Shown: piece by piece, positions 1 through 64,000 of the stretch
How the letters are laid out: each line of letters begins with the position of its first letter
How positions within the stretch are numbered: the first letter of the stretch is position 1
NCBI GenBank assembly: GCA_000824845.1
Contig: CCNC01000094.1
Coordinates: 124,001-188,000, forward strand
Direction: 5' to 3'
From: Mesorhizobium sp. ORS 3359
Lineage (GTDB): Bacteria > Pseudomonadota > Alphaproteobacteria > Rhizobiales > Rhizobiaceae
Length of the DNA stretch: 64,000 bases
Program-made: the position numbers and the translations under genes
The notes under the pieces: generated by a model
What the model was told of the DNA's origin: nothing
The model's database searches: none
What the model saw: the letters and a program-made list of their open reading frames with translations, nothing else

Positions 1-744
1 CAGGCGTCCCTGGTCCATTAACGCAACCAAGCGGGCAAGCGGCCTGTCATCCTTGTCCGCCTTTTCCCGGACCGCGGCGATCGAGCGGTCGATAATTTTG
101 ATCAGGCGATCTCCCCCGACCACGGCAAGCTGGCGCGTGGTGGGATTTGCCGTCGGATCGGAAAAGAACAGCGCGCTGAGCGCGATCGACCAGTCGGCGA
201 ATTCGGTCTCATCGTCGATCTGAAGGCCGAAATAATCACGGCAGATGCGCACCGGAACGATCTTCATCAAGCCTGCAATGGCATCGAAGCCGGGGCTGGC
301 GCGGGTCATGATCTCGCGCGAATGGCGCTCGGCGATCGGCCTGACGGTTGCTTCGACCTCCGCCGGTGGGAACGCGCTCAGCACGGCCGATTTCATCTGC
401 CGGTATGCAGCGCCATCCTGCATGCCGAGAATGAAATTCGAGCCCCGGGCCAACTCGGCCATTTCCGGCCCGTAAGGCGTCTCGAACTCGTCGCCGCGCT
501 CCAATATGTCGCGCACATCCGCGCCCTTGGTGACGAGCAGGAAATTGCCGAAGCCGGGATTCGGCCAGAAGCGGCGCAGCAGCGCCAGCAGCCAGCGCGG
601 ATCGCCGAGAAGAAAGCCGGCGACACGCGAGGCGATGCCGCCCTTGGAACGCAGCCGATAGATGTCAAACGGCGGCATTTCGGCGACGGGACGCTGGCTC
701 TTCTGGGCGGCCCGGACAGCGTCGAAGTACTTCAGTGTGATCAT
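1..744 (-). CDS. Cytochrome P450, N-terminal part (cut by window edge)
   Basis: The minus strand is open from an ATG at 744 to the window edge, giving 248 residues that begin MITLKYFDAVRAAQ. The segment with DGAAYRQMKSAVLSAF resembles the P450 C-helix region (D-G-x-x-H/Y-x-x-x-[KR]), and the proline-rich start followed by a run of helices fits the P450 N-terminal half. The heme-ligand cysteine and the ExxR motif lie beyond the edge, so the assignment rests on the N-terminal fold only. A P450 would carry out heme-dependent oxygenation of an unknown substrate. It is followed by the cyclase gene on the same strand with about 117 bases between them. Confidence 0.72.
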   Translation of the reverse strand, partial: MITLKYFDAVRAAQKSQRPVAEMPPFDIYRLRSKGGIASRVAGFLLGDPRWLLALLRRFWPNPGFGNFLLVTKGADVRDILERGDEFETPYGPEMAELARGSNFILGMQDGAAYRQMKSAVLSAFPPAEVEATVRPIAERHSREIMTRASPGFDAIAGLMKIVPVRICRDYFGLQIDDETEFADWSIALSALFFSDPTANPTTRQLAVVGGDRLIKIIDRSIAAVREKADKDDRPLARLVALMDQGRL

Positions 745-861
745 GCGCGTTCAAGCCCCCCGGCTGTCCACGTCAATGCAATGCCGGCACCGTCTGGCCT
801 AGGTTTGCATCGGTCCGGCGTATGTGAATTCGCTCACAGTCATCTGTTGTCGGCCCGGCAA

Positions 862-2643
862 TCATGCGGCTGACTTGGCCCGATCGAAATTGGCGATCAG
901 GAAATTGTTCTTGGCCGGGTCAACGAACGGTATCCAGCGTATCCTCTGCTCGGAAAAGTCAGGATGCCGAGTCATGAAAATCGCAAGCTCGCGCTCTGCC
1001 TCGTCATGCCTGCCGCTCCTGATCAGGGCGCCTATCTTCAGGAACCTGGCGTAGAAGTAACTTGGCGACAGGTTGAGCGAGCGCTCGGCTGTGGCGATCG
1101 CGGCCGGCCAGTCCTCGACGAAGCAATAGGCGGCGGCCAGTTCGCCCAGATTATGGAAGCGATAGAGGTCGAACGGGCTCAACCGCTCGGTATCGAGGAA
1201 GAACGGGATCGCGCCGGCCGCGTCGCCAAGCAAAAGGCGCGCGCTGCCCATGGCCGAGCGGGCGAAGGCGAAGCTCGGATTGATGTGGATCGCCTCGGCA
1301 AGGTGCTCGGCCGCCAATGCCGGCAGGCCGCGCATGATGTCGGCCGCGCCAAGATAGGCATGCGGGCGCGCGTCGAGGCTGTCCATCAGCAGCGCCTTGC
1401 GCGCAAGCTCCTCTACCTTTTCCAGGTCGTCGCTGTCGCCGAAACGCAGCCAGGCCCGCCAGAAATACCACCAGGCCAGTTCGTTGAGCACGGCGCTCGA
1501 GTTCGGATCGTCCCGGTAGGCTCTGTCGAAGAAGTCGAGCGCGATGTCGGTGTCGCGGCGTGTGCGCCTGTTCATGTGCCAGCGGCCGCGCCTGACCAGT
1601 TGCCAGGTCTCAAGGCTCTCCCACGGCACCTGGAAGGTGCGCGCCTGCTCGGCGCGATCGACCTCCTTGTCGAGGATGGAAACGATCTCGCTGCCGACCT
1701 GATCGCGCAGCCTGAAGATGTCGACCAGATCGCGGTCGAAGCGTTGCGACCAGACCAGGCGCCCGTTCGAGGTGTCTGTGAGCGATGCGTTGAGACGGAT
1801 ATGCCTGTCGTGGCGCGCCAGCGTGCCGCTGACGATGTAGCGCGCGCCAAGCGCATTGCCGATGAGTCTTGTGCCCAGGCTGTCGTCGCGAAACTGAAAG
1901 CTGGATCCCTTGGCGATGACCGAAAGCCAGCGCGTGTGGGAAAGACCGTAGATGATGTCCTCGGCAATGCCGTCGGCCATATAGCCGACGTCCGGTTCGC
2001 TTCCATTGCCCTGGAACGGCAGCACCGCGATTGCCGGTGGGCCCTTGGGGACGGGTTTGTAATGGCCGGGCGCGGCCGGGATAGAAGCGAAGGAGGCCGG
2101 CGTGGCAAGCCCGTTGCCGCCGCGGCCCGCGATCAGGACCCGCACCGGCAGGGCGATGTTCTTCAGGCTGAACTCGCCAAGATCGGTAAACACCGCTGCT
2201 GTCTTGTCCTTCACGTGATGCCAGGTCGTCGCCGAGATTGCGACGCCGTCGTGGGGCGCGAACTCCTGAAGCCGGGCGGCGATGTTGACGTCGTCGCCGT
2301 AGAGACGGCCCTCGCGCACAATCACATCGCCGGTATTGATTCCGGCGCGAAACGGCATGCGCATGCTCTCGGCAACCGCGGCATTCAGCGCTGCGATCCG
2401 CGCCTGGAAATCGAAGGCCGCCCGCAAGGCTTCGATCGGATTGCCGAATTCGGCCATGATGCTGTCGCCGGCATCGCCGAAGGTGCGCCCGCCAAATGCG
2501 CCGCAACTGCCGGCGATGATGTCGCGCCTCTCCTCGAACGCGGCAACGGCGAGCTCGTCGTCGATGCCCATCAGCCGCGAGAATCCGACGGCGTCGATCG
2601 AAATGATTGTCGCAAGCTGACGGGTGTAATTCCGTTCAGCCAT
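862..2643 (-). CDS. Class III adenylate/guanylate cyclase with TPR-type C-terminal half
   Basis: This 593-residue protein has an N-terminal class III nucleotide cyclase domain (about residues 8-170). The metal-binding aspartate region is ISIDAVGFSRLM, followed by GDAGDSIMAEFGNP and the typical YGDDVNIAARLQ. The middle part (about 200-330: AIAVLPFQ, then DGIAEDIIYGLS) is the TolB/FlgO-like segment found in this rhizobial family. The remainder is helical TPR-like repeats rich in A, Y and W. Such proteins probably make cAMP or cGMP under control of the TPR half; no membrane segment is visible. The start at 2643 has a G-rich stretch (GGGGGCTCGATC) just upstream. A long opposing frame at 964-2766 is a shadow. 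Confidence 0.9.
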   Translation of the reverse strand: MAERNYTRQLATIISIDAVGFSRLMGIDDELAVAAFEERRDIIAGSCGAFGGRTFGDAGDSIMAEFGNPIEALRAAFDFQARIAALNAAVAESMRMPFRAGINTGDVIVREGRLYGDDVNIAARLQEFAPHDGVAISATTWHHVKDKTAAVFTDLGEFSLKNIALPVRVLIAGRGGNGLATPASFASIPAAPGHYKPVPKGPPAIAVLPFQGNGSEPDVGYMADGIAEDIIYGLSHTRWLSVIAKGSSFQFRDDSLGTRLIGNALGARYIVSGTLARHDRHIRLNASLTDTSNGRLVWSQRFDRDLVDIFRLRDQVGSEIVSILDKEVDRAEQARTFQVPWESLETWQLVRRGRWHMNRRTRRDTDIALDFFDRAYRDDPNSSAVLNELAWWYFWRAWLRFGDSDDLEKVEELARKALLMDSLDARPHAYLGAADIMRGLPALAAEHLAEAIHINPSFAFARSAMGSARLLLGDAAGAIPFFLDTERLSPFDLYRFHNLGELAAAYCFVEDWPAAIATAERSLNLSPSYFYARFLKIGALIRSGRHDEAERELAIFMTRHPDFSEQRIRWIPFVDPAKNNFLIANFDRAKSAA

Positions 2644-3082
2644 GATCGAGCCCCCAGTCCCCGCTTACAGTCCAAAACGGGCGACCTGCGCTCAAAAAGA
2701 AACGCGTCGCCGTCTGCCGATGGATATCCCCGGCAGGTCCGGCGCGCAGTTGCCACCCTGTTATGACCAGAATTCTATCAGGGTCTTGCCGAAAGCTCTA
2801 CCAAGAACAGCTAATATGGCGAATGCCCTGCCCGGCGCATGGTTAGTCATTCGTTATATCGGAAGGCACATCCGCATCGTGCCGTTACCAATTGAAATCA
2901 CCCGATTTTCTGTCCTCAGGCAATGTTGGATTTCGCTGCTCTCAGCCGAAGATCGGCCATGTCGAGCCAGACGCTTCACAATACGATATTTTCACGCTAC
3001 GGAACCAACATGCCCGCGTGCTGGTTTCTGACGGCACCCAGGCCCATATGAAACTTGGCCAATTACGCGATTTGAGGGTCTC
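2644..3082. other. Intergenic region between divergent genes
   Basis: These 439 bases separate the cyclase (minus) from a small secreted protein gene (plus). The short frames here have no recognisable protein signature or convincing ribosome binding site. The stretch is less GC-rich than its neighbours and must carry both divergent promoters, but I could not place them. The ribosome site GAGGGTCT just before 3083 belongs to the next gene. Confidence 0.5.
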
Positions 3083-3340
3083 ATGCGCACTGTTGTTTTA
3101 GCAGCCGGTATCGCGGCCTTCCTTGCCGGCGGATCGGCCTTTGCGGCGGACGACCAGCCACTGCCGCCGCAAAATGCCAAGAAGCTGTCGGAGATCATTG
3201 CCAAGGTCGAGCACCGCACCGACTTCCGCTATGTGAAGGAGGTCGATTGGGATAGCGACGGCTACACCATCACCTACTACACCACTGACAAGGCCAAGGT
3301 CCAAATCACCTACGACCCGGTGACCGGCGAGCCCAAATAG
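3083..3340 (+). CDS. Small secreted PepSY-like protein
   Basis: The product is 85 residues with a clear Sec signal peptide ending in GGSAFA-ADD around residue 22. The mature part (NAKKLSEIIAKVEHR, then VKEVDWDSDGYTITYYTTD and VTGEPK) has the helix-then-beta pattern of PepSY-like domains, with the closing D-P-V-T-G-E/K motif typical of them. It is therefore probably periplasmic. PepSY domains are linked to peptidase inhibition or signal sensing, but no specific role can be given. The start is ATG with GAGGGTCT just upstream. The gene stands alone between the divergent cyclase and a membrane protein gene about 190 bases downstream. Confidence 0.7.
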   Translation: MRTVVLAAGIAAFLAGGSAFAADDQPLPPQNAKKLSEIIAKVEHRTDFRYVKEVDWDSDGYTITYYTTDKAKVQITYDPVTGEPK

Positions 3341-3531
3341 GCCGCGTCGCCTCCCCGCCTTACGCTCCGCCCCGTCTACTGAAGCACATAGGCCCCCGCC
3401 CGGTTTCACACACTGTGCCTTGGCGCTGGACGCTCCGGTGCCAGCGCAAAGAACCGGCGCGATGGGCCGCCCTTGCATCGTCACAACTTTGGTGGCTGAC
3501 TGCCCCTCACTGATTGCGGGCACGGGGGTGC

Positions 3532-4014
3532 ATGGCAATGATCGGCCACGTCCTGAAGCGCATCCTGATGGTGCTCGTCGGCTATCTGGTCGCGGTTCTT
3601 GCCGGGTTAATCGCAGTGGTGGCGATCTACGCGATATTGAGCTCGCTGCCCAATGTGCCGGGCTACTTCGGACTTATGGAATTCACCCCCGTCGCCGTGC
3701 TGGTCGTGCCGCCGCTCGGCATGTTCGTCTACTTCCTGACGATCGTCCTGACGGGGATGCAGACGCTGGTCTTCGCTTTGATCGCCGAGTTTTTTTCGCT
3801 GCGCAGCTTCTGGCTGCACATGATCTTCGGCGCCGCCGCCGCGGCTGCCGGTTTCCTGTTGATATGGCCTGACGCCGATGATCCGGAACGCTGGGCCGAC
3901 ATGGGCATCATAGCGAGCGCCGGCCTCGTGGCCGGCCTAATCTACTGGCTGATTGCCGGGCGCGACGCCGGCTTCCGCCGGCCGCTCATCAAAGCAATTC
4001 CAGGAAAAGTATGA
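3532..4014 (+). CDS. Four-helix membrane protein of unknown function
   Basis: A 160-residue, strongly hydrophobic protein with about four membrane segments: residues ~8-30, ~48-72, ~80-112 and ~128-148. I do not recognise the family. ATG at 3532 is chosen because GGGGGTG lies five bases upstream; a second ATG follows at 3538, and a TTG at 3514 would add residues that look non-coding. The last residues (KAIPGKV) and the stop codon are encoded inside a palindromic intergenic repeat (3992-4063). The C-terminus has thus been supplied by, or extended into, the repeat. Confidence 0.65.
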   Translation: MAMIGHVLKRILMVLVGYLVAVLAGLIAVVAIYAILSSLPNVPGYFGLMEFTPVAVLVVPPLGMFVYFLTIVLTGMQTLVFALIAEFFSLRSFWLHMIFGAAAAAAGFLLIWPDADDPERWADMGIIASAGLVAGLIYWLIAGRDAGFRRPLIKAIPGKV

Positions 4015-4063
4015 AGCCGCCAGGCCGGGCGGCATCGCCGTAGCCTTCCGTCCGGAATTGCTT
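3992..4063. repeat. Rhizobial palindromic intergenic repeat
   Basis: Perfect 10-base arms AAGCAATTCC (3992-4001) and GGAATTGCTT (4054-4063) flank an interior with GGAAAAGTATGAAG and a CTTCCGTCC complement-like side. This layout (CAATTCC-GGAAAAG...TTTTCC-GTCCGGAATTG) matches palindromic units I know from rhizobial intergenic regions. The second element at 9222-9274 shares the GAAAAGTGTGAAGCGG core on its minus strand. It lies at the 3' end of the four-helix protein gene and includes its stop codon. It may also act as a bidirectional transcript end between the convergent genes. Confidence 0.65.
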
Positions 4064-4076
4064 GAAGTTACAGCGC

Positions 4077-5960
4077 TCAGCTTGACGGCGTGCGCACCGC
4101 TTCGGTCGCGTCCAGCGCCTGCATCAGCTTGGAATCGCGGTCATAGACGTCGTCGAAATACTCGACCTTGCCGGACATATCAGGCCAGGCGGTGAAATAG
4201 GCGACATAGACCGGAATGACGCGCGTGACATTCTCGGTCGAATGGCCGTGCTTCAGCTTCTCGGCAATGTCGTCGACAGAGGTTCCAAGCACTGCGGCGG
4301 CCATGCCGCGCGGATCCTGCAGCCGGACGCAGCCATGGCTGAGCGCCCGCATGTCGCGCGCGAAGAAAGACTTCTGCGGCGTGTCGTGCATATAGATGGC
4401 GTGCTTGTTGGGGAAGAGTATCTTCAATTCGCCCAGCGCATTGGCCTCGCTCGGCTGCTGACGCACGCTGAATGGGATTTTAGAGCCATAGGCGCCCCAG
4501 TCCACCTCTGACGACGGGATCTGCCTGCCGCGCGAATCCGTCACCTCATAGCCGGCGCGATCGAGATAGCCGGGATCGCTGCGCAGTCTCGGCAGCATCT
4601 CGTTGACGATAATCGACTGCGGCACGCCCCAATAGGGATGGAAGTCGACCTGCTTGATCTGGTCGTAGAAGAAGGCGGTCTGGTTGGTGACCCGGCCGAT
4701 GACGACGCGGGTCTTCAGCTTCTCCTCGCCACTGTCGATATAGCTGGCGGTGAAGGCGGGCTGGTTGATGAAGACGCGCGGACTGCCGAGATCGGAGGGC
4801 ATCCAACGCAGCTCCTCGAGCGCCACCTTGACCTTCTCGATCCTGTCGGCCTTCGAAGCGCCGGCCAGCGAAGCCACCGTCCGCGGCCCGATGACGCCAT
4901 CGCCCTTCATCCCTTCCCGCTGCTGCACCGCCTTGATCACCGGCACCAGCTCGGGTTCGTAGACTTCGCTCTTGCCAAGCCTTGCAAGAACCTCGCCGTA
5001 ATTGCCGCCCATATCGTCATCGAGATTGCGGGCAATCAGCGTCAGCAATTTGGGCAGTTCCGGGCTGCTCTCACCCGGCTTGAGCAACAGCTTGGGATCG
5101 ACGACGATCTCGTTTTCCTCGCTGGCCTCGAGCGCTTCCAGTTCTACGCGCAGCGCCTGGTATTCCGGATTCTGTGGATGCCGCGACTCCAGATAGGTGC
5201 GGACCTCCTGGGTATGCGCCAGCGTCTTCAGCGCACCTTCCAGATCGAACGGCTTGGCCGGAAAATCATAATAGCCGGTCATCCGGTTGGGATCGACGCG
5301 GCCGCTCTGGGCATCATGGGCATAGCGCAGCACGCGCGCCGAGAGCGCCATCTCGAACCGAACCAGTTCCCTGGTCCGCTCTTCAGGCGTGGCGGAAGTC
5401 GCGGCCGCCGGAATGTCGACGGAGTAGTCGACCGGCGTCAAACCGTAGCTCGCCGCCTCGCCAAGCACCCGCACCGCATCCTGCGCCCTGCTGTTGGGGG
5501 CGTTGTCGCTCACCCAGATGAAATCCGGATTGGCCGAGTAATAGGCGATCAGCGCCTTGGCAATGTCGGGCTCGGCGAACAGCTCGTAGTCGGTCAGGCC
5601 GGCAACCGCATCGCGGAACGCGGTGCTCGTCACTGCCGGCACGAAGGCGGCATCCTGCGCCGTTGCGGGCGGCGTCGCAGGCACCAGCGACTTGAAGTCG
5701 ACGCGCACGAGCTTGTCGGCCCGGTAGGTGTTGTAGGTCGGGCTGCTGATTCGGGCGCCGCCCCCACCCTCACCTGGCGTTGCCGGCCGTATCTTGCGTG
5801 GCTTCGGCGGCGGCGGAAATTCGCCTTGCGGGTTGTGCCGGATGCCGCCGCCGAACAGCATGTCGAACAGCCCCTGCGCGCTGGCCGGCTGCTGCCCAAG
5901 AGCTATCGTTGCCGCGACCGCGATCGGCAGGACGGCCTTTTTGTTCCCGAAGATTCTCAT
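4077..5960 (-). CDS. L,D-transpeptidase (YcbB-type) with peptidoglycan-binding domain
   Basis: This 627-residue precursor starts with a signal peptide (LPIAVAATIALGQQPASAQG). Residues ~130-300 form the scaffold region, and ~330-375 (VQQREGMKGDGVIGPRT) is a PG_binding_1 repeat. The C-terminal YkuD/L,D-transpeptidase domain (~385-590) carries the catalytic signature H-D-T-P...ALSHGCVRLQDP near residue 540, with cysteine as nucleophile. Known members make 3-3 cross-links between diaminopimelate residues of peptidoglycan in the periplasm, the dominant cross-link in many Hyphomicrobiales. Length agrees with the YcbB class. It is convergent with the membrane protein gene upstream. Confidence 0.93.
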   Translation of the reverse strand: MRIFGNKKAVLPIAVAATIALGQQPASAQGLFDMLFGGGIRHNPQGEFPPPPKPRKIRPATPGEGGGGARISSPTYNTYRADKLVRVDFKSLVPATPPATAQDAAFVPAVTSTAFRDAVAGLTDYELFAEPDIAKALIAYYSANPDFIWVSDNAPNSRAQDAVRVLGEAASYGLTPVDYSVDIPAAATSATPEERTRELVRFEMALSARVLRYAHDAQSGRVDPNRMTGYYDFPAKPFDLEGALKTLAHTQEVRTYLESRHPQNPEYQALRVELEALEASEENEIVVDPKLLLKPGESSPELPKLLTLIARNLDDDMGGNYGEVLARLGKSEVYEPELVPVIKAVQQREGMKGDGVIGPRTVASLAGASKADRIEKVKVALEELRWMPSDLGSPRVFINQPAFTASYIDSGEEKLKTRVVIGRVTNQTAFFYDQIKQVDFHPYWGVPQSIIVNEMLPRLRSDPGYLDRAGYEVTDSRGRQIPSSEVDWGAYGSKIPFSVRQQPSEANALGELKILFPNKHAIYMHDTPQKSFFARDMRALSHGCVRLQDPRGMAAAVLGTSVDDIAEKLKHGHSTENVTRVIPVYVAYFTAWPDMSGKVEYFDDVYDRDSKLMQALDATEAVRTPSS

Positions 5961-6259
5961 GCTTCACCCGCACCGGTTGTGGCCGGTTCCCGTTCCGCGC
6001 CGCTGGACGGTCCCGCCCTCCGCATGGCGGATCTATGACGTGACTATACCGATTCATACCGATTTCGTTAAGCTTCCATAAATTTTCGAAGCCGTGTTGC
6101 AGAACAGTTTCACATCATCGTGAGGCTAGGAGCAGCGTTCGCCCCGGCCTCGAAAACAATCAGGCGTTGGCGGCGCCCTCGCCTGACCCGCGTGACAAAC
6201 ACCAGGCTTTGTGATCGAAATTCTGGCGGTCGCAGCAAAGGTGGCCGGGAGGATTTGCC

Positions 6260-6658
6260 GTGAAGAAAGGGTATCGCCAGCTTCTCGACGAGGCGAATGC
6301 CGAGATCGAGGTCGTGTCGCCGGAGGAGGCAGCGGGGCTGCTGGAGGATGAGGACACGATCTTCGTCGACCTGCGCGACCCGCGCGAGGTCGAGCGCGAC
6401 GGCAAGATCCCCGGCGCCAAGCATGTGACGCGCGGCATGCTGGAATTCTGGATCGATCCCGAAAGCCCCTACCACAAGCCGTTCTTCGCTTCGGGAAAGA
6501 CCTTCGTCTTCTTCTGCGCCGGCGGCTGGCGCTCGGCTTTAGCGACCAAGACGGCGCAGGACATGGGCCTGACTCCGGTCAAACATATCCTCGGCGGCTA
6601 CACCGCCTGGAAGGCGGCCGGCCTGCCGGTCGAGCCGGGGCAGAAGAAGCCGGACTGA
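6260..6658 (+). CDS. Rhodanese-like domain protein
   Basis: A 132-residue single rhodanese domain. The motif FVDLRDPREVERDGKIPGA is the CH2A-type start, and FFCAGGWRSA places the active-site cysteine at residue 86, so it is probably a sulfur carrier or sulfurtransferase in the cytoplasm. Both ends of the domain are present. The start is GTG at 6260, supported by GGGAGG seven bases upstream; no better ATG exists in frame. It is convergent with the hydrolase gene, whose stop lies 8 bases away. Confidence 0.9.
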   Translation: MKKGYRQLLDEANAEIEVVSPEEAAGLLEDEDTIFVDLRDPREVERDGKIPGAKHVTRGMLEFWIDPESPYHKPFFASGKTFVFFCAGGWRSALATKTAQDMGLTPVKHILGGYTAWKAAGLPVEPGQKKPD

Positions 6659-6666
6659 TAGGCTGA

Positions 6667-7575
6667 TCAGTGCAGGATCGCTTCGCGCTGCTCGGTCACG
6701 AAGCCAACCGCGCGTGCAACGACATTCCTGTCGGCGAGGATGCGGCGGTGGCCGAGCCCATCGGCCCAGTGCAGGTGGACGTGCTCGCCGGCGCCCGCGT
6801 AACGCCTGGCATGGTCGGCGTGGACCTCGCGATCGTCCGGTGCGTGGATGATCAGCGTCGGCACCGACGCCTCGGCCAGTTGGCGGTCGCCGGTGAATTC
6901 GCTGAGCGGCCGGCCCGAAAGGTGTTTCACCCTGTCCGCCATCGCGACGCGAGAACGCGGCCCGACATTGAGCCTGTGGCTGAAATCGTCGAAGATTGCC
7001 GGCAGCGAGCTCGGCGCGGCAATCAAGACCAGCTTCTGCACCTTGAGCGGCGGCATGCCCTTGACCGACGCGGCGACGGCATTGGCGGCAACCGCGCCGC
7101 CGAAGGAGTGGCCGACCACGGCGGCAAAGGGACCGAACCATTCGCCTGTGACACGCACCGCTTCCACCGCATTCACCATGTTGAGATGGCGGCCGAGCGA
7201 GTGGCCATGCCCTGGCAGGTCGAGTGAGACGACCTTGTATCCGGCGCCGCGAAACCCTTCGATCAAGGCGCGCATATATTCGGTGCGCGAGCGCCAGCCA
7301 TGGATGACGAGCACGGTGCCGCGCGGCTCCCTGCCCGGCTCCGGCCGGAATTCGTGCACGGCCACGCAATCCGTCGTTGTCTTCAGCCGGTGATGGCGCG
7401 CCTCGGCCATGAAAGCTGATGCGCGTTCGACGGCCCGCCGTTCGCCGTCGCTCAACGCCTTTACGCTGGGTGTCCGGCAAAACAATTCGAACGCGGCGCG
7501 ACCGCTGAGACGCGGCGCGACATGCTCGGCCGCGCCAAAAACGCCCCGGATGACCTTCATTCCAAATGATGCCAT
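6667..7575 (-). CDS. Alpha/beta hydrolase
   Basis: This 302-residue protein has the alpha/beta-hydrolase layout: oxyanion-hole strand VLVIHGWRSR (~residue 90), nucleophile elbow GHSFGG (~154), acid TLIIHAPDDREV (~250), and histidine GLGHRRIL (~283). The substrate is unknown; esterase or lipase-type activity is likely. Its 5' end faces the marR-type gene, and two GTTCA-N4-TGAAC palindromes lie in the 47 bases between the starts. The regulator therefore probably controls this gene as well as itself. The start at 7575 lacks a strong ribosome site; an in-frame ATG at 7560 is an alternative. Confidence 0.85.
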   Translation of the reverse strand: MASFGMKVIRGVFGAAEHVAPRLSGRAAFELFCRTPSVKALSDGERRAVERASAFMAEARHHRLKTTTDCVAVHEFRPEPGREPRGTVLVIHGWRSRTEYMRALIEGFRGAGYKVVSLDLPGHGHSLGRHLNMVNAVEAVRVTGEWFGPFAAVVGHSFGGAVAANAVAASVKGMPPLKVQKLVLIAAPSSLPAIFDDFSHRLNVGPRSRVAMADRVKHLSGRPLSEFTGDRQLAEASVPTLIIHAPDDREVHADHARRYAGAGEHVHLHWADGLGHRRILADRNVVARAVGFVTEQREAILH

Positions 7576-7594
7576 ATTGGCAGTCCATCCATTC

Positions 7595-7628
7595 GTTCAA
7601 GCATGAACATAATAGTTCAAACATGAAC
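7595..7628. promoter_or_regulatory. Tandem operator for the adjacent MarR regulator
   Basis: Two near-identical palindromes, GTTCAAGCATGAAC (7595-7608) and GTTCAAACATGAAC (7615-7628), share GTTCA-N4-TGAAC and lie exactly 20 bases apart, about two helical turns. The right-hand copy covers the ATG of the regulator gene at 7623, and the left copy lies 20 bases upstream of the hydrolase start. MarR dimers typically bind such palindromes between divergent genes and repress both. The identity of the site is seen; that this MarR binds it is inferred. Confidence 0.75.
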
Positions 7629-8075
7629 ATTAAGCAAGAGCTGCCCTGGGATAACCCGCGTTTTCGCAACTGGGTCGCGGTGGCGCGCGCCTGCCATGTG
7701 CTGGAGCGCACGCTTGCCGTGAAGCTGGCGCCGCTCGACCTCAAGCCGGCGCAGCTCGACGTGCTGATGAACCTCTACCGCCATCCCGGCATGTCGCAGC
7801 ACGACCTTGCCCGCAAGCTCCTGGTCGGCCGCTCCAACATCACGATGCTGTTGCCGCAGCTCGAGGGGCGCGGCCTGCTGCGGCGCGAAGGCGACGAGAA
7901 GGACAAGCGCGTGCTGCGGCTGAACCTCACCGAGGCGGGCGAGGCCCTGCTGATGAAGGCGTTGAAAGTTCACATGGCGCTGATCGAGAAGGCGATGAGC
8001 CAGTCGACGCCGGAGCAATGCGACATGATCGGCGAGCAGATGCGCAAGATCGCCGACGTCCTGAAGGAAGCCTGA
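7623..8075 (+). CDS. MarR-family transcriptional regulator
   Basis: The protein has 150 residues with a winged helix-turn-helix at ~38-105: LKPAQLDVLMNLYRHPGMSQ, then ARKLLVGRSNITMLLPQLEGRGLLRR and the wing DEKDKRVLRLNLTEAG. This is the complete MarR pattern, with terminal helices forming the dimer interface. ATG at 7623 is preferred because the family starts here, although the start lies in an operator half and has no clear ribosome site; an upstream ATG at 7566 would add 19 unlikely residues. It is divergent from the hydrolase and probably autoregulated through the tandem operator. The ligand is unknown. Confidence 0.9.
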   Translation: MNIKQELPWDNPRFRNWVAVARACHVLERTLAVKLAPLDLKPAQLDVLMNLYRHPGMSQHDLARKLLVGRSNITMLLPQLEGRGLLRREGDEKDKRVLRLNLTEAGEALLMKALKVHMALIEKAMSQSTPEQCDMIGEQMRKIADVLKEA

Positions 8076-8087
8076 GCGGGCTTCCAG

Positions 8088-8699
8088 TCACCACATGGTT
8101 TTCTTTGCTCTTTCCGGCCATTCCTGGTCGTACTTCTGGCCGTCGATGCTCTTGCGGCTGGTGACCTCCAGGATCTGGCCGGGCGTCGGCAGCGACTTCG
8201 GATCGACATGCCTGGCCGGGTTCCAGAGTTCCGAGCGCACGATGGCCCGGGCGCACTGGAAATAGACCGTGTCGACAGCGATGACGGTGACCGAGCGGGC
8301 GGGCTTGCCGTCGACCATGAAGGACGCGCAAAGCTCGGCATCGGTGGTGATATGCGCGCGGCCGTTGACGCGCAGCGTGGTGCCCGAGCCCGGCACCAGG
8401 AAGAGCAGTCCCACGCGCGGATCGCGAATGATGTTCCTCAGCGAATCGGCGCGGTTGTTGCCGCGCCTGTCCGGCATCATCAGCGTCTTGTCGTCGACGA
8501 GGCGCACGAAGCCGGCGAGATCCCCGCGCGGCGAGCAGTCGAGCCCCTCCGGCCCGTTGGTCGCCAGCGCCACGAAGGGCGAGGCCTCGATGAAGGCGGC
8601 ATATTCGGGAATTACATGGTCGAGTTCCTTGACGACCGAGGCCTCGCCCGGCAGCCCGTAGAGAGCCTCCAGCTGTTCGACCGATGTGATGCGCGACAT
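8088..8699 (-). CDS. Pyridoxamine 5'-phosphate oxidase-family protein
   Basis: A 203-residue FMN-binding split-barrel protein. Characteristic stretches are ASPFVALATNGPEGLDCSPRGD, KTLMMPDRRGNNRADSL, DPRVGLLFLVPGSGTTLRVNGRA and VYFQCARAIVRSELWNP. This matches the MSMEG_1061-like subgroup of PPOX proteins rather than true PdxH, which lacks the long C-terminal tail. Such enzymes use flavin or F420-like cofactors; the substrate is unknown. The start has GGAGG (from CAGGAGGCGAAGA) upstream. It is convergent with the MarR gene, with 12 bases between stops. Confidence 0.85.
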   Translation of the reverse strand: MSRITSVEQLEALYGLPGEASVVKELDHVIPEYAAFIEASPFVALATNGPEGLDCSPRGDLAGFVRLVDDKTLMMPDRRGNNRADSLRNIIRDPRVGLLFLVPGSGTTLRVNGRAHITTDAELCASFMVDGKPARSVTVIAVDTVYFQCARAIVRSELWNPARHVDPKSLPTPGQILEVTSRKSIDGQKYDQEWPERAKKTMW

Positions 8700-8790
8700 T
8701 CTTCGCCTCCTGACTTTTTGCCGGCGCTACTCCATGTCCATGACGCCTTGACGACAGCCGGCTGCCCACATTGGATTGCTACCCGCACAG

Positions 8791-9144
8791 CTAGCGGTCT
8801 CGGCTCAGCCCCTTCTCGGCTAACTCGGCAAGGTAGGCGTTCCAGCGCTCATCCTTTTCGTGGCCGAGCGTATGCAGATAGTTCCAGGTGAAGATGCCGG
8901 TATCATGGAAATCGTCGAAGGTGATGCGCACCGCGTAGTTCCCGACCGGCTCGATCTTGAGGATCGCGACATTGCGCTTGCCGGGGACCGTCACCCGCTG
9001 CTCCAGCGAATGGCCCTGCACTTCCGCCGATGGCGAAGCCACGCGCAGAAACTCCGCCGGCAATTCGAACGGCTGATGGCCGGGAAAGGTGACGGTCAAG
9101 AGCTTGCGGTCTTTCGAGACCCTGAGTTCCTTTGGCGCGGTCAT
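8791..9144 (-). CDS. DUF971 domain protein
   Basis: The 117-residue product fits the DUF971 (gamma-butyrobetaine hydroxylase N-terminal-like) family: LRVSKDRKLLTVTFPGHQPFELPAEFLRV, VGNYAVRITFDDFHDTGIFTW and YLHTLG. The normal motif DGH..G.F.W..L is recognisable as DDFHDTGIFTWNYL. Family members are found alone in many proteobacteria and some are linked to iron-sulfur protein maintenance. No metal-binding cysteines are seen. It is followed upstream by two palindromic repeats and then moaA on the other strand. Confidence 0.85.
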   Translation of the reverse strand: MTAPKELRVSKDRKLLTVTFPGHQPFELPAEFLRVASPSAEVQGHSLEQRVTVPGKRNVAILKIEPVGNYAVRITFDDFHDTGIFTWNYLHTLGHEKDERWNAYLAELAEKGLSRDR

Positions 9145-9158
9145 GACTGGTCCTGTCT

Positions 9159-9208
9159 AGAGACGGATGATTTCAGGTCGAATCGACCTGAAATCTGAAT
9201 CCGTCTCT
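9159..9208. repeat. Long inverted repeat, hairpin-forming
   Basis: Left arm AGAGACGGAT-GATTTCAGGTCG (9159-9180) pairs with CGACCTGAAATC-TGA-ATCCGTCTCT (9184-9208). The arms are perfect except for a three-base bulge, around a loop of only three bases. It lies immediately before the DUF971 gene start on its 5' side. No coding function is likely; it could be an intergenic repeat family member or a transcript-stabilising hairpin. Confidence 0.7.
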
Positions 9209-9221
9209 AAGTCAAAGAGAT

Positions 9222-9274
9222 AGAGCATGATGTCGTCCGAAAAAACCGCTTCACACTTTTCGGCATCATGCTCT
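9222..9274. repeat. Rhizobial palindromic intergenic repeat
   Basis: Arms AGAGCATGATG (9222-9232) and CATCATGCTCT (9264-9274) are perfect inverted repeats. The inner part reads GCCGAAAAGTGTGAAGCGG on the minus strand, the same core as the repeat at 3992-4063. This GAGCATGATGCCGAAAAGTG layout is familiar from rhizobial intergenic spacers. It sits 14 bases after the other palindrome. Confidence 0.7.
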
Positions 9275-9454
9275 GGGTTGCACCCTTCCCTACGCCGCTT
9301 CGCGCGATGCGGAAAGGCACTTGAGGCCAGCCGACATACGATGTCGGTCGGGGAATGTTACCAAAGACCGAGAGCTTCTATCTTGAATGCGGCATTGGAT
9401 CGTATCACATAGCCGTATATAACGACGCCGCTCAGGCCACGGGAAACGCTTGCA

Positions 9455-10450
9455 ATGGACATGATCGACCCCTTCGGTCGCACGATCAGCTATCTGCGCG
9501 TATCGGTCACCGACCGCTGCGATTTCCGCTGCACCTATTGCATGGCCGAGGACATGACCTTCCTGCCGAAGAAGGATCTGCTGTCGCTCGAGGAGCTCGA
9601 CCGGCTCTGCACCGTCTTCGTCGAAAAGGGCGTGAAGAAGCTCAGGCTGACCGGCGGCGAGCCGCTGGTGCGCAAGAACATCATGCATCTGGTGCGCCAG
9701 CTCTCGCGGCATCTCCAAAGCGGCGCGCTGGACGAGCTGACGCTGACCACCAACGGTTCGCAGCTTTCGCGCTTCGCCGCCGAGCTCGCCGACTGCGGCG
9801 TCAAACGCATCAATGTCTCGCTCGATACGCTCGATGCCGAAAAATTTCAAAAGATCACGCGCTGGGGCAATGTCGGCAAGGTGATGGAAGGCATCGATGC
9901 CGCTCAGAAGGCGGGGCTGAAGATCAAGCTCAATGCGGTCGCGCTGCGCGACTTCAACGATGCCGAGATCCCGGAGCTGATGCGCTGGGCGCATGGCCGC
10001 GGCATGGACCTCACCCTCATCGAGACGATGCCGATGGGCGAGATCGAGGCCGACCGCACCGACCAGTATCTGCCGCTGTCGATGCTGCGCGCCTCGCTGG
10101 AGCGCCAGTTCACGCTCTCGGACATTCCCTACAAGACCGGCGGCCCTGCCCGCTACGTCCATGTCGCCGAGACCGGCGGGCGGCTCGGCTTCATAACGCC
10201 GATGACGCATAATTTCTGCGAAAGCTGCAACCGCGTGCGGCTGACCTGCACCGGCACGCTCTATATGTGCCTCGGCCAGGAGGACGCCGCGGATCTGAGG
10301 GCACCGTTGCGCGCCTCCGAAGGCAACGAACTGCTCGACGCGGCCATCGACGAGGCCATCGGCCGCAAGCCCAAGGGCCATGATTTCATCATCGACCGCC
10401 GCACCAGCCGTCCTTCAGTGTCGCGGCATATGAGCGTCACCGGCGGCTGA
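9455..10450 (+). CDS. moaA: GTP 3',8-cyclase MoaA
   Basis: This 331-residue radical SAM enzyme carries out the first step of molybdenum cofactor synthesis, from GTP to (8S)-3',8-cyclo-7,8-dihydro-GTP. The N-terminal 4Fe-4S site is C22-x3-C26-x2-C29 ([10 protein letters not shown]). The C-terminal cluster is [20 protein letters not shown], and the protein ends in the Gly-Gly tail that MoaA needs for activity. Length is normal for the family. mobA and mobB lie about 2 kb downstream on the same strand, separated by three unrelated genes, so the pathway is scattered rather than in one operon. Confidence 0.97.
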
Positions 10451-10505
10451 TTTTTTCAACGGCTTGATGCATGATCGCCTTTGGTCAGAGGCCAAAGGGG
10501 GGAAT

Positions 10506-11000
10506 ATGCAGAACCTTCGGCGCATCGGCTTGTTTTCCGCGCTTCTGTTCTTGACGACAACGGCGCTGGCCAAGCCGTTCACCTATGTCAACGCGCGCTT
10601 CGGCACCGTGTGCACTTTCCCGGACCAGATTTTCACGGAGCGCATGCCGGAGCCGGAAAACGGCGACGGCCTGGAGTGGCACAGCGCCGACGGCGCCAGC
10701 GTGGCCTGTTACGGCAGCTACAATGCACTCGACGACACGCCCAAGAGCCTCGTCGAGAACGAAAAAGCCAGCCCGGAGCCAGGTGAAGAAGTCACCTACG
10801 GCAAGGCCGGCAAGAACTGGGCGGTGCTGTCGGGTACGAAAGGCGACAAGATCTTCTATCGGCGGTCCGTGTTCGGCAAGGAGGACGTGATCCACAGCGT
10901 GTTCATCGAGTATCCGGCGGCGCTCAAGGCGAAATACGACCCGCTGGTCGGCACCATCGCCGGCAGCTTGCACGAGGCGTCCGGGCCAAACTCGAAATAA
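10506..11000 (+). CDS. Secreted protein of unknown function
   Basis: A 164-residue protein with a signal peptide (IGLFSALLFLTTTALA-KPF). The mature part contains FTYVNARFGTVCTFPDQIFTERMPEPENGDG and two cysteines likely to pair in the periplasm. I do not recognise a named family. The pattern of a short beta-rich domain opening with a T-V-C-x-F-P stretch is common among small rhizobial secreted proteins. ATG at 10506 is chosen over upstream ATGs because AAAGGGGGGA lies directly before it. Confidence 0.7.
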   Translation: MQNLRRIGLFSALLFLTTTALAKPFTYVNARFGTVCTFPDQIFTERMPEPENGDGLEWHSADGASVACYGSYNALDDTPKSLVENEKASPEPGEEVTYGKAGKNWAVLSGTKGDKIFYRRSVFGKEDVIHSVFIEYPAALKAKYDPLVGTIAGSLHEASGPNSK

Positions 11001-11087
11001 ACCCTCCGCGCGATCCTCCGCCCGATTTACCGCCGGCCTTTTCCGGCCTAGCCTTCGAGCGCGATTTTCGCTCTAGGGGGAGTGCAC

Positions 11088-11444
11088 ATGCGCACAATCA
11101 TGCTTTCACTTGCAATGCTTGGGATTGCTTCCATGCCGGCCGCGGCTCAGTCGATCGGCGGCACCTACACGGTCGCCGGCACCAATTTCGATGGTTCGAA
11201 ATATGGTGGCGAGGCAACCATCACGCTGACCAGCGACACGACCTGCACGATCCACTGGGAAACCGGCGGCTCGACTTCGGACGGCATCTGCATGCGGAAC
11301 GACAATGCGTTTTCCGCCGGCTATGCGATGGGCAAGGAAGTCGGTCTCGTCGTCTACAAGATCGAGAAGGACGGTTCCCTCCACGGGCTGTGGACCATCG
11401 CCGGCCAGAACGGCAACGGCACCGAAGTGCTGACGCCGAAGTAA
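11088..11444 (+). CDS. Small secreted protein of unknown function
   Basis: 118 residues, starting with MRTIMLSLAMLGIASMPAAAQS, a clear signal peptide. The mature domain is a beta-rich glycine-containing fold with GGTYTVAGTNFDGSKYGGEATITL and a cysteine pair (TTCTIHW, DGICMRN). The repeated GxY/GxW pattern resembles small lipocalin-like or fibronectin-binding-like periplasmic proteins, but no family is certain. ATG at 11088 is favoured by AGGGGGAG six bases upstream over the GTG at 11082. A hairpin terminator follows at 11473. Confidence 0.65.
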   Translation: MRTIMLSLAMLGIASMPAAAQSIGGTYTVAGTNFDGSKYGGEATITLTSDTTCTIHWETGGSTSDGICMRNDNAFSAGYAMGKEVGLVVYKIEKDGSLHGLWTIAGQNGNGTEVLTPK

Positions 11445-11472
11445 GTCTTCGAAACCTCGGCAAATCGTTCTC

Positions 11473-11506
11473 ATGGGCCATGCAGAAATTCGTGGCCCAT
11501 TTCTTT
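11473..11506 (+). terminator. Intrinsic terminator
   Basis: Perfect 8-base stem ATGGGCCA (11473-11480) and TGGCCCAT (11493-11500) with a 12-base loop, followed by TTCTTT. It ends the transcript of the small secreted protein gene. The ATG at 11480, a tempting start for the next gene, lies inside this stem, which argues for a later start there. Confidence 0.65.
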
Positions 11507-11539
11507 GCCGTTGCTGTTTTCCGGTCGCCTGCTACAGGC

Positions 11540-12487
11540 TTGGTTGAAATAAACCCGGAAACGCCTTTGCCTCTCTCGCCAAACCTGCGCGGCGCGCTGT
11601 TCATGATCGTGGCCATGGTCGGCTTCACCTTGAACGATGCGATTACCAAATTTTCCTCCGAATCGATGAACATGGCGCAGGTCATGCTGGTGCGCGGCGC
11701 CTTCGCGTCCTTCTTCGTCGGCCTGCTTGCCTGGCGGCGCGGCGCGCTGGTCAATCCGGCCGCCATGCTGCAGCCGATGGTGGCCATGCGCGTGGCCGGC
11801 GAAGCCGGCGCCACGGTGTCGTTCCTGATCGCGCTTGCGCATCTGCCGATCGGCAATGTCTCCGCCGTCATGCAGGCTTTGCCGCTGGCGGTCACCATGG
11901 GCGCGGCTTTGGTGTTCGGCGAAAGTGTCGGCTGGCGACGCTGGACCGCTATTGTCGCCGGCTTCGTCGGCGTGCTCATCATCGTGCGGCCGGGTTTCGA
12001 AGGGTTCAGCGTCTATTCCCTGGTGGCCTTGGCCAGCGTCGCCTGCTGCGCGGTGCGCGACCTTTCCACCAAGCGCATCCCACACGCGATCCCGACCATG
12101 CTGGTGTCGACGGCGACCGCGCTTGCCATGACCGTGCTGGGTGCGCTGCTCTTGTCGCCGATGGGCGGCTGGACACCGATGAGCGGCCGCTCGACCATGC
12201 TTCTGGCGCTCGCGGCGGTGCTGGTGCTCATCGGCTATCAGTTCATCATCATGGCGATGCGCGCGGGCGACATCTCCTTCATCGCGCCGTTCCGCTACAC
12301 TGCCCTGCTCTGGTCGATCCTGCTCGGCCTCGTCATTTTCGGCGATGTTCCCGACCTACCGATGATCGTCGGCGCGGCCATCATCATCGGCTCCGGCCTC
12401 TATGCGCTCTATCGCGAGCGCGTCGTCGGCAGGCAGCAGCCTGCCTCTGAAAGCGCTGGACCCGACATGGCGCCGGACGGCATATAG
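11540..12487 (+). CDS. DMT-family transporter (EamA domains)
   Basis: About ten membrane segments in two EamA repeats: LRGALFMIVAMVGFTLND and onward, then the second half from SVYSLVALASVACC to SGLYALYRE. This is the usual drug/metabolite transporter layout, with an inner-membrane location. TTG at 11540 is chosen because the in-frame ATG at 11480 lies inside the upstream terminator hairpin; from 11540 the protein is 315 residues, a normal EamA length. The ribosome site is weak (ACAGG). Substrate and direction of transport cannot be read from the sequence. Confidence 0.75.
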   Translation: MVEINPETPLPLSPNLRGALFMIVAMVGFTLNDAITKFSSESMNMAQVMLVRGAFASFFVGLLAWRRGALVNPAAMLQPMVAMRVAGEAGATVSFLIALAHLPIGNVSAVMQALPLAVTMGAALVFGESVGWRRWTAIVAGFVGVLIIVRPGFEGFSVYSLVALASVACCAVRDLSTKRIPHAIPTMLVSTATALAMTVLGALLLSPMGGWTPMSGRSTMLLALAAVLVLIGYQFIIMAMRAGDISFIAPFRYTALLWSILLGLVIFGDVPDLPMIVGAAIIIGSGLYALYRERVVGRQQPASESAGPDMAPDGI

Positions 12488-12491
12488 TCCG

Positions 12492-13124
12492 ATGGACGGA
12501 AATGTTGCGGGGATCATTCTGGCGGGAGGCCAGGCGCGTCGAATGGGCGGCGGCGACAAGCCGCTGCTTTCATTGGGTAAAGCCAGGTTGATCGACCATG
12601 TCGCCGCGCGATTGAAGCCCCAGGTCGCGACGCTCGGGATCAACGCGAACGGCGATCCTGCGCAGTTTGCCGGCATGGGGTTGCCGGTGATCGAGGACAC
12701 GGTGCCGGGCCATGCCGGACCGCTGGCGGGCATCCTCGCCGGCCTCGAATGGGCGGCCAAGCAGACAGGCTGCCGGTGGCTGGCGAGCGCCGCCGGCGAT
12801 ACACCATTCTTCCCCGACAACCTCGTCGAGCGCCTCGCGGCTGCAACCAGCGAGCGGCCAGGCGCGATTGCCGTCGCCAGTTCGGGCGGCAGGTGGCACC
12901 CGACCTTCGCGCTCTGGCCGCTCGGCCTGCGCGACGCCCTGCGTCATTTCCTGGTCGACGAGGACAACCGGCGGATTTCAGCCTTCATGGAGCGCCATGG
13001 CCATGTCGAGGTCGAATTCCCGATGATCGAAGCGGGCGGCCAAAAGATCGACCCATTCTTCAACGTCAACACACCGGACGACCTTGCGGTGGCGGAGCGT
13101 CTGTTGCAAAGCCTCAGGCCATGA
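12492..13124 (+). CDS. mobA: Molybdenum cofactor guanylyltransferase MobA
   Basis: A 210-residue nucleotidyltransferase. The start signature ILAGGQARRMGGGDKPLLSLG is the nucleotide-binding loop of MobA, and SAAGDTPFFPDNL and GRWHPTFALWPL are the family motifs of the active site. MobA joins GMP to molybdopterin to form the bis-guanine dinucleotide cofactor used by many oxidoreductases. The gene begins four bases after the previous stop region and overlaps mobB by four bases (ATGA), a clear co-translated pair. Confidence 0.94.
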   Translation: MDGNVAGIILAGGQARRMGGGDKPLLSLGKARLIDHVAARLKPQVATLGINANGDPAQFAGMGLPVIEDTVPGHAGPLAGILAGLEWAAKQTGCRWLASAAGDTPFFPDNLVERLAAATSERPGAIAVASSGGRWHPTFALWPLGLRDALRHFLVDEDNRRISAFMERHGHVEVEFPMIEAGGQKIDPFFNVNTPDDLAVAERLLQSLRP

Positions 13125-13636
13125 GACGCGTATTCGGCATCACTGGCTGGAAGAATTCCGGCAAGACGACCCTGACGGAAAAGCTGGTCACCGAGTTGGT
13201 CGCGCGCGGCTGGACGGTTTCGACGGTGAAGCACGCGCACCATGACTTCGACATCGACAAGCCGGGAGCCGACAGCTTCCGCCATCGGCAGGCAGGCGCC
13301 ACCGAGGTCGCAATCATTTCCGGCCGGCGCTGGGCGCTGATGCACGAATTGCGGAGCGAGGACGAACCGACGCTGGACGACATCCTGGCGCGGCTGTCGC
13401 CGTCGGACATCGTGCTGGTCGAAGGCTACAAGCGCGAAGCGCACAAGAAGATCGAGGCAAGGCGGCTCGAAGCCAAGGACCGGACGCCGCTTTCGGCCAA
13501 CGATCCCAATATCGTCGCGGTCGCCGCCGACTTTGCGGTCGAGGGCGAAGACCTGCCGGTTTTCGACCTCAACGACGCCAAATCGATAGCCGACTTTGTC
13601 GAGCGCAGCACGGGTCTCGTGGCTCAAACCGAGTAA
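13121..13636 (+). CDS. mobB: Molybdopterin-guanine dinucleotide biosynthesis protein MobB
   Basis: 171 residues with a P-loop (GWKNSGKTTL) near residue 9 and the family motifs TVKHAHHDFDIDKPGADSFRH, AIISGRRWAL and DIVLVEGYKREAHKKIE. MobB binds GTP and associates with MobA, though its exact role is less essential. The start ATG at 13121 overlaps the mobA stop as ATGA, and both genes share one transcript. Length is normal. Confidence 0.94.
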   Translation: MRRVFGITGWKNSGKTTLTEKLVTELVARGWTVSTVKHAHHDFDIDKPGADSFRHRQAGATEVAIISGRRWALMHELRSEDEPTLDDILARLSPSDIVLVEGYKREAHKKIEARRLEAKDRTPLSANDPNIVAVAADFAVEGEDLPVFDLNDAKSIADFVERSTGLVAQTE

Positions 13637-13787
13637 CGCAGCGGCACGTCTCGATTGTCGCTTGCCGTTGATTTGCAGTTGCTTTTTTCTCGCAAAGAGT
13701 GGGAGTATCCGCCTCAGCGGGCGGTAAAGAAGCTCCGCCCACAAGAGCCGCACGGGACAGCGGCCATGACAATATGAGAGGATTATC

Positions 13788-14573
13788 ATGCGTATTGCAC
13801 TGCGTATCGCGCTTGCCGCTTCGGCCGCGCTGCTGACACTCGGCGTCGCCCAGGCTCAGGAAAAGACTCTGAGGATCGGCACTGAAGGCGCGTACCCGCC
13901 CTTCAACAACCTGACCTCGGACGGCCAGTTGGTCGGCTTCGACATCGATATCGCCAAGGCGCTCTGCGACGAGATGAAGGTGAAGTGCACCTTCGTCGCG
14001 CAGGACTGGGACGGCATCATCCCGGCGCTCCAGGCCGGCAAGTTCGACGCCATCGTCGCCTCGATGTCGATCACGCCCGAGCGCCAGGAAAAGGTCGACT
14101 TCACCCACAAATACTACAACACCCCCTCGGCCATCGCCGTGCCGAAGGATTCGCCGCTCAAGGGCGTGACCAAGGAAGACCTCGCCGGCAAGAGCATCGG
14201 CGTCGCCACCACGACCACGCATTACAACTACGCTTCCAAGACCTACACGGACAGCACCATCAAGGGCTATCCGAGCAGCCCCGAGGAGCAGGCCGACCTC
14301 GCCAATGGCCGTCTCGATGCCATCGAGGACGACATCGTCGTGTTGCAGCAATGGCTGGATACGCCGGACGGCGCCTGCTGCAAGATTCTCGGCCAGCCCT
14401 CGCCGCAGCCGGTCGAGATCTTCGGACCGGGCGCCGGCATTGCCGTGCGCAAGGGCGAGACCGATCTGGTCAACAAGCTGAACGAAGCGATCGATACTAT
14501 CCGCAAGAACGGAAAGTACAAGGAAATCAACGACAAGTACTTCAAGTTCGACGTCTACGGCGCCGAATCCTGA
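13788..14573 (+). CDS. Amino-acid ABC transporter periplasmic binding protein (lysine/arginine/ornithine or histidine type)
   Basis: A 261-residue precursor with signal peptide MRIALRIALAASAALLTLGVAQAQ. The mature start LRIGTEGAYPPFNNLTSDGQLVGFDIDIAKALC is characteristic of the HisJ/ArgT polar amino-acid family, and SMSITPERQEKVDFTHKYY is the hinge region. It delivers ligand to the two permeases encoded downstream. Substrate preference cannot be settled from sequence, but LAO/octopine/histidine is typical. Ribosome site GAGAGGATTATC precedes the ATG. A hairpin lies between this gene and the permeases. Confidence 0.93.
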   Translation: MRIALRIALAASAALLTLGVAQAQEKTLRIGTEGAYPPFNNLTSDGQLVGFDIDIAKALCDEMKVKCTFVAQDWDGIIPALQAGKFDAIVASMSITPERQEKVDFTHKYYNTPSAIAVPKDSPLKGVTKEDLAGKSIGVATTTTHYNYASKTYTDSTIKGYPSSPEEQADLANGRLDAIEDDIVVLQQWLDTPDGACCKILGQPSPQPVEIFGPGAGIAVRKGETDLVNKLNEAIDTIRKNGKYKEINDKYFKFDVYGAES

Positions 14574-14585
14574 TCGTTACGCCAA

Positions 14586-14611
14586 GGGCGGTGAGGCACC
14601 CCTCGCCGCCC
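14586..14611 (+). promoter_or_regulatory. Intercistronic stem-loop between binding protein and permease genes
   Basis: Stem GGGCGGTGAGG (14586-14596) and CCTCGCCGCCC (14601-14611), with one G-T wobble and a four-base loop CACC, followed by TCCTCTTCT. It lies 13 bases after the binding-protein stop and 40 before the first permease. Such hairpins in ABC operons partly terminate or protect transcripts, so binding protein is made in excess. The second ABC operon in this window has a similar element. Confidence 0.65.
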
Positions 14612-14651
14612 TCCTCTTCTCCCGGGATCGCCACGGAGACACGACCCGTCA

Positions 14652-15368
14652 ATGCCGGCCCAAAGCATTTGGACACTTCTCAGCTGGGGACCGGACGGCT
14701 GGAGTGACGACATTGCGTCTGGCGTTCTGGTTACCATCGTGCTGGCGCTCGCCACACTGCCGATCGGCCTGACGATCGGATTTTTCGTCGCCTTCGCCAA
14801 GCAGCATGAAGAGCCCTCGCTGCGGCTCGCCGCCAACATCTACACCACGGTTTTCCGTGGCCTGCCGGAGCTGGTCACGCTCTTCCTGTTCTTCTTCGGC
14901 ATGCCGCTTCTGCTGCAATATTTGGTGCGGCTGTTCAATCCGAATGCCACGATCGACGTCAACAGCTTCATCGCTGGCATGATCGTGCTGTCGCTGATCT
15001 TCTCCTCCTATGCCAGCGAGGTCTTTCTTTCCGCGTTCCGCGCCATTCCGAAAGGCCAGTATGAGGGCGGCTACGCCATCGGCCTGTCGAAATGGCAGAC
15101 GATGCGGCTGATCATCCTGCCGCAGCTGATACGCATCGCCTTCCCCGGCCTCGAGAATTGCTGGCTGAGCCTGCTGAAGGACACCTCGCTGGTCTCGGTG
15201 GTCAATCTCGCCGAGACCCTGCGCCAGTCCGGCGTCGCGGCGCGCGTCACCAAGCATGCCTTCCTGTTCTACAGCGTGGCGGCGCTGATCTTCCTGGCTC
15301 TCGCCATCCTGTCGTCGATCGCCACCGGCCATATTCTGCGTCATCTCGGCCGGAGGGCGGTGCGATGA
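14652..15368 (+). CDS. Amino-acid ABC transporter permease (HisQ/ArtQ type)
   Basis: 238 residues with about five membrane segments. The EAA loop (SAFRAIPKGQYEGGYAIGLSKWQTMRLIILPQLIR) docks the ATPase, and the N-terminal VTIVLALATLPIGLTIGF is the usual first helix. It forms the channel with the next gene product, to which it is coupled by a 4-base overlap (ATGA at 15365-15368). No ATPase gene adjoins, so the motor must be encoded elsewhere. Confidence 0.93.
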   Translation: MPAQSIWTLLSWGPDGWSDDIASGVLVTIVLALATLPIGLTIGFFVAFAKQHEEPSLRLAANIYTTVFRGLPELVTLFLFFFGMPLLLQYLVRLFNPNATIDVNSFIAGMIVLSLIFSSYASEVFLSAFRAIPKGQYEGGYAIGLSKWQTMRLIILPQLIRIAFPGLENCWLSLLKDTSLVSVVNLAETLRQSGVAARVTKHAFLFYSVAALIFLALAILSSIATGHILRHLGRRAVR

Positions 15369-16189
15369 GCGTCAGCCAGACAATCGTCGTCGACAAGCCG
15401 CCCCCTCTGGCCCGCGGCTGGCCGCGCGCCCGCATCGTCGGCTACGCACTGGTCGGCGTATGGATCCTCTTCGGTCTCGGCATCGTCGCCTATCTCGTCT
15501 ACGCCTGGAATCCAGAGTTCTTCGCCCGTTACGCGCCGGCCTATCTGCAGGGCCTGGGAACGACCCTGTCGCTGGTTTCCATCTCGATGGTGCTGGGAGC
15601 GCTCTTCTCGCTGCCGGTCGCCTATGGGCGCATGTCGAAGAACTGGATCCTGTCGGGGCTTGCCTATTGCTACGTCTATTTCTTCCGCGGCACGCCGCTG
15701 CTCGTGCAGACCTATCTCGTCTATTACGGCGTCGGTTCCTTCCGGCCGGAGCTGGAAACTGTAGGATTGTGGTGGTTCTTCCGCGAGGCCTTCTATTGCG
15801 GTGTCTTTGCCTTCTCGCTCAACACCGCCGCCTACCAGGCCGAAATCCTGCGCGGCGCCATCGAAAGCGTGCCGCGCGGCCAATGGGAGGGTGCGGCCTC
15901 GCTCGGCCTGCACAAATTGCAGACGCTGCGCAAGGTCGTCCTGCCGCAGGCGATTATCGTCGCGCTCAGGCCCTACGGCAACGAGCTCATCCTGATGATC
16001 AAGGCCTCGGCGATCGTTGCCATCATCACCGTCTACGACCTGATGGGCAACGCCAAGCTCGCCTATGCGAAATCCTTCGACATCCAGGCCTATATCTGGG
16101 TGGCGATCGTCTATCTGGTGATGGTCGAGATCCTGCGCCACGGTGTCGAATGGATCGAGCGCCGGATTACCGTCCACCTGCATCGATAA
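15365..16189 (+). CDS. Amino-acid ABC transporter permease (HisM type)
   Basis: A 274-residue inner-membrane protein. Its EAA motif is SVPRGQWEGAASLGLHKLQTLRKVVLPQ, slightly different from that of its partner, as normal for heterodimeric channels. It begins inside the stop of the preceding permease, indicating coupled translation and equal amounts. The N-terminal ~30 residues (SQTIVVDKPPPLARGWPRAR) are a cytoplasmic tail. After it comes 114 bases and an independent dehydrogenase gene, so the operon ends here without an ATP-binding subunit. Confidence 0.93.
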   Translation: MSVSQTIVVDKPPPLARGWPRARIVGYALVGVWILFGLGIVAYLVYAWNPEFFARYAPAYLQGLGTTLSLVSISMVLGALFSLPVAYGRMSKNWILSGLAYCYVYFFRGTPLLVQTYLVYYGVGSFRPELETVGLWWFFREAFYCGVFAFSLNTAAYQAEILRGAIESVPRGQWEGAASLGLHKLQTLRKVVLPQAIIVALRPYGNELILMIKASAIVAIITVYDLMGNAKLAYAKSFDIQAYIWVAIVYLVMVEILRHGVEWIERRITVHLHR

Positions 16190-16303
16190 ATCCTGCGGCT
16201 CGGCCGCCTGCACCAGTCGATGCGGCTTGGCGCGCCTTGACGAATTTGCTGCATGGCCTAGACGTTCCGGCACTGAAATCTCTGTTTGTTGGAAGGCAGG
16301 TCT

Positions 16304-17173
16304 ATGGCATCGGTTGCATTTCTCGGTCTTGGCGTCATGGGCTATCCCATGGCCGGGCACCTCCGGAACAAGGGCGGCCACGACGTCACCGTCTACAACC
16401 GCACCAAGGCAAAGGCCGAGCAGTGGGTGGCCCAGCATGGCGGCAAGCTGGCGCTGACGCCGGCCCAAGCAGCCGAAGGCAAGGACTTCGTCTTCTCCTG
16501 CGTCGGCAATGACGACGATCTGCGCTCGGTCACCACCGGCGCCAACGGCGCCTTCGCCGCGATGAAGAAGGGTTCCGTTTTCATCGACAACACCACCGCC
16601 TCGGCGGAGGTCGCGCGCGAGCTGGACGAAGCGGCGCGCAAGGCAGGCTTCTCCTTTCTCGACGCGCCCGTGTCAGGCGGTCAGGCCGGCGCCGAGAACG
16701 GTGTCCTGACCGTCATGGTTGGGGGCGAGCAGTCGGCCTTCGACAAAGCCAAGCCGGTCATTGACGCCTACGCCCGTATGGTTGGGCTGATGGGTTCGGC
16801 CGGCGCCGGCCAATTGACGAAAATGATCAACCAGATTGCCATTGCCGGCCTCGTCCAGGGCCTGGCCGAGGGCATCCATTTCGGCAAGAGAGCCGGCCTC
16901 GACATCGAGAAGGTGGTCGAGGTGATCTCCAAGGGGGCAGCCGGCTCCTGGCAGATGGAGAACCGCCACAAGACGATGAATGCCGGCAAATATGATTTCG
17001 GCTTCGCCGTCGACTGGATGCGCAAGGACCTCGGCATCTGCCTGGCCGAGGCCAACCGCAACGGCGCCAAGCTGCCGGTGACGGCGCTTATCGACCAATT
17101 CTACAAGGATGTGCAGGACATGGGCGGCAGACGCTGGGACACGTCCTCCCTGCTTGCCCGCCTGGAAAAATAG
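16304..17173 (+). CDS. NAD(P)-dependent oxidoreductase, 3-hydroxyisobutyrate dehydrogenase family
   Basis: 289 residues. The N-terminal Rossmann domain has FLGLGVMGYPMAGHL, followed by the substrate loop DAPVSGGQAGAENGVLTVMVGG and the catalytic lysine region GSAGAGQLTKMINQI (~residue 171). The C-terminal helical domain is intact. The beta-hydroxyacid dehydrogenase family includes 3-hydroxyisobutyrate dehydrogenase and tartronate semialdehyde reductase; the exact substrate is undecided. ATG at 16304 has GGAAGGCAGG upstream. A candidate promoter (CTTGAC at 16236, TAGACG at 16259) lies in the intergenic stretch. Confidence 0.88.
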   Translation: MASVAFLGLGVMGYPMAGHLRNKGGHDVTVYNRTKAKAEQWVAQHGGKLALTPAQAAEGKDFVFSCVGNDDDLRSVTTGANGAFAAMKKGSVFIDNTTASAEVARELDEAARKAGFSFLDAPVSGGQAGAENGVLTVMVGGEQSAFDKAKPVIDAYARMVGLMGSAGAGQLTKMINQIAIAGLVQGLAEGIHFGKRAGLDIEKVVEVISKGAAGSWQMENRHKTMNAGKYDFGFAVDWMRKDLGICLAEANRNGAKLPVTALIDQFYKDVQDMGGRRWDTSSLLARLEK

Positions 17174-17178
17174 GCGAC

Positions 17179-17883
17179 ATGACGCCGCCCGATTCGAGCT
17201 GGAGCGCCGACGACATCGTCGCGCACCTGCGCGCGATCGGCACGGAGGCGAATTTGGCGGGCATGGCGCGCTTCGGCATAAACACGGCGAGCGCGCTTGG
17301 CATCGGCAATTCCGACTTGCGGCCACTGGCCCGCAAGCTGAAGAAGAACCACGAGCGATCGCTTCTGCTGTGGGACAGCGGCATCCGGGAAGCGCGGCTG
17401 ATGGCGGCCTTCACCGGCGAGCCGAAGAAGGTCGATATCGATCAGTGCCGGCGCTGGGCCGCGGATTTCGACAGCTGGGAGATCGTCGACACCGTTGCCG
17501 ACCTGTTTGCCGGAACGCCATTCTGGCGCGACCTGATCGACGAATTCGCCAAGGACGAACGCGAATTCGTCCGCCGCACCGCCTTTGCCATGCTGGCCTG
17601 GAGCGCGGTGCATCTGAAGAAAGAGCCGGACGCGACCTTCCTTGCCTATCTACCGCTGATCGAGAAACATGCCCGCGATCCGCGCAATTTTGTCCGCAAG
17701 GCGGTGAATTGGGCGCTGCGGCAGATCGGCAAGCGCTCGATGAGCCTGCACGCCCCAGCCCTTGCGCTGGCGGAAAGACTGGCGGCATCGTCCGACAGGA
17801 CGGCGCGCTGGATCGGCAAGGACGCGGTGAAGGAACTGACGGATGCCAAACAGCTCGCAAGGCTCGTCGCCGCAAAAGCCTGA
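17179..17883 (+). CDS. DNA alkylation repair enzyme, AlkD-like
   Basis: 234 residues made of HEAT-like helical repeats (FGINTASALGIGNSDLRPLARKLKKNH, LLWDSGIREARLMAAFTG, FDSWEIVDTVADLF, FVRRTAFAMLAWSAVH, RNFVRKAVNWALRQIGK). This is the AlkD family, DNA glycosylases that remove positively charged alkylated bases such as 3-methyladenine without base flipping. The key W/D/R positions in the repeat patches appear retained. It starts six bases after the dehydrogenase stop and overlaps the next gene by 41 bases, so it is transcribed with its neighbours. Confidence 0.87.
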   Translation: MTPPDSSWSADDIVAHLRAIGTEANLAGMARFGINTASALGIGNSDLRPLARKLKKNHERSLLLWDSGIREARLMAAFTGEPKKVDIDQCRRWAADFDSWEIVDTVADLFAGTPFWRDLIDEFAKDEREFVRRTAFAMLAWSAVHLKKEPDATFLAYLPLIEKHARDPRNFVRKAVNWALRQIGKRSMSLHAPALALAERLAASSDRTARWIGKDAVKELTDAKQLARLVAAKA

Positions 17884-18439
17884 CCTTGCCGGCATCCGCT
17901 TTGTCGAGGTGACGCAAGAAACGCGGGACCGTTTCGAAAACCTGTTCGAACAACCCGGCGCGCCGAAATATTGCTGGTGCATGGCCTGGCGCCATTCCAG
18001 CCGCGAGCACGTCGAGAACGACGAGAAAAAGCGCATGATGATGGCGCTCATCGATGCCGGCACTCCCGTGGGCATCGTCGCAGAGTTGGACGGCAAGCCG
18101 GTCGGCTGGTGCTCGGTCGCGCCGCGCGAGACCTACCGGAAACTGTCGAAGCAGCAGGATGACAGCGAGACCGGTATATGGTCGATCGTCTGCTTCTATG
18201 TGCTGAGGGCTTTGCGTGGCGGCGGGCTGGCCTCCGCCCTGCTCGACGCCGCGATCGACCATGCGTTCGCCAGGGGCGCACGCATCGTCGAGGCCTATCC
18301 GGTTGACGAGGCAGCACCCAGCTATCGCTTCATGGGCTTTCGCGACATGTTCGTCGCGCGGGGCTTCCATGAGACAGGAACCGCCGGCACGCGCCGGCAT
18401 GTGATGCGGCTGGACCGGAGAGCCTTGCCACGGCAGTGA
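17843..18439 (+). CDS. GNAT family N-acetyltransferase
   Basis: A 198-residue protein with the acetyl-CoA fold: GTPVGIVAELDGKPVGWCSVAPRETY, then WSIVCFYVLRALRGGGLASALLDAAIDHAFARGA (the V-x-x-x-x-R-x-x-G-x-x-x/G loop) and a C-terminal beta-strand IVEAYPVDE. The substrate is unknown. Its N-terminus overlaps the AlkD gene in another frame. The ATG at 17843 is the first plausible start; a later start is possible, because the first ~15 residues are low-complexity (PNSSQGSSPQKPD). Confidence 0.82.
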   Translation: MPNSSQGSSPQKPDLAGIRFVEVTQETRDRFENLFEQPGAPKYCWCMAWRHSSREHVENDEKKRMMMALIDAGTPVGIVAELDGKPVGWCSVAPRETYRKLSKQQDDSETGIWSIVCFYVLRALRGGGLASALLDAAIDHAFARGARIVEAYPVDEAAPSYRFMGFRDMFVARGFHETGTAGTRRHVMRLDRRALPRQ

Positions 18440-18460
18440 AGGGGCACGGATGGAAATGCG

Positions 18461-19807
18461 TTACCGCCGCAGATCAAGAACCCCGAGTTCTTTCCACATC
18501 CACCCGAAGCTGTAGGTTGCCATCAGATGGCTCGGATCAGGCTGCTTGGCGGTCTGATTTTCCATATATTTCAGCCAGTCGGCGACTTTCTGGCGACCGG
18601 CTGCGGACTTTGCAGCCTGGCGCGGTGTCTTGTTCCCCAACATTTTGACCGGTTGATCGAGGGTTTCGCGATAGTGCCGATCCAAGTGCTCTCGGATGGC
18701 CTGTTCGGCGATCTCCGGCGGAATGTCCGACCGATATGTTTGGACACCTTTACTTGGCCGCTCGGCCTTCATCTGTTCGACGGTCGTGATTTTAGTCAGC
18801 GGTGTCCTCAGGAGATGGCCGAGGGCCTGTTGGACAAGGGCGGTTCCTCTTGCCGCCCGCGCTGCGGAATTGGCAGACAGATGCAGAAAACGGCCCTTCA
18901 AGTCGACGTTGCCAAGCACGAGAGAACCGTTGTCCATCGTGGTATCCATAGCGGGAGCCGTCGCATTTTTCTGGTTACCACCCTTCGGTGTCTCCTCCAG
19001 CCAGTTCCAGAATTTCGTGTCTGCCTGCGAGAAGGCTGGAATGCTGTTCAACCGAACAGCGATGTCATCCGGTCCCACGCCGGACGCGAGCGGAAAGCGA
19101 ACCTCGTGGAAAGTGATTTCATCACCATCGGTGTTTTGCAGCCGAGGCCCCGCCACCTTTCCAAGGGTGTCGAACAGCCATGAGAGCGTGAACATGAATG
19201 CTGCGGCCTGCAGCTCGTCGTCTTTGATGGCCGGCAGCTTTTTCGCATTTCTTTTGCCGAACAGGCCCCGCAGCCCATCGAACAATGTCTCGGTGGCCTG
19301 AGGAGTAAAGGGCAAGACACCACCGGCCATGACATTCTTGCCCATGACCGGCACGATCCGCGCGGCAAGCCTGTCCCATTGCTTCAAAGTCTTGGTGGCG
19401 GTGCCCTCGCTGACGGTCAATGGCTCACCGCCGCGGATAAGGTCGCGCGCCACAAAAGATGTTCCTGGAACGACGTGGCTCACCTCATACAAACTCATGA
19501 CGGAGGTGCGCAGCGCCGCTATATAGGCTCTTGCTTGCGCGCTTTCCTTCCAGCCTCGGCGCTTCAGATATTCGTCGACCATATTGCTGGGTTCACCCTC
19601 GAAATCCTGCGTCAGGAAATCCTCGAAAGCACAACCCCAAAGGGCGTTCGTCCAGTGCTCGCCGAGGACTTCGGCAAGGTCTTCAAAATCGCCCTCGCCA
19701 TCGAGCACCCGGCCGAAATGCTCGTTGAAAACTTCCTCGAAGCACTCGCGCCATTCGTCGCGGGTAAGAAATTTCATCAGCCCGCTGAGATCATGGCTGG
19801 TCGGCAT
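18461..19807 (-). CDS. Hypothetical protein, possibly with an Xre/MbcA/ParS-like C-terminal segment
   Basis: 448 residues, no signal peptide and no membrane helix. I do not recognise a family for most of it. The segment PVKMLGNKTPRQAAKSAAGR near the C-terminus resembles the toxin-binding segment of MbcA/ParS antitoxins (G-x-T-P-x-x-A), but it is short evidence. ATG at 19807 is chosen because GGAGAAGTTCC lies directly upstream. Codon use (more A/T at third positions) differs from the core genes, suggesting acquired DNA. It sits alone on the minus strand in a plus-strand region. Confidence 0.6.
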   Translation of the reverse strand: MPTSHDLSGLMKFLTRDEWRECFEEVFNEHFGRVLDGEGDFEDLAEVLGEHWTNALWGCAFEDFLTQDFEGEPSNMVDEYLKRRGWKESAQARAYIAALRTSVMSLYEVSHVVPGTSFVARDLIRGGEPLTVSEGTATKTLKQWDRLAARIVPVMGKNVMAGGVLPFTPQATETLFDGLRGLFGKRNAKKLPAIKDDELQAAAFMFTLSWLFDTLGKVAGPRLQNTDGDEITFHEVRFPLASGVGPDDIAVRLNSIPAFSQADTKFWNWLEETPKGGNQKNATAPAMDTTMDNGSLVLGNVDLKGRFLHLSANSAARAARGTALVQQALGHLLRTPLTKITTVEQMKAERPSKGVQTYRSDIPPEIAEQAIREHLDRHYRETLDQPVKMLGNKTPRQAAKSAAGRQKVADWLKYMENQTAKQPDPSHLMATYSFGWMWKELGVLDLRR

Positions 19808-19986
19808 GGAACTTCTCCGGGTACTTGTGCGCTGGGGATCGCGCGACACTGGCTCACTGCCATCGTATCGTCCGGGGCATTTTCAGCGCCGTTGCCGCGA
19901 TCAGGCAAGACTTCGACAACGATTTCCCGCAGTTTCTTCGGCGAAACGTTCCGCCAGCGCGCTTCCGCAGCTCGTGACTGATCCAT
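19777..19986 (-). CDS. Short open frame upstream of the 448-residue gene (uncertain)
   Basis: A 69-residue frame beginning MDQSRAAEARWRNVSPKKLR, with its end overlapping the next gene's start by 31 bases. The opening resembles the AA-x-A-R-W...SPE pattern of small basic proteins with helical heads, but it could be chance. There is only weak ribosome-site similarity (GGAG 13 bases upstream). If real, it would be co-transcribed with the hypothetical gene. Otherwise the 244 bases 19808-20051 are non-coding. Confidence 0.25.
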   Translation of the reverse strand: MDQSRAAEARWRNVSPKKLREIVVEVLPDRGNGAENAPDDTMAVSQCRAIPSAQVPGEVPCRPAMISAG

Positions 19987-20051
19987 CGGGCTGGAAAATG
20001 CTCCGAGATCACGGCAGTCTTACTCGCGCTCGCAGTCACGGACCGGCTAGA

Positions 20052-20627
20052 ATGCAGCCAATGAACAACCATCTCGGCACAGGCGCGATCATCGCCGCGG
20101 TACTTGGGCTCGCCGTCAGTCATGCCTCGGCGGAAACCGCGCATATTCTCTGGAAGGATTTGCGCCCGGCGACGCAGGCGATCGCCGAGGACGCGAACCT
20201 GCCGATGATCGCGGCAAAACTGCCCGACCACGGCGAGACCTTGTCGCTCAAGCTGCAGGATAAGACGATACAATTAGCCGGCTATGCATTGCCGGTCGAT
20301 CGCGACGGCGACCTCGTCTACCAGTTCCTGCTGGTACCGTGGACAGGCGCCTGCAGCCACATGCCGACGCCGCCACCCAACCAGATCGTGCTGGTGACGC
20401 CGGCGCATCCCTACACGATGAAAGAGGCCTACGAGCCGGTCGCCGTGACCGGCATGCTGAAGCCCGGCATGGAAAAGAGCCAGCTTTTCATCCTCGACGG
20501 CGTATCGATCGTCCAGTCCGGCTACACGGTGCGCAAGGCGGACGTGGCGAGCGTCGACACGGTGCCGGATGCGGTCAGCCTGCCGGTCAACTCGCCGTGG
20601 AGTTTCCTCAACAAGAAGAAGAACTAA
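20052..20627 (+). CDS. DUF3299 secreted protein
   Basis: 191 residues. The signal peptide is LGTGAIIAAVLGLAVSHASA. The mature domain (KTIQLAGYALPVDRDGDLVYQFLLVPWTGACSHMPTPPPNQIV and GMLKPGMEKSQLF) is the DUF3299 pattern, including the conserved G-A-C-S-H-x-P-x-P-x-x-N-Q near residue 100. The cysteine and histidines suggest a metal- or thiol-dependent periplasmic function, but none is established. Start choice is unsure: ATG at 20052 or at 20061. It is convergent with the Lrp gene, with 22 bases between stops. Confidence 0.8.
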   Translation: MQPMNNHLGTGAIIAAVLGLAVSHASAETAHILWKDLRPATQAIAEDANLPMIAAKLPDHGETLSLKLQDKTIQLAGYALPVDRDGDLVYQFLLVPWTGACSHMPTPPPNQIVLVTPAHPYTMKEAYEPVAVTGMLKPGMEKSQLFILDGVSIVQSGYTVRKADVASVDTVPDAVSLPVNSPWSFLNKKKN

Positions 20628-20649
20628 CGCCCGGGATCTGGCATGGCGC

Positions 20650-21141
20650 TCACGCCGCGTTCGCGCCCGATTCCTTATCCAGCACCATGTAGTCGAGCGG
20701 AATCTCGGTAGTGTACTTGATCTGCTCCATGGCGAAGGACGAGGACACGTCGCGGATCTCGATCTTGGCGATCAGCCGCTTATAGAAGGCATCGTAAGCG
20801 GCGATGTCCGGAACCACGACGCGCAGCAGGTAATCGACGTCGCCGCTCATGCGGTAGAACTCGACCACCTCCGGGAATTCCTGGATGACCTCGGAGAAGC
20901 GCCGTAGCCATTCATGGCTGTGCGAATTGGTGCGGATCGACACGAAGACCGTGACGCGCACATTGACCTTCTCATGGTCGAGGATGGCGACGCGCCGTTT
21001 GATGACGCCCTCTTCCTCAAGCTTCTGGATGCGCCGCCAGCACGGCGTGGTCGACAGGCCGACTTTCTTGGCGACGTCGGCCACCGCAAGCGTGGCGTCC
21101 TCCTGCAGGAGGCGGAGAATTTTTCTGTCGAGGCGATCCAT
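20650..21141 (-). CDS. Lrp/AsnC-family transcriptional regulator
   Basis: 163 residues. The helix-turn-helix is MDRLDRKILRLLQEDATLAV then ADVAKKVGLSTTPCWRRIQKLEEEGVIKRR. The RAM ligand-binding domain follows (VFVSIRTNSHSHEWL, EFYRMSGDVDYLLRVVVPDIAAYDAF). Lrp-type regulators sense amino acids and form higher oligomers. The ATG at 21141 is preferred over 21195 because GGAGCCTCCC is directly upstream and the family starts here. The target is unknown. Confidence 0.9.
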   Translation of the reverse strand: MDRLDRKILRLLQEDATLAVADVAKKVGLSTTPCWRRIQKLEEEGVIKRRVAILDHEKVNVRVTVFVSIRTNSHSHEWLRRFSEVIQEFPEVVEFYRMSGDVDYLLRVVVPDIAAYDAFYKRLIAKIEIRDVSSSFAMEQIKYTTEIPLDYMVLDKESGANAA

Positions 21142-21248
21142 GGGAGGCTCCAGGGGAATAGTTTGGCCATAATCCCTTTTATCGGAGCCTTTCACAAGAA
21201 AGAAATTCTGCCGAAGGCGCCAAATACGAGTGATATCTTGCGGAATGC

Positions 21249-21866
21249 CTAACCAATGCGATAGCGGATTTCCGATCTCAGGAAGGGCAGCAAATCCATT
21301 TCAAACCAGGGATTCTTCTTCAGCCAGCCGGAGTTTCGCCACGACGGATGCGGCAGCGGCAGCACTTTTGGAGTGACCGGCGCATCCCAGACAGCGCGCC
21401 AGTTCCTCACGGTATCCGTCAAGGAAGCCGCTCGGGTCGTGCCCATATGCCATGCCTGCGCATAGCCGCCGATGGTCAGAACCAGGTCGATCTGCGGCAT
21501 CAGCGCTATCAATTGCGTGCGCCAGGCCGGCGCGCATTCGCGGCGCGGCGGCAGGTCGCCGCCCTTTGCATCCTGTCCGGGAAAGCAGAAGCCCATCGGC
21601 ACGATGGCGAACTTTTCCGTGTCGTAGAACTCTTCGCTGCTGACGCCGAGCCAGCTTCTGAGGCGATCTCCGGACGCATCGGTGAACGGCATGCCCGATA
21701 CATGCACCTTGGTGCCCGGCGCCTGGCTGGCGAGCAGGATGCGGGCGCTCGAGGACGGCCTCAATACCGGGCGCGGCTCGTGCGGCAAGGGCCGCCCAAC
21801 CGGCTGGTCGACGCAGATGCGGCAGGCCCGCACTCTCGCGGTGAGGCGCTCCAATACTTCGCTCAT
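21249..21866 (-). CDS. Uracil-DNA glycosylase-superfamily protein
   Basis: A 205-residue protein with LLASQAPGTKVHVSGMPFTDASGDRLRSW near residue 45, matching motif 1 of the UDG superfamily (GQAPG), and LPLPHPSWRNSGWLKKNPWF for motif 2 (H-P-S). FCFPGQDAKGGDLPPRRECAPAWR is the usual middle segment. The family 4 cysteine pattern is incomplete (only CRIC near the start), so activity on uracil should not be assumed. It is followed 28 bases downstream in transcription by no gene of the same operon. The ATG at 21866 was selected over 21947 because the family begins with the CRIC segment. Confidence 0.83.
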   Translation of the reverse strand: MSEVLERLTARVRACRICVDQPVGRPLPHEPRPVLRPSSSARILLASQAPGTKVHVSGMPFTDASGDRLRSWLGVSSEEFYDTEKFAIVPMGFCFPGQDAKGGDLPPRRECAPAWRTQLIALMPQIDLVLTIGGYAQAWHMGTTRAASLTDTVRNWRAVWDAPVTPKVLPLPHPSWRNSGWLKKNPWFEMDLLPFLRSEIRYRIG

Positions 21867-21894
21867 ATCGGGTGGACTATGCAATTTCGGTCGC

Positions 21895-22506
21895 TCAGGC
21901 CGCCGCGCTCGGCCGGCTCGTGAGCGCCGCGTACCAGCGCAGCACATTCGTGCATTCCTCAGGCACCTTGATGCGGGCCGGTTTCATGAAATCGATGGCG
22001 ATCATTCCGGTGATATCGGCGACCGAATAGGCATCGCCGGCGGCGAATTCCCGCTCCGCCAGTTCCTTGTCCAAGAGGTGCAGGAATTCGATCGCCTTCT
22101 GCTTGTTGGCCTCGCCCCATTCCGGGATCTGCGGCACTTCCCATTCCTTCATAGCCGGATGGATATGCCGGAACGCGGCCGCGACGCTGACCATGAGATT
22201 CAGTTCCAGGCGTCTTTGCCACATCTCGACTTTTGCCTTGCCGAGCGCGCCCGTGCCGAACAGCGCGGGCTCGGGGTGCAACTCCTCGAAATAACGGCAG
22301 ATGGCGATCGATTCGGTGATGATGGTGCCGTCGTCGAGCTCGAGCACCGGCAGGCGCCGCAGCGGATTGCGCTGCGCCACCTCTTCGCCGCGATGCTCCA
22401 GCGCAGCCATGTCGACGGGCACAAGCGGCACCGTCAGCCCCTTCTCGGCAAGGAAGACACGCACGCGCCGGGGATTGGGCGCGCGGCCGCCGTCGTACAG
22501 CTTCAT
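21895..22506 (-). CDS. Glutathione S-transferase family protein
   Basis: 203 residues. The thioredoxin-like N-terminal domain starts MKLYDGGRAPNPRRVRVFLAEKG and has LRRLPVLELDDGTIITESIAICRYFEEL, the typical cis-proline and ESxAI glutathione-binding segment. A C-terminal all-helical domain follows (MWQRRLELNLMVSVAAAFRHIHP). Such proteins conjugate glutathione or act in redox reactions; the catalytic residue is not clear. The start has GGAGG five bases before ATG. It is downstream of the nuclease gene on the same strand, about 45 bases away. Confidence 0.9.
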   Translation of the reverse strand: MKLYDGGRAPNPRRVRVFLAEKGLTVPLVPVDMAALEHRGEEVAQRNPLRRLPVLELDDGTIITESIAICRYFEELHPEPALFGTGALGKAKVEMWQRRLELNLMVSVAAAFRHIHPAMKEWEVPQIPEWGEANKQKAIEFLHLLDKELAEREFAAGDAYSVADITGMIAIDFMKPARIKVPEECTNVLRWYAALTSRPSAAA

Positions 22507-22552
22507 TCCATCCTCCAGTTCTCCACCGGATCATAGGGCTCGGATACGCCCG

Positions 22553-23176
22553 TCACCAGAAGCGAAAGAACTCGCGCAACGCATCGCCTAACGAGGCCAG
22601 CGTGCCGTGCTTTCGCTCGACCGGCGCATCGCGATGGCTGTCGCGCCAATCCTGCGGCTCTTCGAAGGCGCCTGCCCAGATGCCGACCTTGGCCGCTCTC
22701 GCCGCCGCTTCCTCGGTTTCGAAATCGCCAAAGGCAACCGCCCACCCGGCCTGCACCTGGGCCAGGTTCAGGTCGGTATCGCCTGCCCTGCAGTCGCCAA
22801 GCACCCGGCCGTACCGGTCGCGCTGCCAGCCGCTGCAGGAAACCGGCCTGCCGGCGATCAGCCGCACCAGCGACTGCCGGGCCAGCTTGCCGCAGGGATA
22901 GTCGGCGCCGGCCTTCTGGCAGGTCTGCTGATACTCGGGAGCATCGATGCCGCGCATGCGGATGCGCTCGGTCCCGAGCGTGATCGAATCGCCGTCATTG
23001 ACGATCGCCGTGCCTTGCTCCTTGCGTGTCTCGAAGCGATCGAGCCGCGCCGCCACCAGGATCAGCAAGCCGAGCAAGAGGAAGGCCAGCCCATAGTCTA
23101 GCAGCTTGCGCCACAGGCTACGCGGCGGGCTAGCCGCATAGCGCCGGCGCGGTCCTCGCGGCCCGAAGCGGCTCAT
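22553..23176 (-). CDS. Membrane-anchored thermonuclease-like (SNase) protein
   Basis: 207 residues with a basic N-terminus followed by one membrane segment (LDYGLAFLLLGLLILVAARL). The staphylococcal nuclease fold follows: DGDSITLGTERIRMRGIDAPE (catalytic-loop residues D and R), GRPVSCSGWQRDRYGRVLGDC with a second arginine, and LNLAQVQAGWAVAF. The protein is probably anchored with the nuclease domain facing the periplasm. It may cut DNA or RNA calcium-dependently. It is divergent from the sensor kinase gene and shares a 76-base intergenic segment with it. Confidence 0.88.
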   Translation of the reverse strand: MSRFGPRGPRRRYAASPPRSLWRKLLDYGLAFLLLGLLILVAARLDRFETRKEQGTAIVNDGDSITLGTERIRMRGIDAPEYQQTCQKAGADYPCGKLARQSLVRLIAGRPVSCSGWQRDRYGRVLGDCRAGDTDLNLAQVQAGWAVAFGDFETEEAAARAAKVGIWAGAFEEPQDWRDSHRDAPVERKHGTLASLGDALREFFRFW

Positions 23177-23252
23177 ATGGCAAACAGTCTCTTAATCATT
23201 CGAACGTAGCTTAACGAACTGAAAATCGCTGCGCGCAGAAATTGAAGTCCGT

Positions 23253-24776
23253 ATGCCTTTGCTACGCTCGAACACAGCGGATAAATTCATTGTGGACCGC
23301 CGCAAACCGCACCGCAACAGCGATGTGGCGCGCGCGGTACGCAAGACGCGCGACCGCCTCTCGCAACAGGCCGGCAGCCTCGACTTCGACCGCGAATTGC
23401 TGAAACTACATGCGCGCGCCATGGTGGTCAGCGCGGTCGCAATCCCGCTGCTGGTGCTGGCGGTGGCGGCTCTCGGCCAGTTGGCGGGTCTCGGCAACCA
23501 GATCACCATCTGGGCCCTGGCGATGCTGCTTTGCTACGCGATCGTCGCGTTCATGTCGCGGCGCGTCGAGCGAACCGAAGCCGCCGAACTCGACCCCATA
23601 CAGACGCGCCGCGACTTCCTGATCGGCCATTTCCTGTGTGGTCTTGGCTGGGCGTGGTTCGCCTGGATCGGCTGCGACACCTGCCAGATTGACCAGTTCC
23701 ACGTGGCCAAGGCCATGGTGCTGCTGATCGCCATGGCGGCGACCGCCGTGATGGCCTCCTCGCTTGGCGGCGCGCTGTTGGCGACCTTTGCCATCCCCGT
23801 CGCCGTCTATGTCTACACCATCACCCGCCAGTGGACGCCGATCGAAGCCACGATGGCGGCATTGCTCATCGCCGCGCTTCCCTTCTTCGGCTATGTCGCG
23901 CGCCACCTCAACCAGGCCTCGTTGATGGTGCTGTCCTTCCGCTCGGAGAAGGACGCGCTGATCGCCGAGGTGGAGACGGCGAAATCGATGTCGGACGAAG
24001 CAAGGCGGCGCGCCGAGGACGCCAATCTTGCAAAATCGCGTTTTCTCGCTTCGATGAGCCACGAGCTCAGGACGCCGCTCAACGCCATCCTGGGCTTCTC
24101 CGAAGTCATGGCCAATGAAGTGCTGGGTCCGATGAACAATCCGACCTACCGCGACTATGCCCATGACGTGCACGAGTCCGGCCAGCATTTGCTCGACCTG
24201 ATCAACGAGATCCTCGACCTGTCGCGCATCGAGGCCGGCCGCTACCAGCTCAACGAGGAGCCGGTGATGCTGGTGACCATCGTCGAGGACTGCTGCCACA
24301 TGATGGAATTGCGGGCCCGCAACAAGGACATCCGCATCGTCCAGGAGTTCGAGGACACCTTGCCGCGCCTCTTCGCAGACGAGCGCGCGGTGCGTCAGAT
24401 CACGCTCAACCTCCTGTCCAATTCGATCAAGTTCACCCCGTCCGGCGGCGAAGTGCGCGTGCGCGTCGGCTGGACCGCCGGCGGCGGCCAGTACGTTTCG
24501 GTCAAGGACAATGGTCCGGGCATACCGGAAGAGGAAATCCCGGTGGTCCTTTCCGCTTTCGGCCAGGGCTCCATCGCCATCAAGAGCGCAGAACAGGGAA
24601 CCGGCCTCGGCCTGCCGATCGTGCAGGGCCTGCTCGCCATGCATGGCGGCACGTTCGAGCTTCATTCCAAGTTGCGTGAAGGCACGGAGGCGATTGCCAT
24701 TTTCCCGCTGAGCCGGGTGATGGAGGAACTGCCTGCCCTGCCAACCAAGACGGTCGCCACGCGCGGCCGCCGCTGA
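23253..24776 (+). CDS. Membrane sensor histidine kinase (PleC/DivJ-like HisKA)
   Basis: 507 residues. The N-terminal half has about six hydrophobic segments (LLVLAVAALGQLAGLG, TIWALAMLLCYAIVAF, VLLIAMAATAVMASS and others) with no recognised sensory domain. A linker then leads to HisKA with SHELRTPLNAILGF (phospho-acceptor H270). The HATPase_c domain has N box LNLLSNSIKFT, G1 DNGPGIP and G2 GTGLGLPIVQG. The layout is like PleC/DivJ/PdhS cell-cycle kinases of alphaproteobacteria, but without PAS domains. No response regulator gene adjoins. Confidence 0.9.
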   Translation: MPLLRSNTADKFIVDRRKPHRNSDVARAVRKTRDRLSQQAGSLDFDRELLKLHARAMVVSAVAIPLLVLAVAALGQLAGLGNQITIWALAMLLCYAIVAFMSRRVERTEAAELDPIQTRRDFLIGHFLCGLGWAWFAWIGCDTCQIDQFHVAKAMVLLIAMAATAVMASSLGGALLATFAIPVAVYVYTITRQWTPIEATMAALLIAALPFFGYVARHLNQASLMVLSFRSEKDALIAEVETAKSMSDEARRRAEDANLAKSRFLASMSHELRTPLNAILGFSEVMANEVLGPMNNPTYRDYAHDVHESGQHLLDLINEILDLSRIEAGRYQLNEEPVMLVTIVEDCCHMMELRARNKDIRIVQEFEDTLPRLFADERAVRQITLNLLSNSIKFTPSGGEVRVRVGWTAGGGQYVSVKDNGPGIPEEEIPVVLSAFGQGSIAIKSAEQGTGLGLPIVQGLLAMHGGTFELHSKLREGTEAIAIFPLSRVMEELPALPTKTVATRGRR

Positions 24777-24790
24777 CGTCATCCGCGGCG

Positions 24791-25786
24791 TTATAGCCGG
24801 ACAGCCATCGCCATGCCCGAGCTGGTCAGCGCCGCCGCTTTGACGATGCCGGCAGCGAGAGCAGCCCCTACCCCTTCGCCGTGGCTGATGCCGAAATCGA
24901 GCAGCGGCCGCAGTCCGAGCCTTTCGGCGGCCTTGGCATGGCCAGGCTCGGGCGACAGACCGGCAAGCAGACAATGATCGAGCGTGCCGGGGCTGGCCGC
25001 GTGAAGAACAGCGGCCGCGGCAGTCGCCACGAATCCGTCGAGCAAAACAGGAATCTTCTCCATGCGGGCCGCAAGAATAGCGCCGCAGATCGCCGCGAAC
25101 TCGCGGCCGCCGACCCGTCGCAGGGCCTCCAGCGGATCGCCGAGGCCGGAACCATGAAACGCCAGCGCCCGGTCCACGACCTCGGCTTTTCGCGCCATCA
25201 TCGCCGCATCGGCGCCAGACCCTGGGCCAACCCAATCCGTCCCCTTGCCGCCGAACAGCGCGGCGCAGAGCGCGGCGGCGATCGTCGAATTGCCAACCCC
25301 GAGATCACCTAGGCACAACAGGTCGGCGCCGCCGGCGACCGCCTCCATGCCGAAGGCCATGGTCGCGGCACAACCGCGTTCGTCGAGCGCTGCCTCCTCG
25401 GTGATGTCGCCTGTGGGGATATCCAATGCCAAGTCGAAGACTTTCAGGCCGAGATCGTTGGCGATGCAGACCTGGTTGATCGCGGCCCCACCGGCTGCGC
25501 AGAGCTCGACCTCATTGGCGGTCGCCGCCACACGCCGCGGCGAAATGCCGTGCCGCACCGCGCCGTGATTGCCGGCGAAGATCGCCACCAGCGGCCGGTT
25601 GATCGCCGGCGGCGCCCGCCCGCTCCAGGCGGCAATCCAGGCCGCGACGTCCTCGATCCTGCCCAGCGATTCGTTCGGCTTGTCCGCCTTGGCAAACAGC
25701 GCACGGACACGCCCGGCCGCCGCGTCATCGGCAGGGGGCAGCCCCGTCAGGAGGTTTCGGAAATCATCGAAAGGCTTAGCAGGCAT
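24791..25786 (-). CDS. cobT: Nicotinate-nucleotide--dimethylbenzimidazole phosphoribosyltransferase CobT
   Basis: 331 residues. CobT forms alpha-ribazole phosphate for the lower ligand of cobalamin. Recognisable motifs: FAGNHGAVRHGISPRR, LGDLGVGNSTIAAALCAAL and the C-terminal GISHGEGVGAALAAG, whose glutamate is the catalytic base of the family. Length is normal. The start ATG at 25786 gives the usual N-terminus with PFDDFRNLL. No cobS or other cobalamin gene neighbours it here, and I saw no cobalamin riboswitch in the upstream bases (no GCCACTG box). Confidence 0.95.
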   Translation of the reverse strand: MPAKPFDDFRNLLTGLPPADDAAAGRVRALFAKADKPNESLGRIEDVAAWIAAWSGRAPPAINRPLVAIFAGNHGAVRHGISPRRVAATANEVELCAAGGAAINQVCIANDLGLKVFDLALDIPTGDITEEAALDERGCAATMAFGMEAVAGGADLLCLGDLGVGNSTIAAALCAALFGGKGTDWVGPGSGADAAMMARKAEVVDRALAFHGSGLGDPLEALRRVGGREFAAICGAILAARMEKIPVLLDGFVATAAAAVLHAASPGTLDHCLLAGLSPEPGHAKAAERLGLRPLLDFGISHGEGVGAALAAGIVKAAALTSSGMAMAVRL

Positions 25787-25951
25787 TTGCGTCGATCGCG
25801 GTCCGTTGCGGAAATCGCAAGCGGCATAGCCGCCTTCTGCAGCCGGCACAACCGCCTCACGATGCCGCGAACGCGTTGCCTTGCGGCGTATTGCGGAGGG
25901 CTTGCATTGCTCCGGCGGTTGCACCATGTGGAATGAACGCAAGAGAACACT

Positions 25952-26182
25952 ATGACCGCCATCGAATCCCCCTGCATCCTGGTCTGTTCGATCGATATGA
26001 AAACCGGGTTCTGCTTCGGTTGCGGACGCACGCGCGACGAGATTTCCGGCTGGCTCACGATGACTCCAGACGTTCGCCGGGCGGTGATGGCCGAACTGCC
26101 GGCGCGGCTCGAAACGGTGGAGCGCCGGCCGCGCCGCGAAACAAGGCGAACCCGCATGGCGCGCGAACGCGGCGTTCAGTGA
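25952..26182 (+). CDS. DUF1289 protein
   Basis: 76 residues. The motif [29 protein letters not shown] contains the cysteine set (C-x3-C then C-x2-C) that defines DUF1289, probably a metal-binding knuckle. The C-terminus is arginine-rich. The function is unknown. It is divergent from cobT and lies 10 bases before the aspartic protease gene, so it is probably co-transcribed with it. Confidence 0.88.
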
Positions 26183-26192
26183 GAAGAAACCG

Positions 26193-26897
26193 ATGAACCG
26201 GCTGTTCTGGATCGTCATGGCGGTGATCGGCGTTGGGCTGGTGCTGCTGATGCTCAACAACTCGGCCGGCCACACTTTCGGCATGAACAACAATGATTTC
26301 GGCCGGCTGATCTGGGTCGGCGTGCTGGTCATGGTGATTGGCGCGAGCCTGCTCCCGTCGGGCCGGCCGCTTGGCGACATGGCACGCAATATCGGTGTCT
26401 GGGCCGCACTGATCCTCGTGCTGATCGCCGGCTATCAGTATCGCTATGAGCTGCAGGACGTCGCGAGCCGCGTGACCGCCGGCCTGGTGCCGGGCAGCCC
26501 GCTGGCGCTCGGCGTGGAGGATGGCCGCCCGACCGTCACGCTCGACAAAGCCGGCAATGGCCATTTCGAGGCCCGCATCCTGGTCAACGGCGCGCCGGTG
26601 CGCGCCGTCGTCGACACCGGCGCGACCAGCACCGTGCTGACAGCGGAAGATGCCCAGGCCGCGGGCTTCAACCCAGCGGCGCTCAGCTACAGCGTCGACG
26701 TCTCCACCGCCAACGGCATGGCGCGCGCCGCGACCGTCAAGACCAATGAGGTGGCAATCGGCGGCATCGTGCGCAAGGACATGACGGTGATGGTCGCCGC
26801 GCCCGGCATGCTGGAACAAAGCCTGCTCGGCATGAACTTTATCGGCTCGTTGTCGGGCTTCGAGGTGCGTGGCAATCGCATGATCCTGCGGGATTAA
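26193..26897 (+). CDS. TIGR02281-family retropepsin-like aspartic protease
   Basis: 234 residues. Three membrane segments come first (LFWIVMAVIGVGLVLLMLN; LIWVGVLVMVIGASLL; IGVWAALILVLIAGYQ). A periplasmic retropepsin-like domain then carries the active-site motif AVVDTGATSTVLT and, later, LLGMNFIGSLSGFEV. Only one D-T-G is present, so it works as a dimer. Members are common in rhizobia with no settled substrate. It follows DUF1289 by 10 bases, suggesting one transcript. Confidence 0.87.
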   Translation: MNRLFWIVMAVIGVGLVLLMLNNSAGHTFGMNNNDFGRLIWVGVLVMVIGASLLPSGRPLGDMARNIGVWAALILVLIAGYQYRYELQDVASRVTAGLVPGSPLALGVEDGRPTVTLDKAGNGHFEARILVNGAPVRAVVDTGATSTVLTAEDAQAAGFNPAALSYSVDVSTANGMARAATVKTNEVAIGGIVRKDMTVMVAAPGMLEQSLLGMNFIGSLSGFEVRGNRMILRD

Positions 26898-26907
26898 TCG
26901 GATCGAG

Positions 26908-27912
26908 TCAGGCCGCCTCGGCTTCCGCCGCCGCGAAATCAATCGCCGCGAACGCGGTCTTCAGCACCTCCGGCCCGGCTCCAGGTTTGTTCGCATCCGT
27001 GGAAAGGATCTGCCGGAAGCGGCGCGCGCCGGGCAGGCCATGGAACAGTCCGACCATATGGCGGGTGATGTGGCCGAGCCGCCCGCCCCGCTCGACATGG
27101 CGTGCGGCGTAACCGCCCATAGCGTCGATCAGTGCCGCGTAATCGAAGACGGCAGGCGCCTCGCCATAGAACGCGGTATCGACGCCGGTCAGGATGCCCG
27201 GCGTATGATAGGCTGCACGGCCGAGCATAGCGCCGTCGACATGAGCGAGATGCGCCGACGCCTCCGCAAGCGAATGAATGCCGCCATTGATACCGATGAA
27301 GTCGTTCGGCTTTCTGGCCTTCAGCCGGTAGACGCGCGGATAGTCGAGCGGCGGGATGTCGCGATTCTCCTTGGGGCTCAGCCCTTCCAGCCAGGCCTTT
27401 CGGGCATGCACCCAGAGCGCGTCGGCGCCGGCCGCGAGCACGCCGTCGGCAAGCGTGTCGAGCGCAGGCTCCGGGTCCTGGTCGTCGACGCCGATGCGGC
27501 ATTTGACCGTGACGGGGATTTTCACCGACGCCTTCATGGCCGCGACGCAGTCGGCGACCAGGGCCGGCGTCTTCATCAGGCAGGCGCCGAACGTTCCCGA
27601 CTGGACACGGTCGGACGGACAGCCGACATTGAGGTTGATCTCGTCATAGCCGAAGGCCTCGCCGATCCGCGCCGCCTCGACGAGCTTTGCCGGATCCGAT
27701 CCGCCAAGCTGCAGCGCCACCGGATGCTCGACATCGTCGAAACCGAGCAACCGTTCACGCGCGCCGTGGATGACCGCGTCCGCCACGACCATCTCGGTGT
27801 AGAGCAGCGCGCGTCCCGTCAACTGACGGTGGAAGAACCGGCAATGCCGATCCGTCCAGTCCATCATGGGCGCAACGGCTACCCTATGCTCTCGATTTTC
27901 ATCATTTTTCAT
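26908..27912 (-). CDS. dusA: tRNA-dihydrouridine synthase DusA
   Basis: 334 residues. It is an FMN enzyme reducing uridine 20/20a of tRNA. Recognition: VAPMMDWTDRHCRFFHRQL near residue 12, NLNVGCPSDRVQSGTFGACLM with the catalytic cysteine (~98), and HARKAWLEGLSPKENRDIPPLDY. The family is complete. The 5' end is intact although an integrase remnant lies just upstream; dusA 5' ends are a known target of integrases, which restore the gene on insertion. It is convergent with the aspartic protease gene. Confidence 0.95.
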   Translation of the reverse strand: MKNDENREHRVAVAPMMDWTDRHCRFFHRQLTGRALLYTEMVVADAVIHGARERLLGFDDVEHPVALQLGGSDPAKLVEAARIGEAFGYDEINLNVGCPSDRVQSGTFGACLMKTPALVADCVAAMKASVKIPVTVKCRIGVDDQDPEPALDTLADGVLAAGADALWVHARKAWLEGLSPKENRDIPPLDYPRVYRLKARKPNDFIGINGGIHSLAEASAHLAHVDGAMLGRAAYHTPGILTGVDTAFYGEAPAVFDYAALIDAMGGYAARHVERGGRLGHITRHMVGLFHGLPGARRFRQILSTDANKPGAGPEVLKTAFAAIDFAAAEAEAA

Positions 27913-27940
27913 TTAACATCAATTTCTTACAACCTGCCGA

Positions 27941-28015
27941 GTGCACACGAATTTACGCCAGAATACGACCCTCTTCGCCACATTTCGATCTCTCAGTGCA
28001 CACGGAGCGCACACG
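27941..28015. repeat. Short direct repeats next to integrase remnant
   Basis: GTGCACACG occurs at 27941-27949 and 27996-28004, and the variant GCGCACACG at 28007-28015. The three copies flank the start of the integrase remnant and lie between it and dusA. Integrase and excisionase arm-type sites are often such small repeats next to the int gene, which is the likeliest meaning here. Function is inferred only. Confidence 0.45.
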
Positions 28016-28021
28016 AAAAAA

Positions 28022-28375
28022 ATGGCCGCCTATACGAAGCTCTCATCCGGTTCCTGGCGCGTGCAGGTTCGTCGCAAAGGTCGCTTCGTCAGCGAAACCT
28101 TCTTGCGCCGAGACAACGCACGACGATGGCCAACCGAAACCGAACGCCAAGTCGACCGCGGCGAGACACCGACCAAGTCTCGTGTAGCGCGCCTTAAAAC
28201 TTTCGGCGAACTCATCGACCTCCATATCGACGACATGTGCGATGTAGGCAAGTCCCCTCGCCGCTCCAAGGCCGCCGCCCTCGATATGCTCCAACGACAT
28301 CTGGGGAAATGCAACATCGCGGCTCTCGATCGCGAACGGCTCATCCTGTTTGGTCGTGAGCGAGCAGCCCAAGGT
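28022..28375 (+). pseudogene. Truncated tyrosine-type integrase (N-terminal part)
   Basis: The frame starts MAAYTKLSSGSWRVQVRRKG, the usual arm-binding N-terminus of phage and island integrases. It continues with a SAM-like core-binding segment (FGELIDLHIDDMC, KSPRRSKAAALDMLQRHLG, DRERLILFGRERAAQG). After about residue 118 the similarity stops, and no catalytic domain (R...HxxR...Y) follows. It is divergent from dusA with 110 bases between starts, which is exactly where dusA-targeted integrases lie. It is a broken leftover, and the frame runs on into the next gene by chance. Confidence 0.7.
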
Positions 28376-28398
28376 GAAACTCGACATGGAGGAAGGCA

Positions 28399-28587
28399 AT
28401 GGCGGACGCCAAATCCAAGAGAGGCAAACAGGACAGAGCTCGGGTTTCGGCAAGCGAGCCGTATGAAGTCAATTACTTTGCCCGGAAGCATGGCATCACT
28501 AGGGATCAAGCCCTGAAAATCATCAAAGACACCAAGGGCAATCGGGACAAAGCGAACGCTGCCGCCGAGAAAATCTCTGGCAAGTAG
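28399..28587 (+). CDS. DUF3606 small protein
   Basis: 62 residues. The pattern EVNYFARKHGITRDQALKII and KDTKGNRDKANAAAEKI is typical of DUF3606, small basic helical proteins common in rhizobia, often near mobile or stress genes. The start has GGAGGAAGGC directly upstream, a strong ribosome site. It probably folds as a helix-turn-helix-like domain; its function is unknown. Confidence 0.8.
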   Translation: MADAKSKRGKQDRARVSASEPYEVNYFARKHGITRDQALKIIKDTKGNRDKANAAAEKISGK

Positions 28588-28663
28588 AGCCTCGGCACGG
28601 GGACGCTGGACACGACCCGCTCCACGGTTGTTTTGATTGCACTTCCTTTGGGAGGGGCAACTC

Positions 28664-28828
28664 ATGTTTCGGATCATCGCCACCATGGCGGTCGCCGGCA
28701 TTTTGATGCCGGCCGGTCTTGGCGTCGATCATCAGGCGTCCAAGCCTTCGACCATATTCTTGGTCGACCATACCGGTCGAGGGCTGCTGGTGGTTTGTCC
28801 ATGGCCGCTTTACAGGCGGATTTGGTAG
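28664..28828 (+). CDS. Small ORF, possible membrane peptide (doubtful)
   Basis: A 54-residue frame, MFRIIATMAVAGILMPAGLG, with a strong ribosome site (GGGAGGGGC) and a hydrophobic start. The remainder (VDHTGRGLLVVCPWPLYRRIW) is not familiar. Its stop overlaps the left half of the LacI-type palindrome. It may be a genuine small gene or a fragment of the acquired segment. Confidence 0.3.
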   Translation: MFRIIATMAVAGILMPAGLGVDHQASKPSTIFLVDHTGRGLLVVCPWPLYRRIW

Positions 28829-28835
28829 CGCTACC
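28824..28835. promoter_or_regulatory. LacI/GalR-type operator
   Basis: GGTAGCGCTACC is a perfect 12-base palindrome with the central CG typical of LacI/GalR-family sites, in the context TTTGGTAGCGCTACCGTTTT. It lies about 150 bases before the ATPase gene of a sugar ABC transporter, the normal place for a sugar-responsive repressor. No LacI-type gene is present in this window, so the repressor must be elsewhere. Confidence 0.6.
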
Positions 28836-28986
28836 GTTTTGAAGTCGCGTGACCCCGGGGGGGGGGAAATCTGGGGCAGACGTCGCCGACGCCAGTGGTG
28901 GATCGCCGCACCGGCATCCGTTTCAAGCCACGCCTGATAAAAACGGCTCCCCGCGACAAGTCGCAGGGACCATCGGGAGGAATTCG

Positions 28987-30069
28987 ATGGCGTCTGTCGC
29001 GATTGGCGATGTCTACAAATCGTTCGGGGGCACCGAGGTCCTGCATGGCGTCAGCGTCGATATAGATGACGGCGAGTTCGTTACGTTGGTCGGACCGTCC
29101 GGCTGCGGGAAATCGACGCTTCTGCGGATGATTGCCGGCCTGGAAAAAATTTCGCGCGGCCATATCTCGATCGGCAGCCGGATCGTCAATGACGTTGCTC
29201 CGAAAGAACGCGACGTGGCCATGGTCTTTCAGAATTACGCGCTCTATCCGCATATGACGGTTGCGGAGAACATGGCGTTCTCGCTCATGCTCAAGGGTGT
29301 TCCGAAGGCGGATAGCGATAAAGGTGTTAAGCGGGCAGCCGAAATCCTCGGGCTGGTTCCGCTGCTGTCGCGCTATCCCCGGCAGCTCTCAGGCGGCCAA
29401 CGTCAACGCGTCGCCATGGGCCGCGCCATCGTTCGCAATCCGCAGGTGTTCCTGTTTGATGAACCGCTCAGCAACCTCGATGCCAAGCTCAGGGTGCAGA
29501 TGCGCGCCGAGATCAAGGAGTTGCACCAGCGGCTGAAGACCACGACGGTGTATGTCACGCATGACCAGATCGAGGCCATGACCATGGCAGATAAGATCGT
29601 GGTCATGCACGACGGCATGGTCGAACAGATCGGGCCGCCGCTAGATCTATACGACCGGCCGAACAACCTGTTCGTAGCAAGCTTCATTGGTTCTCCCGCC
29701 ATGAACATGCTCAAGGGAAAAATCCTGACTGAAGGCACGCCGCGGTTCCAGGGCGAAGGAGGGATTTCGGTGACTTTGCCTGCGCCGTTCTCCATCGGCA
29801 ATGGCGAGCCCGTCGTGTTGGGGATACGGCCCGAACATTTGCGGCTGGCCGACAATGGCATTCCAGTCACCGTGGTGGTGATCGAGCCTACCGGTTCTGA
29901 AGTACAGATCATCGGCCGAACGGCGGGAGGTGAGGATATCGTCGCCAATTTCCGGGAACGTCATTCCTTCGCGCCTGGAGAAACCATCCAACTGTCGGTC
30001 GAGCCTGATCACGTTCATCTCTTTCACGGCGAAACCGGCAAGCGCATCGATACGCCCTCGCAGCGGTAG
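28987..30069 (+). CDS. Sugar ABC transporter ATP-binding protein (MalK/UgpC type)
   Basis: 360 residues. Walker A GPSGCGKSTL (~residue 36), Q-loop MVFQNYALYPHM, signature LSGGQRQRVAMGRAI and Walker B VFLFDEPLSNLDA are all intact. The C-terminal ~120 residues form the MalK-like OB/TOBE regulatory domain (GEPVVLGIRPEHLRL). It powers the permeases encoded downstream and is the first gene of the operon. The start at 28987 has GGGAGGAATTCG upstream, and the protein length is normal. Confidence 0.94.
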   Translation: MASVAIGDVYKSFGGTEVLHGVSVDIDDGEFVTLVGPSGCGKSTLLRMIAGLEKISRGHISIGSRIVNDVAPKERDVAMVFQNYALYPHMTVAENMAFSLMLKGVPKADSDKGVKRAAEILGLVPLLSRYPRQLSGGQRQRVAMGRAIVRNPQVFLFDEPLSNLDAKLRVQMRAEIKELHQRLKTTTVYVTHDQIEAMTMADKIVVMHDGMVEQIGPPLDLYDRPNNLFVASFIGSPAMNMLKGKILTEGTPRFQGEGGISVTLPAPFSIGNGEPVVLGIRPEHLRLADNGIPVTVVVIEPTGSEVQIIGRTAGGEDIVANFRERHSFAPGETIQLSVEPDHVHLFHGETGKRIDTPSQR

Positions 30070-30106
30070 GCGACACGCAACGACGAAAAGACAGGAGGAA
30101 ACGAGC

Positions 30107-31432
30107 ATGAAATTCACCAGACGCGACGTGATCCGCACGACCGCCGGCGCCGCCGCCGGCATGTTAGGGGGCCAGTTCGTCGGCTCTCCGGCCTTTGCCC
30201 AGGAGGCTTTGAAGTACAAGCCGGAGGATGGCGCAAAGCTGAGGCTCCTGCGCTGGTCGCCTTTCGTGCAGGGTGACGAGGACCAGTGGTTGAAGAACAC
30301 CAAACGGTTCACCGAAATGACGGGGGTGGAGGTCCGTGTCGACAAGGAGAGCTGGGAAGACATTCGCCCCAAGGCTGCGGTCGCAGCGAATGTCGGCTCA
30401 GGTCCGGACCTGATGTTCGTCTGGTTCGACGATCCGCACCAGTATCCCGACAAGCTTCTCGACGTGACTGAACTGGGCGATTATCTCGGGAAGAAATATG
30501 GCGGCTGGTACGATGGGCCGAAACAGTATGCGACGCGCGAGGGCAAGTTCATCGGCCTGCCTCTGGCTACCATCGGCAACGCCATCGTCTACCGCGAAAG
30601 TTGGGTGAAGGAGGCCGGTTTCTCGGAGTTTCCGAAGGACACAGCCGGCTTCCTCGAACTCTGCAAGGCGCTCAAGGCCAAAGGTCATCCTGCCGGCTTC
30701 ACGCATGGCCACGGAGTCGGCGACGGCAACAACTATGCGCATTGGCTGCTGTGGAGCCATGGCGGCCAGATGGTCGACGAGCAAGGCAAGGTCACGATCA
30801 ACAGCCCCGAGACGCTCAAGGCGATCCAGTATGCACAGGAGCTTTACAAGACCTTCATTCCCGGCACCGAGAGCTGGCTCGACGTCAACAACAACCGCGC
30901 CTTCCTGGCCGGCGAAGTGAGCGTCATCGCCAACGGGATTTCCGTCTACAACACGGCCAAGGTCAACAAGGACAATGATCCGAAGCTGACCGAGATCGCC
31001 AAGGACATGCGCACGACCAACATGCCGATCGGTCCGGTCGGGAAATCCGTCGAGCTGTTCCAGGTGACCACAGCCGTCATTTTCAACTACACGCCCTACC
31101 CCAACGCGGCGAAGGCCTATCTGCAGTTCATGTTCGAGGATCCGCAAATGTCGGATTGGATCACCTCCTCGGCGTGCTACTGCTGCCAGACGCTCAAATC
31201 CTTCGCCAACAATCCGGTTTGGAAGGCCGATCCGAACAATGCGGCCTACGCGAAGGCCTCGGAGACGCTACGTCCCAACGGCTATGCGGGGCCGCTTGGC
31301 TACGCCTCGGCCGCCACCATGGCCGACTATGTTCTTGTCGACATGTTCGCCAAAGCCGTGACCGGGCAGGCCGCGCCGCAGGAAGCGATGGAAGAGGCGG
31401 AAAAGCGCGCCAACCGCTACTATCGCGTTTGA
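30107..31432 (+). CDS. ABC transporter extracellular sugar-binding protein (family 1), probable Tat substrate
   Basis: 441 residues. The start MKFTRRDVIRTTAGAAAGML contains a twin-arginine motif followed by a hydrophobic helix and AFAQEA, so the folded protein is probably exported by Tat. The mature part (LRLLRWSPFVQGDEDQWLKNTKRFTEMTGVEV...GLPLATIGNAIVYRESW) is a typical solute-binding family 1 fold for carbohydrates. ATG at 30107 has AGGAGG upstream. A stem-loop follows its stop. The sugar bound is not predictable. Confidence 0.92.
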   Translation: MKFTRRDVIRTTAGAAAGMLGGQFVGSPAFAQEALKYKPEDGAKLRLLRWSPFVQGDEDQWLKNTKRFTEMTGVEVRVDKESWEDIRPKAAVAANVGSGPDLMFVWFDDPHQYPDKLLDVTELGDYLGKKYGGWYDGPKQYATREGKFIGLPLATIGNAIVYRESWVKEAGFSEFPKDTAGFLELCKALKAKGHPAGFTHGHGVGDGNNYAHWLLWSHGGQMVDEQGKVTINSPETLKAIQYAQELYKTFIPGTESWLDVNNNRAFLAGEVSVIANGISVYNTAKVNKDNDPKLTEIAKDMRTTNMPIGPVGKSVELFQVTTAVIFNYTPYPNAAKAYLQFMFEDPQMSDWITSSACYCCQTLKSFANNPVWKADPNNAAYAKASETLRPNGYAGPLGYASAATMADYVLVDMFAKAVTGQAAPQEAMEEAEKRANRYYRV

Positions 31433-31440
31433 CCACAGCT

Positions 31441-31471
31441 GAGCCGGGCGGTCGACCGTGCTGCCCGGCTC
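31441..31471 (+). promoter_or_regulatory. Intercistronic stem-loop between sugar-binding protein and permease genes
   Basis: Perfect 9-base stem GAGCCGGGC (31441-31449) and GCCCGGCTC (31463-31471) with a 13-base loop, followed by GGTTTC. It lies eight bases after the binding-protein stop. As in the amino-acid ABC operon here, it probably reduces or shortens the downstream transcript so that more binding protein than permease is made. Confidence 0.65.
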
Positions 31472-31525
31472 GGTTTCGGACGGCGGCTTGCGCCGCCATG
31501 CACCAGACCTCATGAGGAGCCGACC

Positions 31526-32464
31526 ATGGCCGTGACGTCAGCTGCGGTTCGGCCGCGCCAATCAATCCTGTCGCGTCTGTCGGAAAGCCGAAATGTTCTC
31601 GGCTTCGGCTTCATGTTGCCAGCGGCTGCGCTGTTGCTGGTCTTCCTGACTTACCCGCTTGGGCTCGGCGTCTGGCTTGGTTTCACTGACGCCCGCATTG
31701 GCCGCCCAGGCATCTTCATCGGCATTGAAAATTATGAGTACCTGTGGAGCGACAGCGTCTTCTGGCTCTCAGTCTTCAACACCCTGCTCTACACGGTCAG
31801 CGCTTCGATCCTGAAATTCATGCTCGGGCTCTGGCTGGCGCTCATCCTCAACGGGAACCTGCCCTTCAAGTCGTTCTTTCGCGCGGTGGTGCTGCTGCCC
31901 TGGGTGGTGCCGACGGTGCTTTCGGCGATCGCCTTCTGGTGGATCTACGATTCGCAGTTCTCGATCCTGTCATGGGCGCTGCAGCAGATGGGACTTATCG
32001 ATCATCGCATCAACTTCCTCGGCGACCCGACCAATGCGCGCGCCTCGGTGATCGCGGCCAATGTCTGGCGCGGCATTCCATTCGTCGCCATCACTCTGCT
32101 CGCCGGCCTGCAGACCATCCCGCAATCGCTCTACGAGGCCGCCACCCTCGACGGGGCCAGCCGTTGGCAGTTGTTCCGCTACGTGACCCTGCCGCTGCTG
32201 ACGCCGATCATTGCCATCACCATGACTTTCTCGGTGCTCTTCACCTTCACCGATTTCCAACTGATCTATGTGCTCACTCGTGGCGGCCCGGTGAACGCCA
32301 CGCATCTGATGGCGACATTATCTTTCCAGCGCGGCATTGCCGGGGGTCAACTCGGAGAGGGCGCGGCGATCGCCGTCGCCATGATCCCCTTCCTGCTGGC
32401 GGCGATCCTGTTCAGCTATTTCGGGTTGCAACGGCGCAGATGGCAGCAAGGCGGCGGAGACTGA
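31526..32464 (+). CDS. Sugar ABC transporter permease (UgpA/MalF type)
   Basis: 312 residues with about six membrane helices. The EAA loop reads LYEAATLDGASRWQLFRYVTLPLLTP, the ATPase docking site. The N-terminal helix is LGFGFMLPAAALLLVFLTYPLG. It forms a heterodimer with the second permease. The start at 31526 has GAGGAGCCGACC upstream. It follows the stem-loop and is linked to the next gene by only two bases between stop and start. Confidence 0.94.
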   Translation: MAVTSAAVRPRQSILSRLSESRNVLGFGFMLPAAALLLVFLTYPLGLGVWLGFTDARIGRPGIFIGIENYEYLWSDSVFWLSVFNTLLYTVSASILKFMLGLWLALILNGNLPFKSFFRAVVLLPWVVPTVLSAIAFWWIYDSQFSILSWALQQMGLIDHRINFLGDPTNARASVIAANVWRGIPFVAITLLAGLQTIPQSLYEAATLDGASRWQLFRYVTLPLLTPIIAITMTFSVLFTFTDFQLIYVLTRGGPVNATHLMATLSFQRGIAGGQLGEGAAIAVAMIPFLLAAILFSYFGLQRRRWQQGGGD

Positions 32465-32466
32465 AC

Positions 32467-33360
32467 ATGGCCGCGATCAAGCAAGCCGGGCGCGTTGACA
32501 CCGACGAAGGGGGCATGGGCTACCTGCAAAGTCTCCCCCGCCGGGTGGTGACGATCTATCTGCCGCTGCTGGTGTTTATGATCGTACTCCTGTTCCCCTT
32601 CTACTGGATGACGGTCACAGCCATTAAGCCGAATGCCGAGATGACCGACTACGTGAACTACAACCCATTCTGGGTTGTTCATCCGACATTGCAGCACATA
32701 CGTTATCTGTTGTTCGAGACCTCTTATCCTGGTTGGCTGCTCAACACTCTCATCATCTCGACGGCCGCCACTTTCCTGTCGCTGTTGGCAGCGGTGCTGG
32801 CGGCCTATGCCATCGAACGCCTGCGATTCTCGGGCGCGCGGCAGGTCGGCCTGGCAGTGTTCCTGGCCTATCTTGTGCCGCCTTCGATTCTATTCATCCC
32901 ACTGTCCCTGATGGTGTTCAATCTCGGCCTCTATGACACACCGTTCGCGCTGATCCTCACCTACCCCACCTTCCTCATTCCTTTCTGCACCTGGCTGCTG
33001 ATGGGCTATTTTCGGTCGATCCCGTTCGAATTGGAAGAATGCGCTCTGATCGATGGCGCTAGCCGTTTGCAGATCCTCACCAAGATCGTGCTGCCCCTGT
33101 CAGTACCTGGGCTGATATCTGCGGGCATCTTCGCCTTCACGCTATCGTGGAACGAGTTCATTTATGCGTTGACCTTCATTCAATCGTCGGAAAAGAAGAC
33201 GGTACCGGTTGGCGTGCTCACCGAGCTGGTCCGCTCCGACGTCTACGAATGGGGCGCGCTTATGGCAGGGGCGCTGATTGGGTCGCTGCCGGTGGTGATC
33301 CTCTATTCATTCTTTGTCGAGCACTACGTCTCCTCGATGACCGGCGCGGTAAAGGAATAA
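32467..33360 (+). CDS. Sugar ABC transporter permease (UgpE/MalG type)
   Basis: 297 residues with about six membrane helices and EAA loop FELEECALIDGASRLQILTKIVLPLSVP. The N-terminal ~25 residues (KQAGRVDTDEGGMGYLQS) are cytoplasmic. It starts two bases after the previous stop, meaning tight co-translation. It is the last gene of the operon; a decayed regulator follows. No sugar-degrading enzyme accompanies the transporter. Confidence 0.94.
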   Translation: MAAIKQAGRVDTDEGGMGYLQSLPRRVVTIYLPLLVFMIVLLFPFYWMTVTAIKPNAEMTDYVNYNPFWVVHPTLQHIRYLLFETSYPGWLLNTLIISTAATFLSLLAAVLAAYAIERLRFSGARQVGLAVFLAYLVPPSILFIPLSLMVFNLGLYDTPFALILTYPTFLIPFCTWLLMGYFRSIPFELEECALIDGASRLQILTKIVLPLSVPGLISAGIFAFTLSWNEFIYALTFIQSSEKKTVPVGVLTELVRSDVYEWGALMAGALIGSLPVVILYSFFVEHYVSSMTGAVKE

Positions 33361-33969
33361 CGCGGCGCGATCGCATCTGCTGTGTCCTCTCCCACGACAT
33401 TGCCGGGGAAGTGGCCACGGCCGCGAGATAGAGGCGGCTGCGACTGAAGCTGCCGGGGTCTCGGGGGCGGAGAGTTCGCTGCCCGTGCGGGTTCTCCAGC
33501 CCACAGCAGGAGCTTGCGGACAAGGCGATCGTCTCGCTCAACGCGCTGGCCCGCTTGGAGAGCGGCAAGGTCGATTCCCGGTCAGCAGGATGCATGCCAT
33601 TGAAGCAGCTCTGACCAAGGCCGGCGTCGAGTTCTTGCCCGCCGGTCAAAGGCGAGGGCGTCCGCCTCCTCGATCCTCAGGCCTGAGCCCCCTGCCCCGC
33701 CTGCTGACCAATCCGAATGACGTCCACCAGCACCGAACGAATCTGTAGCCATGGAAATTCAGTATGCTTAAGCCCGGCGAAGCAGGCGCAGTCCGAGCCA
33801 TCCAATAAGCGTACGTCCATCCTGCTGTTTGAGGAGCCTCTACCTCCAGCTGTTTCGTTGACGCCGGACAGGGGGCCGATAGGCTAAAAAGCTACGGTTG
33901 ATCTGTCCGTGCCCGCACGGATAGTCGATAGAGGCCGTCGAGGTTGGGCGCTAGGATCGGGTTAACGGT
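33361..33969. other. Region between ABC operon and exopolysaccharide locus
   Basis: These 609 bases hold a decayed Xre-type regulator (33482-33686) and little else. A 47-residue minus-strand frame ending near 33684 begins MDVRLLDGSDCACFAGLKHT; it may be a remnant but resembles nothing I know. TCCGTG-CCCG-CACGGA (33906-33921) is a small palindrome before the first glycosyltransferase gene. The region looks like degraded DNA at the border of acquired segments. Confidence 0.5.
33482..33686 (+). pseudogene. Degraded Xre-family helix-turn-helix regulator
   Basis: Read in shifting frames, the sequence gives SSPQQELADKAIVSLNALARLESGK, then MHAIEAALTKAGVEFLPAG, then KGEGVRLLDPQA and a stop. Together this is the usual short alphaproteobacterial Xre pattern (WSQQELA..A.VS...L..LE.G......T...I..AL..AGVEF...G.GVRL). 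At least two frameshifts separate the parts, and a helix at the start is lost. It lies just after the ABC operon and may have been its regulator or a mobile-element gene. Confidence 0.6.
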
Positions 33970-35130
33970 TTGCTGCATCTGCATATAGAAAAGCGGCAAG
34001 GCCCTCTGGGGTCTGCGAACGGCGAAGCGGCTCGTTCAAATCCAACGGGCGCGGCGGTTAGCCGTCTCCTCTTTGAGAACTCGCTATCAATATTGAACCG
34101 GACCGGTGCTTGGCATATCGCCAAGGACCTGTGCGAAGAGTTCGTCCCGGAACACGCTCGGGTTCGATATTGGCGACTTGGCGCGTTTGCCCCCGAGGGG
34201 CTGGCGCGCAAGATCGCGGCCAGGCTGATGATGCTGGAAATCAGCTGGTTCAAGGACAGCCGACGTTGCTTGATCGGCAGCAAACCCGCCGACCACGACA
34301 CCAAGGTCTTTCTCGATCCGCTCTTTGTGCTGAGATCAGAGCTGACTGAAAAAGATATCGTGCTCTGCCATGACGTAGGCCCTCTGAGTCATAGCTTCCT
34401 CTATGACGCCCTGACGGTTGCGAATTATCGTATTGCGTACGAAAAAATTCGCAGACAAAGACCCGGGATTGTTTTCGTCAGCGATTGGTCAAAGGATAAG
34501 TTCGTTTCCCTCTATGGGCTAAACTTTCGATTTCTTACCACCATTCCGCTATACGTGCGTACGGGCTTGTTTGACGGACCCCTGGAGCCCCTTCCAGGTA
34601 TCGGCGGGCCGTTCTTCTTGACTGTCGGCGCTTTTGAAACACGCAAGAACCAGATCGCGGCGCTCGAGGCGTATCGGGACTGCAGGTTCCGCGAGCAAGG
34701 TGTTCAATACGTACTTTGCGGTCCGCGAGGCGACGGACGTGAGAAGATCATTGATCTTGCGAAATCGATACCGGGAGTTGTGATGCCGGGGTACGTTCCT
34801 GACAGCCAGTTGCGCTGGCTCTACGCGCACGCCGAGGCATTCGTTTTGCCGAGCCTCCTCGAAGGATTCGGCATGCCCGCTTTGGAGGCCGCCTATATGG
34901 GGCTGCTGCCGATCGTCTCTGAAGGCAGCGCATTGGTGGAAGCCGTAGACGGCGTCTGCTTACAAGTACCACCCAAGGACGTGGTTGCAATCGGACAGGC
35001 AATGCGGAATGCGCTTTCACAAAGCTCAGCCGAGAAAGCGAAGACTAGCCGCGAGCTGCGCGAGGTTGCCTCACGCGCCTCGAAAGAGCGCTTTCTGCAG
35101 CGCTGGAGAAGCCTGTTGCAGGCGCGGTAG
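33970..35130 (+). CDS. Glycosyltransferase, family 4 type
   Basis: 386 residues. The C-terminal half carries the GT-B family 4 features: GPFFLTVGAFETRKNQIAALEAY, GYVPDSQLRWLYAHAEAFVLPSLLEGFGMPALEAAYMG (E-x7-E motif) and LPIVSEGSALVEAV. It transfers a nucleotide-activated sugar to a growing chain on the inner face of the membrane. The start is unclear: TTG at 33970 is the earliest, and no ATG exists before the conserved part (SRLLFENSLSIL). It begins the exopolysaccharide locus. Confidence 0.83.
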   Translation: MLHLHIEKRQGPLGSANGEAARSNPTGAAVSRLLFENSLSILNRTGAWHIAKDLCEEFVPEHARVRYWRLGAFAPEGLARKIAARLMMLEISWFKDSRRCLIGSKPADHDTKVFLDPLFVLRSELTEKDIVLCHDVGPLSHSFLYDALTVANYRIAYEKIRRQRPGIVFVSDWSKDKFVSLYGLNFRFLTTIPLYVRTGLFDGPLEPLPGIGGPFFLTVGAFETRKNQIAALEAYRDCRFREQGVQYVLCGPRGDGREKIIDLAKSIPGVVMPGYVPDSQLRWLYAHAEAFVLPSLLEGFGMPALEAAYMGLLPIVSEGSALVEAVDGVCLQVPPKDVVAIGQAMRNALSQSSAEKAKTSRELREVASRASKERFLQRWRSLLQAR

Positions 35131-35418
35131 GAACAAACTTCCACCTAGTTTGCCCAAGGCATGTCCATCGAAGTCCGCTGTTTCGAGGCACGAAATACAT
35201 CCCATATTGGGCGTTATCCAAAAGTGGTAGCCGTGCTGCATCAAAATTGGCAAATAGCCGACAACGTGACCCCGCTCTTACATAGAGTTTTGGGGTTACT
35301 ATCTGCGCTGCAGTGTTCAATGTATGTCGACCACATGCATCATTGCCAAGACATGAAAGCGTCGCCTGAACCTCTTTCGGCGCGAAGCGCCTTGAAAATT
35401 CGCGCTAACGGAATCCAG

Positions 35419-36735
35419 ATGAACACATGCGCCGAAATCCATGTAGACGATCTGGCGGCGACGCCGACCGCTGCCACGCGAGGTTGGTTGTCTCGCAAGG
35501 AACGCCCGGCAAGCACGACTTCCACAATTGCTCTCTTCGGGAATTTTGGAAGCAACAATTTCGGCAATGAAGGATCGCTTCTTGCAATGGTGGAGTTCCT
35601 CCGCCGCGAGCGGCCCGAGGCGAGGCTTTTTTGCATATGCACCGACCCCTCCGCCATCAGGGACTCGCTTGGAATGCCCGCCATTCCAATCCGGCGATCC
35701 GGGCGCTTTGGTGAGCTATCGCATAAGATTGTCAGGACTCCTCTCAAGGTATTGGGCAGGGTTCGCAACCTCGCCAAGGCATTCCAAGATATCCGGCGCG
35801 CCGACGTTATGATCATTCCCGGAACGGGAATTCTTGACGACTTCGGTGAACCGCCGCATGGGATGCCGCTTGATATCTTGATGTGGTGTTTCGCTGCACG
35901 GATGTCAGGCACGAAGGTAGCCTTTGCCAGCATAGGAGCCGGTCCGATTGGCCATCCAGTCAGCCGATGGCTGATGGTGTCGGCCGCGAAGCTGGCGCAT
36001 TATCGATCCTACCGCGACGCCCGCTCGAAGGAATTCATGCGGAATGCGGGTTTGAACGTGGAGAACGACGCGGTGTATCCCGATGTCGTTTTCAAACTGC
36101 CTACCCCGAAGCCGGCCAATTCGGCGGAGTCGACCTCGGTCACTTCAAGAACCGGCGTCCTGACCGTCGGCCTCGGGGTGATGAAATACGATGGCTGGTA
36201 CGGATTTGCCCACGACGGCGGGGCAGTCTTCGATCTCTATCTGGATAAACTGGCACAGTTCGTCACCCATCTGCTGGAACGCGGACATCGCGTCAAATTG
36301 CTGACCGGAGAAACCACCGACATGGAGGCCGTGGATGCACTGCGTGCACGGCTGCGCGTGGTCGTCGCCGGCGCTGCGGAGGAACGCGTATCCACCGGGT
36401 TGGTGAGTTCGCTGCATGATCTCATGGAAGAGATTTCCGAGACCGATATCGTCATCGCCACACGCTTTCACAACATCGTCTGCGCGTTGAAGATGGAAAA
36501 ACCCGTTATCTCCCTGGGATATTCGGCGAAGAACGACGCGCTGTTGGCAGAGATGGGCCTCGATGAATACTGCCAGCATGTCGACACATTCGACGTCGAG
36601 GTGCTTATCGCCCAATTTGAGAAGGGCATCATCGAGACCCAGAAGATCAAAAACGCGATCCGTGCGGGCAATCTCGCTTTCATGGAGCAACTCGATCTGC
36701 AGGACAAGCGACTTCTGTCGGAAATTTTGTCGTGA
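35419..36735 (+). CDS. Polysaccharide pyruvyltransferase family protein
   Basis: About 438 residues from ATG at 35419. The motifs IALFGNFGSNNFGNEGSLLAMVEFL, MIIPGTGILDDFGEPPHGMPLDILMW and ETDIVIATRFHNIVCALKMEKPVISLGYSAKND match the pyruvyltransferase domain, which adds pyruvate ketals to sugars from phosphoenolpyruvate. Ketal pyruvate makes polysaccharides acidic, as in succinoglycan. The upstream in-frame extension to 35161 has no family similarity; the true start may be 35353 or 35419. Confidence 0.83.
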   Translation: MNTCAEIHVDDLAATPTAATRGWLSRKERPASTTSTIALFGNFGSNNFGNEGSLLAMVEFLRRERPEARLFCICTDPSAIRDSLGMPAIPIRRSGRFGELSHKIVRTPLKVLGRVRNLAKAFQDIRRADVMIIPGTGILDDFGEPPHGMPLDILMWCFAARMSGTKVAFASIGAGPIGHPVSRWLMVSAAKLAHYRSYRDARSKEFMRNAGLNVENDAVYPDVVFKLPTPKPANSAESTSVTSRTGVLTVGLGVMKYDGWYGFAHDGGAVFDLYLDKLAQFVTHLLERGHRVKLLTGETTDMEAVDALRARLRVVVAGAAEERVSTGLVSSLHDLMEEISETDIVIATRFHNIVCALKMEKPVISLGYSAKNDALLAEMGLDEYCQHVDTFDVEVLIAQFEKGIIETQKIKNAIRAGNLAFMEQLDLQDKRLLSEILS

Positions 36736-36771
36736 ACATGGCTGCTGGCTGCAGTTTCTGGAGACTCTGGG

Positions 36772-37737
36772 ATGCCAAGTGTGGACGTCATAATCCCCTG
36801 CTACAACTACGCGGATTATTTGCCTCAATGCGTCGACAGCGTGCTCTCCCAAGGTGTCTCTGAGGTCAGAATTGTCATCATCGACAATGCCTCGACTGAC
36901 AACAGCGTCGAGGTTGCAAGACATCTAGCTGAGTCGGATCCGAGAATAGAGCTCGTCTGCCATCCGGAAAATCTCGGCCCGCATGCCTCGTTCAATGAAG
37001 GGATCGACTTGGCACGCGCGGACTACTTTGTCATTTTGTGCGCCGATGACCTCATGCAGGCAGGATCTCTGAAGCGTGGGATCGAGGCGCTCGAACAAAA
37101 CCCTGGTGCGATTTTTGTTGTCGGCGCCAGCACGCCGTGGGCGGGCCAAATGCCACCCGAACCGACGGACCAGCCAGAAGGCTGGAGCGTTCAATCCGGG
37201 CTGGACTATATAGAGCTCTGCTGCCGGGCAATCGGCAAGAATCCCGGGGTGCACGCAATACTAGTAAGGACTTCGGCGCAAAAAGCAGCAGGGCATTACC
37301 GAGCGTCGCTGAAGCACATGGACGACTTGGAGATGGCCCTCAGACTCGGCTGCATGGGATCGGTTGTATGCCTTCACGCGGCCTTGGCAATTCAGCGCCT
37401 ACACGCTGCGAATTTGAGTAATGCTCTGTGGGAAGATCGCCTCAAGGATCTTCGGGAGCAACAGGCAGCCTTCGACAGCTTCTTTCGTCGGGAAGGGCGA
37501 AAAATTCCGCGTTCTCTTGAACTACATCGCTTAGCTACACGGCGAACAGCTGAAACCGCATTTTGGTCGGCGGCTTCGCACATCTACAGAGGCAAGACCG
37601 CCGTTGGCCTTGGCCTGTTCAAATACAGCCTCAGCCTAAGACCATCATTGGCACTGATGCCGCCGGTAAGCCACTTGTTTCGCACGAATGGTGCCCTCAA
37701 GCGAGTAGCCGAACTCTTGTCGGCCGGAATTCACTGA
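36772..37737 (+). CDS. Glycosyltransferase family 2
   Basis: 321 residues. The N-terminal GT-A domain has VDVIIPCYNYADYLPQCVDSVLSQ, IDNASTDNSV and YFVILCADDLMQAGS, with D-D as the metal-binding pair. The C-terminal helix-rich part is variable. It adds one sugar to the repeat unit. The start has GGAG six bases upstream. It runs in the same direction as the previous two genes and ends near the convergent GT2 gene (stop 37787). Confidence 0.88.
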   Translation: MPSVDVIIPCYNYADYLPQCVDSVLSQGVSEVRIVIIDNASTDNSVEVARHLAESDPRIELVCHPENLGPHASFNEGIDLARADYFVILCADDLMQAGSLKRGIEALEQNPGAIFVVGASTPWAGQMPPEPTDQPEGWSVQSGLDYIELCCRAIGKNPGVHAILVRTSAQKAAGHYRASLKHMDDLEMALRLGCMGSVVCLHAALAIQRLHAANLSNALWEDRLKDLREQQAAFDSFFRREGRKIPRSLELHRLATRRTAETAFWSAASHIYRGKTAVGLGLFKYSLSLRPSLALMPPVSHLFRTNGALKRVAELLSAGIH

Positions 37738-37786
37738 CTCGCAAGTCGCCGAGCGTTACTGCTCATCGCTGCAAATGCCTGCCCTG

Positions 37787-38923
37787 CTACGCTGTTTCCC
37801 AGGGAAATTGCCGCAAGACCCGCAACACAAGGCGCAATGTGCCGTAAGCAGCGGAAGCTGTCTTGTCGGACGGGCAGCAAACAGCAAGGACCACCAAAAA
37901 ATAGGCGTGCCAGAGCCGGTTACGAAAACATGCAGCCTCTTTGAACAGCGCTATGGATTTGTTTCGATATCCTGATCTCAGTGCGAGGCAGGCCGTCTCG
38001 TAAATATAATGCTTCCGCAACAGCGAGAGTTCGGGATCGCTGCGATTTTGGTTCCAATGAAGCTGGTCAAAATATTGCAGACGATTAACGCGAAAAGCAT
38101 AGGCGTTCGGCCCCGTCGCAAGGTGATCTTCCTTGAGGGGATCGGAATGCAAACCATGTTCATGTTTGCGTGCGGAAGGTAACGAGATGAAATTCGTGCG
38201 GAAATGACGAGCGAGTAATGCCTGGAAGGGATAATCTTCCGCGCTGCGCTTGGAGGCGTCGAAGCGGCCGACGAGCTCCAGCGCCTGGCGAGTCATCACC
38301 GTGGCCGGAAGCCAGGCGAAATACCCCCAACGCGTGTAGCGAAAGATGTGCCCCTGGTAAAGAAATGCTTCGGACGCTTCCCTGTCGGTCGAGCATCGCG
38401 TCGCCCAAGTTCCGAGCGCGTGCTTTGTATGAAAAACGCGCAGATAGTCGTCGGTTTGGCCATCCGGGAGTTCGAACGCATCGGAGCCAATCATACGGGC
38501 TATGCTCTGATAACAATTGACGATCGTCCCCTTGATCATCCGATGGTCGGTATCGTCCTGAAAAAACTCGAAAGTAAGGTACTGATCGTCCGGAAATTCC
38601 TTGAAAAAGGCAACGGAAAGAGACAGGAAATGCGGAAGCCACTCGTCATCAGAATCGAGGAAAGCAATCAGTCGACCAGTGCTGGCTGCGATGCCGGCGT
38701 TGCGCGCGGCGGCCACGCCCTGGTTGCTCTGCCGGATTAAGTGGATACGCGAGTCGAAATCAAAAGCCAGTTGGGCGGTACTATCGGTTGACCCGTCGTC
38801 AACGATGATGAGTTCCCAATCTTCGAAAGTTTGCCCAATTATACTATCTATTGCGCGCATAACTGTGTCGGCGCGATTGTAGGTAGGTAGTATAATAGAT
38901 ACTTCAGCACGGGGTCGATACAT
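37787..38923 (-). CDS. Glycosyltransferase family 2
   Basis: 378 residues from ATG at 38923, with a TTG one codon upstream as an alternative. The domain is EVSIILPTYNRADTVMRAIDSII, LIIVDDGSTDSTAQL and GRLIAFLDSDDEWLP (D-S-D as metal site), followed by a longer C-terminal region (ALLARHFRTNFISLPSARKHEH). It adds a sugar of unknown type. It is convergent with the preceding GT2 gene, and its strand-mate upstream is the flippase gene. Confidence 0.88.
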   Translation of the reverse strand: MYRPRAEVSIILPTYNRADTVMRAIDSIIGQTFEDWELIIVDDGSTDSTAQLAFDFDSRIHLIRQSNQGVAAARNAGIAASTGRLIAFLDSDDEWLPHFLSLSVAFFKEFPDDQYLTFEFFQDDTDHRMIKGTIVNCYQSIARMIGSDAFELPDGQTDDYLRVFHTKHALGTWATRCSTDREASEAFLYQGHIFRYTRWGYFAWLPATVMTRQALELVGRFDASKRSAEDYPFQALLARHFRTNFISLPSARKHEHGLHSDPLKEDHLATGPNAYAFRVNRLQYFDQLHWNQNRSDPELSLLRKHYIYETACLALRSGYRNKSIALFKEAACFRNRLWHAYFLVVLAVCCPSDKTASAAYGTLRLVLRVLRQFPWETA

Positions 38924-39090
38924 CAAAACTCACTCTCGAATGTTGCCTGCACCCCCCGGCGTTGCGGCATGTTCGAAACAGGGTAGTCACCGTCTACTGT
39001 GGCAATGCGCCTGGGGTTGTCCAGGACAACACTTCCTCATGCCGGACCCTAGGTTCGGCAGGGGATGCGGCATCGACATAGCTGTAGCTT

Positions 39091-40611
39091 TCATTTCACC
39101 TCGCTCGGCAGGACCGCAGCCTGGACAGGCTCGACGATCGCCAACAAATCCGGACGGGGCTGCCGCCCTCTCCGCAACATCCGGGCCAGCCACTCGGCGA
39201 CGTGGTCGAGTTCATGCATTGCCGGATGTTTGACCAGCCAGATCGCCAGCACCCAGCCTAGCCCCGAAAGGACGGCTGCAACCGCTGCGGCAGCCAGGTG
39301 GATCTGCGCAGGGTAGCACGCAAGGGCGACCACGGCGGGGCCAATGGCGCTGCCGATCGTCACCGCTGCACTCTTCCACAAGGCAAAGACGAACTCTGTC
39401 CAAGTCATGCTTATGTGGCGTCGTACGAAAAATAGCGAAACCAGGGCTTGGAAAGGAACCGTCAGAAGCAGGCTGAGCACCATGCCGCGCAAACCGAAAG
39501 GAGCAGCTAGCAAAAGCAGGACGGCGCAAACCGGCCATATGACAAGCGAACGCAAGAAAGCATCGCGAATGGCGCCAACCGCCAGGAGCACGCAGTAGTT
39601 CAATGCATAGCTGAACGAGAAAAAGGCCGCAATCGCAGCGATCCGGACCAGCGGCACTATCTCGAGCCACTGGTCTCCATAGAGGAACGTCACGACTGGG
39701 TGAGCCAGGATAGCAAGCACGCCGAGCGCCGGCCAGTGGACCGCCGTGGTGTAGGTCAGCGCGGTCAGGTAATGGTTCTTGAGATCTCCACCTTTCCTTG
39801 CCTCCGATGAAAATCCCGAGAAAACAACGGAGATTGAACTGGCCAGAAAGATCTTGTCGGGCAGCTGGGCAACCGTAAGCGTCCGGTTAAAAAGCCCCGC
39901 TGCATTGAATGAGAGAAATCGTCCCAGCACCAGATATGGGATCTGGTCGTACATTCGGGCAAGCATCACGATGAGGCCGTTGTAATAACCGAAGGCAATC
40001 ACGCCCCGCCAATTGCTGAACAGCGGCTTGAATATCCAGAACTCTCTTCGGAGCAGGAGCGCGAGGATGCTGCCGAAAGTGGCCGAGACGAACCACGCCA
40101 TGGCAAAGCTCATGTAGCTGAACCCGAGCGACGTGAGCGTGAGGACGGTGACCGCGCTGGAGACAGCAATCGCAATGTTCACCAAGGCAACCTGTCCGAA
40201 TGCCATCTCGCGCCGCATGAGCGCCAGTATGGGAGCGGCCACCACCTCGATGACAAGAGCCGCCGATATCAGACGTAGATAGGGACCAAGCCCATCCTCG
40301 CCGTAGACATGGGCGATCAGCGGGGCAAATAGAAGGAGCCCTGCTGAGATCAAGGACGTAAGCGACAACATCACGGTAAATGCTGCGCGCACGTCCTCTT
40401 TCGAAAGATTGGGCCGCTGAACTATGAATGCAGTGCTGGAAAACTCTCGCAGCGATAACGCAAGACCGACAACAGCCGATCCAGTCACCGATATACCGAT
40501 TTCGCTCGGCGTAAGAAGCCTCGACACGACCATCGTCAGACCAAAATTGACGGCAAGACCGAAGTATCGATCAGCAGCGGTATAAATGAGCGCTCGTCTA
40601 ACTGAATTCAT
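39091..40611 (-). CDS. Wzx-type oligosaccharide flippase
   Basis: 506 residues with about 12-14 membrane segments. It begins MNSVRRALIYTAADRYFGLAVNFGLTMVVSRLLTPSEIGI, the familiar start of the MATE-like polysaccharide flippase family, and has EFSSTAFIVQRPNLSKEDVRAAFTVMLSL. It moves lipid-linked repeat units across the inner membrane before polymerisation. Together with the Wzy-type polymerase nearby and ExoY, ExoF and ExoP, it makes a complete Wzx/Wzy-dependent export route. Confidence 0.88.
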   Translation of the reverse strand: MNSVRRALIYTAADRYFGLAVNFGLTMVVSRLLTPSEIGISVTGSAVVGLALSLREFSSTAFIVQRPNLSKEDVRAAFTVMLSLTSLISAGLLLFAPLIAHVYGEDGLGPYLRLISAALVIEVVAAPILALMRREMAFGQVALVNIAIAVSSAVTVLTLTSLGFSYMSFAMAWFVSATFGSILALLLRREFWIFKPLFSNWRGVIAFGYYNGLIVMLARMYDQIPYLVLGRFLSFNAAGLFNRTLTVAQLPDKIFLASSISVVFSGFSSEARKGGDLKNHYLTALTYTTAVHWPALGVLAILAHPVVTFLYGDQWLEIVPLVRIAAIAAFFSFSYALNYCVLLAVGAIRDAFLRSLVIWPVCAVLLLLAAPFGLRGMVLSLLLTVPFQALVSLFFVRRHISMTWTEFVFALWKSAAVTIGSAIGPAVVALACYPAQIHLAAAAVAAVLSGLGWVLAIWLVKHPAMHELDHVAEWLARMLRRGRQPRPDLLAIVEPVQAAVLPSEVK

Positions 40612-40661
40612 TGATCGACTTCACAGGGTTGGAGTGTCTGGCGAAGGGTCTTGATCTCCAA

Positions 40662-41687
40662 TTATTCCGCATGTCGGTTGATATTTGTGACTCTGCGTAG
40701 CTTTCGCATTGCCCGGCCGAACTGGTATCTCATGATGTTGCCGCAGATTCGCATTTCGTGCTTGACTCCTTTAGCCGGAGCAAAACGTTGCTTGTAGTCG
40801 TGGCCCCCACCCAAGTCGATACCCCGCAGATTGAATCTACCGACCATCTCGAATGTCAGATACATTAAATATGTACCTATATCGAAGCGATCGTATTCAT
40901 GATCTCTGAAATATACTTGGGCAACTAGTTCATTTTCATGTATCAGGCAAGTCGCGCCGCCGACTCGACGATCACCGTCGCTGAGCAGGATGGACACAAG
41001 ACGGCCGGTGGCCTCCATGTACTCCGCAGCCGCGACACGGTCCGCTATCTCCGCGCCGTCGATCCCCCAGGTCTTACCCCACTCTTTGACAATCAATCTC
41101 GCCGCGCCCGGCTGATTGATCCCAACGGAGAAGCCACTGCATTTTCTGCGAGACTTTCGTATTGCGTCCCATCGACCAGTCTTTCGCCAGTACGCTTCAA
41201 AGTCGTCCGTGGCATCCATTCCGAAGGTTGGTTCAGACCACAGCGCGCGCACCGCGCCGTGGCTTTGCGGTTCCTTTTCCGGGCGCCAGAAGCCAAGCTC
41301 GACAGTAACGCCTACGCTTGCCACGGCATCCAGAAGCCGGCCGGGTTGCGACGGCAAGACAAATCCGGGAACTATGTAACGGGTTACGGGCACCCAACAT
41401 CCATCAGGCGTCCGGCGCAAGGCCACTATTGCGACAGGCGCGTCCCGCTCACGCACAAGCGCGATGAGCTTTCTATTGTCGATCGAACTTGTGGCCAGTA
41501 TCCGGAACAGCTCATGCGGGCACGCGTCGGATTCAGGCAGCCGCGACAATGCATCATCCAATTGCGAATTCCATTGCCTGAACAAGGTGACGTGAGGGCG
41601 GGACCGTTGGGCGCGCGCCGGCTGGTTCTCCTCAACGACCGGCTGGATTGGTCCGGTCCCTATCGCTTCGGATTGCGCCTGCCTCAT
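40662..41687 (-). CDS. BioF2/CelD-type GNAT acyltransferase in polysaccharide locus
   Basis: 341 residues. The C-terminal part (SRRKCSGFSVGINQPGAARLIVKEWGKTW, VGGATCLIHENELVAQVYFRDHEYDRFDIGTYLMYLTFEMVGRFNLRGIDLGGGHDYKQRFAPAKG) has the two-GNAT-fold pattern of the BioF2-like Acetyltransf_6 family, common in exopolysaccharide operons (CelD/BcsL type). It probably adds an acyl group to the polysaccharide or to its lipid carrier. The N-terminal ~170 residues resemble the first, non-catalytic GNAT fold. The start has GGAG upstream. Confidence 0.75.
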   Translation of the reverse strand: MRQAQSEAIGTGPIQPVVEENQPARAQRSRPHVTLFRQWNSQLDDALSRLPESDACPHELFRILATSSIDNRKLIALVRERDAPVAIVALRRTPDGCWVPVTRYIVPGFVLPSQPGRLLDAVASVGVTVELGFWRPEKEPQSHGAVRALWSEPTFGMDATDDFEAYWRKTGRWDAIRKSRRKCSGFSVGINQPGAARLIVKEWGKTWGIDGAEIADRVAAAEYMEATGRLVSILLSDGDRRVGGATCLIHENELVAQVYFRDHEYDRFDIGTYLMYLTFEMVGRFNLRGIDLGGGHDYKQRFAPAKGVKHEMRICGNIMRYQFGRAMRKLRRVTNINRHAE

Positions 41688-41857
41688 GCGACTACTCCGG
41701 ATTCAAATGTCGCGTTCACACTAGTGGCGGGCGGATAGCGTGCAAACCTCCCAAAAAGGCTGCGATTGCGTACGAAAGCAGTAGTTCAAATTTCTGCGAT
41801 GGTTTGCCCCAACGCTTCACTTGAACCTGGCGAGACAACTGGCGTCGTTGCGCAGTG

Positions 41858-43315
41858 TCATCTAACCTGCGCGGCGTCGATGGCGCGCGCAAAAGGCGCT
41901 GTTTCCGGATACTGGCCACCGGCTCGATCAAACGGTTGCGTGGCGCCCAATGCGCGCACCCGTGCGACCCAAACAACGGCCAGCGCGACGAAGAAGAGAA
42001 TGCCTGGATCGGCATTGCCACCTGATATTGAGGTGGCGACTAAGCCGGCAAGAGCGGAATTCCTGACACTCGTCACCACAGCGTCCGTCTCGGGGTCCAA
42101 CCATCGCCGCACCCCGCCTACGCCTCGAGCCAAGACACCAAGCAGCATCGCCATCATCAATGATCCGAAAAACCCGAGCTGGGACAGGACCGCGATCGGC
42201 CAACTCGATGTCCTCGAACTGCCGAAACCCACGCCGAGGCCGTTGGTGTCGATGACCGACTGCAGGCTTTTCAGGTTCCAATAGGTTCGCTCATGGCCTG
42301 AACCTGAATTCGCTTTGTTGACGATGGTTTTGTTGAAGAGCCCAACAAAGGAATCCAGGGCATTTGCCTTGTAGAGGCTGATGCCCAACACTGCAGCCGT
42401 GCCGACAACCATCAGAACGGCTATCAGTATATCCTCGCGCTCAATTTTCCCCTTTAAGACCGAGACCAACATCGAGAAGGCGACGGGAACGCACAGCACC
42501 ATAAGCCCGACATAGGCGGTCGACGACGTCGACAGAATGGTCAGGAAGAGCAAGATGCCCGACAACCATTGGGCAACGGCCGACTTGGTCTTTCGCCAGT
42601 AGGTATAGCAGAACGCAAGGCAGGCCAGAGACGCAGCGGCGAAGGAAGATGCCTCGGAGAAAGGTCCTGTGATGCGAGCGAACCCAGCCTCGTACGCACC
42701 CGTTATAATCGCATAATTGGCAGTTCTGATGGGGGCGAGGAGATCACCCAGTCCCGCATTTTTACCGACAAAGTCAATCAATCCCATCCCCGCGTGCAAG
42801 CAGCATAAAAGGAAGAAGCCGCGGCGAATCTGATCGATACGGTCAGAGCGCAGCGTCAGGGCGCAAAGCGCGATGGCAGCAAGCCCGCCAAGGATAAAGT
42901 AGCCCGTCTGCGAGATGTTGCCTGAAACTGGCGCCAAGGATGCTTCCACCACCGCTCCCCTGGTCTTCGACTGAACGAAGACGATGGTCTGCCCGGCGAA
43001 GAACCTGGGAAACAGCCACGATCCGATGATCGCGTAGACCATGAGACTTGCGAGTATCCAGACGGGGCGGATACTTCCGAAGACGCTTCCGAGGTCGAAC
43101 CATATACGGCGTCTGGCTGCGACGGCCGCGACGAGTAGAGCCTCGAACATAGTGTAGATGAGCGGAGATGACCCGCCCAGGAAAGTCAGGGTCATGACGG
43201 CCGTAGCGCCGAATGCCTGGGAAGCAATCAGCCCGATAATCAGCACTCCCCGGGCATAGTATGCGATGGCCAGAATGGCCACGCACACCAGCAGACCCGG
43301 CAAGGAAACCTGCAT
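41858..43315 (-). CDS. Wzy-type polysaccharide polymerase (membrane protein)
   Basis: 485 residues with about 11-12 membrane segments and a longer loop near the middle (TIVFVQSKTRGAVVEASLAPVSGNISQTG). O-antigen-polymerase-like features: multiple hydrophobic helices and GNADPGILFFVALAVVWVARVRALG near the end. It would join lipid-linked repeat units in the periplasmic leaflet. The start ATG at 43315 is preferred; a TTG at 43351 would add 12 residues without the hydrophobic pattern. It is the last gene of the minus-strand group. Confidence 0.8.
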   Translation of the reverse strand: MQVSLPGLLVCVAILAIAYYARGVLIIGLIASQAFGATAVMTLTFLGGSSPLIYTMFEALLVAAVAARRRIWFDLGSVFGSIRPVWILASLMVYAIIGSWLFPRFFAGQTIVFVQSKTRGAVVEASLAPVSGNISQTGYFILGGLAAIALCALTLRSDRIDQIRRGFFLLCCLHAGMGLIDFVGKNAGLGDLLAPIRTANYAIITGAYEAGFARITGPFSEASSFAAASLACLAFCYTYWRKTKSAVAQWLSGILLFLTILSTSSTAYVGLMVLCVPVAFSMLVSVLKGKIEREDILIAVLMVVGTAAVLGISLYKANALDSFVGLFNKTIVNKANSGSGHERTYWNLKSLQSVIDTNGLGVGFGSSRTSSWPIAVLSQLGFFGSLMMAMLLGVLARGVGGVRRWLDPETDAVVTSVRNSALAGLVATSISGGNADPGILFFVALAVVWVARVRALGATQPFDRAGGQYPETAPFARAIDAAQVR

Positions 43316-43829
43316 TGTTGATCGAGCCTTTCGCTCGGTTGGTCCTGCCAATGTTGACGAAAGACACTACCCGACGTCGGGTATCTTTCGACGGGCACGT
43401 ATCTTGGGCAAGTGAGCCAAACGGCGTAGTCGTGCATTCCGCAAGAAGCCGTAGGTCGCCTTAAGAACCGAAAATACCCACGACTTGCACCAGGCTCGGC
43501 CGTTGAGGCCCGTCGACCGACCACGAGCCACGATCGCCGGCTGCATGCCATCCGCTGCGGCTGAGAAGCGCCCGTGTTTGGGCTGCTGGCAGGTTCAGAA
43601 TGTGTCGACAAGTCGGCCTGCCGGAGTCCGGCCTACCCCTTCCTGCAAACGGCTAACTCGCGAACGCACACTAAAGAACGGCTCGACGGCGAGTTATGTC
43701 CCCCTTATACACAGGCTCGCGGGCACATTTCTGCTTACGATCGTGAAATGTCGTGATAATTGGAGATATCGGGAGCTCTGGGCAATGGAGTGGGTTCTCT
43801 AGAGTTCCAGGATGAGGAGGACAATCCGT
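43316..43829. other. Intergenic region between divergent genes
   Basis: These 514 bases separate the polymerase (minus) from a 72-residue protein gene (plus). The short frames I followed look non-coding. A lower-GC stretch at about 43730-43770 (ATGTCGTGATAATTGG) is a likely promoter area for the plus-strand gene. Small inverted elements (AAGTCGGCCTGCCGGAGTCCGGCC) occur but give no clear function. Confidence 0.45.
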
Positions 43830-44048
43830 ATGACCACCCAGGTTGTACACGGTGCATTTGGACCAAAGCAGGTTAAGCAACTCAAGGAAATTTATGAGCG
43901 AGCGCAGGCTGTGACCGCCCAGTATCCTGAATCCCACGTCGCTAACAAAGCCGCCAAGAAGCTGATCGATGCGTTTGACACAGTGACCCGTAGCCATGAG
44001 GCGGTCTGCCGTTGGCTGAGCGAGACTGAACCCCAGGGACACGCCTGA
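43830..44048 (+). CDS. Small protein of unknown function with own ribosome site and terminator
   Basis: A 72-residue protein, MTTQVVHGAFGPKQVKQLKE then ASHVANKAAKKLIDAFDTV and SHEAVCRWLSETEP, predicted all helical. I do not recognise a family. GAGGAGG lies upstream (the in-frame ATG at 43812 within it could also start), and a strong hairpin terminator follows at 44080. It stands alone as a monocistronic gene next to the exopolysaccharide regulator, so a regulatory or accessory role is possible. No cysteine pair or signal peptide is seen. Confidence 0.65.
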   Translation: MTTQVVHGAFGPKQVKQLKEIYERAQAVTAQYPESHVANKAAKKLIDAFDTVTRSHEAVCRWLSETEPQGHA

Positions 44049-44079
44049 GGTTCCAATCATCAATTCTAGGAGCATCTAT

Positions 44080-44112
44080 CCGCCTGCCAGACAATGCTGG
44101 CAGGCGGATTTT
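44080..44112 (+). terminator. Intrinsic terminator
   Basis: An 11-base perfect stem, CCGCCTGCCAG (44080-44090) and CTGGCAGGCGG (44097-44107), has a six-base loop and is followed by ATTTTC. It lies 31 bases after the 72-residue gene's stop and clearly ends that transcript. Confidence 0.8.
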
Positions 44113-44428
44113 CTGCTGTGCCGCTCACCGCAAAAGCGATAGGGGAGCCATTGGGGCGGGCGAATGGCTCCCCTACCCTGTCTTCGCTTTATCCGCAGAC
44201 AGACCGGCGTACGCCCGGGCAAACGCTGGCAAACAGATGTTCTTCTTTGACAATGCATGACGTCAACGAAGCCTTTGGAGTAAGAAACCGCCGTGGATTA
44301 ACGGTCCTGCTTCCGCCTATCGGATGAGCTTGGCGGCGCCGCCTTGCCTGCAATCATTTGCGTGCACGACTCCAGGAACCCGGCCCAATGGTTTCGGTCC
44401 GGATGGCCTGCCCATCAGCGGGATCCCT

Positions 44429-44474
44429 CGAGGGCTAAAAAAATTTACAAAAAATTAACTTAGATTAGCCCTCG
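44429..44474. promoter_or_regulatory. AT-rich inverted repeat upstream of LuxR gene
   Basis: Perfect arms CGAGGGCTAA (44429-44438) and TTAGCCCTCG (44465-44474) flank 26 bases of almost pure AT (AAAAAATTTACAAAAAATTA). It lies about 50 bases before the 43-residue ORF and 180 before the LuxR gene. Such a site could bind a repressor or serve as an AT-rich silencer target (MucR-like proteins bind AT-rich exopolysaccharide promoters in rhizobia). Binding is inferred only. Confidence 0.5.
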
Positions 44475-44522
44475 CTAGTAAAGCATAAACTACTGAATTC
44501 TAGGTGGTGTAGGGGAGAAGCG

Positions 44523-44654
44523 ATGAGCGTCCAAGCTGGGGGGGCCTGGCTGGACTCTCAGATTGGTAGAAACTTCCAAAAAATCCAGGACTTGAGGGGG
44601 CTGTCGGCCGCCATGAGGCGGTCGTGTTGGGCAAAAGTTGGGGTGCTAGTATGA
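44523..44654 (+). CDS. 43-residue leader-type ORF overlapping the LuxR start
   Basis: The frame starts MSVQAGGAWLDSQIGRNFQK and continues IQDLRGLSAAMRRSCWAKVG, ending in a TGA that overlaps the LuxR start (ATG 44651-44653, TGA 44652-44654). A near-ideal ribosome site, AGGGGAGAAGCG, is placed just before the ATG. This layout predicts translational coupling, with the small protein or its translation controlling the regulator. It was not visible in length-limited gene calls. I do not recognise its sequence. Confidence 0.65.
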   Translation: MSVQAGGAWLDSQIGRNFQKIQDLRGLSAAMRRSCWAKVGVLV

Positions 44655-45406
44655 GTTCTGCAATCGGACTGCATAATCTTGCTTCGACAAATCAACCAGA
44701 AATCTCGTCGAGCAGCGCAAAGAGCAACGATCAACTAGACAAGGAATGCCTACTTATTCTTGACGGAAGGGCGCTAGACCGGGAATGTCTAGCATCGGCT
44801 CTGGAGGACCATGAGCTTGGCATGGCTGTTGCCGCCATGGGCAGGATCGAAGAATGGCGAATAAAGAAGGAAGCATACCCTCCTCTAGCCGCCATCCTAT
44901 TTAACCTCGGTGGGCGCAAAGTTACCGATCAAAGCATAGCTGAAGAGGTCCGGATGATCTCTTCAGAGTTCAGTTCTGTTCCAGTGATTCTGCTGGCCGA
45001 CACGGAAGATCTCACACAGATACTGACCGCCCTTGAAAGCGGCGCGCGCGGATACATTCCGACTTCTGTTGGCATTGACGTCTGTGTCGAAGCCGTCAAC
45101 CTTGCGGCGGCTGGCGGCATCTTCGTACCGGCCAGTAGCGTGCTGTCCATGCGGCATCTGATCGATTCAGGCAGCCGCGACACACGTCCGCTGACGACTA
45201 TGTTCACGCACCGGCAAGCTGAAGTGGCTCAGGCGCTTCGGCGCGGCAAGGCGAACAAGATCATAGCCTACGAACTGAACCTGCGCGAAAGCACCGTGAA
45301 AGTTCACATCCGCAATATCATGAAGAAACTGAAGGCGACCAACAGGACTGAGGTTGCCTACAAGGTCAACGACCTTTTCGGGGAAGGTGCTCTCGCGGAA
45401 GAATGA
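44651..45406 (+). CDS. LuxR/NarL-family regulator with non-canonical receiver domain
   Basis: 251 residues. The C-terminal LuxR helix-turn-helix is TMFTHRQAEVAQALRRGKANKIIAYELNLRESTVKVHIRNIMKKL. The N-terminal half has the receiver fold (ECLLILDGRALDRECLASAL; VPVILLADTEDLTQILTALESGARGYIPTS), but the phosphoacceptor position reads AILFNLGG (N in place of D) and the conserved lysine after GARGY is absent. It is therefore probably phosphorylation-independent. Its place suggests control of the exopolysaccharide locus. The start ATG at 44651 overlaps the small ORF; a terminator follows. Confidence 0.85.
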   Translation: MSSAIGLHNLASTNQPEISSSSAKSNDQLDKECLLILDGRALDRECLASALEDHELGMAVAAMGRIEEWRIKKEAYPPLAAILFNLGGRKVTDQSIAEEVRMISSEFSSVPVILLADTEDLTQILTALESGARGYIPTSVGIDVCVEAVNLAAAGGIFVPASSVLSMRHLIDSGSRDTRPLTTMFTHRQAEVAQALRRGKANKIIAYELNLRESTVKVHIRNIMKKLKATNRTEVAYKVNDLFGEGALAEE

Positions 45407-45417
45407 GAGGTGGTTTC

Positions 45418-45457
45418 AGACGGCCCGCCAGAGTTCACTCCTGCGGGTCGTCTTTGT
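45418..45457 (+). terminator. Intrinsic terminator
   Basis: Stem AGACGGCCCGC (45418-45428) and GCGGGTCGTCT (45443-45453), with one G-T wobble and a 14-base loop, followed by TTG and T-rich bases. It ends the LuxR transcript. Confidence 0.75.
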
Positions 45458-45628
45458 TAGCCTCGTTTCGCGATCGGCTGTTCCGCAGCCGCTGCAAACG
45501 GCGTTTTCGTCATAAAACGCCGGTATTGGGTTCCAACATCCACCATAAGTGCTAAATCGGCAGCCATTTGGTGATCGCGAAATTTTGGACCGGACATGTA
45601 GACTTTTCCAGCAGCTGGAGTGTGGTAC

Positions 45629-46987
45629 ATGTCTGAGCAGAGCCCTTGTTTTCGCAAATCTCTTCGTTTGCAAGGTCGCGCGCGCCAACTGATCCCAGGT
45701 GGCTGCCATACATACGCGAAGGGCGACGATCAGTATCCCATTCTCGCCCCGGGTTTCATTGAGCGTGGACTTGGATGTCATGTCTGGGACGTCGATGGCA
45801 ACGAATATATCGAATATGGCATGGGCAATCGTTCCGTTGGATTGGGGCATGCCTACCCGACCGTCCTGAGGGCGGTTGAGGCAGCGTTGAGTGGCGGTTC
45901 CAATTTCACGCGACCGGCTAGGATCGAAGTCGACTGCGCCGAGACGTTTCTGGAGCTTGTCGACGCGCAGATGGTAAAGTTCTGCAAGGATGGCTCGGAT
46001 GCGACGTCCGGCGCCGTGCGCCTGGCCCGCGCTTATACAGGGCGCGACCTCGTGGCCTGCTGCGCCGACCATCCATTCTTTTCGACGGACGATTGGTTCA
46101 TCGGCACGACACCGATGAATGCCGGTATTCCGGAGGTGGTCCGAAATCTCACCGTCACCTTCCGATACAACAACATCGCCAGCGTAAAGGATCTTTTCGA
46201 CAGATATCCGGGCAAGCTGGCCGCGCTGATCCTCGAGCCATCCCGCGGAGACGACCCGGCAGACGGTTTCCTGCATGAAGTGCAACGTCTCTGCAGGGAA
46301 AACGGCGCGCTGCTCATTCTCGACGAGATGATAACCGGATTCCGATGGCACGCGGCTGGAGCTCAGAAACTCTATGGCATTGAGCCGGACCTGACGACGT
46401 TCGGCAAAGCGCTCGGCAATGGCTTTTCAGTGTCCGCCTTGGCGGGCAAGCGCGAATATATGCGGCTTGGCGGGTTAGAGCATATGGACCGCCCAAGGGT
46501 ATTCCTGTTGTCAACCACGCATGGCGCGGAGACCCATGCGCTCGCCGCGGCCATCGCGACCATGCGAACATACCAATCCGAACCTGTTATAGAGCACCTG
46601 CACCTCCAAGGCACAAAGCTCAAGGACGGTATCACCGAGGCTGCCAAACGCCACGGCGTGGAAGACCACTTCAGGGTCGTCGGCCGCCCCTCTTGCCTGG
46701 CATTCGCCACGCTCGACGCCAACGGCAAGCCGTCGCAGGCATATCGCTCGCTTTTCCTTCAAGAGACAATCAAGCGCGGAGTGCTGATGCCGTCACTGGT
46801 CGTCAGCTATACTCACGACAACCCGGCGATCATGAAGACCATTGAGGCGGTCGACGGCGCATTGGCGGTGTATGCCCAGGCCCTGGAAGCGGGGACGGAC
46901 CGGTTTTTGGTCGGCCGGCCATCCCAGGTTGTCTTCCGTCGATTCAACGAAGGGGCCGAAGTACGGGTTTCCGCCGCGGCCAGCTAA
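45629..46987 (+). CDS. Class III aminotransferase, glutamate-1-semialdehyde aminomutase-like
   Basis: 452 residues of fold type I PLP enzyme. Signals: GCHVWDVDGNEYIEYGMGNRSVGLGHAYP (start of family domain), FCKDGSDATSGAVRLARAYTGRD (PLP-phosphate site), ILDEMITGFRW and TFGKALGNGFSVSALAG with the Schiff-base lysine. The closest family is HemL-like 2,1-aminomutases/aminotransferases seen in polysaccharide loci, not heme synthesis, as it stands among sugar genes. It may add an amino group to a keto sugar or make an amino-acid precursor. ATG at 45629 has GGAG upstream. Confidence 0.85.
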   Translation: MSEQSPCFRKSLRLQGRARQLIPGGCHTYAKGDDQYPILAPGFIERGLGCHVWDVDGNEYIEYGMGNRSVGLGHAYPTVLRAVEAALSGGSNFTRPARIEVDCAETFLELVDAQMVKFCKDGSDATSGAVRLARAYTGRDLVACCADHPFFSTDDWFIGTTPMNAGIPEVVRNLTVTFRYNNIASVKDLFDRYPGKLAALILEPSRGDDPADGFLHEVQRLCRENGALLILDEMITGFRWHAAGAQKLYGIEPDLTTFGKALGNGFSVSALAGKREYMRLGGLEHMDRPRVFLLSTTHGAETHALAAAIATMRTYQSEPVIEHLHLQGTKLKDGITEAAKRHGVEDHFRVVGRPSCLAFATLDANGKPSQAYRSLFLQETIKRGVLMPSLVVSYTHDNPAIMKTIEAVDGALAVYAQALEAGTDRFLVGRPSQVVFRRFNEGAEVRVSAAAS

Positions 46988-47029
46988 CCGAGCGGCGTGC
47001 ACCTCCGCCGCTGCGCGGGTCCCGCTCGG
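46988..47029. other. Stem-loop after aminotransferase gene
   Basis: CCGAGCGG (46988-46995) and CCGCTCGG (47022-47029) are 8-base inverted repeats around a GC-rich loop that can fold again internally. It starts directly after the stop of the aminotransferase, in the 78-base gap to the convergent PIG-L gene. No T-run follows on either side, so termination is uncertain. Confidence 0.4.
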
Positions 47030-47065
47030 GGCGGAAGTCCCTTCGGCGATGGGCATTGTCGACTG

Positions 47066-47719
47066 TTAGAAAATCCTGGCTTTTCTGACCGTGAACGCCT
47101 CGGCGAAACGCTCGGGCGCTCTGCATTCCATTCCGCGCAATCTGGCAAGCCCAACAAAAGTGTCACGGTCGAACCAGTCCTTGGAGCGCTGCGTCCCGAA
47201 GTACTTATGGAGTAACTGGACCTTGCGTTCCAGTACGTCGGCCGCAAGCGGAACATATGCATTCGGCCGGCCGAGGTCGCCATCCCACTTCGGGATCTCG
47301 TATTCGAGCACCAGATGGTCGCGAAAGACATTCCAGGTCAATTGATTGACTTCCCGATGGTCCTGGTGGGCATCGAGCTTGGCATGCGTGAGCACTATGT
47401 CGGGATTGATGCGCGACCTCACATCGATCAACCAGTGTTTTATCGATCGGCTATGGATTGGGAAGTAGCTGTCCTCAAAATCCGCGATCTCGACTTTGGA
47501 CGAGCTCGACCCCTCAAGGAAGGCCTCGGCCGATGCCTTGGCTTCGGCCGAACGGGGGCCGCCGCCGCTCAACACGCACCAATGGACGTGGAGCTTCACT
47601 CCTGAAGCGATCAAGCTGAGAATTGTGCCGCCGGCGCCTATTTCAATGTCGTCGGAATGGGCTCCAAGGCAGAGGAGCGAGAGTTCCTCCCCTCGGCGAG
47701 CGAGGCCAAGCCCCTTCAT
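47066..47719 (-). CDS. PIG-L family deacetylase
   Basis: 217 residues. The zinc-binding start motif is SLLCLGAHSDDIEIGAGGTIL (normally AHPDD, here AHSDD), and later DIVLTHAKLDAHQDHREVN gives the H-x-D-H-x-x-V/T-N pattern. PIG-L enzymes remove N-acetyl groups from amino sugars or similar. In this locus the substrate could be a nucleotide-linked amino sugar or carrier-linked sugar. It overlaps the RfbF gene by four bases (47716-47719), so the two are translated together. Confidence 0.88.
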   Translation of the reverse strand: MKGLGLARRGEELSLLCLGAHSDDIEIGAGGTILSLIASGVKLHVHWCVLSGGGPRSAEAKASAEAFLEGSSSSKVEIADFEDSYFPIHSRSIKHWLIDVRSRINPDIVLTHAKLDAHQDHREVNQLTWNVFRDHLVLEYEIPKWDGDLGRPNAYVPLAADVLERKVQLLHKYFGTQRSKDWFDRDTFVGLARLRGMECRAPERFAEAFTVRKARIF

Positions 47720-48531
47720 GAGGCAGCCATCACCATGCTACGCTTGATCTTCTCGGCGGTGACCTTGCGATTCCAGGGCATATCGCCTTTTTCGACCATG
47801 TCCTCGAGCGACTGCCAGTCGCGCAGCGTATCCATCGAGCGCCAGAAGCCTTCGTGCTTGTAGGCCATCAGCATGTTGTCGTCGATCAATCGTTTGAACG
47901 GTTCGAGGACGAGCTCCTCGCCGTCGCGCATGTAGTCGAAGATTTCCGGCCGGAAGACAAAGTACCCACCGTTGATCCATATCTCGGATGTATCCGTCGT
48001 GCGGAACTCGCGCACACGGCCATCTTCAGCGATGTCGGCCAGATGGTATGTCAGCGGCGCGCGCACGGCGAGGAAGCAGCCGATCTTGCCGCTGGCCTCG
48101 AACTTCGCAATCACGTCGTCGAGGTCGACATTGGTCAGGCCGTCGGAGTAGTTGGCCAGGAACATCTTCTCGTTCCTGACATGATCCCTGGCGGCCCAGA
48201 GTCGCTCTCCAATGTTGCGCCAGATACCCGTGTCGAGCAGCGTAATGCTCCAGTCCTTTGGAGTATCGCCGAGCAGCTTCACATCCCGACCGCCTTGCGT
48301 GACGACGCAGTCAGAGAAGGTCTGCGGCCTGGTGTTCAAGAAGAAATCCTTGATGACGTTGGCCTTATAGCCCAGGCAAAGGATGAACTCGTCATGCCCG
48401 TATTCGCTGTACCACTGCATCACGTGGCGCAGGATCGGCTGGTGGCCCAGAGGAATCATCGGCTTCGGTATGCTGTCGGAATAGTCACGTATGCGCGTGC
48501 CGCGCCCGCCGCAGAATAGGACGACTTTCAT
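47716..48531 (-). CDS. rfbF: Glucose-1-phosphate cytidylyltransferase
   Basis: 271 residues. The start MKVVLFCGGRGTRIRDYSDSIPKPMIPLG is the nucleotidyltransferase signature of RfbF-type enzymes, and GRDVKLLGDTPKDWSITLLDTG and FLANYSDGLTNVDLDDVI are CDP-glucose pyrophosphorylase regions. It makes CDP-glucose, the entry to 3,6-dideoxy and C-methyl-branched sugars. A CDP-glucose 4,6-dehydratase is not found near, so the next step is unclear. It overlaps both neighbours by four bases. Confidence 0.92.
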   Translation of the reverse strand: MKVVLFCGGRGTRIRDYSDSIPKPMIPLGHQPILRHVMQWYSEYGHDEFILCLGYKANVIKDFFLNTRPQTFSDCVVTQGGRDVKLLGDTPKDWSITLLDTGIWRNIGERLWAARDHVRNEKMFLANYSDGLTNVDLDDVIAKFEASGKIGCFLAVRAPLTYHLADIAEDGRVREFRTTDTSEIWINGGYFVFRPEIFDYMRDGEELVLEPFKRLIDDNMLMAYKHEGFWRSMDTLRDWQSLEDMVEKGDMPWNRKVTAEKIKRSMVMAAS

Positions 48532-49823
48532 CTCGGCAACTCCGATGGATCAATCACTGTAACGAAAGGAATCGGCACCACGAATTTCGCGCCCCAGCTG
48601 GCGATGTGATGCATCTGCTTGATGATCTCGTCCTTCAAGTTCCATGGAAGGATCAGGACGTAGTCCGGCTTGGCATGGTCGATCGCCTCGATCGGCTTGA
48701 TCGGTATGTGCATGCCGGGCGTGAAACGACCGTGCTTGTAGGGGTTCCGGTCGACCGTGAAGTCGAGAAAATCGGGGCCGATTGCGCAATAGTTAAGCAA
48801 CGTGTTGCCTTTGCCCGGCGCGCCATAGCCGCAAATCTTCTTGCCCTCGTTCTTGGCCGAGATCAGGAAGGCGAGGAGATCTCGCTTCGCTCGCTGCGCC
48901 TTGTCGCCGAAGGAGGCGTAGGTCCCCATGTCGGTCAGCCCATGCCGCTTTTCGCGATCGAGCAGAAGTTGAACGCGGTCGTTCACGGGCCAGCTGCTTT
49001 CCTCGTTCGCGAGATAGATGCGAAGCGAACCGCCATGAGTAGGCAGTTCCTCGACGTCGATCAGCCGCAGCCCGTGGCGGGTAGCCATAAGGTCGATGGT
49101 CAATAACGAGAAGTATGAGAAATGCTCGTGATAGATGGTATCAAACTGGTTCTCGGCCATCAGTCGCTCAATATGCGGAAACTCGATGGTGATGACGCCT
49201 TCCGGCTTGAGGAGGACCTTCATTCCTGCGACGAAGTCATTCAGGTCGGGCACTTGGGCCAGAACATTGTTGCCGATGATAAGGTCCGCGCGCAGGCCCT
49301 CGGCCACCATCTGGAGAGCCAAGCGAACCCCGAAGAAATCAACCCTGGTCGGCACACCCTTCTCAAGCGCGGCGCTCGCAACGTTTGCGGCAGGCTCGAC
49401 ACCTAGAACGGGAACGCCAAGCGGAAGAAAGTGCTGGAGCAGGTAGCCGTCGTTGCTGGCGAGCTCGACCGCGAGGCTGTCGGAACCAAGGCCGAGGCGT
49501 TTCGTAATGGCCTCGCAATAGGCTTTCGCGTGGGCCACCCAGCTTGTCGAAAAAGAAGAAAAATAAGCATACTCGCTGAAGATGGTTTCGGGACTCATGT
49601 ATTCCTTGAGCTGCACGAGATAGCAGGTGTCGCAAACCAGGACGTTCAGCGGATAGTACAGTTCCACCTGATCCAGCTGGTCGGCCCGCAGGAAGTTTTC
49701 GCAAGGCGGCGACATGCCGAGATCGACCAGCGTATGCCGCAGACGCGTACCACAAAGCCTGCAGCCGACGCCGCGGCGTATCGGGTTTTGGTCGCGGACG
49801 ACTTCGACGGCTTGTATGTTCAT
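48528..49823 (-). CDS. NDP-sugar C-methyltransferase (SAM-dependent)
   Basis: 431 residues. The N-terminal zinc-binding segment is CRLCGTRLRHTLVDLGMSPPCENFL and CDTCYLVQL. The SAM-binding domain is LGSDSLAVELASNDGYLLQHFL, and a C-terminal Rossmann-like domain has KKICGYGAPGKGNTLLNYC and PDYVLILPWNLKDEI. This architecture is that of TylC3/NovU-like sugar C-methyltransferases, which methylate C3 of 4-keto sugars. It is the first gene of a three-gene coupled operon (methyltransferase, RfbF, PIG-L). The start has AAGGAG upstream. Confidence 0.9.
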   Translation of the reverse strand: MNIQAVEVVRDQNPIRRGVGCRLCGTRLRHTLVDLGMSPPCENFLRADQLDQVELYYPLNVLVCDTCYLVQLKEYMSPETIFSEYAYFSSFSTSWVAHAKAYCEAITKRLGLGSDSLAVELASNDGYLLQHFLPLGVPVLGVEPAANVASAALEKGVPTRVDFFGVRLALQMVAEGLRADLIIGNNVLAQVPDLNDFVAGMKVLLKPEGVITIEFPHIERLMAENQFDTIYHEHFSYFSLLTIDLMATRHGLRLIDVEELPTHGGSLRIYLANEESSWPVNDRVQLLLDREKRHGLTDMGTYASFGDKAQRAKRDLLAFLISAKNEGKKICGYGAPGKGNTLLNYCAIGPDFLDFTVDRNPYKHGRFTPGMHIPIKPIEAIDHAKPDYVLILPWNLKDEIIKQMHHIASWGAKFVVPIPFVTVIDPSELPR

Positions 49824-50149
49824 TGGCTGCTCCTTGTCCGCCTGCCTGGAAAAAAAATGGAGACGCGGTGGCCTGACGAAGTACCTGCTGCCGTCGCGCC
49901 TCCGTGGAATGTACGCAAGCCTAAGGCGACGCGCCTTCGAGTCCGATTTGCCAATGCGTCGGCTGCCTTAATCCTTAAAGGGCAAGGGGGTGAGGCAGTG
50001 ACCCCATCAGGCAAGCCGAACGAGTAGGATTGACCATCCGGCATACCGCTATCGATGAAGCCACCTAAGGCTTTGGGAGCTCTTCCAGCCGGTACTCGCG
50101 ACGCCAAGAATTCCCTCGGTTTTTGCCCGCGAAAGGGGCTTGAAGCGAC
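49824..50149. other. Divergent promoter region
   Basis: These 326 bases separate the methyltransferase operon (minus) from the RfbC gene (plus). A GCC-rich part and a run of G (GGGCAAGGGGG near 49980) are visible. I do not see a convincing operator or short gene. Both promoters must lie here. Confidence 0.45.
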
Positions 50150-50701
50150 ATGCAGTTTGCCGAGACCGAATTGAAAGGCGTGTGGCTGATCGAGCCGACA
50201 CCCGTGGTCGACGATCGCGGCTCCTTTACGCGCCTTTTCTGCGAGAAGGAAATGGCCGATTGCGGGTTGGCGACGCGCTTTGTCCAGCACAGCCGGGCAC
50301 ATTCGGTCAAAAAAGGAACGCTGCGGGGGTTACATTTTCAGGAGAACCCCTATGCCGAGGTGAAACTCGTCTCCTGCGTCCGTGGCGCGATCTTCGACGT
50401 CGTGGTTGACATGCGCCCGAACTCGCCGACGCGCTACAAGTGGTTGGGCTTCGAACTGACGGCCGCAAACATGAGGCAGGTCTATATTCCCACCGGATTC
50501 GCGCATGGACTGCAGACACTTACAGACGATACCGAGGTTTCTTACCTGATATCGCAGTTCTACACGCCACAGTCAGCGACGGGCGTCCGCTTCAACGATC
50601 CCGCCTTTTCAATAAACTGGCCCTTGATGCCGACCGCGATGTCGGAAAGGGACAGGACATGGCCGCTGGTCAAGCAGCGGGCCCCAATCGAGGCCTTATA
50701 G
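50150..50701 (+). CDS. rfbC: dTDP-4-dehydrorhamnose 3,5-epimerase family protein
   Basis: 183 residues, cupin fold. Motifs: GVWLIEPTPVVDDRGSFTRLFCEKE, SVKKGTLRGLHFQENPYAEVKLVSCVRGAIFDVVVDMR (catalytic H in LRGLHFQ) and RQVYIPTGFAHGLQTLTDDTEVSYLISQFY. In classical pathways it epimerises C3/C5 of 4-keto-6-deoxyglucose. Here it stands with a CDP-sugar enzyme and a C-methyltransferase, so the substrate may be a CDP-4-keto-hexose. It ends overlapping the convergent DUF4910 gene by six bases. Confidence 0.9.
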   Translation: MQFAETELKGVWLIEPTPVVDDRGSFTRLFCEKEMADCGLATRFVQHSRAHSVKKGTLRGLHFQENPYAEVKLVSCVRGAIFDVVVDMRPNSPTRYKWLGFELTAANMRQVYIPTGFAHGLQTLTDDTEVSYLISQFYTPQSATGVRFNDPAFSINWPLMPTAMSERDRTWPLVKQRAPIEAL

Positions 50702-52015
50702 GGTCGCAGCCAAGAGCCCATGCTCCGACAGCATCCTGGCAGCGGCTGCCAGCTCCTTGAACGGCAGTCCGGAGCGCTCGGCCATCGACAAGATCGAGTG
50801 CTGTCCATCGGCCAGATTGAGCACCCATAGCAGAGACATCGAAGTTATGCCGGACGCCTTCTGCCCTCCCAAGGCGCTGTAGAGGCCCCGCCTGCCGAGT
50901 TGCGGCTCGCCCTTGGGGAAGAGATTCAAGGGCGTCCAGTCCCCTTCGACCAAGTCAATTAGATCCATGAGAACCGCCAAGGAATCCTCAAGGTACTCCG
51001 GCGCGATGAAGCCGAGATTGTCGGCCGACGTATGGTACTCGGGGAAGGTGCCGTGGACGCTCCGCTGGAACATGCCGACGGGAAGATTGAAGCCCGGCGA
51101 GCAATATTGCCTTTCGTCGTAGCCATAGGGGGAGAAATCGATCAGCTTCGCCCCGGGCCGATCGCCGAGCAGGTGCGCCATAGCCCGGTCAATGAAGGCG
51201 TCGCCGCGACGGCTGCGCTTGTATGCCGGGCATCCAGCATCACCCACGCAAGACACTACCAGCCCATGATCGATGAGTTGTATGCGGTTCTCATTGCGGG
51301 ACAGCCATGTGAGCGCGCCGATCGTTCCTGGAGCAAAGAGGAAGCGGTAGCTATACTTTGTCTTCCGGGTGCTGAGGGTCCTCGCCAGCGTCGTCAGGAG
51401 AGCGAGGCCCGAACAGTTATCATTGGCCAGTGACGGATGGCATATATGGGCTGAAAGAAGGAATTCCCGCTCGGTCTGTCCGCGGTGCAGGTATTCTCCG
51501 TAGGTCAAGCTGCCGTCCTTGAGCTCAGCATCAATCTCTACCTGGTAGAGACCGTCGGTCATCTCCAGCAAACGATCATGCGCCATGCAGAACCCCCATG
51601 TCGGGGCGTAGTAGCTGGTGCGGTAGGGAATCACGTCCGGCTGTTCAGGCAAGGTATGGATATGCTGCCTCAACTCATTGAGCGGCAAGGTACCTTTGAA
51701 AGGTACGCTGTAGTTGACTACGTGGAGGGTGGAATCGGCAAAGTCCACGATCGTCCGACCGTCGGGCGCGACGATCCTGGCCGACCGGATGTTCCATTCT
51801 TGCGGAATCGTCCAATCGAATACCTGCGTGCCGGTGGGAACCTCATGCCGCCGCAAGTCAATGTGCCCGGACAAAACGTCCAAGGTCTTCCGCACGCCAT
51901 CGCCGGTGATGCTTCGGCAAATCGGAAATAGCCGTTCGGCCAGGTCATAGATCTCCTGGCCGACTCCGGCGGCCGGCGGCGCCGAGCCGAGCCAAGCTGG
52001 ACCCACATACGTCAT
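50696..52015 (-). CDS. DUF4910 aminopeptidase-like protein
   Basis: 439 residues. It has an N-terminal DUF2172-type insertion (VRKTLDVLSGHIDLRRHEVPTGTQVFDWTIPQEWNI), an M28-like core (LLSAHICHPSLANDNCSGLALLTTLA, PEYHTSADNLGF) and a C-terminal winged-helix part. The metal ligands H...D and the late H-T-S-x-D agree with zinc aminopeptidases, but the usual glutamate region reads PGTIGAL, so activity is uncertain. Members of this family often occur in polysaccharide loci with sugar enzymes. It follows the SDR gene by 5 bases on the same strand. Confidence 0.82.
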   Translation of the reverse strand: MTYVGPAWLGSAPPAAGVGQEIYDLAERLFPICRSITGDGVRKTLDVLSGHIDLRRHEVPTGTQVFDWTIPQEWNIRSARIVAPDGRTIVDFADSTLHVVNYSVPFKGTLPLNELRQHIHTLPEQPDVIPYRTSYYAPTWGFCMAHDRLLEMTDGLYQVEIDAELKDGSLTYGEYLHRGQTEREFLLSAHICHPSLANDNCSGLALLTTLARTLSTRKTKYSYRFLFAPGTIGALTWLSRNENRIQLIDHGLVVSCVGDAGCPAYKRSRRGDAFIDRAMAHLLGDRPGAKLIDFSPYGYDERQYCSPGFNLPVGMFQRSVHGTFPEYHTSADNLGFIAPEYLEDSLAVLMDLIDLVEGDWTPLNLFPKGEPQLGRRGLYSALGGQKASGITSMSLLWVLNLADGQHSILSMAERSGLPFKELAAAARMLSEHGLLAATL

Positions 52016-52020
52016 TTGGA

Positions 52021-53082
52021 TTAGCCCGCCGCAGCCTCCAAGGCTATTGAGGCCTCCACGGCACGCATGCGCTCGTCCAGAAGTCCGTTCGCCAACAGAT
52101 ATCTTATGTGGCCGATGCGCTGGAAGCGAGGACCCTCGAATTCCTCCAAGGTGACATTCGATTGCCGATAGGCCCGGTAAAGCTGTTCGGCGCCTTTGCG
52201 GGCGTCCCATTGCGGCCGGAAGCTCGGAAGAGCGCGCGCAATCTTCTCGAAGCTTACCCGATAGGAACGTTTGTCGGGGCCGGCATCGGCCGCGAACTCC
52301 AGGCGGCAGCCAGGCACCACATCGGCGACGATCTCGGCTATGTCGCGGATCCTGTAATTGTGGGCCGTCTGCCCCACATTGAAAGCCTCGTTGTGGATCA
52401 CATCCCGCGGGGCTTCGAGGCCGGCGATGAAAGCGCGGGAAATATCCTCGATGTGAACGATGGGCCGCCACGGGGTCCCATCGGATTTGAGCAGGATCAC
52501 GCCTTTGGTCACCGCCCAGGCAACGAGATTGTTCAGCACGATGTCGAAGCGAAGCCGGCGCGACAAGCCATAGGCCGTAGCAGGCCGGAAGTAGGTCGGA
52601 GAGAAGCTGCCGTCGGCGAGTTCGGAAATATCGCGTTCGGAAAGTACCTTGGACCAGCCATAGGGCGTGACCGGATTGAGCTCTCCGGTTTCGTCCACCA
52701 TGTCATCGCCCGCCTGTCCGTAATTGCTGCAGGACGAAGCGAAGAGAAAGCGTGACACGCCGGCTTCCTTGGCCGCTTTCGCGAAGCGAACGCTGCCCTT
52801 GTGGTTAATCTCGTATGTGATCTCCGGATCGAGATCGGAGAGCGGGTCATTCGAGAGGGCTGCCAGGTGTATTACGGCGTCGAAACCTTCGAGATCGCGA
52901 GGCTGCACGTCCCGGACGTCCTTTTGAATGGATGGAACGGATGCTCGCTCCCCTCCCGCCGCAAAGGTGCAGCGCCGGTAAAGGTCGCTGTCGTAGCCGG
53001 TCACCGCATGCCCCGCGCGAAGCAGCATCGGCACCATCACCGACCCGATATAGCCTTGATGGCCGGTTACCATGACTTTCAT
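52021..53082 (-). CDS. NAD-dependent epimerase/dehydratase (SDR) for nucleotide sugar
   Basis: 353 residues. Rossmann start [20 protein letters not shown] (GxxGxxG), [24 protein letters not shown] and the catalytic YGWSKVLSE (Y-x3-K) are all present. The C-terminus lacks family-specific features. It may reduce or epimerise a 4-keto nucleotide sugar made by earlier steps. It is upstream of the DUF4910 gene with 5 bases between, so the two form one operon. The start at 53082 is chosen by family alignment. Confidence 0.88.
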
Positions 53083-53259
53083 CGTACACCTCTCAAGAGT
53101 GGATTGATTACCCTGAAAGCTACTTGGGCGACCAAGGCTCGGGGAGAACGCCAATAGGCGGTCAGGACGCCCTGTTGGACGAGCCGTTGGCTACCTCTTT
53201 CGGGGAGGCCCAGGCTAAGCCTTTCGAAGGCTATCTGCCGGCGATGGCCTGAAGTTTTG

Positions 53260-53299
53260 TGGCAGGTGGCATGGCAATGGACTTGCGAGCCACCTGCCA
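53260..53299. repeat. Inverted repeat in intergenic region
   Basis: TGGCAGGTGGC (53260-53270) and GCCACCTGCCA (53289-53299) are perfect 11-base arms around an 18-base loop. It lies 20 bases after the glycosidase gene's stop (minus strand). No T-run follows, so it may stabilise or end the transcript. The region 53083-53319 has no gene. Confidence 0.5.
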
Positions 53300-53319
53300 T
53301 GCAATGGTCGCCTCCTCGC

Positions 53320-54750
53320 TTAGCCAGGCGCGGGCATGTCCGACGCATCGCGCATCACGGCGTGCCGCGATTTGAACTCACTAGAGCCGACGATGCCCAA
53401 GGCAATGGAATCGCGCGTCATTGATCCTCTGCGCAACTGTCGGGAATAGGTTTCCATCCCGTAGCCGTCCGCTGGGCGATCCAACAACAGCATGTAAAGA
53501 AACCCGATATAGGCGCGGTCCGTCAGGCCTATAGTGGCATATTTGGCCTCGAATTCTTCAGAGCGAATCAACTCCATGACCACGTCGGTAAGCCGAGCGT
53601 CTCCGTTCTCGAGCGCTGCCGACAAGCGATCCAATCCTGCGGTGTCGCCGTCACGGCCGAGGACGAGACAATAGGCAAAACTTGCCTGGTGGACATAGGT
53701 GAACCCATCGGCAAACGTCGCCTCGGGGTTGCACCCCCGCTGCGGCTTGGGCAACGGTTGCGGGCCGCGCGTGATGTCGCGGACAGCCTTATAGGCGGGT
53801 TTCGGTTCGCCGGTCATCCATTTGCCGTTGTTATTCGCGACGAGTCTAACCAGACCCATATTGGCTTCGAAGCTCGGGGCCCAGTAAGTCTCATCCAGCA
53901 ACTCATAGATATGCGCTGCCTCCAGCTTGTACTTCTCCTGGAGTTCGCGGAGCCGTGTCATCGTCTGTTTGACGCCGTCAGCCTGCTGCCGCTCGCTCCG
54001 CTGACTTCCGTAGGGATTATTGAATTCGGTAACCCAAATCGGCTTGCCGTAGGAAGAAATCTCGCGGAAAGCCCATTCGGGGTCTTCCCCGTACATGTGC
54101 CAGACAGAGATGTCCCAGGCGATCCCATCCTGCTTCATCCGCGCGAAGGCGCCGGTATGGCCCCAGCCAGCCGTGCCCATGGCTTTTTTTATGCTCGGAT
54201 CAACGGCCGTCATGCCATCGGACAGCCCCTTAAGGACTGCGCTTACCTTCACCCAGCGCGGACCGTAGTAGTCGAGCACTCCAGTTCCACCTGCCGGCCC
54301 CCAGCTGCATGGATATTGCGATCCATCTTCACGCTGCTCGCAGGGCTTGATGATGGCGTAGACCTCCATCTCGTTGCCCAGTTCCCAAACGCGGATGTCG
54401 TTCTTGAACCTGGTGCCGAGCGCAACCGCCAGTTTCCGGGCCTCAACATAAAGTTGGTCCGGTTTCTCCTTGTCCAAGTCCATCCCGGGTGTGATCACTG
54501 GGAGGATTTCGATCCCTCTCCTTTTCCCGGCTTCGACGACTTGGGCCAAAGTATCTGCCTCGTCTTCGGCCGTGATGTTGACCCTATATGATTTGAGACC
54601 GAGATCCTTGATGAAATCGAGTTGTTTTTCGATTGGAACACCCGGGTAGGAAGCCACCGGATGGCCGTTCACCCCCCAGAGCAAATCAGCAGATGCGGGC
54701 GCGGCTGTTGCCAGCAGCAAAGCAGCCGCGGCTGAGAAACGAAACGACAT
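53320..54750 (-). CDS. Secreted glycoside hydrolase (clan A-like) with two DUF4214 repeats
   Basis: 476 residues. Signal peptide MSFRFSAAAALLLATAAPASA comes first. The catalytic domain (~25-345) has RVWELGNEMEVYAI (acid/base E) and KPIWVTEFNNPYG (nucleophile E), the two glutamates of clan GH-A. The C-terminal part has two DUF4214 units (SFAYCLVLGRDGDTAGLDRL; YIGFLYMLLLDRPADGYGMETY), usually found in polysaccharide-associated proteins. It may trim or release exopolysaccharide outside the cell. ATG at 54750 is chosen over 54759 because GGGAGG lies 10 bases upstream. Confidence 0.85.
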   Translation of the reverse strand: MSFRFSAAAALLLATAAPASADLLWGVNGHPVASYPGVPIEKQLDFIKDLGLKSYRVNITAEDEADTLAQVVEAGKRRGIEILPVITPGMDLDKEKPDQLYVEARKLAVALGTRFKNDIRVWELGNEMEVYAIIKPCEQREDGSQYPCSWGPAGGTGVLDYYGPRWVKVSAVLKGLSDGMTAVDPSIKKAMGTAGWGHTGAFARMKQDGIAWDISVWHMYGEDPEWAFREISSYGKPIWVTEFNNPYGSQRSERQQADGVKQTMTRLRELQEKYKLEAAHIYELLDETYWAPSFEANMGLVRLVANNNGKWMTGEPKPAYKAVRDITRGPQPLPKPQRGCNPEATFADGFTYVHQASFAYCLVLGRDGDTAGLDRLSAALENGDARLTDVVMELIRSEEFEAKYATIGLTDRAYIGFLYMLLLDRPADGYGMETYSRQLRRGSMTRDSIALGIVGSSEFKSRHAVMRDASDMPAPG

Positions 54751-55007
54751 GGCAATCATGCCTCCCTGCACGACTTTCAATATCGGGATAGTCGGAACTG
54801 CAGGAGTCGGAAGCAATTTGCCCATACGGGTATGAGAGGCCGCGCTTTACCTCTTTTGGAGGCTGTAGCCTAGCCATCAGGCGGCATGACTATTTGATTG
54901 CGCTTCTCGAGTCAGCACTCGGATGATTGGCGGTGACTGCCGCGGATGAATAGAATTGATATTCGCTTCGTGCGACAACCACCGGGCCGGCTACACCTTC
55001 TGAGCCT

Positions 55008-56276
55008 TTATCCGTAGACTTCCCCAAAATCCGCGTCGACCTGGATCATGAGCTCAAGATACTTCCATGCAATCCAGCGCCAGGAATAGCTGCTCGCCCT
55101 GGTATGGCCCTTGCTAACCATTCGCTTGCGCAAAGCCGGGTCGAGCGCCAGCTTCCCAACGTTTTCCGCCCACGATTGGACATCGTCCGGATCTGCATAG
55201 AGGGCAGAATCGCCACAGACTTCGGGCAGACACGGCGAAGTCGAGGCGACGACCGGACATCCCGACGCCATCGCCTCCACCGCGGGCAACCCAAAACCTT
55301 CGATCCGGGATGGAAACAGGAAGCAAACCGCGCCCTCAAGCGCTTTTTTGAAGTCGTGATCGCCTATGCGCCCGAGAAGGACGATGTTCCCCGGCAATTC
55401 GGGGACGTGCCGCAAGATCGTTTCCTCGTCGACATCGCCTGGCATCCAGAGGTCGAGTCCCATCTCATCGAGACGAGGGGCAAGCTTAGCCAAAAGTCCC
55501 ATGTTCTTGTATTCTTGATCACCTCGGCCAAGGCAAACGACATATGGCCTGTCTCGATTGACGACGAGGGACGATCTGGTCGCATCCCACTTTTTCGCAT
55601 GGTCGCTGCCATTGTAGGTAACGACGATGTTTTTCTCAGGTGCAATCCCAAACCTGACCAGATGACTCCGCGAGAGTTGCGAAACCGTGGTGATCCGTGC
55701 GGCTCGCCTGCCAACCAGCGGAAGGATCAGGCGGTGCGCCCAACGGAATCCCCGCGCATAGCTCGACGGCATCAGCCTCGTGTGCATGTCATGGATGCAT
55801 GCGATCTGACGCCTCATCACGACTGGCGCAAGGTTGCAAAAGCTGAGCAATCCGCCAGGCACATGCCAAGGCAGTTGCGCTTGCACCCAGAACTGCGGAA
55901 GTCGCGGCCTATTGAACTCGGGAACGACCCGGACTGTTATGGCTTTCAGAGGAAGAGGTTCGACAAGCGGGCGCGGCACCACGAGATCGATTTCCAGATC
56001 ACGGCCAAGCGGATGCCCTTCCGAAATGAGGGCGTCGAGAGCCGTCGTCACCTCCAGTCCGTAACGCGCTACCCCGTTGCGCCGAAGCGTGGTGAAGTCG
56101 CCATTTATCGTCCAACGTCGTCTTGGCGGCTCGAAGTCCGCCGATGTCCTGCCGGGATGGCCAATCAGGTATTGCGAGCTTTCTGGAAGCGACTGGGCAA
56201 CCAGTGCGGCAGTGCTGTGGCCGTTCAAATGCCTGGACCGCCCGGCCGGCGCCGCATTGAACTCAGAATTGCCCAT
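55008..56276 (-). CDS. Glycosyltransferase family 4
   Basis: 422 residues. The N-terminal GT-B domain opens RRRWTINGDFTTLRRNGVARYGLEV, and the C-terminal part has PYVVCLGRGDQEYKNMGLLAKLAP and CFLFPSRIEGFGLPAVEAMASGCPVVASTSPCLPEVCGDSALY. It is paralogous to the next gene and head-to-head with it. ATG at 56276 is preferred because GGAGAAGGCG lies directly upstream. It adds a sugar of unknown type to the repeat unit. Confidence 0.87.
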   Translation of the reverse strand: MGNSEFNAAPAGRSRHLNGHSTAALVAQSLPESSQYLIGHPGRTSADFEPPRRRWTINGDFTTLRRNGVARYGLEVTTALDALISEGHPLGRDLEIDLVVPRPLVEPLPLKAITVRVVPEFNRPRLPQFWVQAQLPWHVPGGLLSFCNLAPVVMRRQIACIHDMHTRLMPSSYARGFRWAHRLILPLVGRRAARITTVSQLSRSHLVRFGIAPEKNIVVTYNGSDHAKKWDATRSSLVVNRDRPYVVCLGRGDQEYKNMGLLAKLAPRLDEMGLDLWMPGDVDEETILRHVPELPGNIVLLGRIGDHDFKKALEGAVCFLFPSRIEGFGLPAVEAMASGCPVVASTSPCLPEVCGDSALYADPDDVQSWAENVGKLALDPALRKRMVSKGHTRASSYSWRWIAWKYLELMIQVDADFGEVYG

Positions 56277-56464
56277 CGCCTTCTCCGCCTTGCCGACGAG
56301 CAGCCACCCTAACACTCCAGGAGACACAACGGCCCTCAAACGTTTGAGGTAGTTCCAGCGTCTGCCCTCGCCTGGCTGGATGATCCTCCGCGCCTGCGAA
56401 TGACCCAACGGCCGTAGTGACCGCACGCGCCGGCGGTCTCAAACTAGGACATCGAGAGGGTGAC

Positions 56465-57595
56465 ATGGCACGGCGCTGGACTATCAACGGACGTTTCCTT
56501 TCCCAATCGACAACTGGCGTCCAGCGTTATGCAAGGGAGATCGTCCGTTCACTGGACGATTTAATCGCCGAGCGTGCGCCACTTACCCGTGGACTCGAGA
56601 TCAGGCTCCACTGTCCGCCGGGCAGCTCGGACGTCCTGCTCAATTCCATCGAACGTTGCGAAATTGGCAGCACAGGTGGGCATCTGTGGGAGCAGACCCA
56701 ACTAGCAACCTCGTTGCACGGGGGCGGGCTGCTCAGTCTGTGCAATACCGGACCGCTTCTGTCTCGCAAGCATATTGTCTGCATTCATGATGCAAATGTG
56801 TGGAATGCTCCACAGAGCTATTCACTTGCATTCAGGGCCTCTTACAAAACGCTGCTGCCATGCCTTGGCAAGACAGCATGCAACATCTCGACTGTTTCCA
56901 ATTTTTCGCTGGGCGAATTGGTTCGCCGGGACATTGTCCCGGCGCAAAGGGCCTTTGTTGCCCCGAACGGCCACGAACACGTCTTGCAGTGGAAGCCCGA
57001 ACACTCGGCAGCGACGCGGCTGGCGGCCTCGCGGGATACCATCGTCTTGATCGGCAGCGCCGCGCCACACAAAAATGTGGACCTCATTCTGGGCATGTCC
57101 GACCGCCTTGGCAATGCCGGATTTAGGATCGCGGTTGTCGGCATGCCGGGTTCGCACATTTTCAAAACGGGATCAGCCAGGGCTGAAGCTGGAAACATTC
57201 ATTGGCTCGGTCGCATTTCCGATAGCGAGCTGGCTGCGCTGCTGACCGACTCGCTCTGCCTGGCCTTTCCTTCGCTGACCGAAGGCTTTGGTCTTCCGGT
57301 TGTCGAGGCGATGGCGCTCGGCTGTCCGGTTGTGGTGTCGGAACGTGCCAGCCTGCCGGAGGTCTGCGGAAATGCAGCTCTTTATGCCGCTGCCGACAAC
57401 CCACTGGCATGGCTCGACCGCTTCACGGGGCTGCGCAACTCCAAAGCGCTGCGCCTGCGGTTGGCAGCAAAGGGAAAAGCCAGAGCCGAGGCATATAGCT
57501 GGAGAGCGAGCGCGATGCGCTACCTGCAGGCGATGGCCGCTGCCGACGGCATCGATACAGAGACCAAGGTCGTCAGGCTGCACGAGCTCACATGA
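56465..57595 (+). CDS. Glycosyltransferase family 4
   Basis: 376 residues. The start ARRWTINGRFLSQSTTGVQRYAREI and the C-terminal FPSLTEGFGLPVVEAMALGCPVVVSERASLPEVCGNAALY match the preceding gene closely, so the two are an inverted duplicate pair with different acceptor or donor use. ATG at 56465 is supported by AGAGGGTG upstream. It ends convergent with, and overlapping by 8 bases, the GT4 gene on the other strand. Confidence 0.87.
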   Translation: MARRWTINGRFLSQSTTGVQRYAREIVRSLDDLIAERAPLTRGLEIRLHCPPGSSDVLLNSIERCEIGSTGGHLWEQTQLATSLHGGGLLSLCNTGPLLSRKHIVCIHDANVWNAPQSYSLAFRASYKTLLPCLGKTACNISTVSNFSLGELVRRDIVPAQRAFVAPNGHEHVLQWKPEHSAATRLAASRDTIVLIGSAAPHKNVDLILGMSDRLGNAGFRIAVVGMPGSHIFKTGSARAEAGNIHWLGRISDSELAALLTDSLCLAFPSLTEGFGLPVVEAMALGCPVVVSERASLPEVCGNAALYAAADNPLAWLDRFTGLRNSKALRLRLAAKGKARAEAYSWRASAMRYLQAMAAADGIDTETKVVRLHELT

Positions 57596-58820
57596 TGCTA
57601 TGAAGGGACTGGACCGCGCCGATCGATTCCAGGATGGCCCGGTCGAAATTCTCTTCCGAAAAGCGCTGTGCGTTCGTGGCGCAGGCTTTGGGCGTGATAA
57701 GGTGGCTGTTTTCCTCGAACTGTTTGACCGCTTCCTTCAGATGCTCGATGGTCTGAGCCCTGAACAGCACCCCGGTCGGTTCGGGATCTGCTCCGAGGCG
57801 CCGCGCGATATCGATCGCGCCGCCGCGGCCGAAGGCAATCAGCGGCGTCCCGCAGGCTTGCGCCTCGGCCAGCGCAATGCCGAAGTCCTCGCACCCCGCA
57901 AAGACCATCGCCTTTGCCCGGGCAAGCGTATCAACATACTCCTTGCGGGGAAGGAACCCCGAAAAAGTGACATTCGGACCTGCCAGCGATCGTAGGCTAG
58001 CTGATTGCTGGCCTTCGCCGACGATAACCAGCCTTCGCGATGGCATCTCGTTGAAGGCCTTGATGACGAGGTCGGTGCGCTTGTAGGGCGCGAGGAAGGA
58101 CGCAGAGACGTAGTAGTCGTCCTTGTCGTCGACACATGGCAACTCCTTGAGCGCAACGGGCGGGAAAACAACCCGCGCGTCCCGTCCATAGATATGCTGT
58201 ATCCGGGAACGGACATAGTTCGAATTCGCCAGCATCAGGTCCGGACCGTGAGCGGTTCTCGTATCCCACGTCCTCAGTCGGTGCAGCATGTACCGATAAA
58301 GCATTCCCTTCGGGCCAAAGCCGAGCTTGCCTTGTTGGAGATAGGAAAACTGCTCGTCCCAGGCGTAGCGGACAGGGCTGTGCACGTAGCACAGATGCGG
58401 CTGATCAGGTCTGGTGATCACGCCCCGCGAAAATGCGGCCGAAGAGGAGATCACCGCGTCATACCCGGTCACGTCGAACTGTTCGATCAGGAAGGGGCAA
58501 AAGAAAAACAGAGACCGGTAGAACTTCTGGACCATCGGTATTCGGTTGGCCGCGGAGGTGTGGAATTCCACATCGCGGAAGTATTGCTCTTTCACCTCGG
58601 CCGGGAGGAAATCGAAAAGTGTGAACACCTCTGCATTGGGAAACTGCTTGCAAATCTGCGCCAGGACCCGCTCGCCGCCCCGAAAGTTGGGGCACCAGTC
58701 GTGGACGACCGCGATCCTGGCATATCTGTCGAAGTCGGGCGGCGGGGCAGCCGGAAAATCCTCAATGGGCATTTCGACCGTGGCTGCGACGGCCAGGTCG
58801 GAAGAGCGTTCATGCAGCAT
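57588..58820 (-). CDS. Glycosyltransferase family 4 (WbaZ-like)
   Basis: 410 residues. Features: RIAVVHDWCPNFRGGERVLAQICKQFPNAEVFTLF, HLCYVHSPVRYAWDEQFSYL, NSNYVRSRIQHIYG, SASFLAPYKRTDLVIKAF and AGCEDFGIALAEAQACGTPLIAFGRGG. These match the WbaZ-like mannosyl/rhamnosyl transferases. ATG at 58820 is chosen because AAGGGGGAC lies upstream and the family starts with LHERSS-type variable ends. It is divergent from the next GT2 gene with a 246-base promoter region. Confidence 0.87.
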   Translation of the reverse strand: MLHERSSDLAVAATVEMPIEDFPAAPPPDFDRYARIAVVHDWCPNFRGGERVLAQICKQFPNAEVFTLFDFLPAEVKEQYFRDVEFHTSAANRIPMVQKFYRSLFFFCPFLIEQFDVTGYDAVISSSAAFSRGVITRPDQPHLCYVHSPVRYAWDEQFSYLQQGKLGFGPKGMLYRYMLHRLRTWDTRTAHGPDLMLANSNYVRSRIQHIYGRDARVVFPPVALKELPCVDDKDDYYVSASFLAPYKRTDLVIKAFNEMPSRRLVIVGEGQQSASLRSLAGPNVTFSGFLPRKEYVDTLARAKAMVFAGCEDFGIALAEAQACGTPLIAFGRGGAIDIARRLGADPEPTGVLFRAQTIEHLKEAVKQFEENSHLITPKACATNAQRFSEENFDRAILESIGAVQSLHSIM

Positions 58821-59066
58821 TGTTGTCCCCTTCCTCCTTGGAGCCTCAGTTTCTGTTTCGTCCCACGAGCCTCGCAAGTTGTCCGATCGGTCACGGATTG
58901 CTCCGGGTCATTTTCCACCTACCGCTTATGGTCGCGAGGTACCGGTGGCCAATACTCCAAAAGCAGGTGCCCAGGGGTAGGCCGAGTTGATCGGGCCCAC
59001 TTTTATGCAGGCTGTTTGAGCCCTCGCGTCGTCCTAGGGTCTGTGCAAGCGACACCTGGACGAAAA

Positions 59067-59939
59067 ATGAAACTTGCGGTGATTATCCCGACCCTCGGTC
59101 GCAGCGAGCAAGTTGCTCGCCTGCTGGGATATCTGGGTGGCCAGACAAGGCTTCCCGACGAGGTCATCCTGTCGGCACCCGATGCCACGCACGTCGAACT
59201 CCCGGACCACTGCCCTTTCCCGGTGTCGAGTGTTTTCGGGCCCAAAGGATTGGCTGCCCAACGCAATACTGCTCTTGTGCCCTCGTTGGGTCGCTTCGAG
59301 GTCATAACGTTCTTCGACGACGATTTCGTTCCGTCCGCCCGATACCTGGAGCAGATCGAGCAGGCTTTCGCTGGAAATGACGGATGGGCGGTAGTGATGG
59401 GCAGGGTCGTCAAGGACGGCGCTACCAATGCCGGTCTGACCTGGGACGATGCAGAAGCTGCGCTAAGGGATTCAGAAGGCCGAGAAACGACTGAACCATC
59501 AGTGATCGATCATGTTGGCGCCTACGGATGCAACATGTCGTTCCGCGCTTCGCTGATTGGCGATTTGCGATTCGACGAGCGCCTGGTCCTCTATGGCTGG
59601 CAGGAAGACATCGACTTCACCAGTCAAATGCGATCCAGGGGTCGCGTTGTATGCGTGACGTCGATCACGGGCGTCCATCTCGGGATCAAGACGGGCCGCG
59701 TCAGCGGAAAGCGATTCGGCTACTCCCAGGTCGCCAATGCGATCTATCTAATAAGGAAAGGCACGGTCCCTGCCTCCTTTGCCCTTCCCCTCATGTTCAG
59801 GAACATAGCGGCCAACCTCGCAAAGAGCCTTTGGCCCGAGCCGTATGTCGATCGCAGAGGCCGGCTCGTCGGCAACGTGCTCGCGATCCTGCACATCGCC
59901 ATGGGCCGGATCGAACCCGAATACATCCTGAAAATCTGA
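59067..59939 (+). CDS. Glycosyltransferase family 2
   Basis: 290 residues. Motifs: LAVIIPTLGRSEQVARLLGYLGGQT, LAAQRNTALVPSLGRFEVITFFDDDFVPS (DDD metal site), AYGCNMSFRASLIGDLRFDERLVLYGWQEDIDFT. It adds a sugar in exopolysaccharide synthesis, ExoA/ExoL-like. ATG at 59067 starts the conserved part; a much longer upstream frame is a shadow of the opposite gene. It lies 8 bases upstream of the export gene. Confidence 0.88.
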   Translation: MKLAVIIPTLGRSEQVARLLGYLGGQTRLPDEVILSAPDATHVELPDHCPFPVSSVFGPKGLAAQRNTALVPSLGRFEVITFFDDDFVPSARYLEQIEQAFAGNDGWAVVMGRVVKDGATNAGLTWDDAEAALRDSEGRETTEPSVIDHVGAYGCNMSFRASLIGDLRFDERLVLYGWQEDIDFTSQMRSRGRVVCVTSITGVHLGIKTGRVSGKRFGYSQVANAIYLIRKGTVPASFALPLMFRNIAANLAKSLWPEPYVDRRGRLVGNVLAILHIAMGRIEPEYILKI

Positions 59940-59947
59940 CGGCGAGA

Positions 59948-61267
59948 ATGACAATGCGCAAATGGCTTTCAACAGTGGCAGGGATTTCATTAGTCGCAAC
60001 AGCTGTCTGCCCCTCGCCGGCACCAGCTGCAGAGTACCTCCTTGGACCGCAGGACAAGATCAGGCTGAAGGTTTACGAATGGCGCGCATCGCGTGATGTG
60101 ATCTTCGAATGGACGGCTCTCAACGACAGTTTCGTCGTCGGCGCTGACGGCACCCTCTTCCTGCCTTTTGTCGGTCAGATACGCGCCGAAGGGACCGCTC
60201 CCGGCGATCTGGCCCGCTCCATAGGCGATCGGCTGATGCAACATATGGGCCTTGGCCGCCAGCCCGACGTGGCGGTGGAGATCGCGCAATACAGACCGTT
60301 TTATATTGTCGGCAACGTGAAGCAACCCGGCGAATTTCCCTACCGGCCCGGCCTGACGGTGCTACAGGCGCTGGGTATCGCCGGCGGTTTGCCGATACGC
60401 GAGGATGATGTTTCTCGGCTCCAACGAGAGGTCATCTCAAGCCAGGGCGAGGTCGGACTGCTCGCTCTGAGCAATGTCAGCCTGCTTGCTCGCAAGGCCC
60501 GGCTGCAGGCAGAATTGGCCGGCAGCGAGGATATAACTTTCCCCTCTGAACTGAGGGACAGGGCTTCGAACGAAACCGTCGCGCTGGCAATGGACCAGGA
60601 ACGCAAGATTTTCGCCATCCGCAAGGATTCGCTGGCGACCCAGCTCCGCTCACTGCGCGAACTCAAGGACTTTCTGCAAAAGGAACTGGCCTCGCTCGAG
60701 CAACAGCTGACCTTCCATGACAAACAGATCCAGCTCATCCAAAAGGAACTCGCCGGTGTCTCGAATCTCGTCCAGAAAGGTCTTGCGGTTGCGCCGCGGG
60801 AACTTTCCCTGGAGGGGACCGTCGCCCAGATGCAGAGCGACCGGTTGGCGGCTGAGACCTCGATGCTGCGTGTCAGGCAGGACATGAGCAAGACCGACAT
60901 TGAAATCCTCAATCTCGGCAACCAGCGTTCCAGCGAGATCGCAGAGAGCTTGCGCGAGACACAGCAACAGCTCAACGAGGTCACCAGCAAATCCGACACC
61001 GCGGTGCAGTTGCTGCACGAGACACAAGTTACTGCCCCCGCTCTGCTGGCGCTCCGGCAAAACGCCGCAAAGGCCAAGCCGATCTTCACGATTGTGAGGC
61101 CGAAAGACGGTGGCACGGAGGAGCTTGCTGCCCAAGAGACCACCTTTGTCGAGCCGGGCGATACCGTGAAAGTAGAAATCCCGCTGCCGAAATCGGGCCT
61201 GGATAGCTTGCCTGCAGCGGATGCCAGTGTCCAGGCGGAGACAAACGCTGTTGGAAGTACGAACTGA
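59948..61267 (+). CDS. Polysaccharide export protein, ExoF-like
   Basis: 439 residues. The signal peptide (LSTVAGISLVATAVCPSPAPAAEY) precedes the polysaccharide biosynthesis/export domain (LLGPQDKIRLKVYEWRASRDV, FVVGADGTLFLPFVGQI). It is followed by a SLBB-like segment and a long coiled coil (~residues 210-350; EELASLEQQLTFHDKQIQLIQKEL). This matches ExoF of succinoglycan export. It is an outer-membrane/periplasmic part of the channel with ExoP. The start at 59948 or 59954 is undecided. Confidence 0.88.
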   Translation: MTMRKWLSTVAGISLVATAVCPSPAPAAEYLLGPQDKIRLKVYEWRASRDVIFEWTALNDSFVVGADGTLFLPFVGQIRAEGTAPGDLARSIGDRLMQHMGLGRQPDVAVEIAQYRPFYIVGNVKQPGEFPYRPGLTVLQALGIAGGLPIREDDVSRLQREVISSQGEVGLLALSNVSLLARKARLQAELAGSEDITFPSELRDRASNETVALAMDQERKIFAIRKDSLATQLRSLRELKDFLQKELASLEQQLTFHDKQIQLIQKELAGVSNLVQKGLAVAPRELSLEGTVAQMQSDRLAAETSMLRVRQDMSKTDIEILNLGNQRSSEIAESLRETQQQLNEVTSKSDTAVQLLHETQVTAPALLALRQNAAKAKPIFTIVRPKDGGTEELAAQETTFVEPGDTVKVEIPLPKSGLDSLPAADASVQAETNAVGSTN

Positions 61268-61555
61268 CCACATCTATGTCGGCGCCGACCCGTTGCTACA
61301 TCCGGCTCGGCCGATGCCGCTCCTGCTGCAGGTCGCGGTTGGATGATCGGTCACAGTCACGCATGGTGATGTCGTCGGCCATTGTTGGAAAACGCCAACC
61401 TCTGCAAGAGCCTGGTTTCGATATTTCGAACGGCATTCCCAAGCACTTTCCTTAGCACTTGCCTTGCACTCCGTGGGCGCATATCAGTTGGCGCACGCTG
61501 GGCTGTTGATCCCTGACGAAACTGCCTGCCGCGGCAAGCCAAACCGGTTCTGCGG

Positions 61556-61810
61556 GTGCCACTGGAGATATTGGTGCTCACAAGCATACTCGCCGTATCG
61601 GTGGCAGGAATACTACTGGGTTTTCGCTTCAGGGTTGCGGCGCTGCTCGCGGCGACTGCCCTGCTGGTGATCGGAATCGTCGCCTGGAATAGCTTGGGAT
61701 CGCCAGGCTATGTGACCGTGGGCAAATCTCTGATTCTGATATTTTTCTTGGCCGGCGCCTACCTCGTGGGCCTGTCCCTGTTGGTCTTCCGGAATCGAAA
61801 CGAAGAGTGA
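61556..61810 (+). CDS. Small membrane protein of unknown function
   Basis: 84 residues with two or three hydrophobic helices (LEILVLTSILAVSVAGILLGF; VAALLAATALLVIGIVAWNSL; SLILIFFLAGAYLVGLSLLVF). GTG at 61556 is used as start with weak ribosome site. It sits between the ExoF-like and ExoY-like genes, so it may help polysaccharide export, but no family is certain. The 288 bases 61268-61555 have no gene. Confidence 0.55.
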   Translation: MPLEILVLTSILAVSVAGILLGFRFRVAALLAATALLVIGIVAWNSLGSPGYVTVGKSLILIFFLAGAYLVGLSLLVFRNRNEE

Positions 61811-61823
61811 TCCGGTCGACGTT

Positions 61824-62618
61824 TCAAGAGGCCCTGTCGACCCGCATGACCGCGACGATAGTCCTCAGCAAGATCACGATATCGAGCCATATCGACCAGT
61901 TCCGCACATACTGGCTGTCCAGCGCGACGCGGTTGTCATAGTCCATGCTGCTTCTTCCACTCACCTGCCAAAGGCCGGTGAGTCCCGGCCTCGTTCCGAG
62001 GTACTCTCCCTGGTGATCGCCATAACGCCTGAGCTCGTCCCTGACGATCGGCCGTGGACCCACGCAGCTCATCTCCCCGCGTAGTATGTTGATGAGTTGG
62101 GGGAGCTCATCCAGGCTGGACTTGCGCAACAGTCGCCCGAAGAACGTAACGCGGGGATCGTTCCTGATCTTGTGAGTCTCTTCCCACTCCTTGCGTGCAT
62201 CAGGGTTGGCATCGAGGTATGCGTCGAGAACCTGGTCCGAATTTGCGACCATCGAACGAAACTTGTAGCAATTGAACGGCCGTCCACCGAACCCGACACG
62301 GCTGTGCGAGAATATCGCCGGACCTCCGGCCGTAATCCTGATCAGCAACCCGACGAGAATCATGACAGGCGCGGCCAAAACGAGTGCTATCCCGGCTATG
62401 ACCAGGTCCATGATCCTTTTGACCAGACCTCCCACCGGAGGGTTTGTCGTTCCCCCGTTGATGACATTCGACAGGTCATTCAATACCGCCCCGGCACTGG
62501 CGTAATCGCGCGAGGAAACGACATTCAGGACAGCCCCGCTCTCGACCGCCGCCGGCACAACCGACTGCCCCCAGATCAGCGCCCCCTGGTGCGACTGCTT
62601 TTCGAAGGCGTTTGTCAT
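61824..62618 (-). CDS. exoY: Undecaprenyl-phosphate sugar phosphotransferase ExoY
   Basis: 264 residues. A membrane helix (VKRIMDLVIAGIALVLAAPVMILVGLLI) opens the bacterial sugar transferase domain: FSHSRVGFGGRPFNCYKFRSM, RVTFFGRLLRKSSLDELPQLINILRGEMSCVGPRPI and YLGTRPGLTGLWQVSGRSS. The enzyme starts repeat-unit assembly by linking the first sugar phosphate (galactose in succinoglycan) to undecaprenyl phosphate. ATG at 62618 starts the normal N-terminus; an earlier start at 62663 is less likely. Confidence 0.92.
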   Translation of the reverse strand: MTNAFEKQSHQGALIWGQSVVPAAVESGAVLNVVSSRDYASAGAVLNDLSNVINGGTTNPPVGGLVKRIMDLVIAGIALVLAAPVMILVGLLIRITAGGPAIFSHSRVGFGGRPFNCYKFRSMVANSDQVLDAYLDANPDARKEWEETHKIRNDPRVTFFGRLLRKSSLDELPQLINILRGEMSCVGPRPIVRDELRRYGDHQGEYLGTRPGLTGLWQVSGRSSMDYDNRVALDSQYVRNWSIWLDIVILLRTIVAVMRVDRAS

Positions 62619-62746
62619 GTGACGGCCGCTGTTCTTAGTTGTTTGACGCCGACAGTCTCCCAAGTGCGGAACTCTCGGGCAAGAAATGCAAAGGAGGTAG
62701 CGCGATACTGCAGGGGCTACGCCCTAATCCTCACGTATGAATTGCT

Positions 62747-64000
62747 CTACACGCTTTGCCGACTTCCGAAAGCGCCATGGCTGGTCGCAACCCTACGGTA
62801 CTTGGATGTCATCGCCCGCGCGTTCGTGAGAAGCACGCCAAATATCTGTGTCCTGGAGGCTTGCAGTGTTCTGACGAGTTCCCGCAGCGTGTCGACATGG
62901 GTCTTTCCCCACTCCGCGACGACCACGACACCGTCGAGCACCGATCCAACAACGAGATCATCGGGTCCGGATTCAAGCGTCGGCAGGTCTACGATGACTA
63001 TGTCGTAGGCAGCCAGCTCATGGGCAGCCGGATCGCCGGCGGTAACCTCGCTGAGGAAAGCCTGCATATTCCTAGGCACCAGCAGATCTCTTGAATCCAC
63101 GACGAAACTTGAAAGCACGTCGAAATGCCGACCCAGAGCGCGGACGATGTTGTATCGAACGGGATTCTGACACTCCATGCCCAGGCCATCGGGACGCCCG
63201 ATCAGTCGTGTGGTGGTCGTCGGTCTCCGAACATCGGCATCGATTACCAAAGTCTTCAGCCCGGACATCGAGTAAAGCGTGGCGAGATTGCTTGCGACGG
63301 CACTCTTCTGGCTGTTGTTCGAGACCGCGGTTAGTCCAAGGAACTTCATCGGGTTGCTCGTTTCAGCGAGGCTGATTTCCGTCCGCGCTTTCCTCAGGCT
63401 CTGGCTGTACAGCGACCAAGGGTGCCTGGTCACCTCGTCGACGTTTCCGAATTCCCTCCGCTTGCTCGTAGGGGGTAATTCACCCACGCACTCGATTCCC
63501 AGATTGTCGCGAATATGACGTGGCGACCGTATGGTCCAATCGAACGAATGCCGCACGAAAGACACGCCAATGCCAAGAATGAGCCCTGCGACAGCCGCGA
63601 AAGCCAGCACCAGCTTCGGCTTCGGGGCACTCGGAGAAAGCGGAGCTGTCGCGGCTGTGATGACCCTTGCATCGGCAACCGGGTAAGATTGCTGGCTTAC
63701 GGAATTGGTATAAGCCTGCAGGAAGCTTTCATATATCTTCTGGTAGGTGTCTGCAGTCACCTCCAGCTCTTCGAGAGTTGGTTCGGGATTGATACCGTCA
63801 CCGGCCTCACCGCTCACGCTGTAATCGTGTCGGGAACGGAACTCTTGTGCCCTCGCCCTCGCCTCGTTCATCTGTGTGCGCAGTTGCTGGAGGCGTTTCT
63901 CGAGCCACGCCCCACCTTCCTTTGCCGCCTCGGCCTTGGTCTCGATCTGTTCATGCACAAAGGCATTGGCAGTCGCGTTGGCAATATTAGCGGCGCCTTC
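62747..64000 (-). CDS. ExoP-like chain-length and export protein (C-terminal part, cut by edge)
   Basis: 418 residues are visible, and the N-terminal part lies outside. The coiled-coil part (QIETKAEAAKEGGAWLEKRL and EEVTADTYQKIYESFLQAY-type) is followed by one membrane segment (KLVLAFAAVAGLILGIGVSFV). The ATPase-like domain shows LVIDADVRRP (Walker A') and DIVIVDLPTLE (Walker B), as in ExoP/Wzc. The P-loop is abnormal: AVSNNSQKSAVASNLA lacks the G-x4-G-K-[ST] glycines. There is no C-terminal tyrosine cluster, so kinase activity is doubtful. Confidence 0.85.
   Translation of the reverse strand, partial: EGAANIANATANAFVHEQIETKAEAAKEGGAWLEKRLQQLRTQMNEARARAQEFRSRHDYSVSGEAGDGINPEPTLEELEVTADTYQKIYESFLQAYTNSVSQQSYPVADARVITAATAPLSPSAPKPKLVLAFAAVAGLILGIGVSFVRHSFDWTIRSPRHIRDNLGIECVGELPPTSKRREFGNVDEVTRHPWSLYSQSLRKARTEISLAETSNPMKFLGLTAVSNNSQKSAVASNLATLYSMSGLKTLVIDADVRRPTTTTRLIGRPDGLGMECQNPVRYNIVRALGRHFDVLSSFVVDSRDLLVPRNMQAFLSEVTAGDPAAHELAAYDIVIVDLPTLESGPDDLVVGSVLDGVVVVAEWGKTHVDTLRELVRTLQASRTQIFGVLLTNARAMTSKYRRVATSHGAFGSRQSV

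Follow-up and report, generated by a model that had tools for sequence, protein, structure and literature searches.

C-methyl sugars are known from antibiotic pathways, in which the methyltransferases TylC3, TcaB9 and MycMT act on dTDP-4-keto-6-deoxy sugars. Azotobacter offers an earlier case of a C-methyl sugar carried on CDP, CDP-vinelose, and nothing on vinelose was found in the open-access literature. Virenose of Coxiella is another C-methyl sugar, for which the model in passages of PMC3539893 uses GDP or dTDP. Passages of PMC3610822 and PMC2000904 list SCO0381-SCO0401 of Streptomyces coelicolor as an orphan 'deoxysugar' cluster. The published table (PMC3610822, in part) gives SCO0386-0401 as asparagine synthetase, bi-domain oxidoreductase, four genes, methyltransferase, transferase and a hypothetical protein, then epimerase/dehydratase, putative peptidase, three genes, epimerase and glutamate-1-semialdehyde aminomutase; the same source has the cluster raised in later mycelium. 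Four of its five detected proteins were reduced in a bldA mutant (passages of PMC2000904), and genes of the S. lividans copy were affected in an adpA mutant (passages of PMC4021200). The open-access literature on SCO0381-0401 yielded expression studies and no product.

DUF4910 proteins were linked to sugar-modifying loci in 2014 by Das et al. (PMC4000134, in part), who report Ser and Pro in CA_C2195 (3k9t) in place of the catalytic Asp and Glu of M28 peptidases. Passages of that paper propose that the protein contributes to a modified surface sugar, together with an epimerase, a nucleotidyltransferase and a methylase, and the clostridial neighbourhood shown includes a sialic-acid-synthase gene; the words PIG-L, deacetylase and cytidylyltransferase are each absent from its main text. 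A route to a non-6-deoxy sugar nucleotide, combining a C4-dehydrogenase-type SDR with a C3/C5 epimerase, is the Cj1427/Cj1430/Cj1428 heptose route of Campylobacter (PMC10680097, in part), in which Cj1427 is a sugar C4-dehydrogenase that converts alpha-ketoglutarate to L-2-hydroxyglutarate.

The window, that is, the whole 64,000-nucleotide stretch analysed here (Mesorhizobium sp. ORS 3359, GCA_000824845.1, contig CCNC01000094.1, 124,001-188,000), carries a cassette of seven enzymes at 45629-53082, which sits in a polysaccharide locus, as the original prediction had it. The cassette and two adjoining accessory genes are as follows:

44624..45406, + strand: LuxR-type regulator with a GerE domain, accessory; present in the fetched stretch of 3 of 5 congeners
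45629..46987, + strand: HemL-like class-III PLP enzyme (NF004856 / PRK06209 type; NF004856 786.4 bits, cut-off 486)
47066..47719, - strand: PIG-L / LmbE family deacetylase (PF02585 64.4 bits)
47716..48531, - strand: RfbF-like nucleotidyltransferase of a separate EKP-less subfamily (TIGR02623 205.7 bits, under cut-off)
48528..49823, - strand: sugar C3-methyltransferase (CMT) of TylC3/TcaB9 type (Methyltransf_13/23/14; 4rv9 280 bits)
50150..50701, + strand: RfbC, RmlC-type NDP-4-keto-sugar 3,5-epimerase (TIGR01221 170.3 bits, cut-off 155.75)
50696..52015, - strand: DUF4910-DUF2172-HTH_47 protein, single-zinc metallopeptidase-like (PF16254 369.6, PF09940 126.4, PF16221 97.8 bits)
52021..53082, - strand: extended SDR, predicted Cj1427-like NDP-sugar C4-dehydrogenase (6vo6 112.7 bits; profile; fold)
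53320..54753, - strand: secreted glycoside-hydrolase-like / DUF4214 protein (PF11790, PF13946), accessory; present in the fetched stretch of 4 of 5 congeners

All seven reading frames are present where they had been placed, and the proposed coupling is real: PIG-L overlaps RfbF-like, and RfbF-like overlaps CMT, by 4 bases each, while SDR and DUF4910 are 5 bases apart (52016-52020). The HemL and RfbC genes are read from the + strand and the other five from the - strand; RfbC converges with DUF4910, their ends overlapping by 6 bases (50696-50701).

The seven families of the SCO0381-0401-type cassette (CMT, RfbF-like, PIG-L, SDR, DUF4910, RfbC, HemL) thus stand together in the window too, although block order and the strand of HemL and RfbC differ. 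In the Streptomyces locus L151 the order is asparagine synthase, bi-domain oxidoreductase, four genes, methyltransferase, cytidylyltransferase, PIG-L, SDR, DUF4910, three genes, RfbC and HemL. It matches SCO0381-SCO0401 by order and annotation, in a comparison of the published table with the annotated L151 locus, except at SCO0399, which is annotated as a membrane protein and corresponds to a pyruvyl transferase gene in L151. L151 and the window share the CMT-RfbF-PIG-L and SDR-DUF4910 blocks, whereas neither asparagine synthase nor bi-domain oxidoreductase is among the window genes examined. The cassette had been called a candidate undescribed one, which is too broad for its parts, since DUF4910 was placed with sugar genes in 2014 (PMC4000134, in part) and SCO0381-0401 has long been listed; the pairing of PIG-L with DUF4910, said to have no known joint chemistry, indeed had none in the open-access literature.

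To examine how often the set recurs, a DUF4910 alignment was used to fetch 80 named loci, the best 80 of at least 587 confirmed relatives. A partner was counted when a tblastn match covered 75% or more of the window protein, and the best match was taken wherever in the locus it lay; this leaves out anything more than 10 kb away or past a contig end, and 11 of the 80 loci fall short of 18 kb. Among these best 80, all six partners accompany DUF4910 in 53 loci, in alphaproteobacteria, actinomycetes and Nostoc as judged by record titles, with RfbF in 76, CMT in 76, SDR in 72, RfbC in 71, PIG-L in 69 and HemL in 56, the last not being found in 24. A few counted partners are remote or on the opposite strand (RfbC of L104, L117 and L119; HemL of L106), and the 80 loci are not independent because many come from Streptomyces. 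DUF4910 occurs in 5 of 36 other congeners, all five of which have the six-gene set with HemL left aside; a search with NF004856 (E<=1e-100) found no HemL in the congener G311. Within the same best 80 of at least 587, the seven proteins show correlated pairwise distances, with Spearman coefficients of 0.66-0.90 among 45 actinomycete loci and 0.21-0.75 among 22 alphaproteobacterial ones; shared ancestry of the hosts would also produce this. More distant DUF4910 proteins stand without the cassette, closely related partners being found among 20 regions of the class only in L030 and L031. Another distant DUF4910 region, L042, has a HemL protein at 31% only. The expectation that the families occur together elsewhere is therefore borne out: the cassette is real and common to many bacteria, and its seven enzymes look like one pathway.

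The window CMT has the three-domain architecture of TylC3-type enzymes and matches its closest solved relative, D-mycarose 3-C-methyltransferase 4rv9, over the full-length domain (280 bits). Among 85 homologues from fetched loci and congeners, the YHEH motif is kept in all, the first two zinc cysteines in 84 and the second two in 85, so the claim of C3 methylation stands as far as the catalytic motif goes. The enzyme resembles TylC3, TcaB9 and MycMT in this domain match and in YHEH, and differs from them in setting, a polysaccharide locus. RmlC catalysis depends on His, Lys and Tyr, and the window RfbC has all three; His62 and Lys72 are kept in 81 of 81 homologues (fetched loci, congeners), and the position of Tyr138 is His in 43 of the 81.

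The SDR is predicted to be a Cj1427-like NDP-sugar C4-dehydrogenase. Its nearest solved relative is the Cj1427 structure 6vo6 (112.7 bits, next match 79.2), its profile finds Cj1427 as sole match at E<=1e-30 (168 bits), and a fold search puts 6vo8/6vo6 at ranks 1-6 (TM-score 0.73-0.77). GalE-like chemistry is nevertheless possible, because the SDR shares just 28% identity with Cj1427 and the fold search places UDP-glucose 4-epimerases close behind (TM-score ~0.7). Where 4,6-dehydratases carry a T-D-E motif, 81 of 81 homologues (fetched loci, congeners) have S-C-S, and the protein scores 32.7 bits against TIGR02622 (CDP-glucose 4,6-dehydratase; cut-off 278.45); a 4,6-dehydratase, with its models far under cut-off, was therefore rejected. 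An L-2-hydroxyglutarate-oxidase homologue lies between RfbF and SDR in 3 of 7 EKP-type loci (best 80 of at least 587), two of them over the cut-off of 299 (618.7 and 318.3 bits) and one under (252.4); this link is seen solely in EKP-type loci, not in the window's RfbF2 type. A profile of the EKP-type (variant-B) SDR gave one further match (L204) in 378 genomes of the phylum, with no oxidase neighbour within the 4 kb locus.

By its sequence, the cytidylyltransferase belongs to a subfamily, RfbF2, without the EKP motif of true RfbF. Glu-Lys-Pro is a motif of the sugar-1-phosphate site, with a role as in RmlA-type enzymes; the window protein aligns TTD to the EKP of 1tzf and keeps the GGxGTR and PKPM signatures. 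Because it scores 205.7 bits against TIGR02623 (glucose-1-phosphate cytidylyltransferase), under the curated cut-off of 300.25, it is a relative of RfbF and not a confirmed equivalog, and the earlier statement that it makes CDP-glucose is unsupported for this motif-changed subfamily. With EKP scored by a text pattern (EK, then P, A or S), PIG-L occurs in 69 of 69 EKP-less loci and 0 of 7 EKP-bearing ones (best 80 of at least 587), the latter count being repeated by HMM; PIG-L proteins exist in 5 of the 7 EKP-type genomes, none inside the fetched loci (HMM). At 50% identity or more, RfbF2 is found in 6 of the 289 class genomes and PIG-L in those same six; the identity limit of the subfamily is ~40%, and one canonical EKP-bearing protein (G109) reaches 41%. 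Compared with the canonical RfbF-RfbG pathway to CDP-6-deoxyhexoses, the cassette shares the nucleotidyltransferase family with its GGxGTR and PKPM signatures, but has no EKP, no RfbG over cut-off, and a coupled PIG-L. In every one of 81 PIG-L homologues (fetched loci, congeners), His and both Asp of AHxDD are kept, as are D, H, D and H of DxHxDH, and the best solved relative of PIG-L by profile is BshB 6p2t.

The DUF4910 protein matches 3k9t (CA_C2195; E 9.3e-140) and has the same three-domain build and His-Asp-His single metal site. Across 108 homologues, among them distant members, H193 and H328 are invariant and D199 is kept in 95. The M28 catalytic Asp/Glu positions hold S195 and P229, the Pro being present in 108 of 108, so that an ordinary M28 aminopeptidase was rejected. 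The PLP lysine of the HemL-like enzyme, K260, is invariant among 63 homologues from fetched loci; the enzyme's best solved relatives are glutamate-1-semialdehyde aminomutases, yet it scores 221.9 bits against the hemL equivalog TIGR00713 (cut-off 527.3) and passes NF004856 (PRK06209.1), a separate model also named glutamate-1-semialdehyde 2,1-aminomutase by NCBI. The presence of PIG-L and a class-III PLP enzyme makes an 'amino' sugar plausible.

We favour, with a probability of about 0.5, a cassette that supplies a surface polysaccharide with a C3-methyl-branched sugar, made through a non-dehydrating SDR. Gene content, conserved catalytic residues, co-occurrence and family placement were computed; the substrate, the nucleotide, the order of steps and every PIG-L, HemL and DUF4910 step are inferred. 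The RfbF-like enzyme would activate a sugar-1-phosphate other than glucose-1-phosphate, probably with CTP, and its partner PIG-L would strip an acyl group, most likely N-acetyl, from the sugar or its CDP form. The SDR would oxidise C4 with a tightly held NAD, O6 staying in place, and might recycle NAD by turning alpha-ketoglutarate into L-2-hydroxyglutarate, by analogy with Cj1427. RfbC could then epimerise C3/C5 of the 4-ketone and CMT add a methyl group at C3, after which C4 would be reduced, or aminated by the HemL-like enzyme, and the one-metal DUF4910 protein, not a normal peptidase, may make or break an amide on the sugar. The Campylobacter route differs in using GDP-heptose and a dedicated C4 reductase, and the passages of PMC10680097 include no C-methylation, PIG-L, DUF4910 or HemL step. 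More tentative is the proposal of a new non-6-deoxy route, in which an EKP-less nucleotidyltransferase found only with PIG-L would work on an N-acylated sugar, a Cj1427-type ping-pong reaction would give the 4-ketone without dehydration, CMT and the RmlC-type enzyme would accept a 4-keto-hexose retaining O6, and HemL and DUF4910 would install and modify an amino group.

In a conventional reading, which we regard as rather unlikely, a 6-deoxy-3-C-methyl hexose would be made from CDP-glucose or dTDP-glucose, the 4,6-dehydratase being encoded elsewhere and the SDR acting as final 4-ketoreductase. The CMT and RfbC families usually act on 4-keto-6-deoxy sugars, and the closest solved relative of CMT is the D-mycarose enzyme; ordinary RmlB is over its cut-off in 15 of 15 genomes searched (the window's own genome has it on a different contig, C90), and therefore a dTDP-4-keto-6-deoxy sugar could feed the cassette. 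Locus L127 combines a true CDP-glucose 4,6-dehydratase (493.2 bits) with CMT, RfbC and DUF4910, no Cj1427-like SDR being found within its 15.9 kb. However, RmlB makes dTDP sugars, which leaves a cytidylyltransferase relative in the operon unexplained, the nearest solved relative of the SDR is a C4 oxidase, and CDP-glucose 4,6-dehydratase is over cut-off in none of the 8 genomes that carry all or part of the cassette, the window's included, and in one of 12 further genomes, that of L127. Because of the EKP-less RfbF-like protein, the non-dehydratase SDR and this single dehydratase in 20 genomes, both the '6-deoxy' nature of the product and 'CDP-glucose' as an intermediate are unproven, and the more likely product is a non-deoxy sugar that is methylated at C3 and may be an amino sugar.

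It is improbable that the genes serve two sugars of one repeat unit, with the SDR as an ordinary C4-epimerase and the nucleotidyltransferase and PIG-L making a separate amino sugar. Such a division would suit galE as top NCBIfam match of the SDR, albeit far under cut-off (98.9 vs 262.3 bits), the RfbF2-PIG-L-SDR-RfbC sets of L197 and L198 that go without CMT, DUF4910 and HemL, and the split of the families over two contigs in G128. It fits poorly with the tight gene runs and with the position of the SDR gene, immediately upstream of DUF4910 in 62 of the 72 loci having both (best 80 of at least 587), and RfbC and CMT need a source of 4-ketone, of which the cassette genes offer no other. That the enzymes are unrelated and merely share a polysaccharide locus is hardly credible: HemL is variable and, like RfbC, on the opposite strand in the window, but the set recurs in three phyla, with same-strand runs in Streptomyces and Nostoc (best 80 of at least 587), and the co-occurrence counts strongly disfavour the idea. 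Chance co-location was rejected on the same recurrence across distant phyla (53 of the best 80 of at least 587).

The cassette links the S. coelicolor 'deoxysugar' cluster, long unsolved, with a polysaccharide locus of a rhizobium, and a testable reaction scheme is now available for both; if the non-6-deoxy route is true, that cluster makes no deoxysugar. DUF4910, a solved structure without a function, now stands beside defined partner enzymes, and a sharp sequence rule emerges, by which the motif-less nucleotidyltransferase goes with PIG-L. Amino-acid decoration through a nearby Acetyltransf_6 protein (40662-41687) was considered and is not claimed, the protein having no homologue (tblastn, 1e-10) in the best 80 of at least 587 loci. 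Pyruvyl transferase genes lie near the cassette in the window, and to judge from these the surface polysaccharide may be pyruvylated.

All seven enzymes of the proposed cassette (HemL-like aminotransferase, PIG-L deacetylase, RfbF-like nucleotidyltransferase, sugar C-methyltransferase (CMT), RfbC-type epimerase, DUF4910 protein and extended SDR) are present at window positions 45629-53082 (window location G000:C93:124001-188000). They lie inside a polysaccharide locus encoding glycosyltransferases, a pyruvyl transferase, a flippase-like protein, an export protein, a sugar-lipid transferase, and a Wzc-like protein. The two 4-base overlaps and the 5-base gap between cassette genes are as the original prediction described, and its family names agree with Pfam and NCBIfam, except that "RfbF" falls under its curated cut-off and the SDR has no NCBIfam model at cut-off. 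Nearby, two group-1 glycosyltransferase genes, 55008-56426 (-) and 56417-57595 (+), are arranged head to head and overlap in their start regions; their N-terminal stretches are alike, and they look like paralogues.

The cassette is real and conserved. In the genus, DUF4910 occurs in five of 36 other genomes, and SDR, DUF4910, RfbC, CMT, RfbF and PIG-L are found together in all five; HemL adjoins the set in three of them, lies on another contig in G290, and in G311 a search with its own model at E<=1e-100 did not find it. Scanning named genomes with the DUF4910 alignment gave at least 587 relatives, and among the best 80 loci the partner counts were 76 (RfbF-like), 76 (CMT), 72 (SDR), 71 (RfbC), 69 (PIG-L) and 56 (HemL). 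The idea that the families recur as one set is borne out here by 53 of these best 80 loci, in which all six partners are complete: 14/18 in alphaproteobacteria, 38/45 in actinomycetes, 1/10 in cyanobacteria and 0/7 in others. Nostoc carneum (L089) carries SDR-CMT-RfbF-PIG-L-RfbC-oxygenase-HemL-DUF4910 as one same-strand run, and annotated plasmids of Mesorhizobium ciceri, Agrobacterium pusense and Streptomyces sp. KN37 carry the same set, with HemL absent from the stretch of the M. ciceri copy that was read. Distance correlations among the cassette proteins are strongest in actinomycetes, with RfbC the loosest member in alphaproteobacteria; they are consistent with joint inheritance, and host ancestry alone yields some correlation. 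An Acetyltransf_6 (GNAT) protein close to the cassette (window 40662-41687) has no homologue in the best 80 loci.

In the open literature no biochemistry of the cassette was found; it is a variant of sugar-nucleotide pathways and was anticipated in part in 2014. Its main interest lies in two patterns, of the nucleotidyltransferase with PIG-L and of the SDR, rather than in the mere combination of family names.

The occurrence of the motif-less nucleotidyltransferase only with PIG-L is one of the two most interesting patterns. Relative to 1tzf, the solved enzyme of S. typhi, the RfbF-like protein keeps GGxGTR, PKPM and INGG, while TTD replaces EKP, whose residues we take to hold the sugar phosphate, as in RmlA-type enzymes. 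Fetched homologues with at least 40% identity to the window protein lack EKP; in canonical ones, whose identity is 39% or less, an EK motif persists with small exceptions (e.g., EKA, EKS). Among the best 80 of at least 587 loci, 69 are motif-less with PIG-L, seven are motif-bearing with no PIG-L detected by the HMM of the cassette protein, and four have neither gene, so that the split coincides with PIG-L in every case. Across the class (289 genomes), the motif-less form (set at >=50% identity, below which bit scores fall from 286 to 199) and the cassette-type PIG-L, whose presumed metal residues are kept among homologues, occur in the identical six genomes, adjacent in five and on separate contigs in G247. 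The probability of two sets of five coinciding in 288 genomes is 6e-11, with the window's genome left out and kinship ignored. DUF4910 occurs in three of those six genomes versus 22/289 overall (P = 0.04 without the window's genome).

The second pattern is an SDR of predicted C4-oxidase type where a dehydratase is expected. Its homologues in the fetched loci keep YxxxK and have S-C-S in 81/81, at positions where 4,6-dehydratases carry T-D-E. Among solved proteins, the nearest phmmer match is 6vo6 (112.7 bits; next 79.2), which is also the sole profile match at 1e-30 (168 bits); 6vo8 and 6vo6, both titled Cj1427, fill Foldseek ranks 1-6, with UDP-glucose 4-epimerases close behind (model pLDDT 87.8). 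According to the part of PMC10680097 consulted, Cj1427 holds NADH tightly and turns it over with alpha-ketoglutarate, giving L-2-hydroxyglutarate, and a C3/C5 epimerase next acts on the 4-ketone. Two natural variations agree with a Cj1427-type SDR. In three of the seven loci of EKP type (L120, L125 and L138), RfbF and SDR flank a homologue of L-2-hydroxyglutarate oxidase (618.7, 318.3 and 252.4 bits; cut-off 299); none was found in the other four or in the 4 kb locus L204. In EKP-type L127 there is a true CDP-glucose 4,6-dehydratase (493.2 bits) and no Cj1427-like SDR within the stretch examined. A CDP-glucose 4,6-dehydratase over cut-off was found in none of eight genomes and, among 12 further ones, only in that of L127. 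Because a dTDP-glucose 4,6-dehydratase passes its cut-off in 15/15 genomes, a dTDP-4-keto-6-deoxy sugar could be supplied to the cassette; we favour a non-deoxy product with about twice the weight of a deoxy one.

The CMT has all the TylC3/TcaB9 family landmarks tested, and RfbC homologues keep His62 and Lys72 in 81/81, with Tyr138 replaced by His in 43/81. The HemL-like protein is probably not the haem enzyme, since it scores below the hemL cut-off and above that of a separate model, whose NCBI enzyme name is identical to hemL's; near the N-terminus an invariant Lys (11 rows) replaces the Arg of the solved enzyme 3k28. DUF4910 matches 3k9t over 414 residues with three identical metal residues, and both have lost the M28 catalytic residues alike. 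The proposal of Das et al. 2014 (PMC4000134, in the part consulted) that an amino sugar is transacylated or deacylated gains weight from the presence of PIG-L and a PLP enzyme in the same set.

DUF4910 family membership as such does not imply the cassette: among 20 DUF4910 regions taken from other genera in this class, closely related partners stand in L030 and L031 alone, and the HemL of L042 is 31% identical. A DUF4910 copy with 78% identity to that of the window lies on the megaplasmid pNGR234b of Sinorhizobium fredii NGR234 (NC_012586.1 1331872-1333182, an unannotated record). In G128 the cassette is divided over two contigs, with CMT-RfbF2-PIG-L (RfbF2 being the motif-less form) at the end of C12 (L199) and DUF4910-RfbC-HemL on C20 (L031). 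The smallest unit seen is RfbF2-PIG-L-SDR-RfbC, since L197 and L198 carry it without CMT, DUF4910 and HemL. A homoserine-dehydrogenase-like oxidoreductase adjoins it there (6369-7850 and 6374-7774, respectively) and occurs in L124 too (7135-8415). Nine loci, L089 (7520-8422), L139, L120, L116, L149, L117, L104, L093 and L196, have a 2OG-Fe(II) oxygenase-like protein within or next to the cassette, matching TIGR04324 (sporadic carbohydrate cluster) weakly, below cut-off; HemL was found in L089 and L093 only.

By order and annotation, the Streptomyces form of the cassette corresponds to a known orphan cluster of the SCO0386-0401 type. The annotated L151 has the gene order of the S. coelicolor table in the consulted part of PMC3610822: asparagine synthetase, bi-domain oxidoreductase, four genes, methyltransferase, transferase, hypothetical, epimerase/dehydratase, putative peptidase, hypothetical, glycosyl transferase, membrane protein, epimerase, and glutamate-1-semialdehyde aminomutase. 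The names disagree only at SCO0399, listed in that table as a possible membrane protein; its L151 counterpart is a pyruvyl transferase. The portion of PMC2000904 consulted describes the S. coelicolor cluster as 21 genes, possibly a single operon, and reports lower levels in a bldA mutant for four of the five proteins detected. After the cassette cluster of L151, on a Streptomyces plasmid, lie a class III lanthipeptide synthetase and a SapB/AmfS-like peptide gene (23377-26082).
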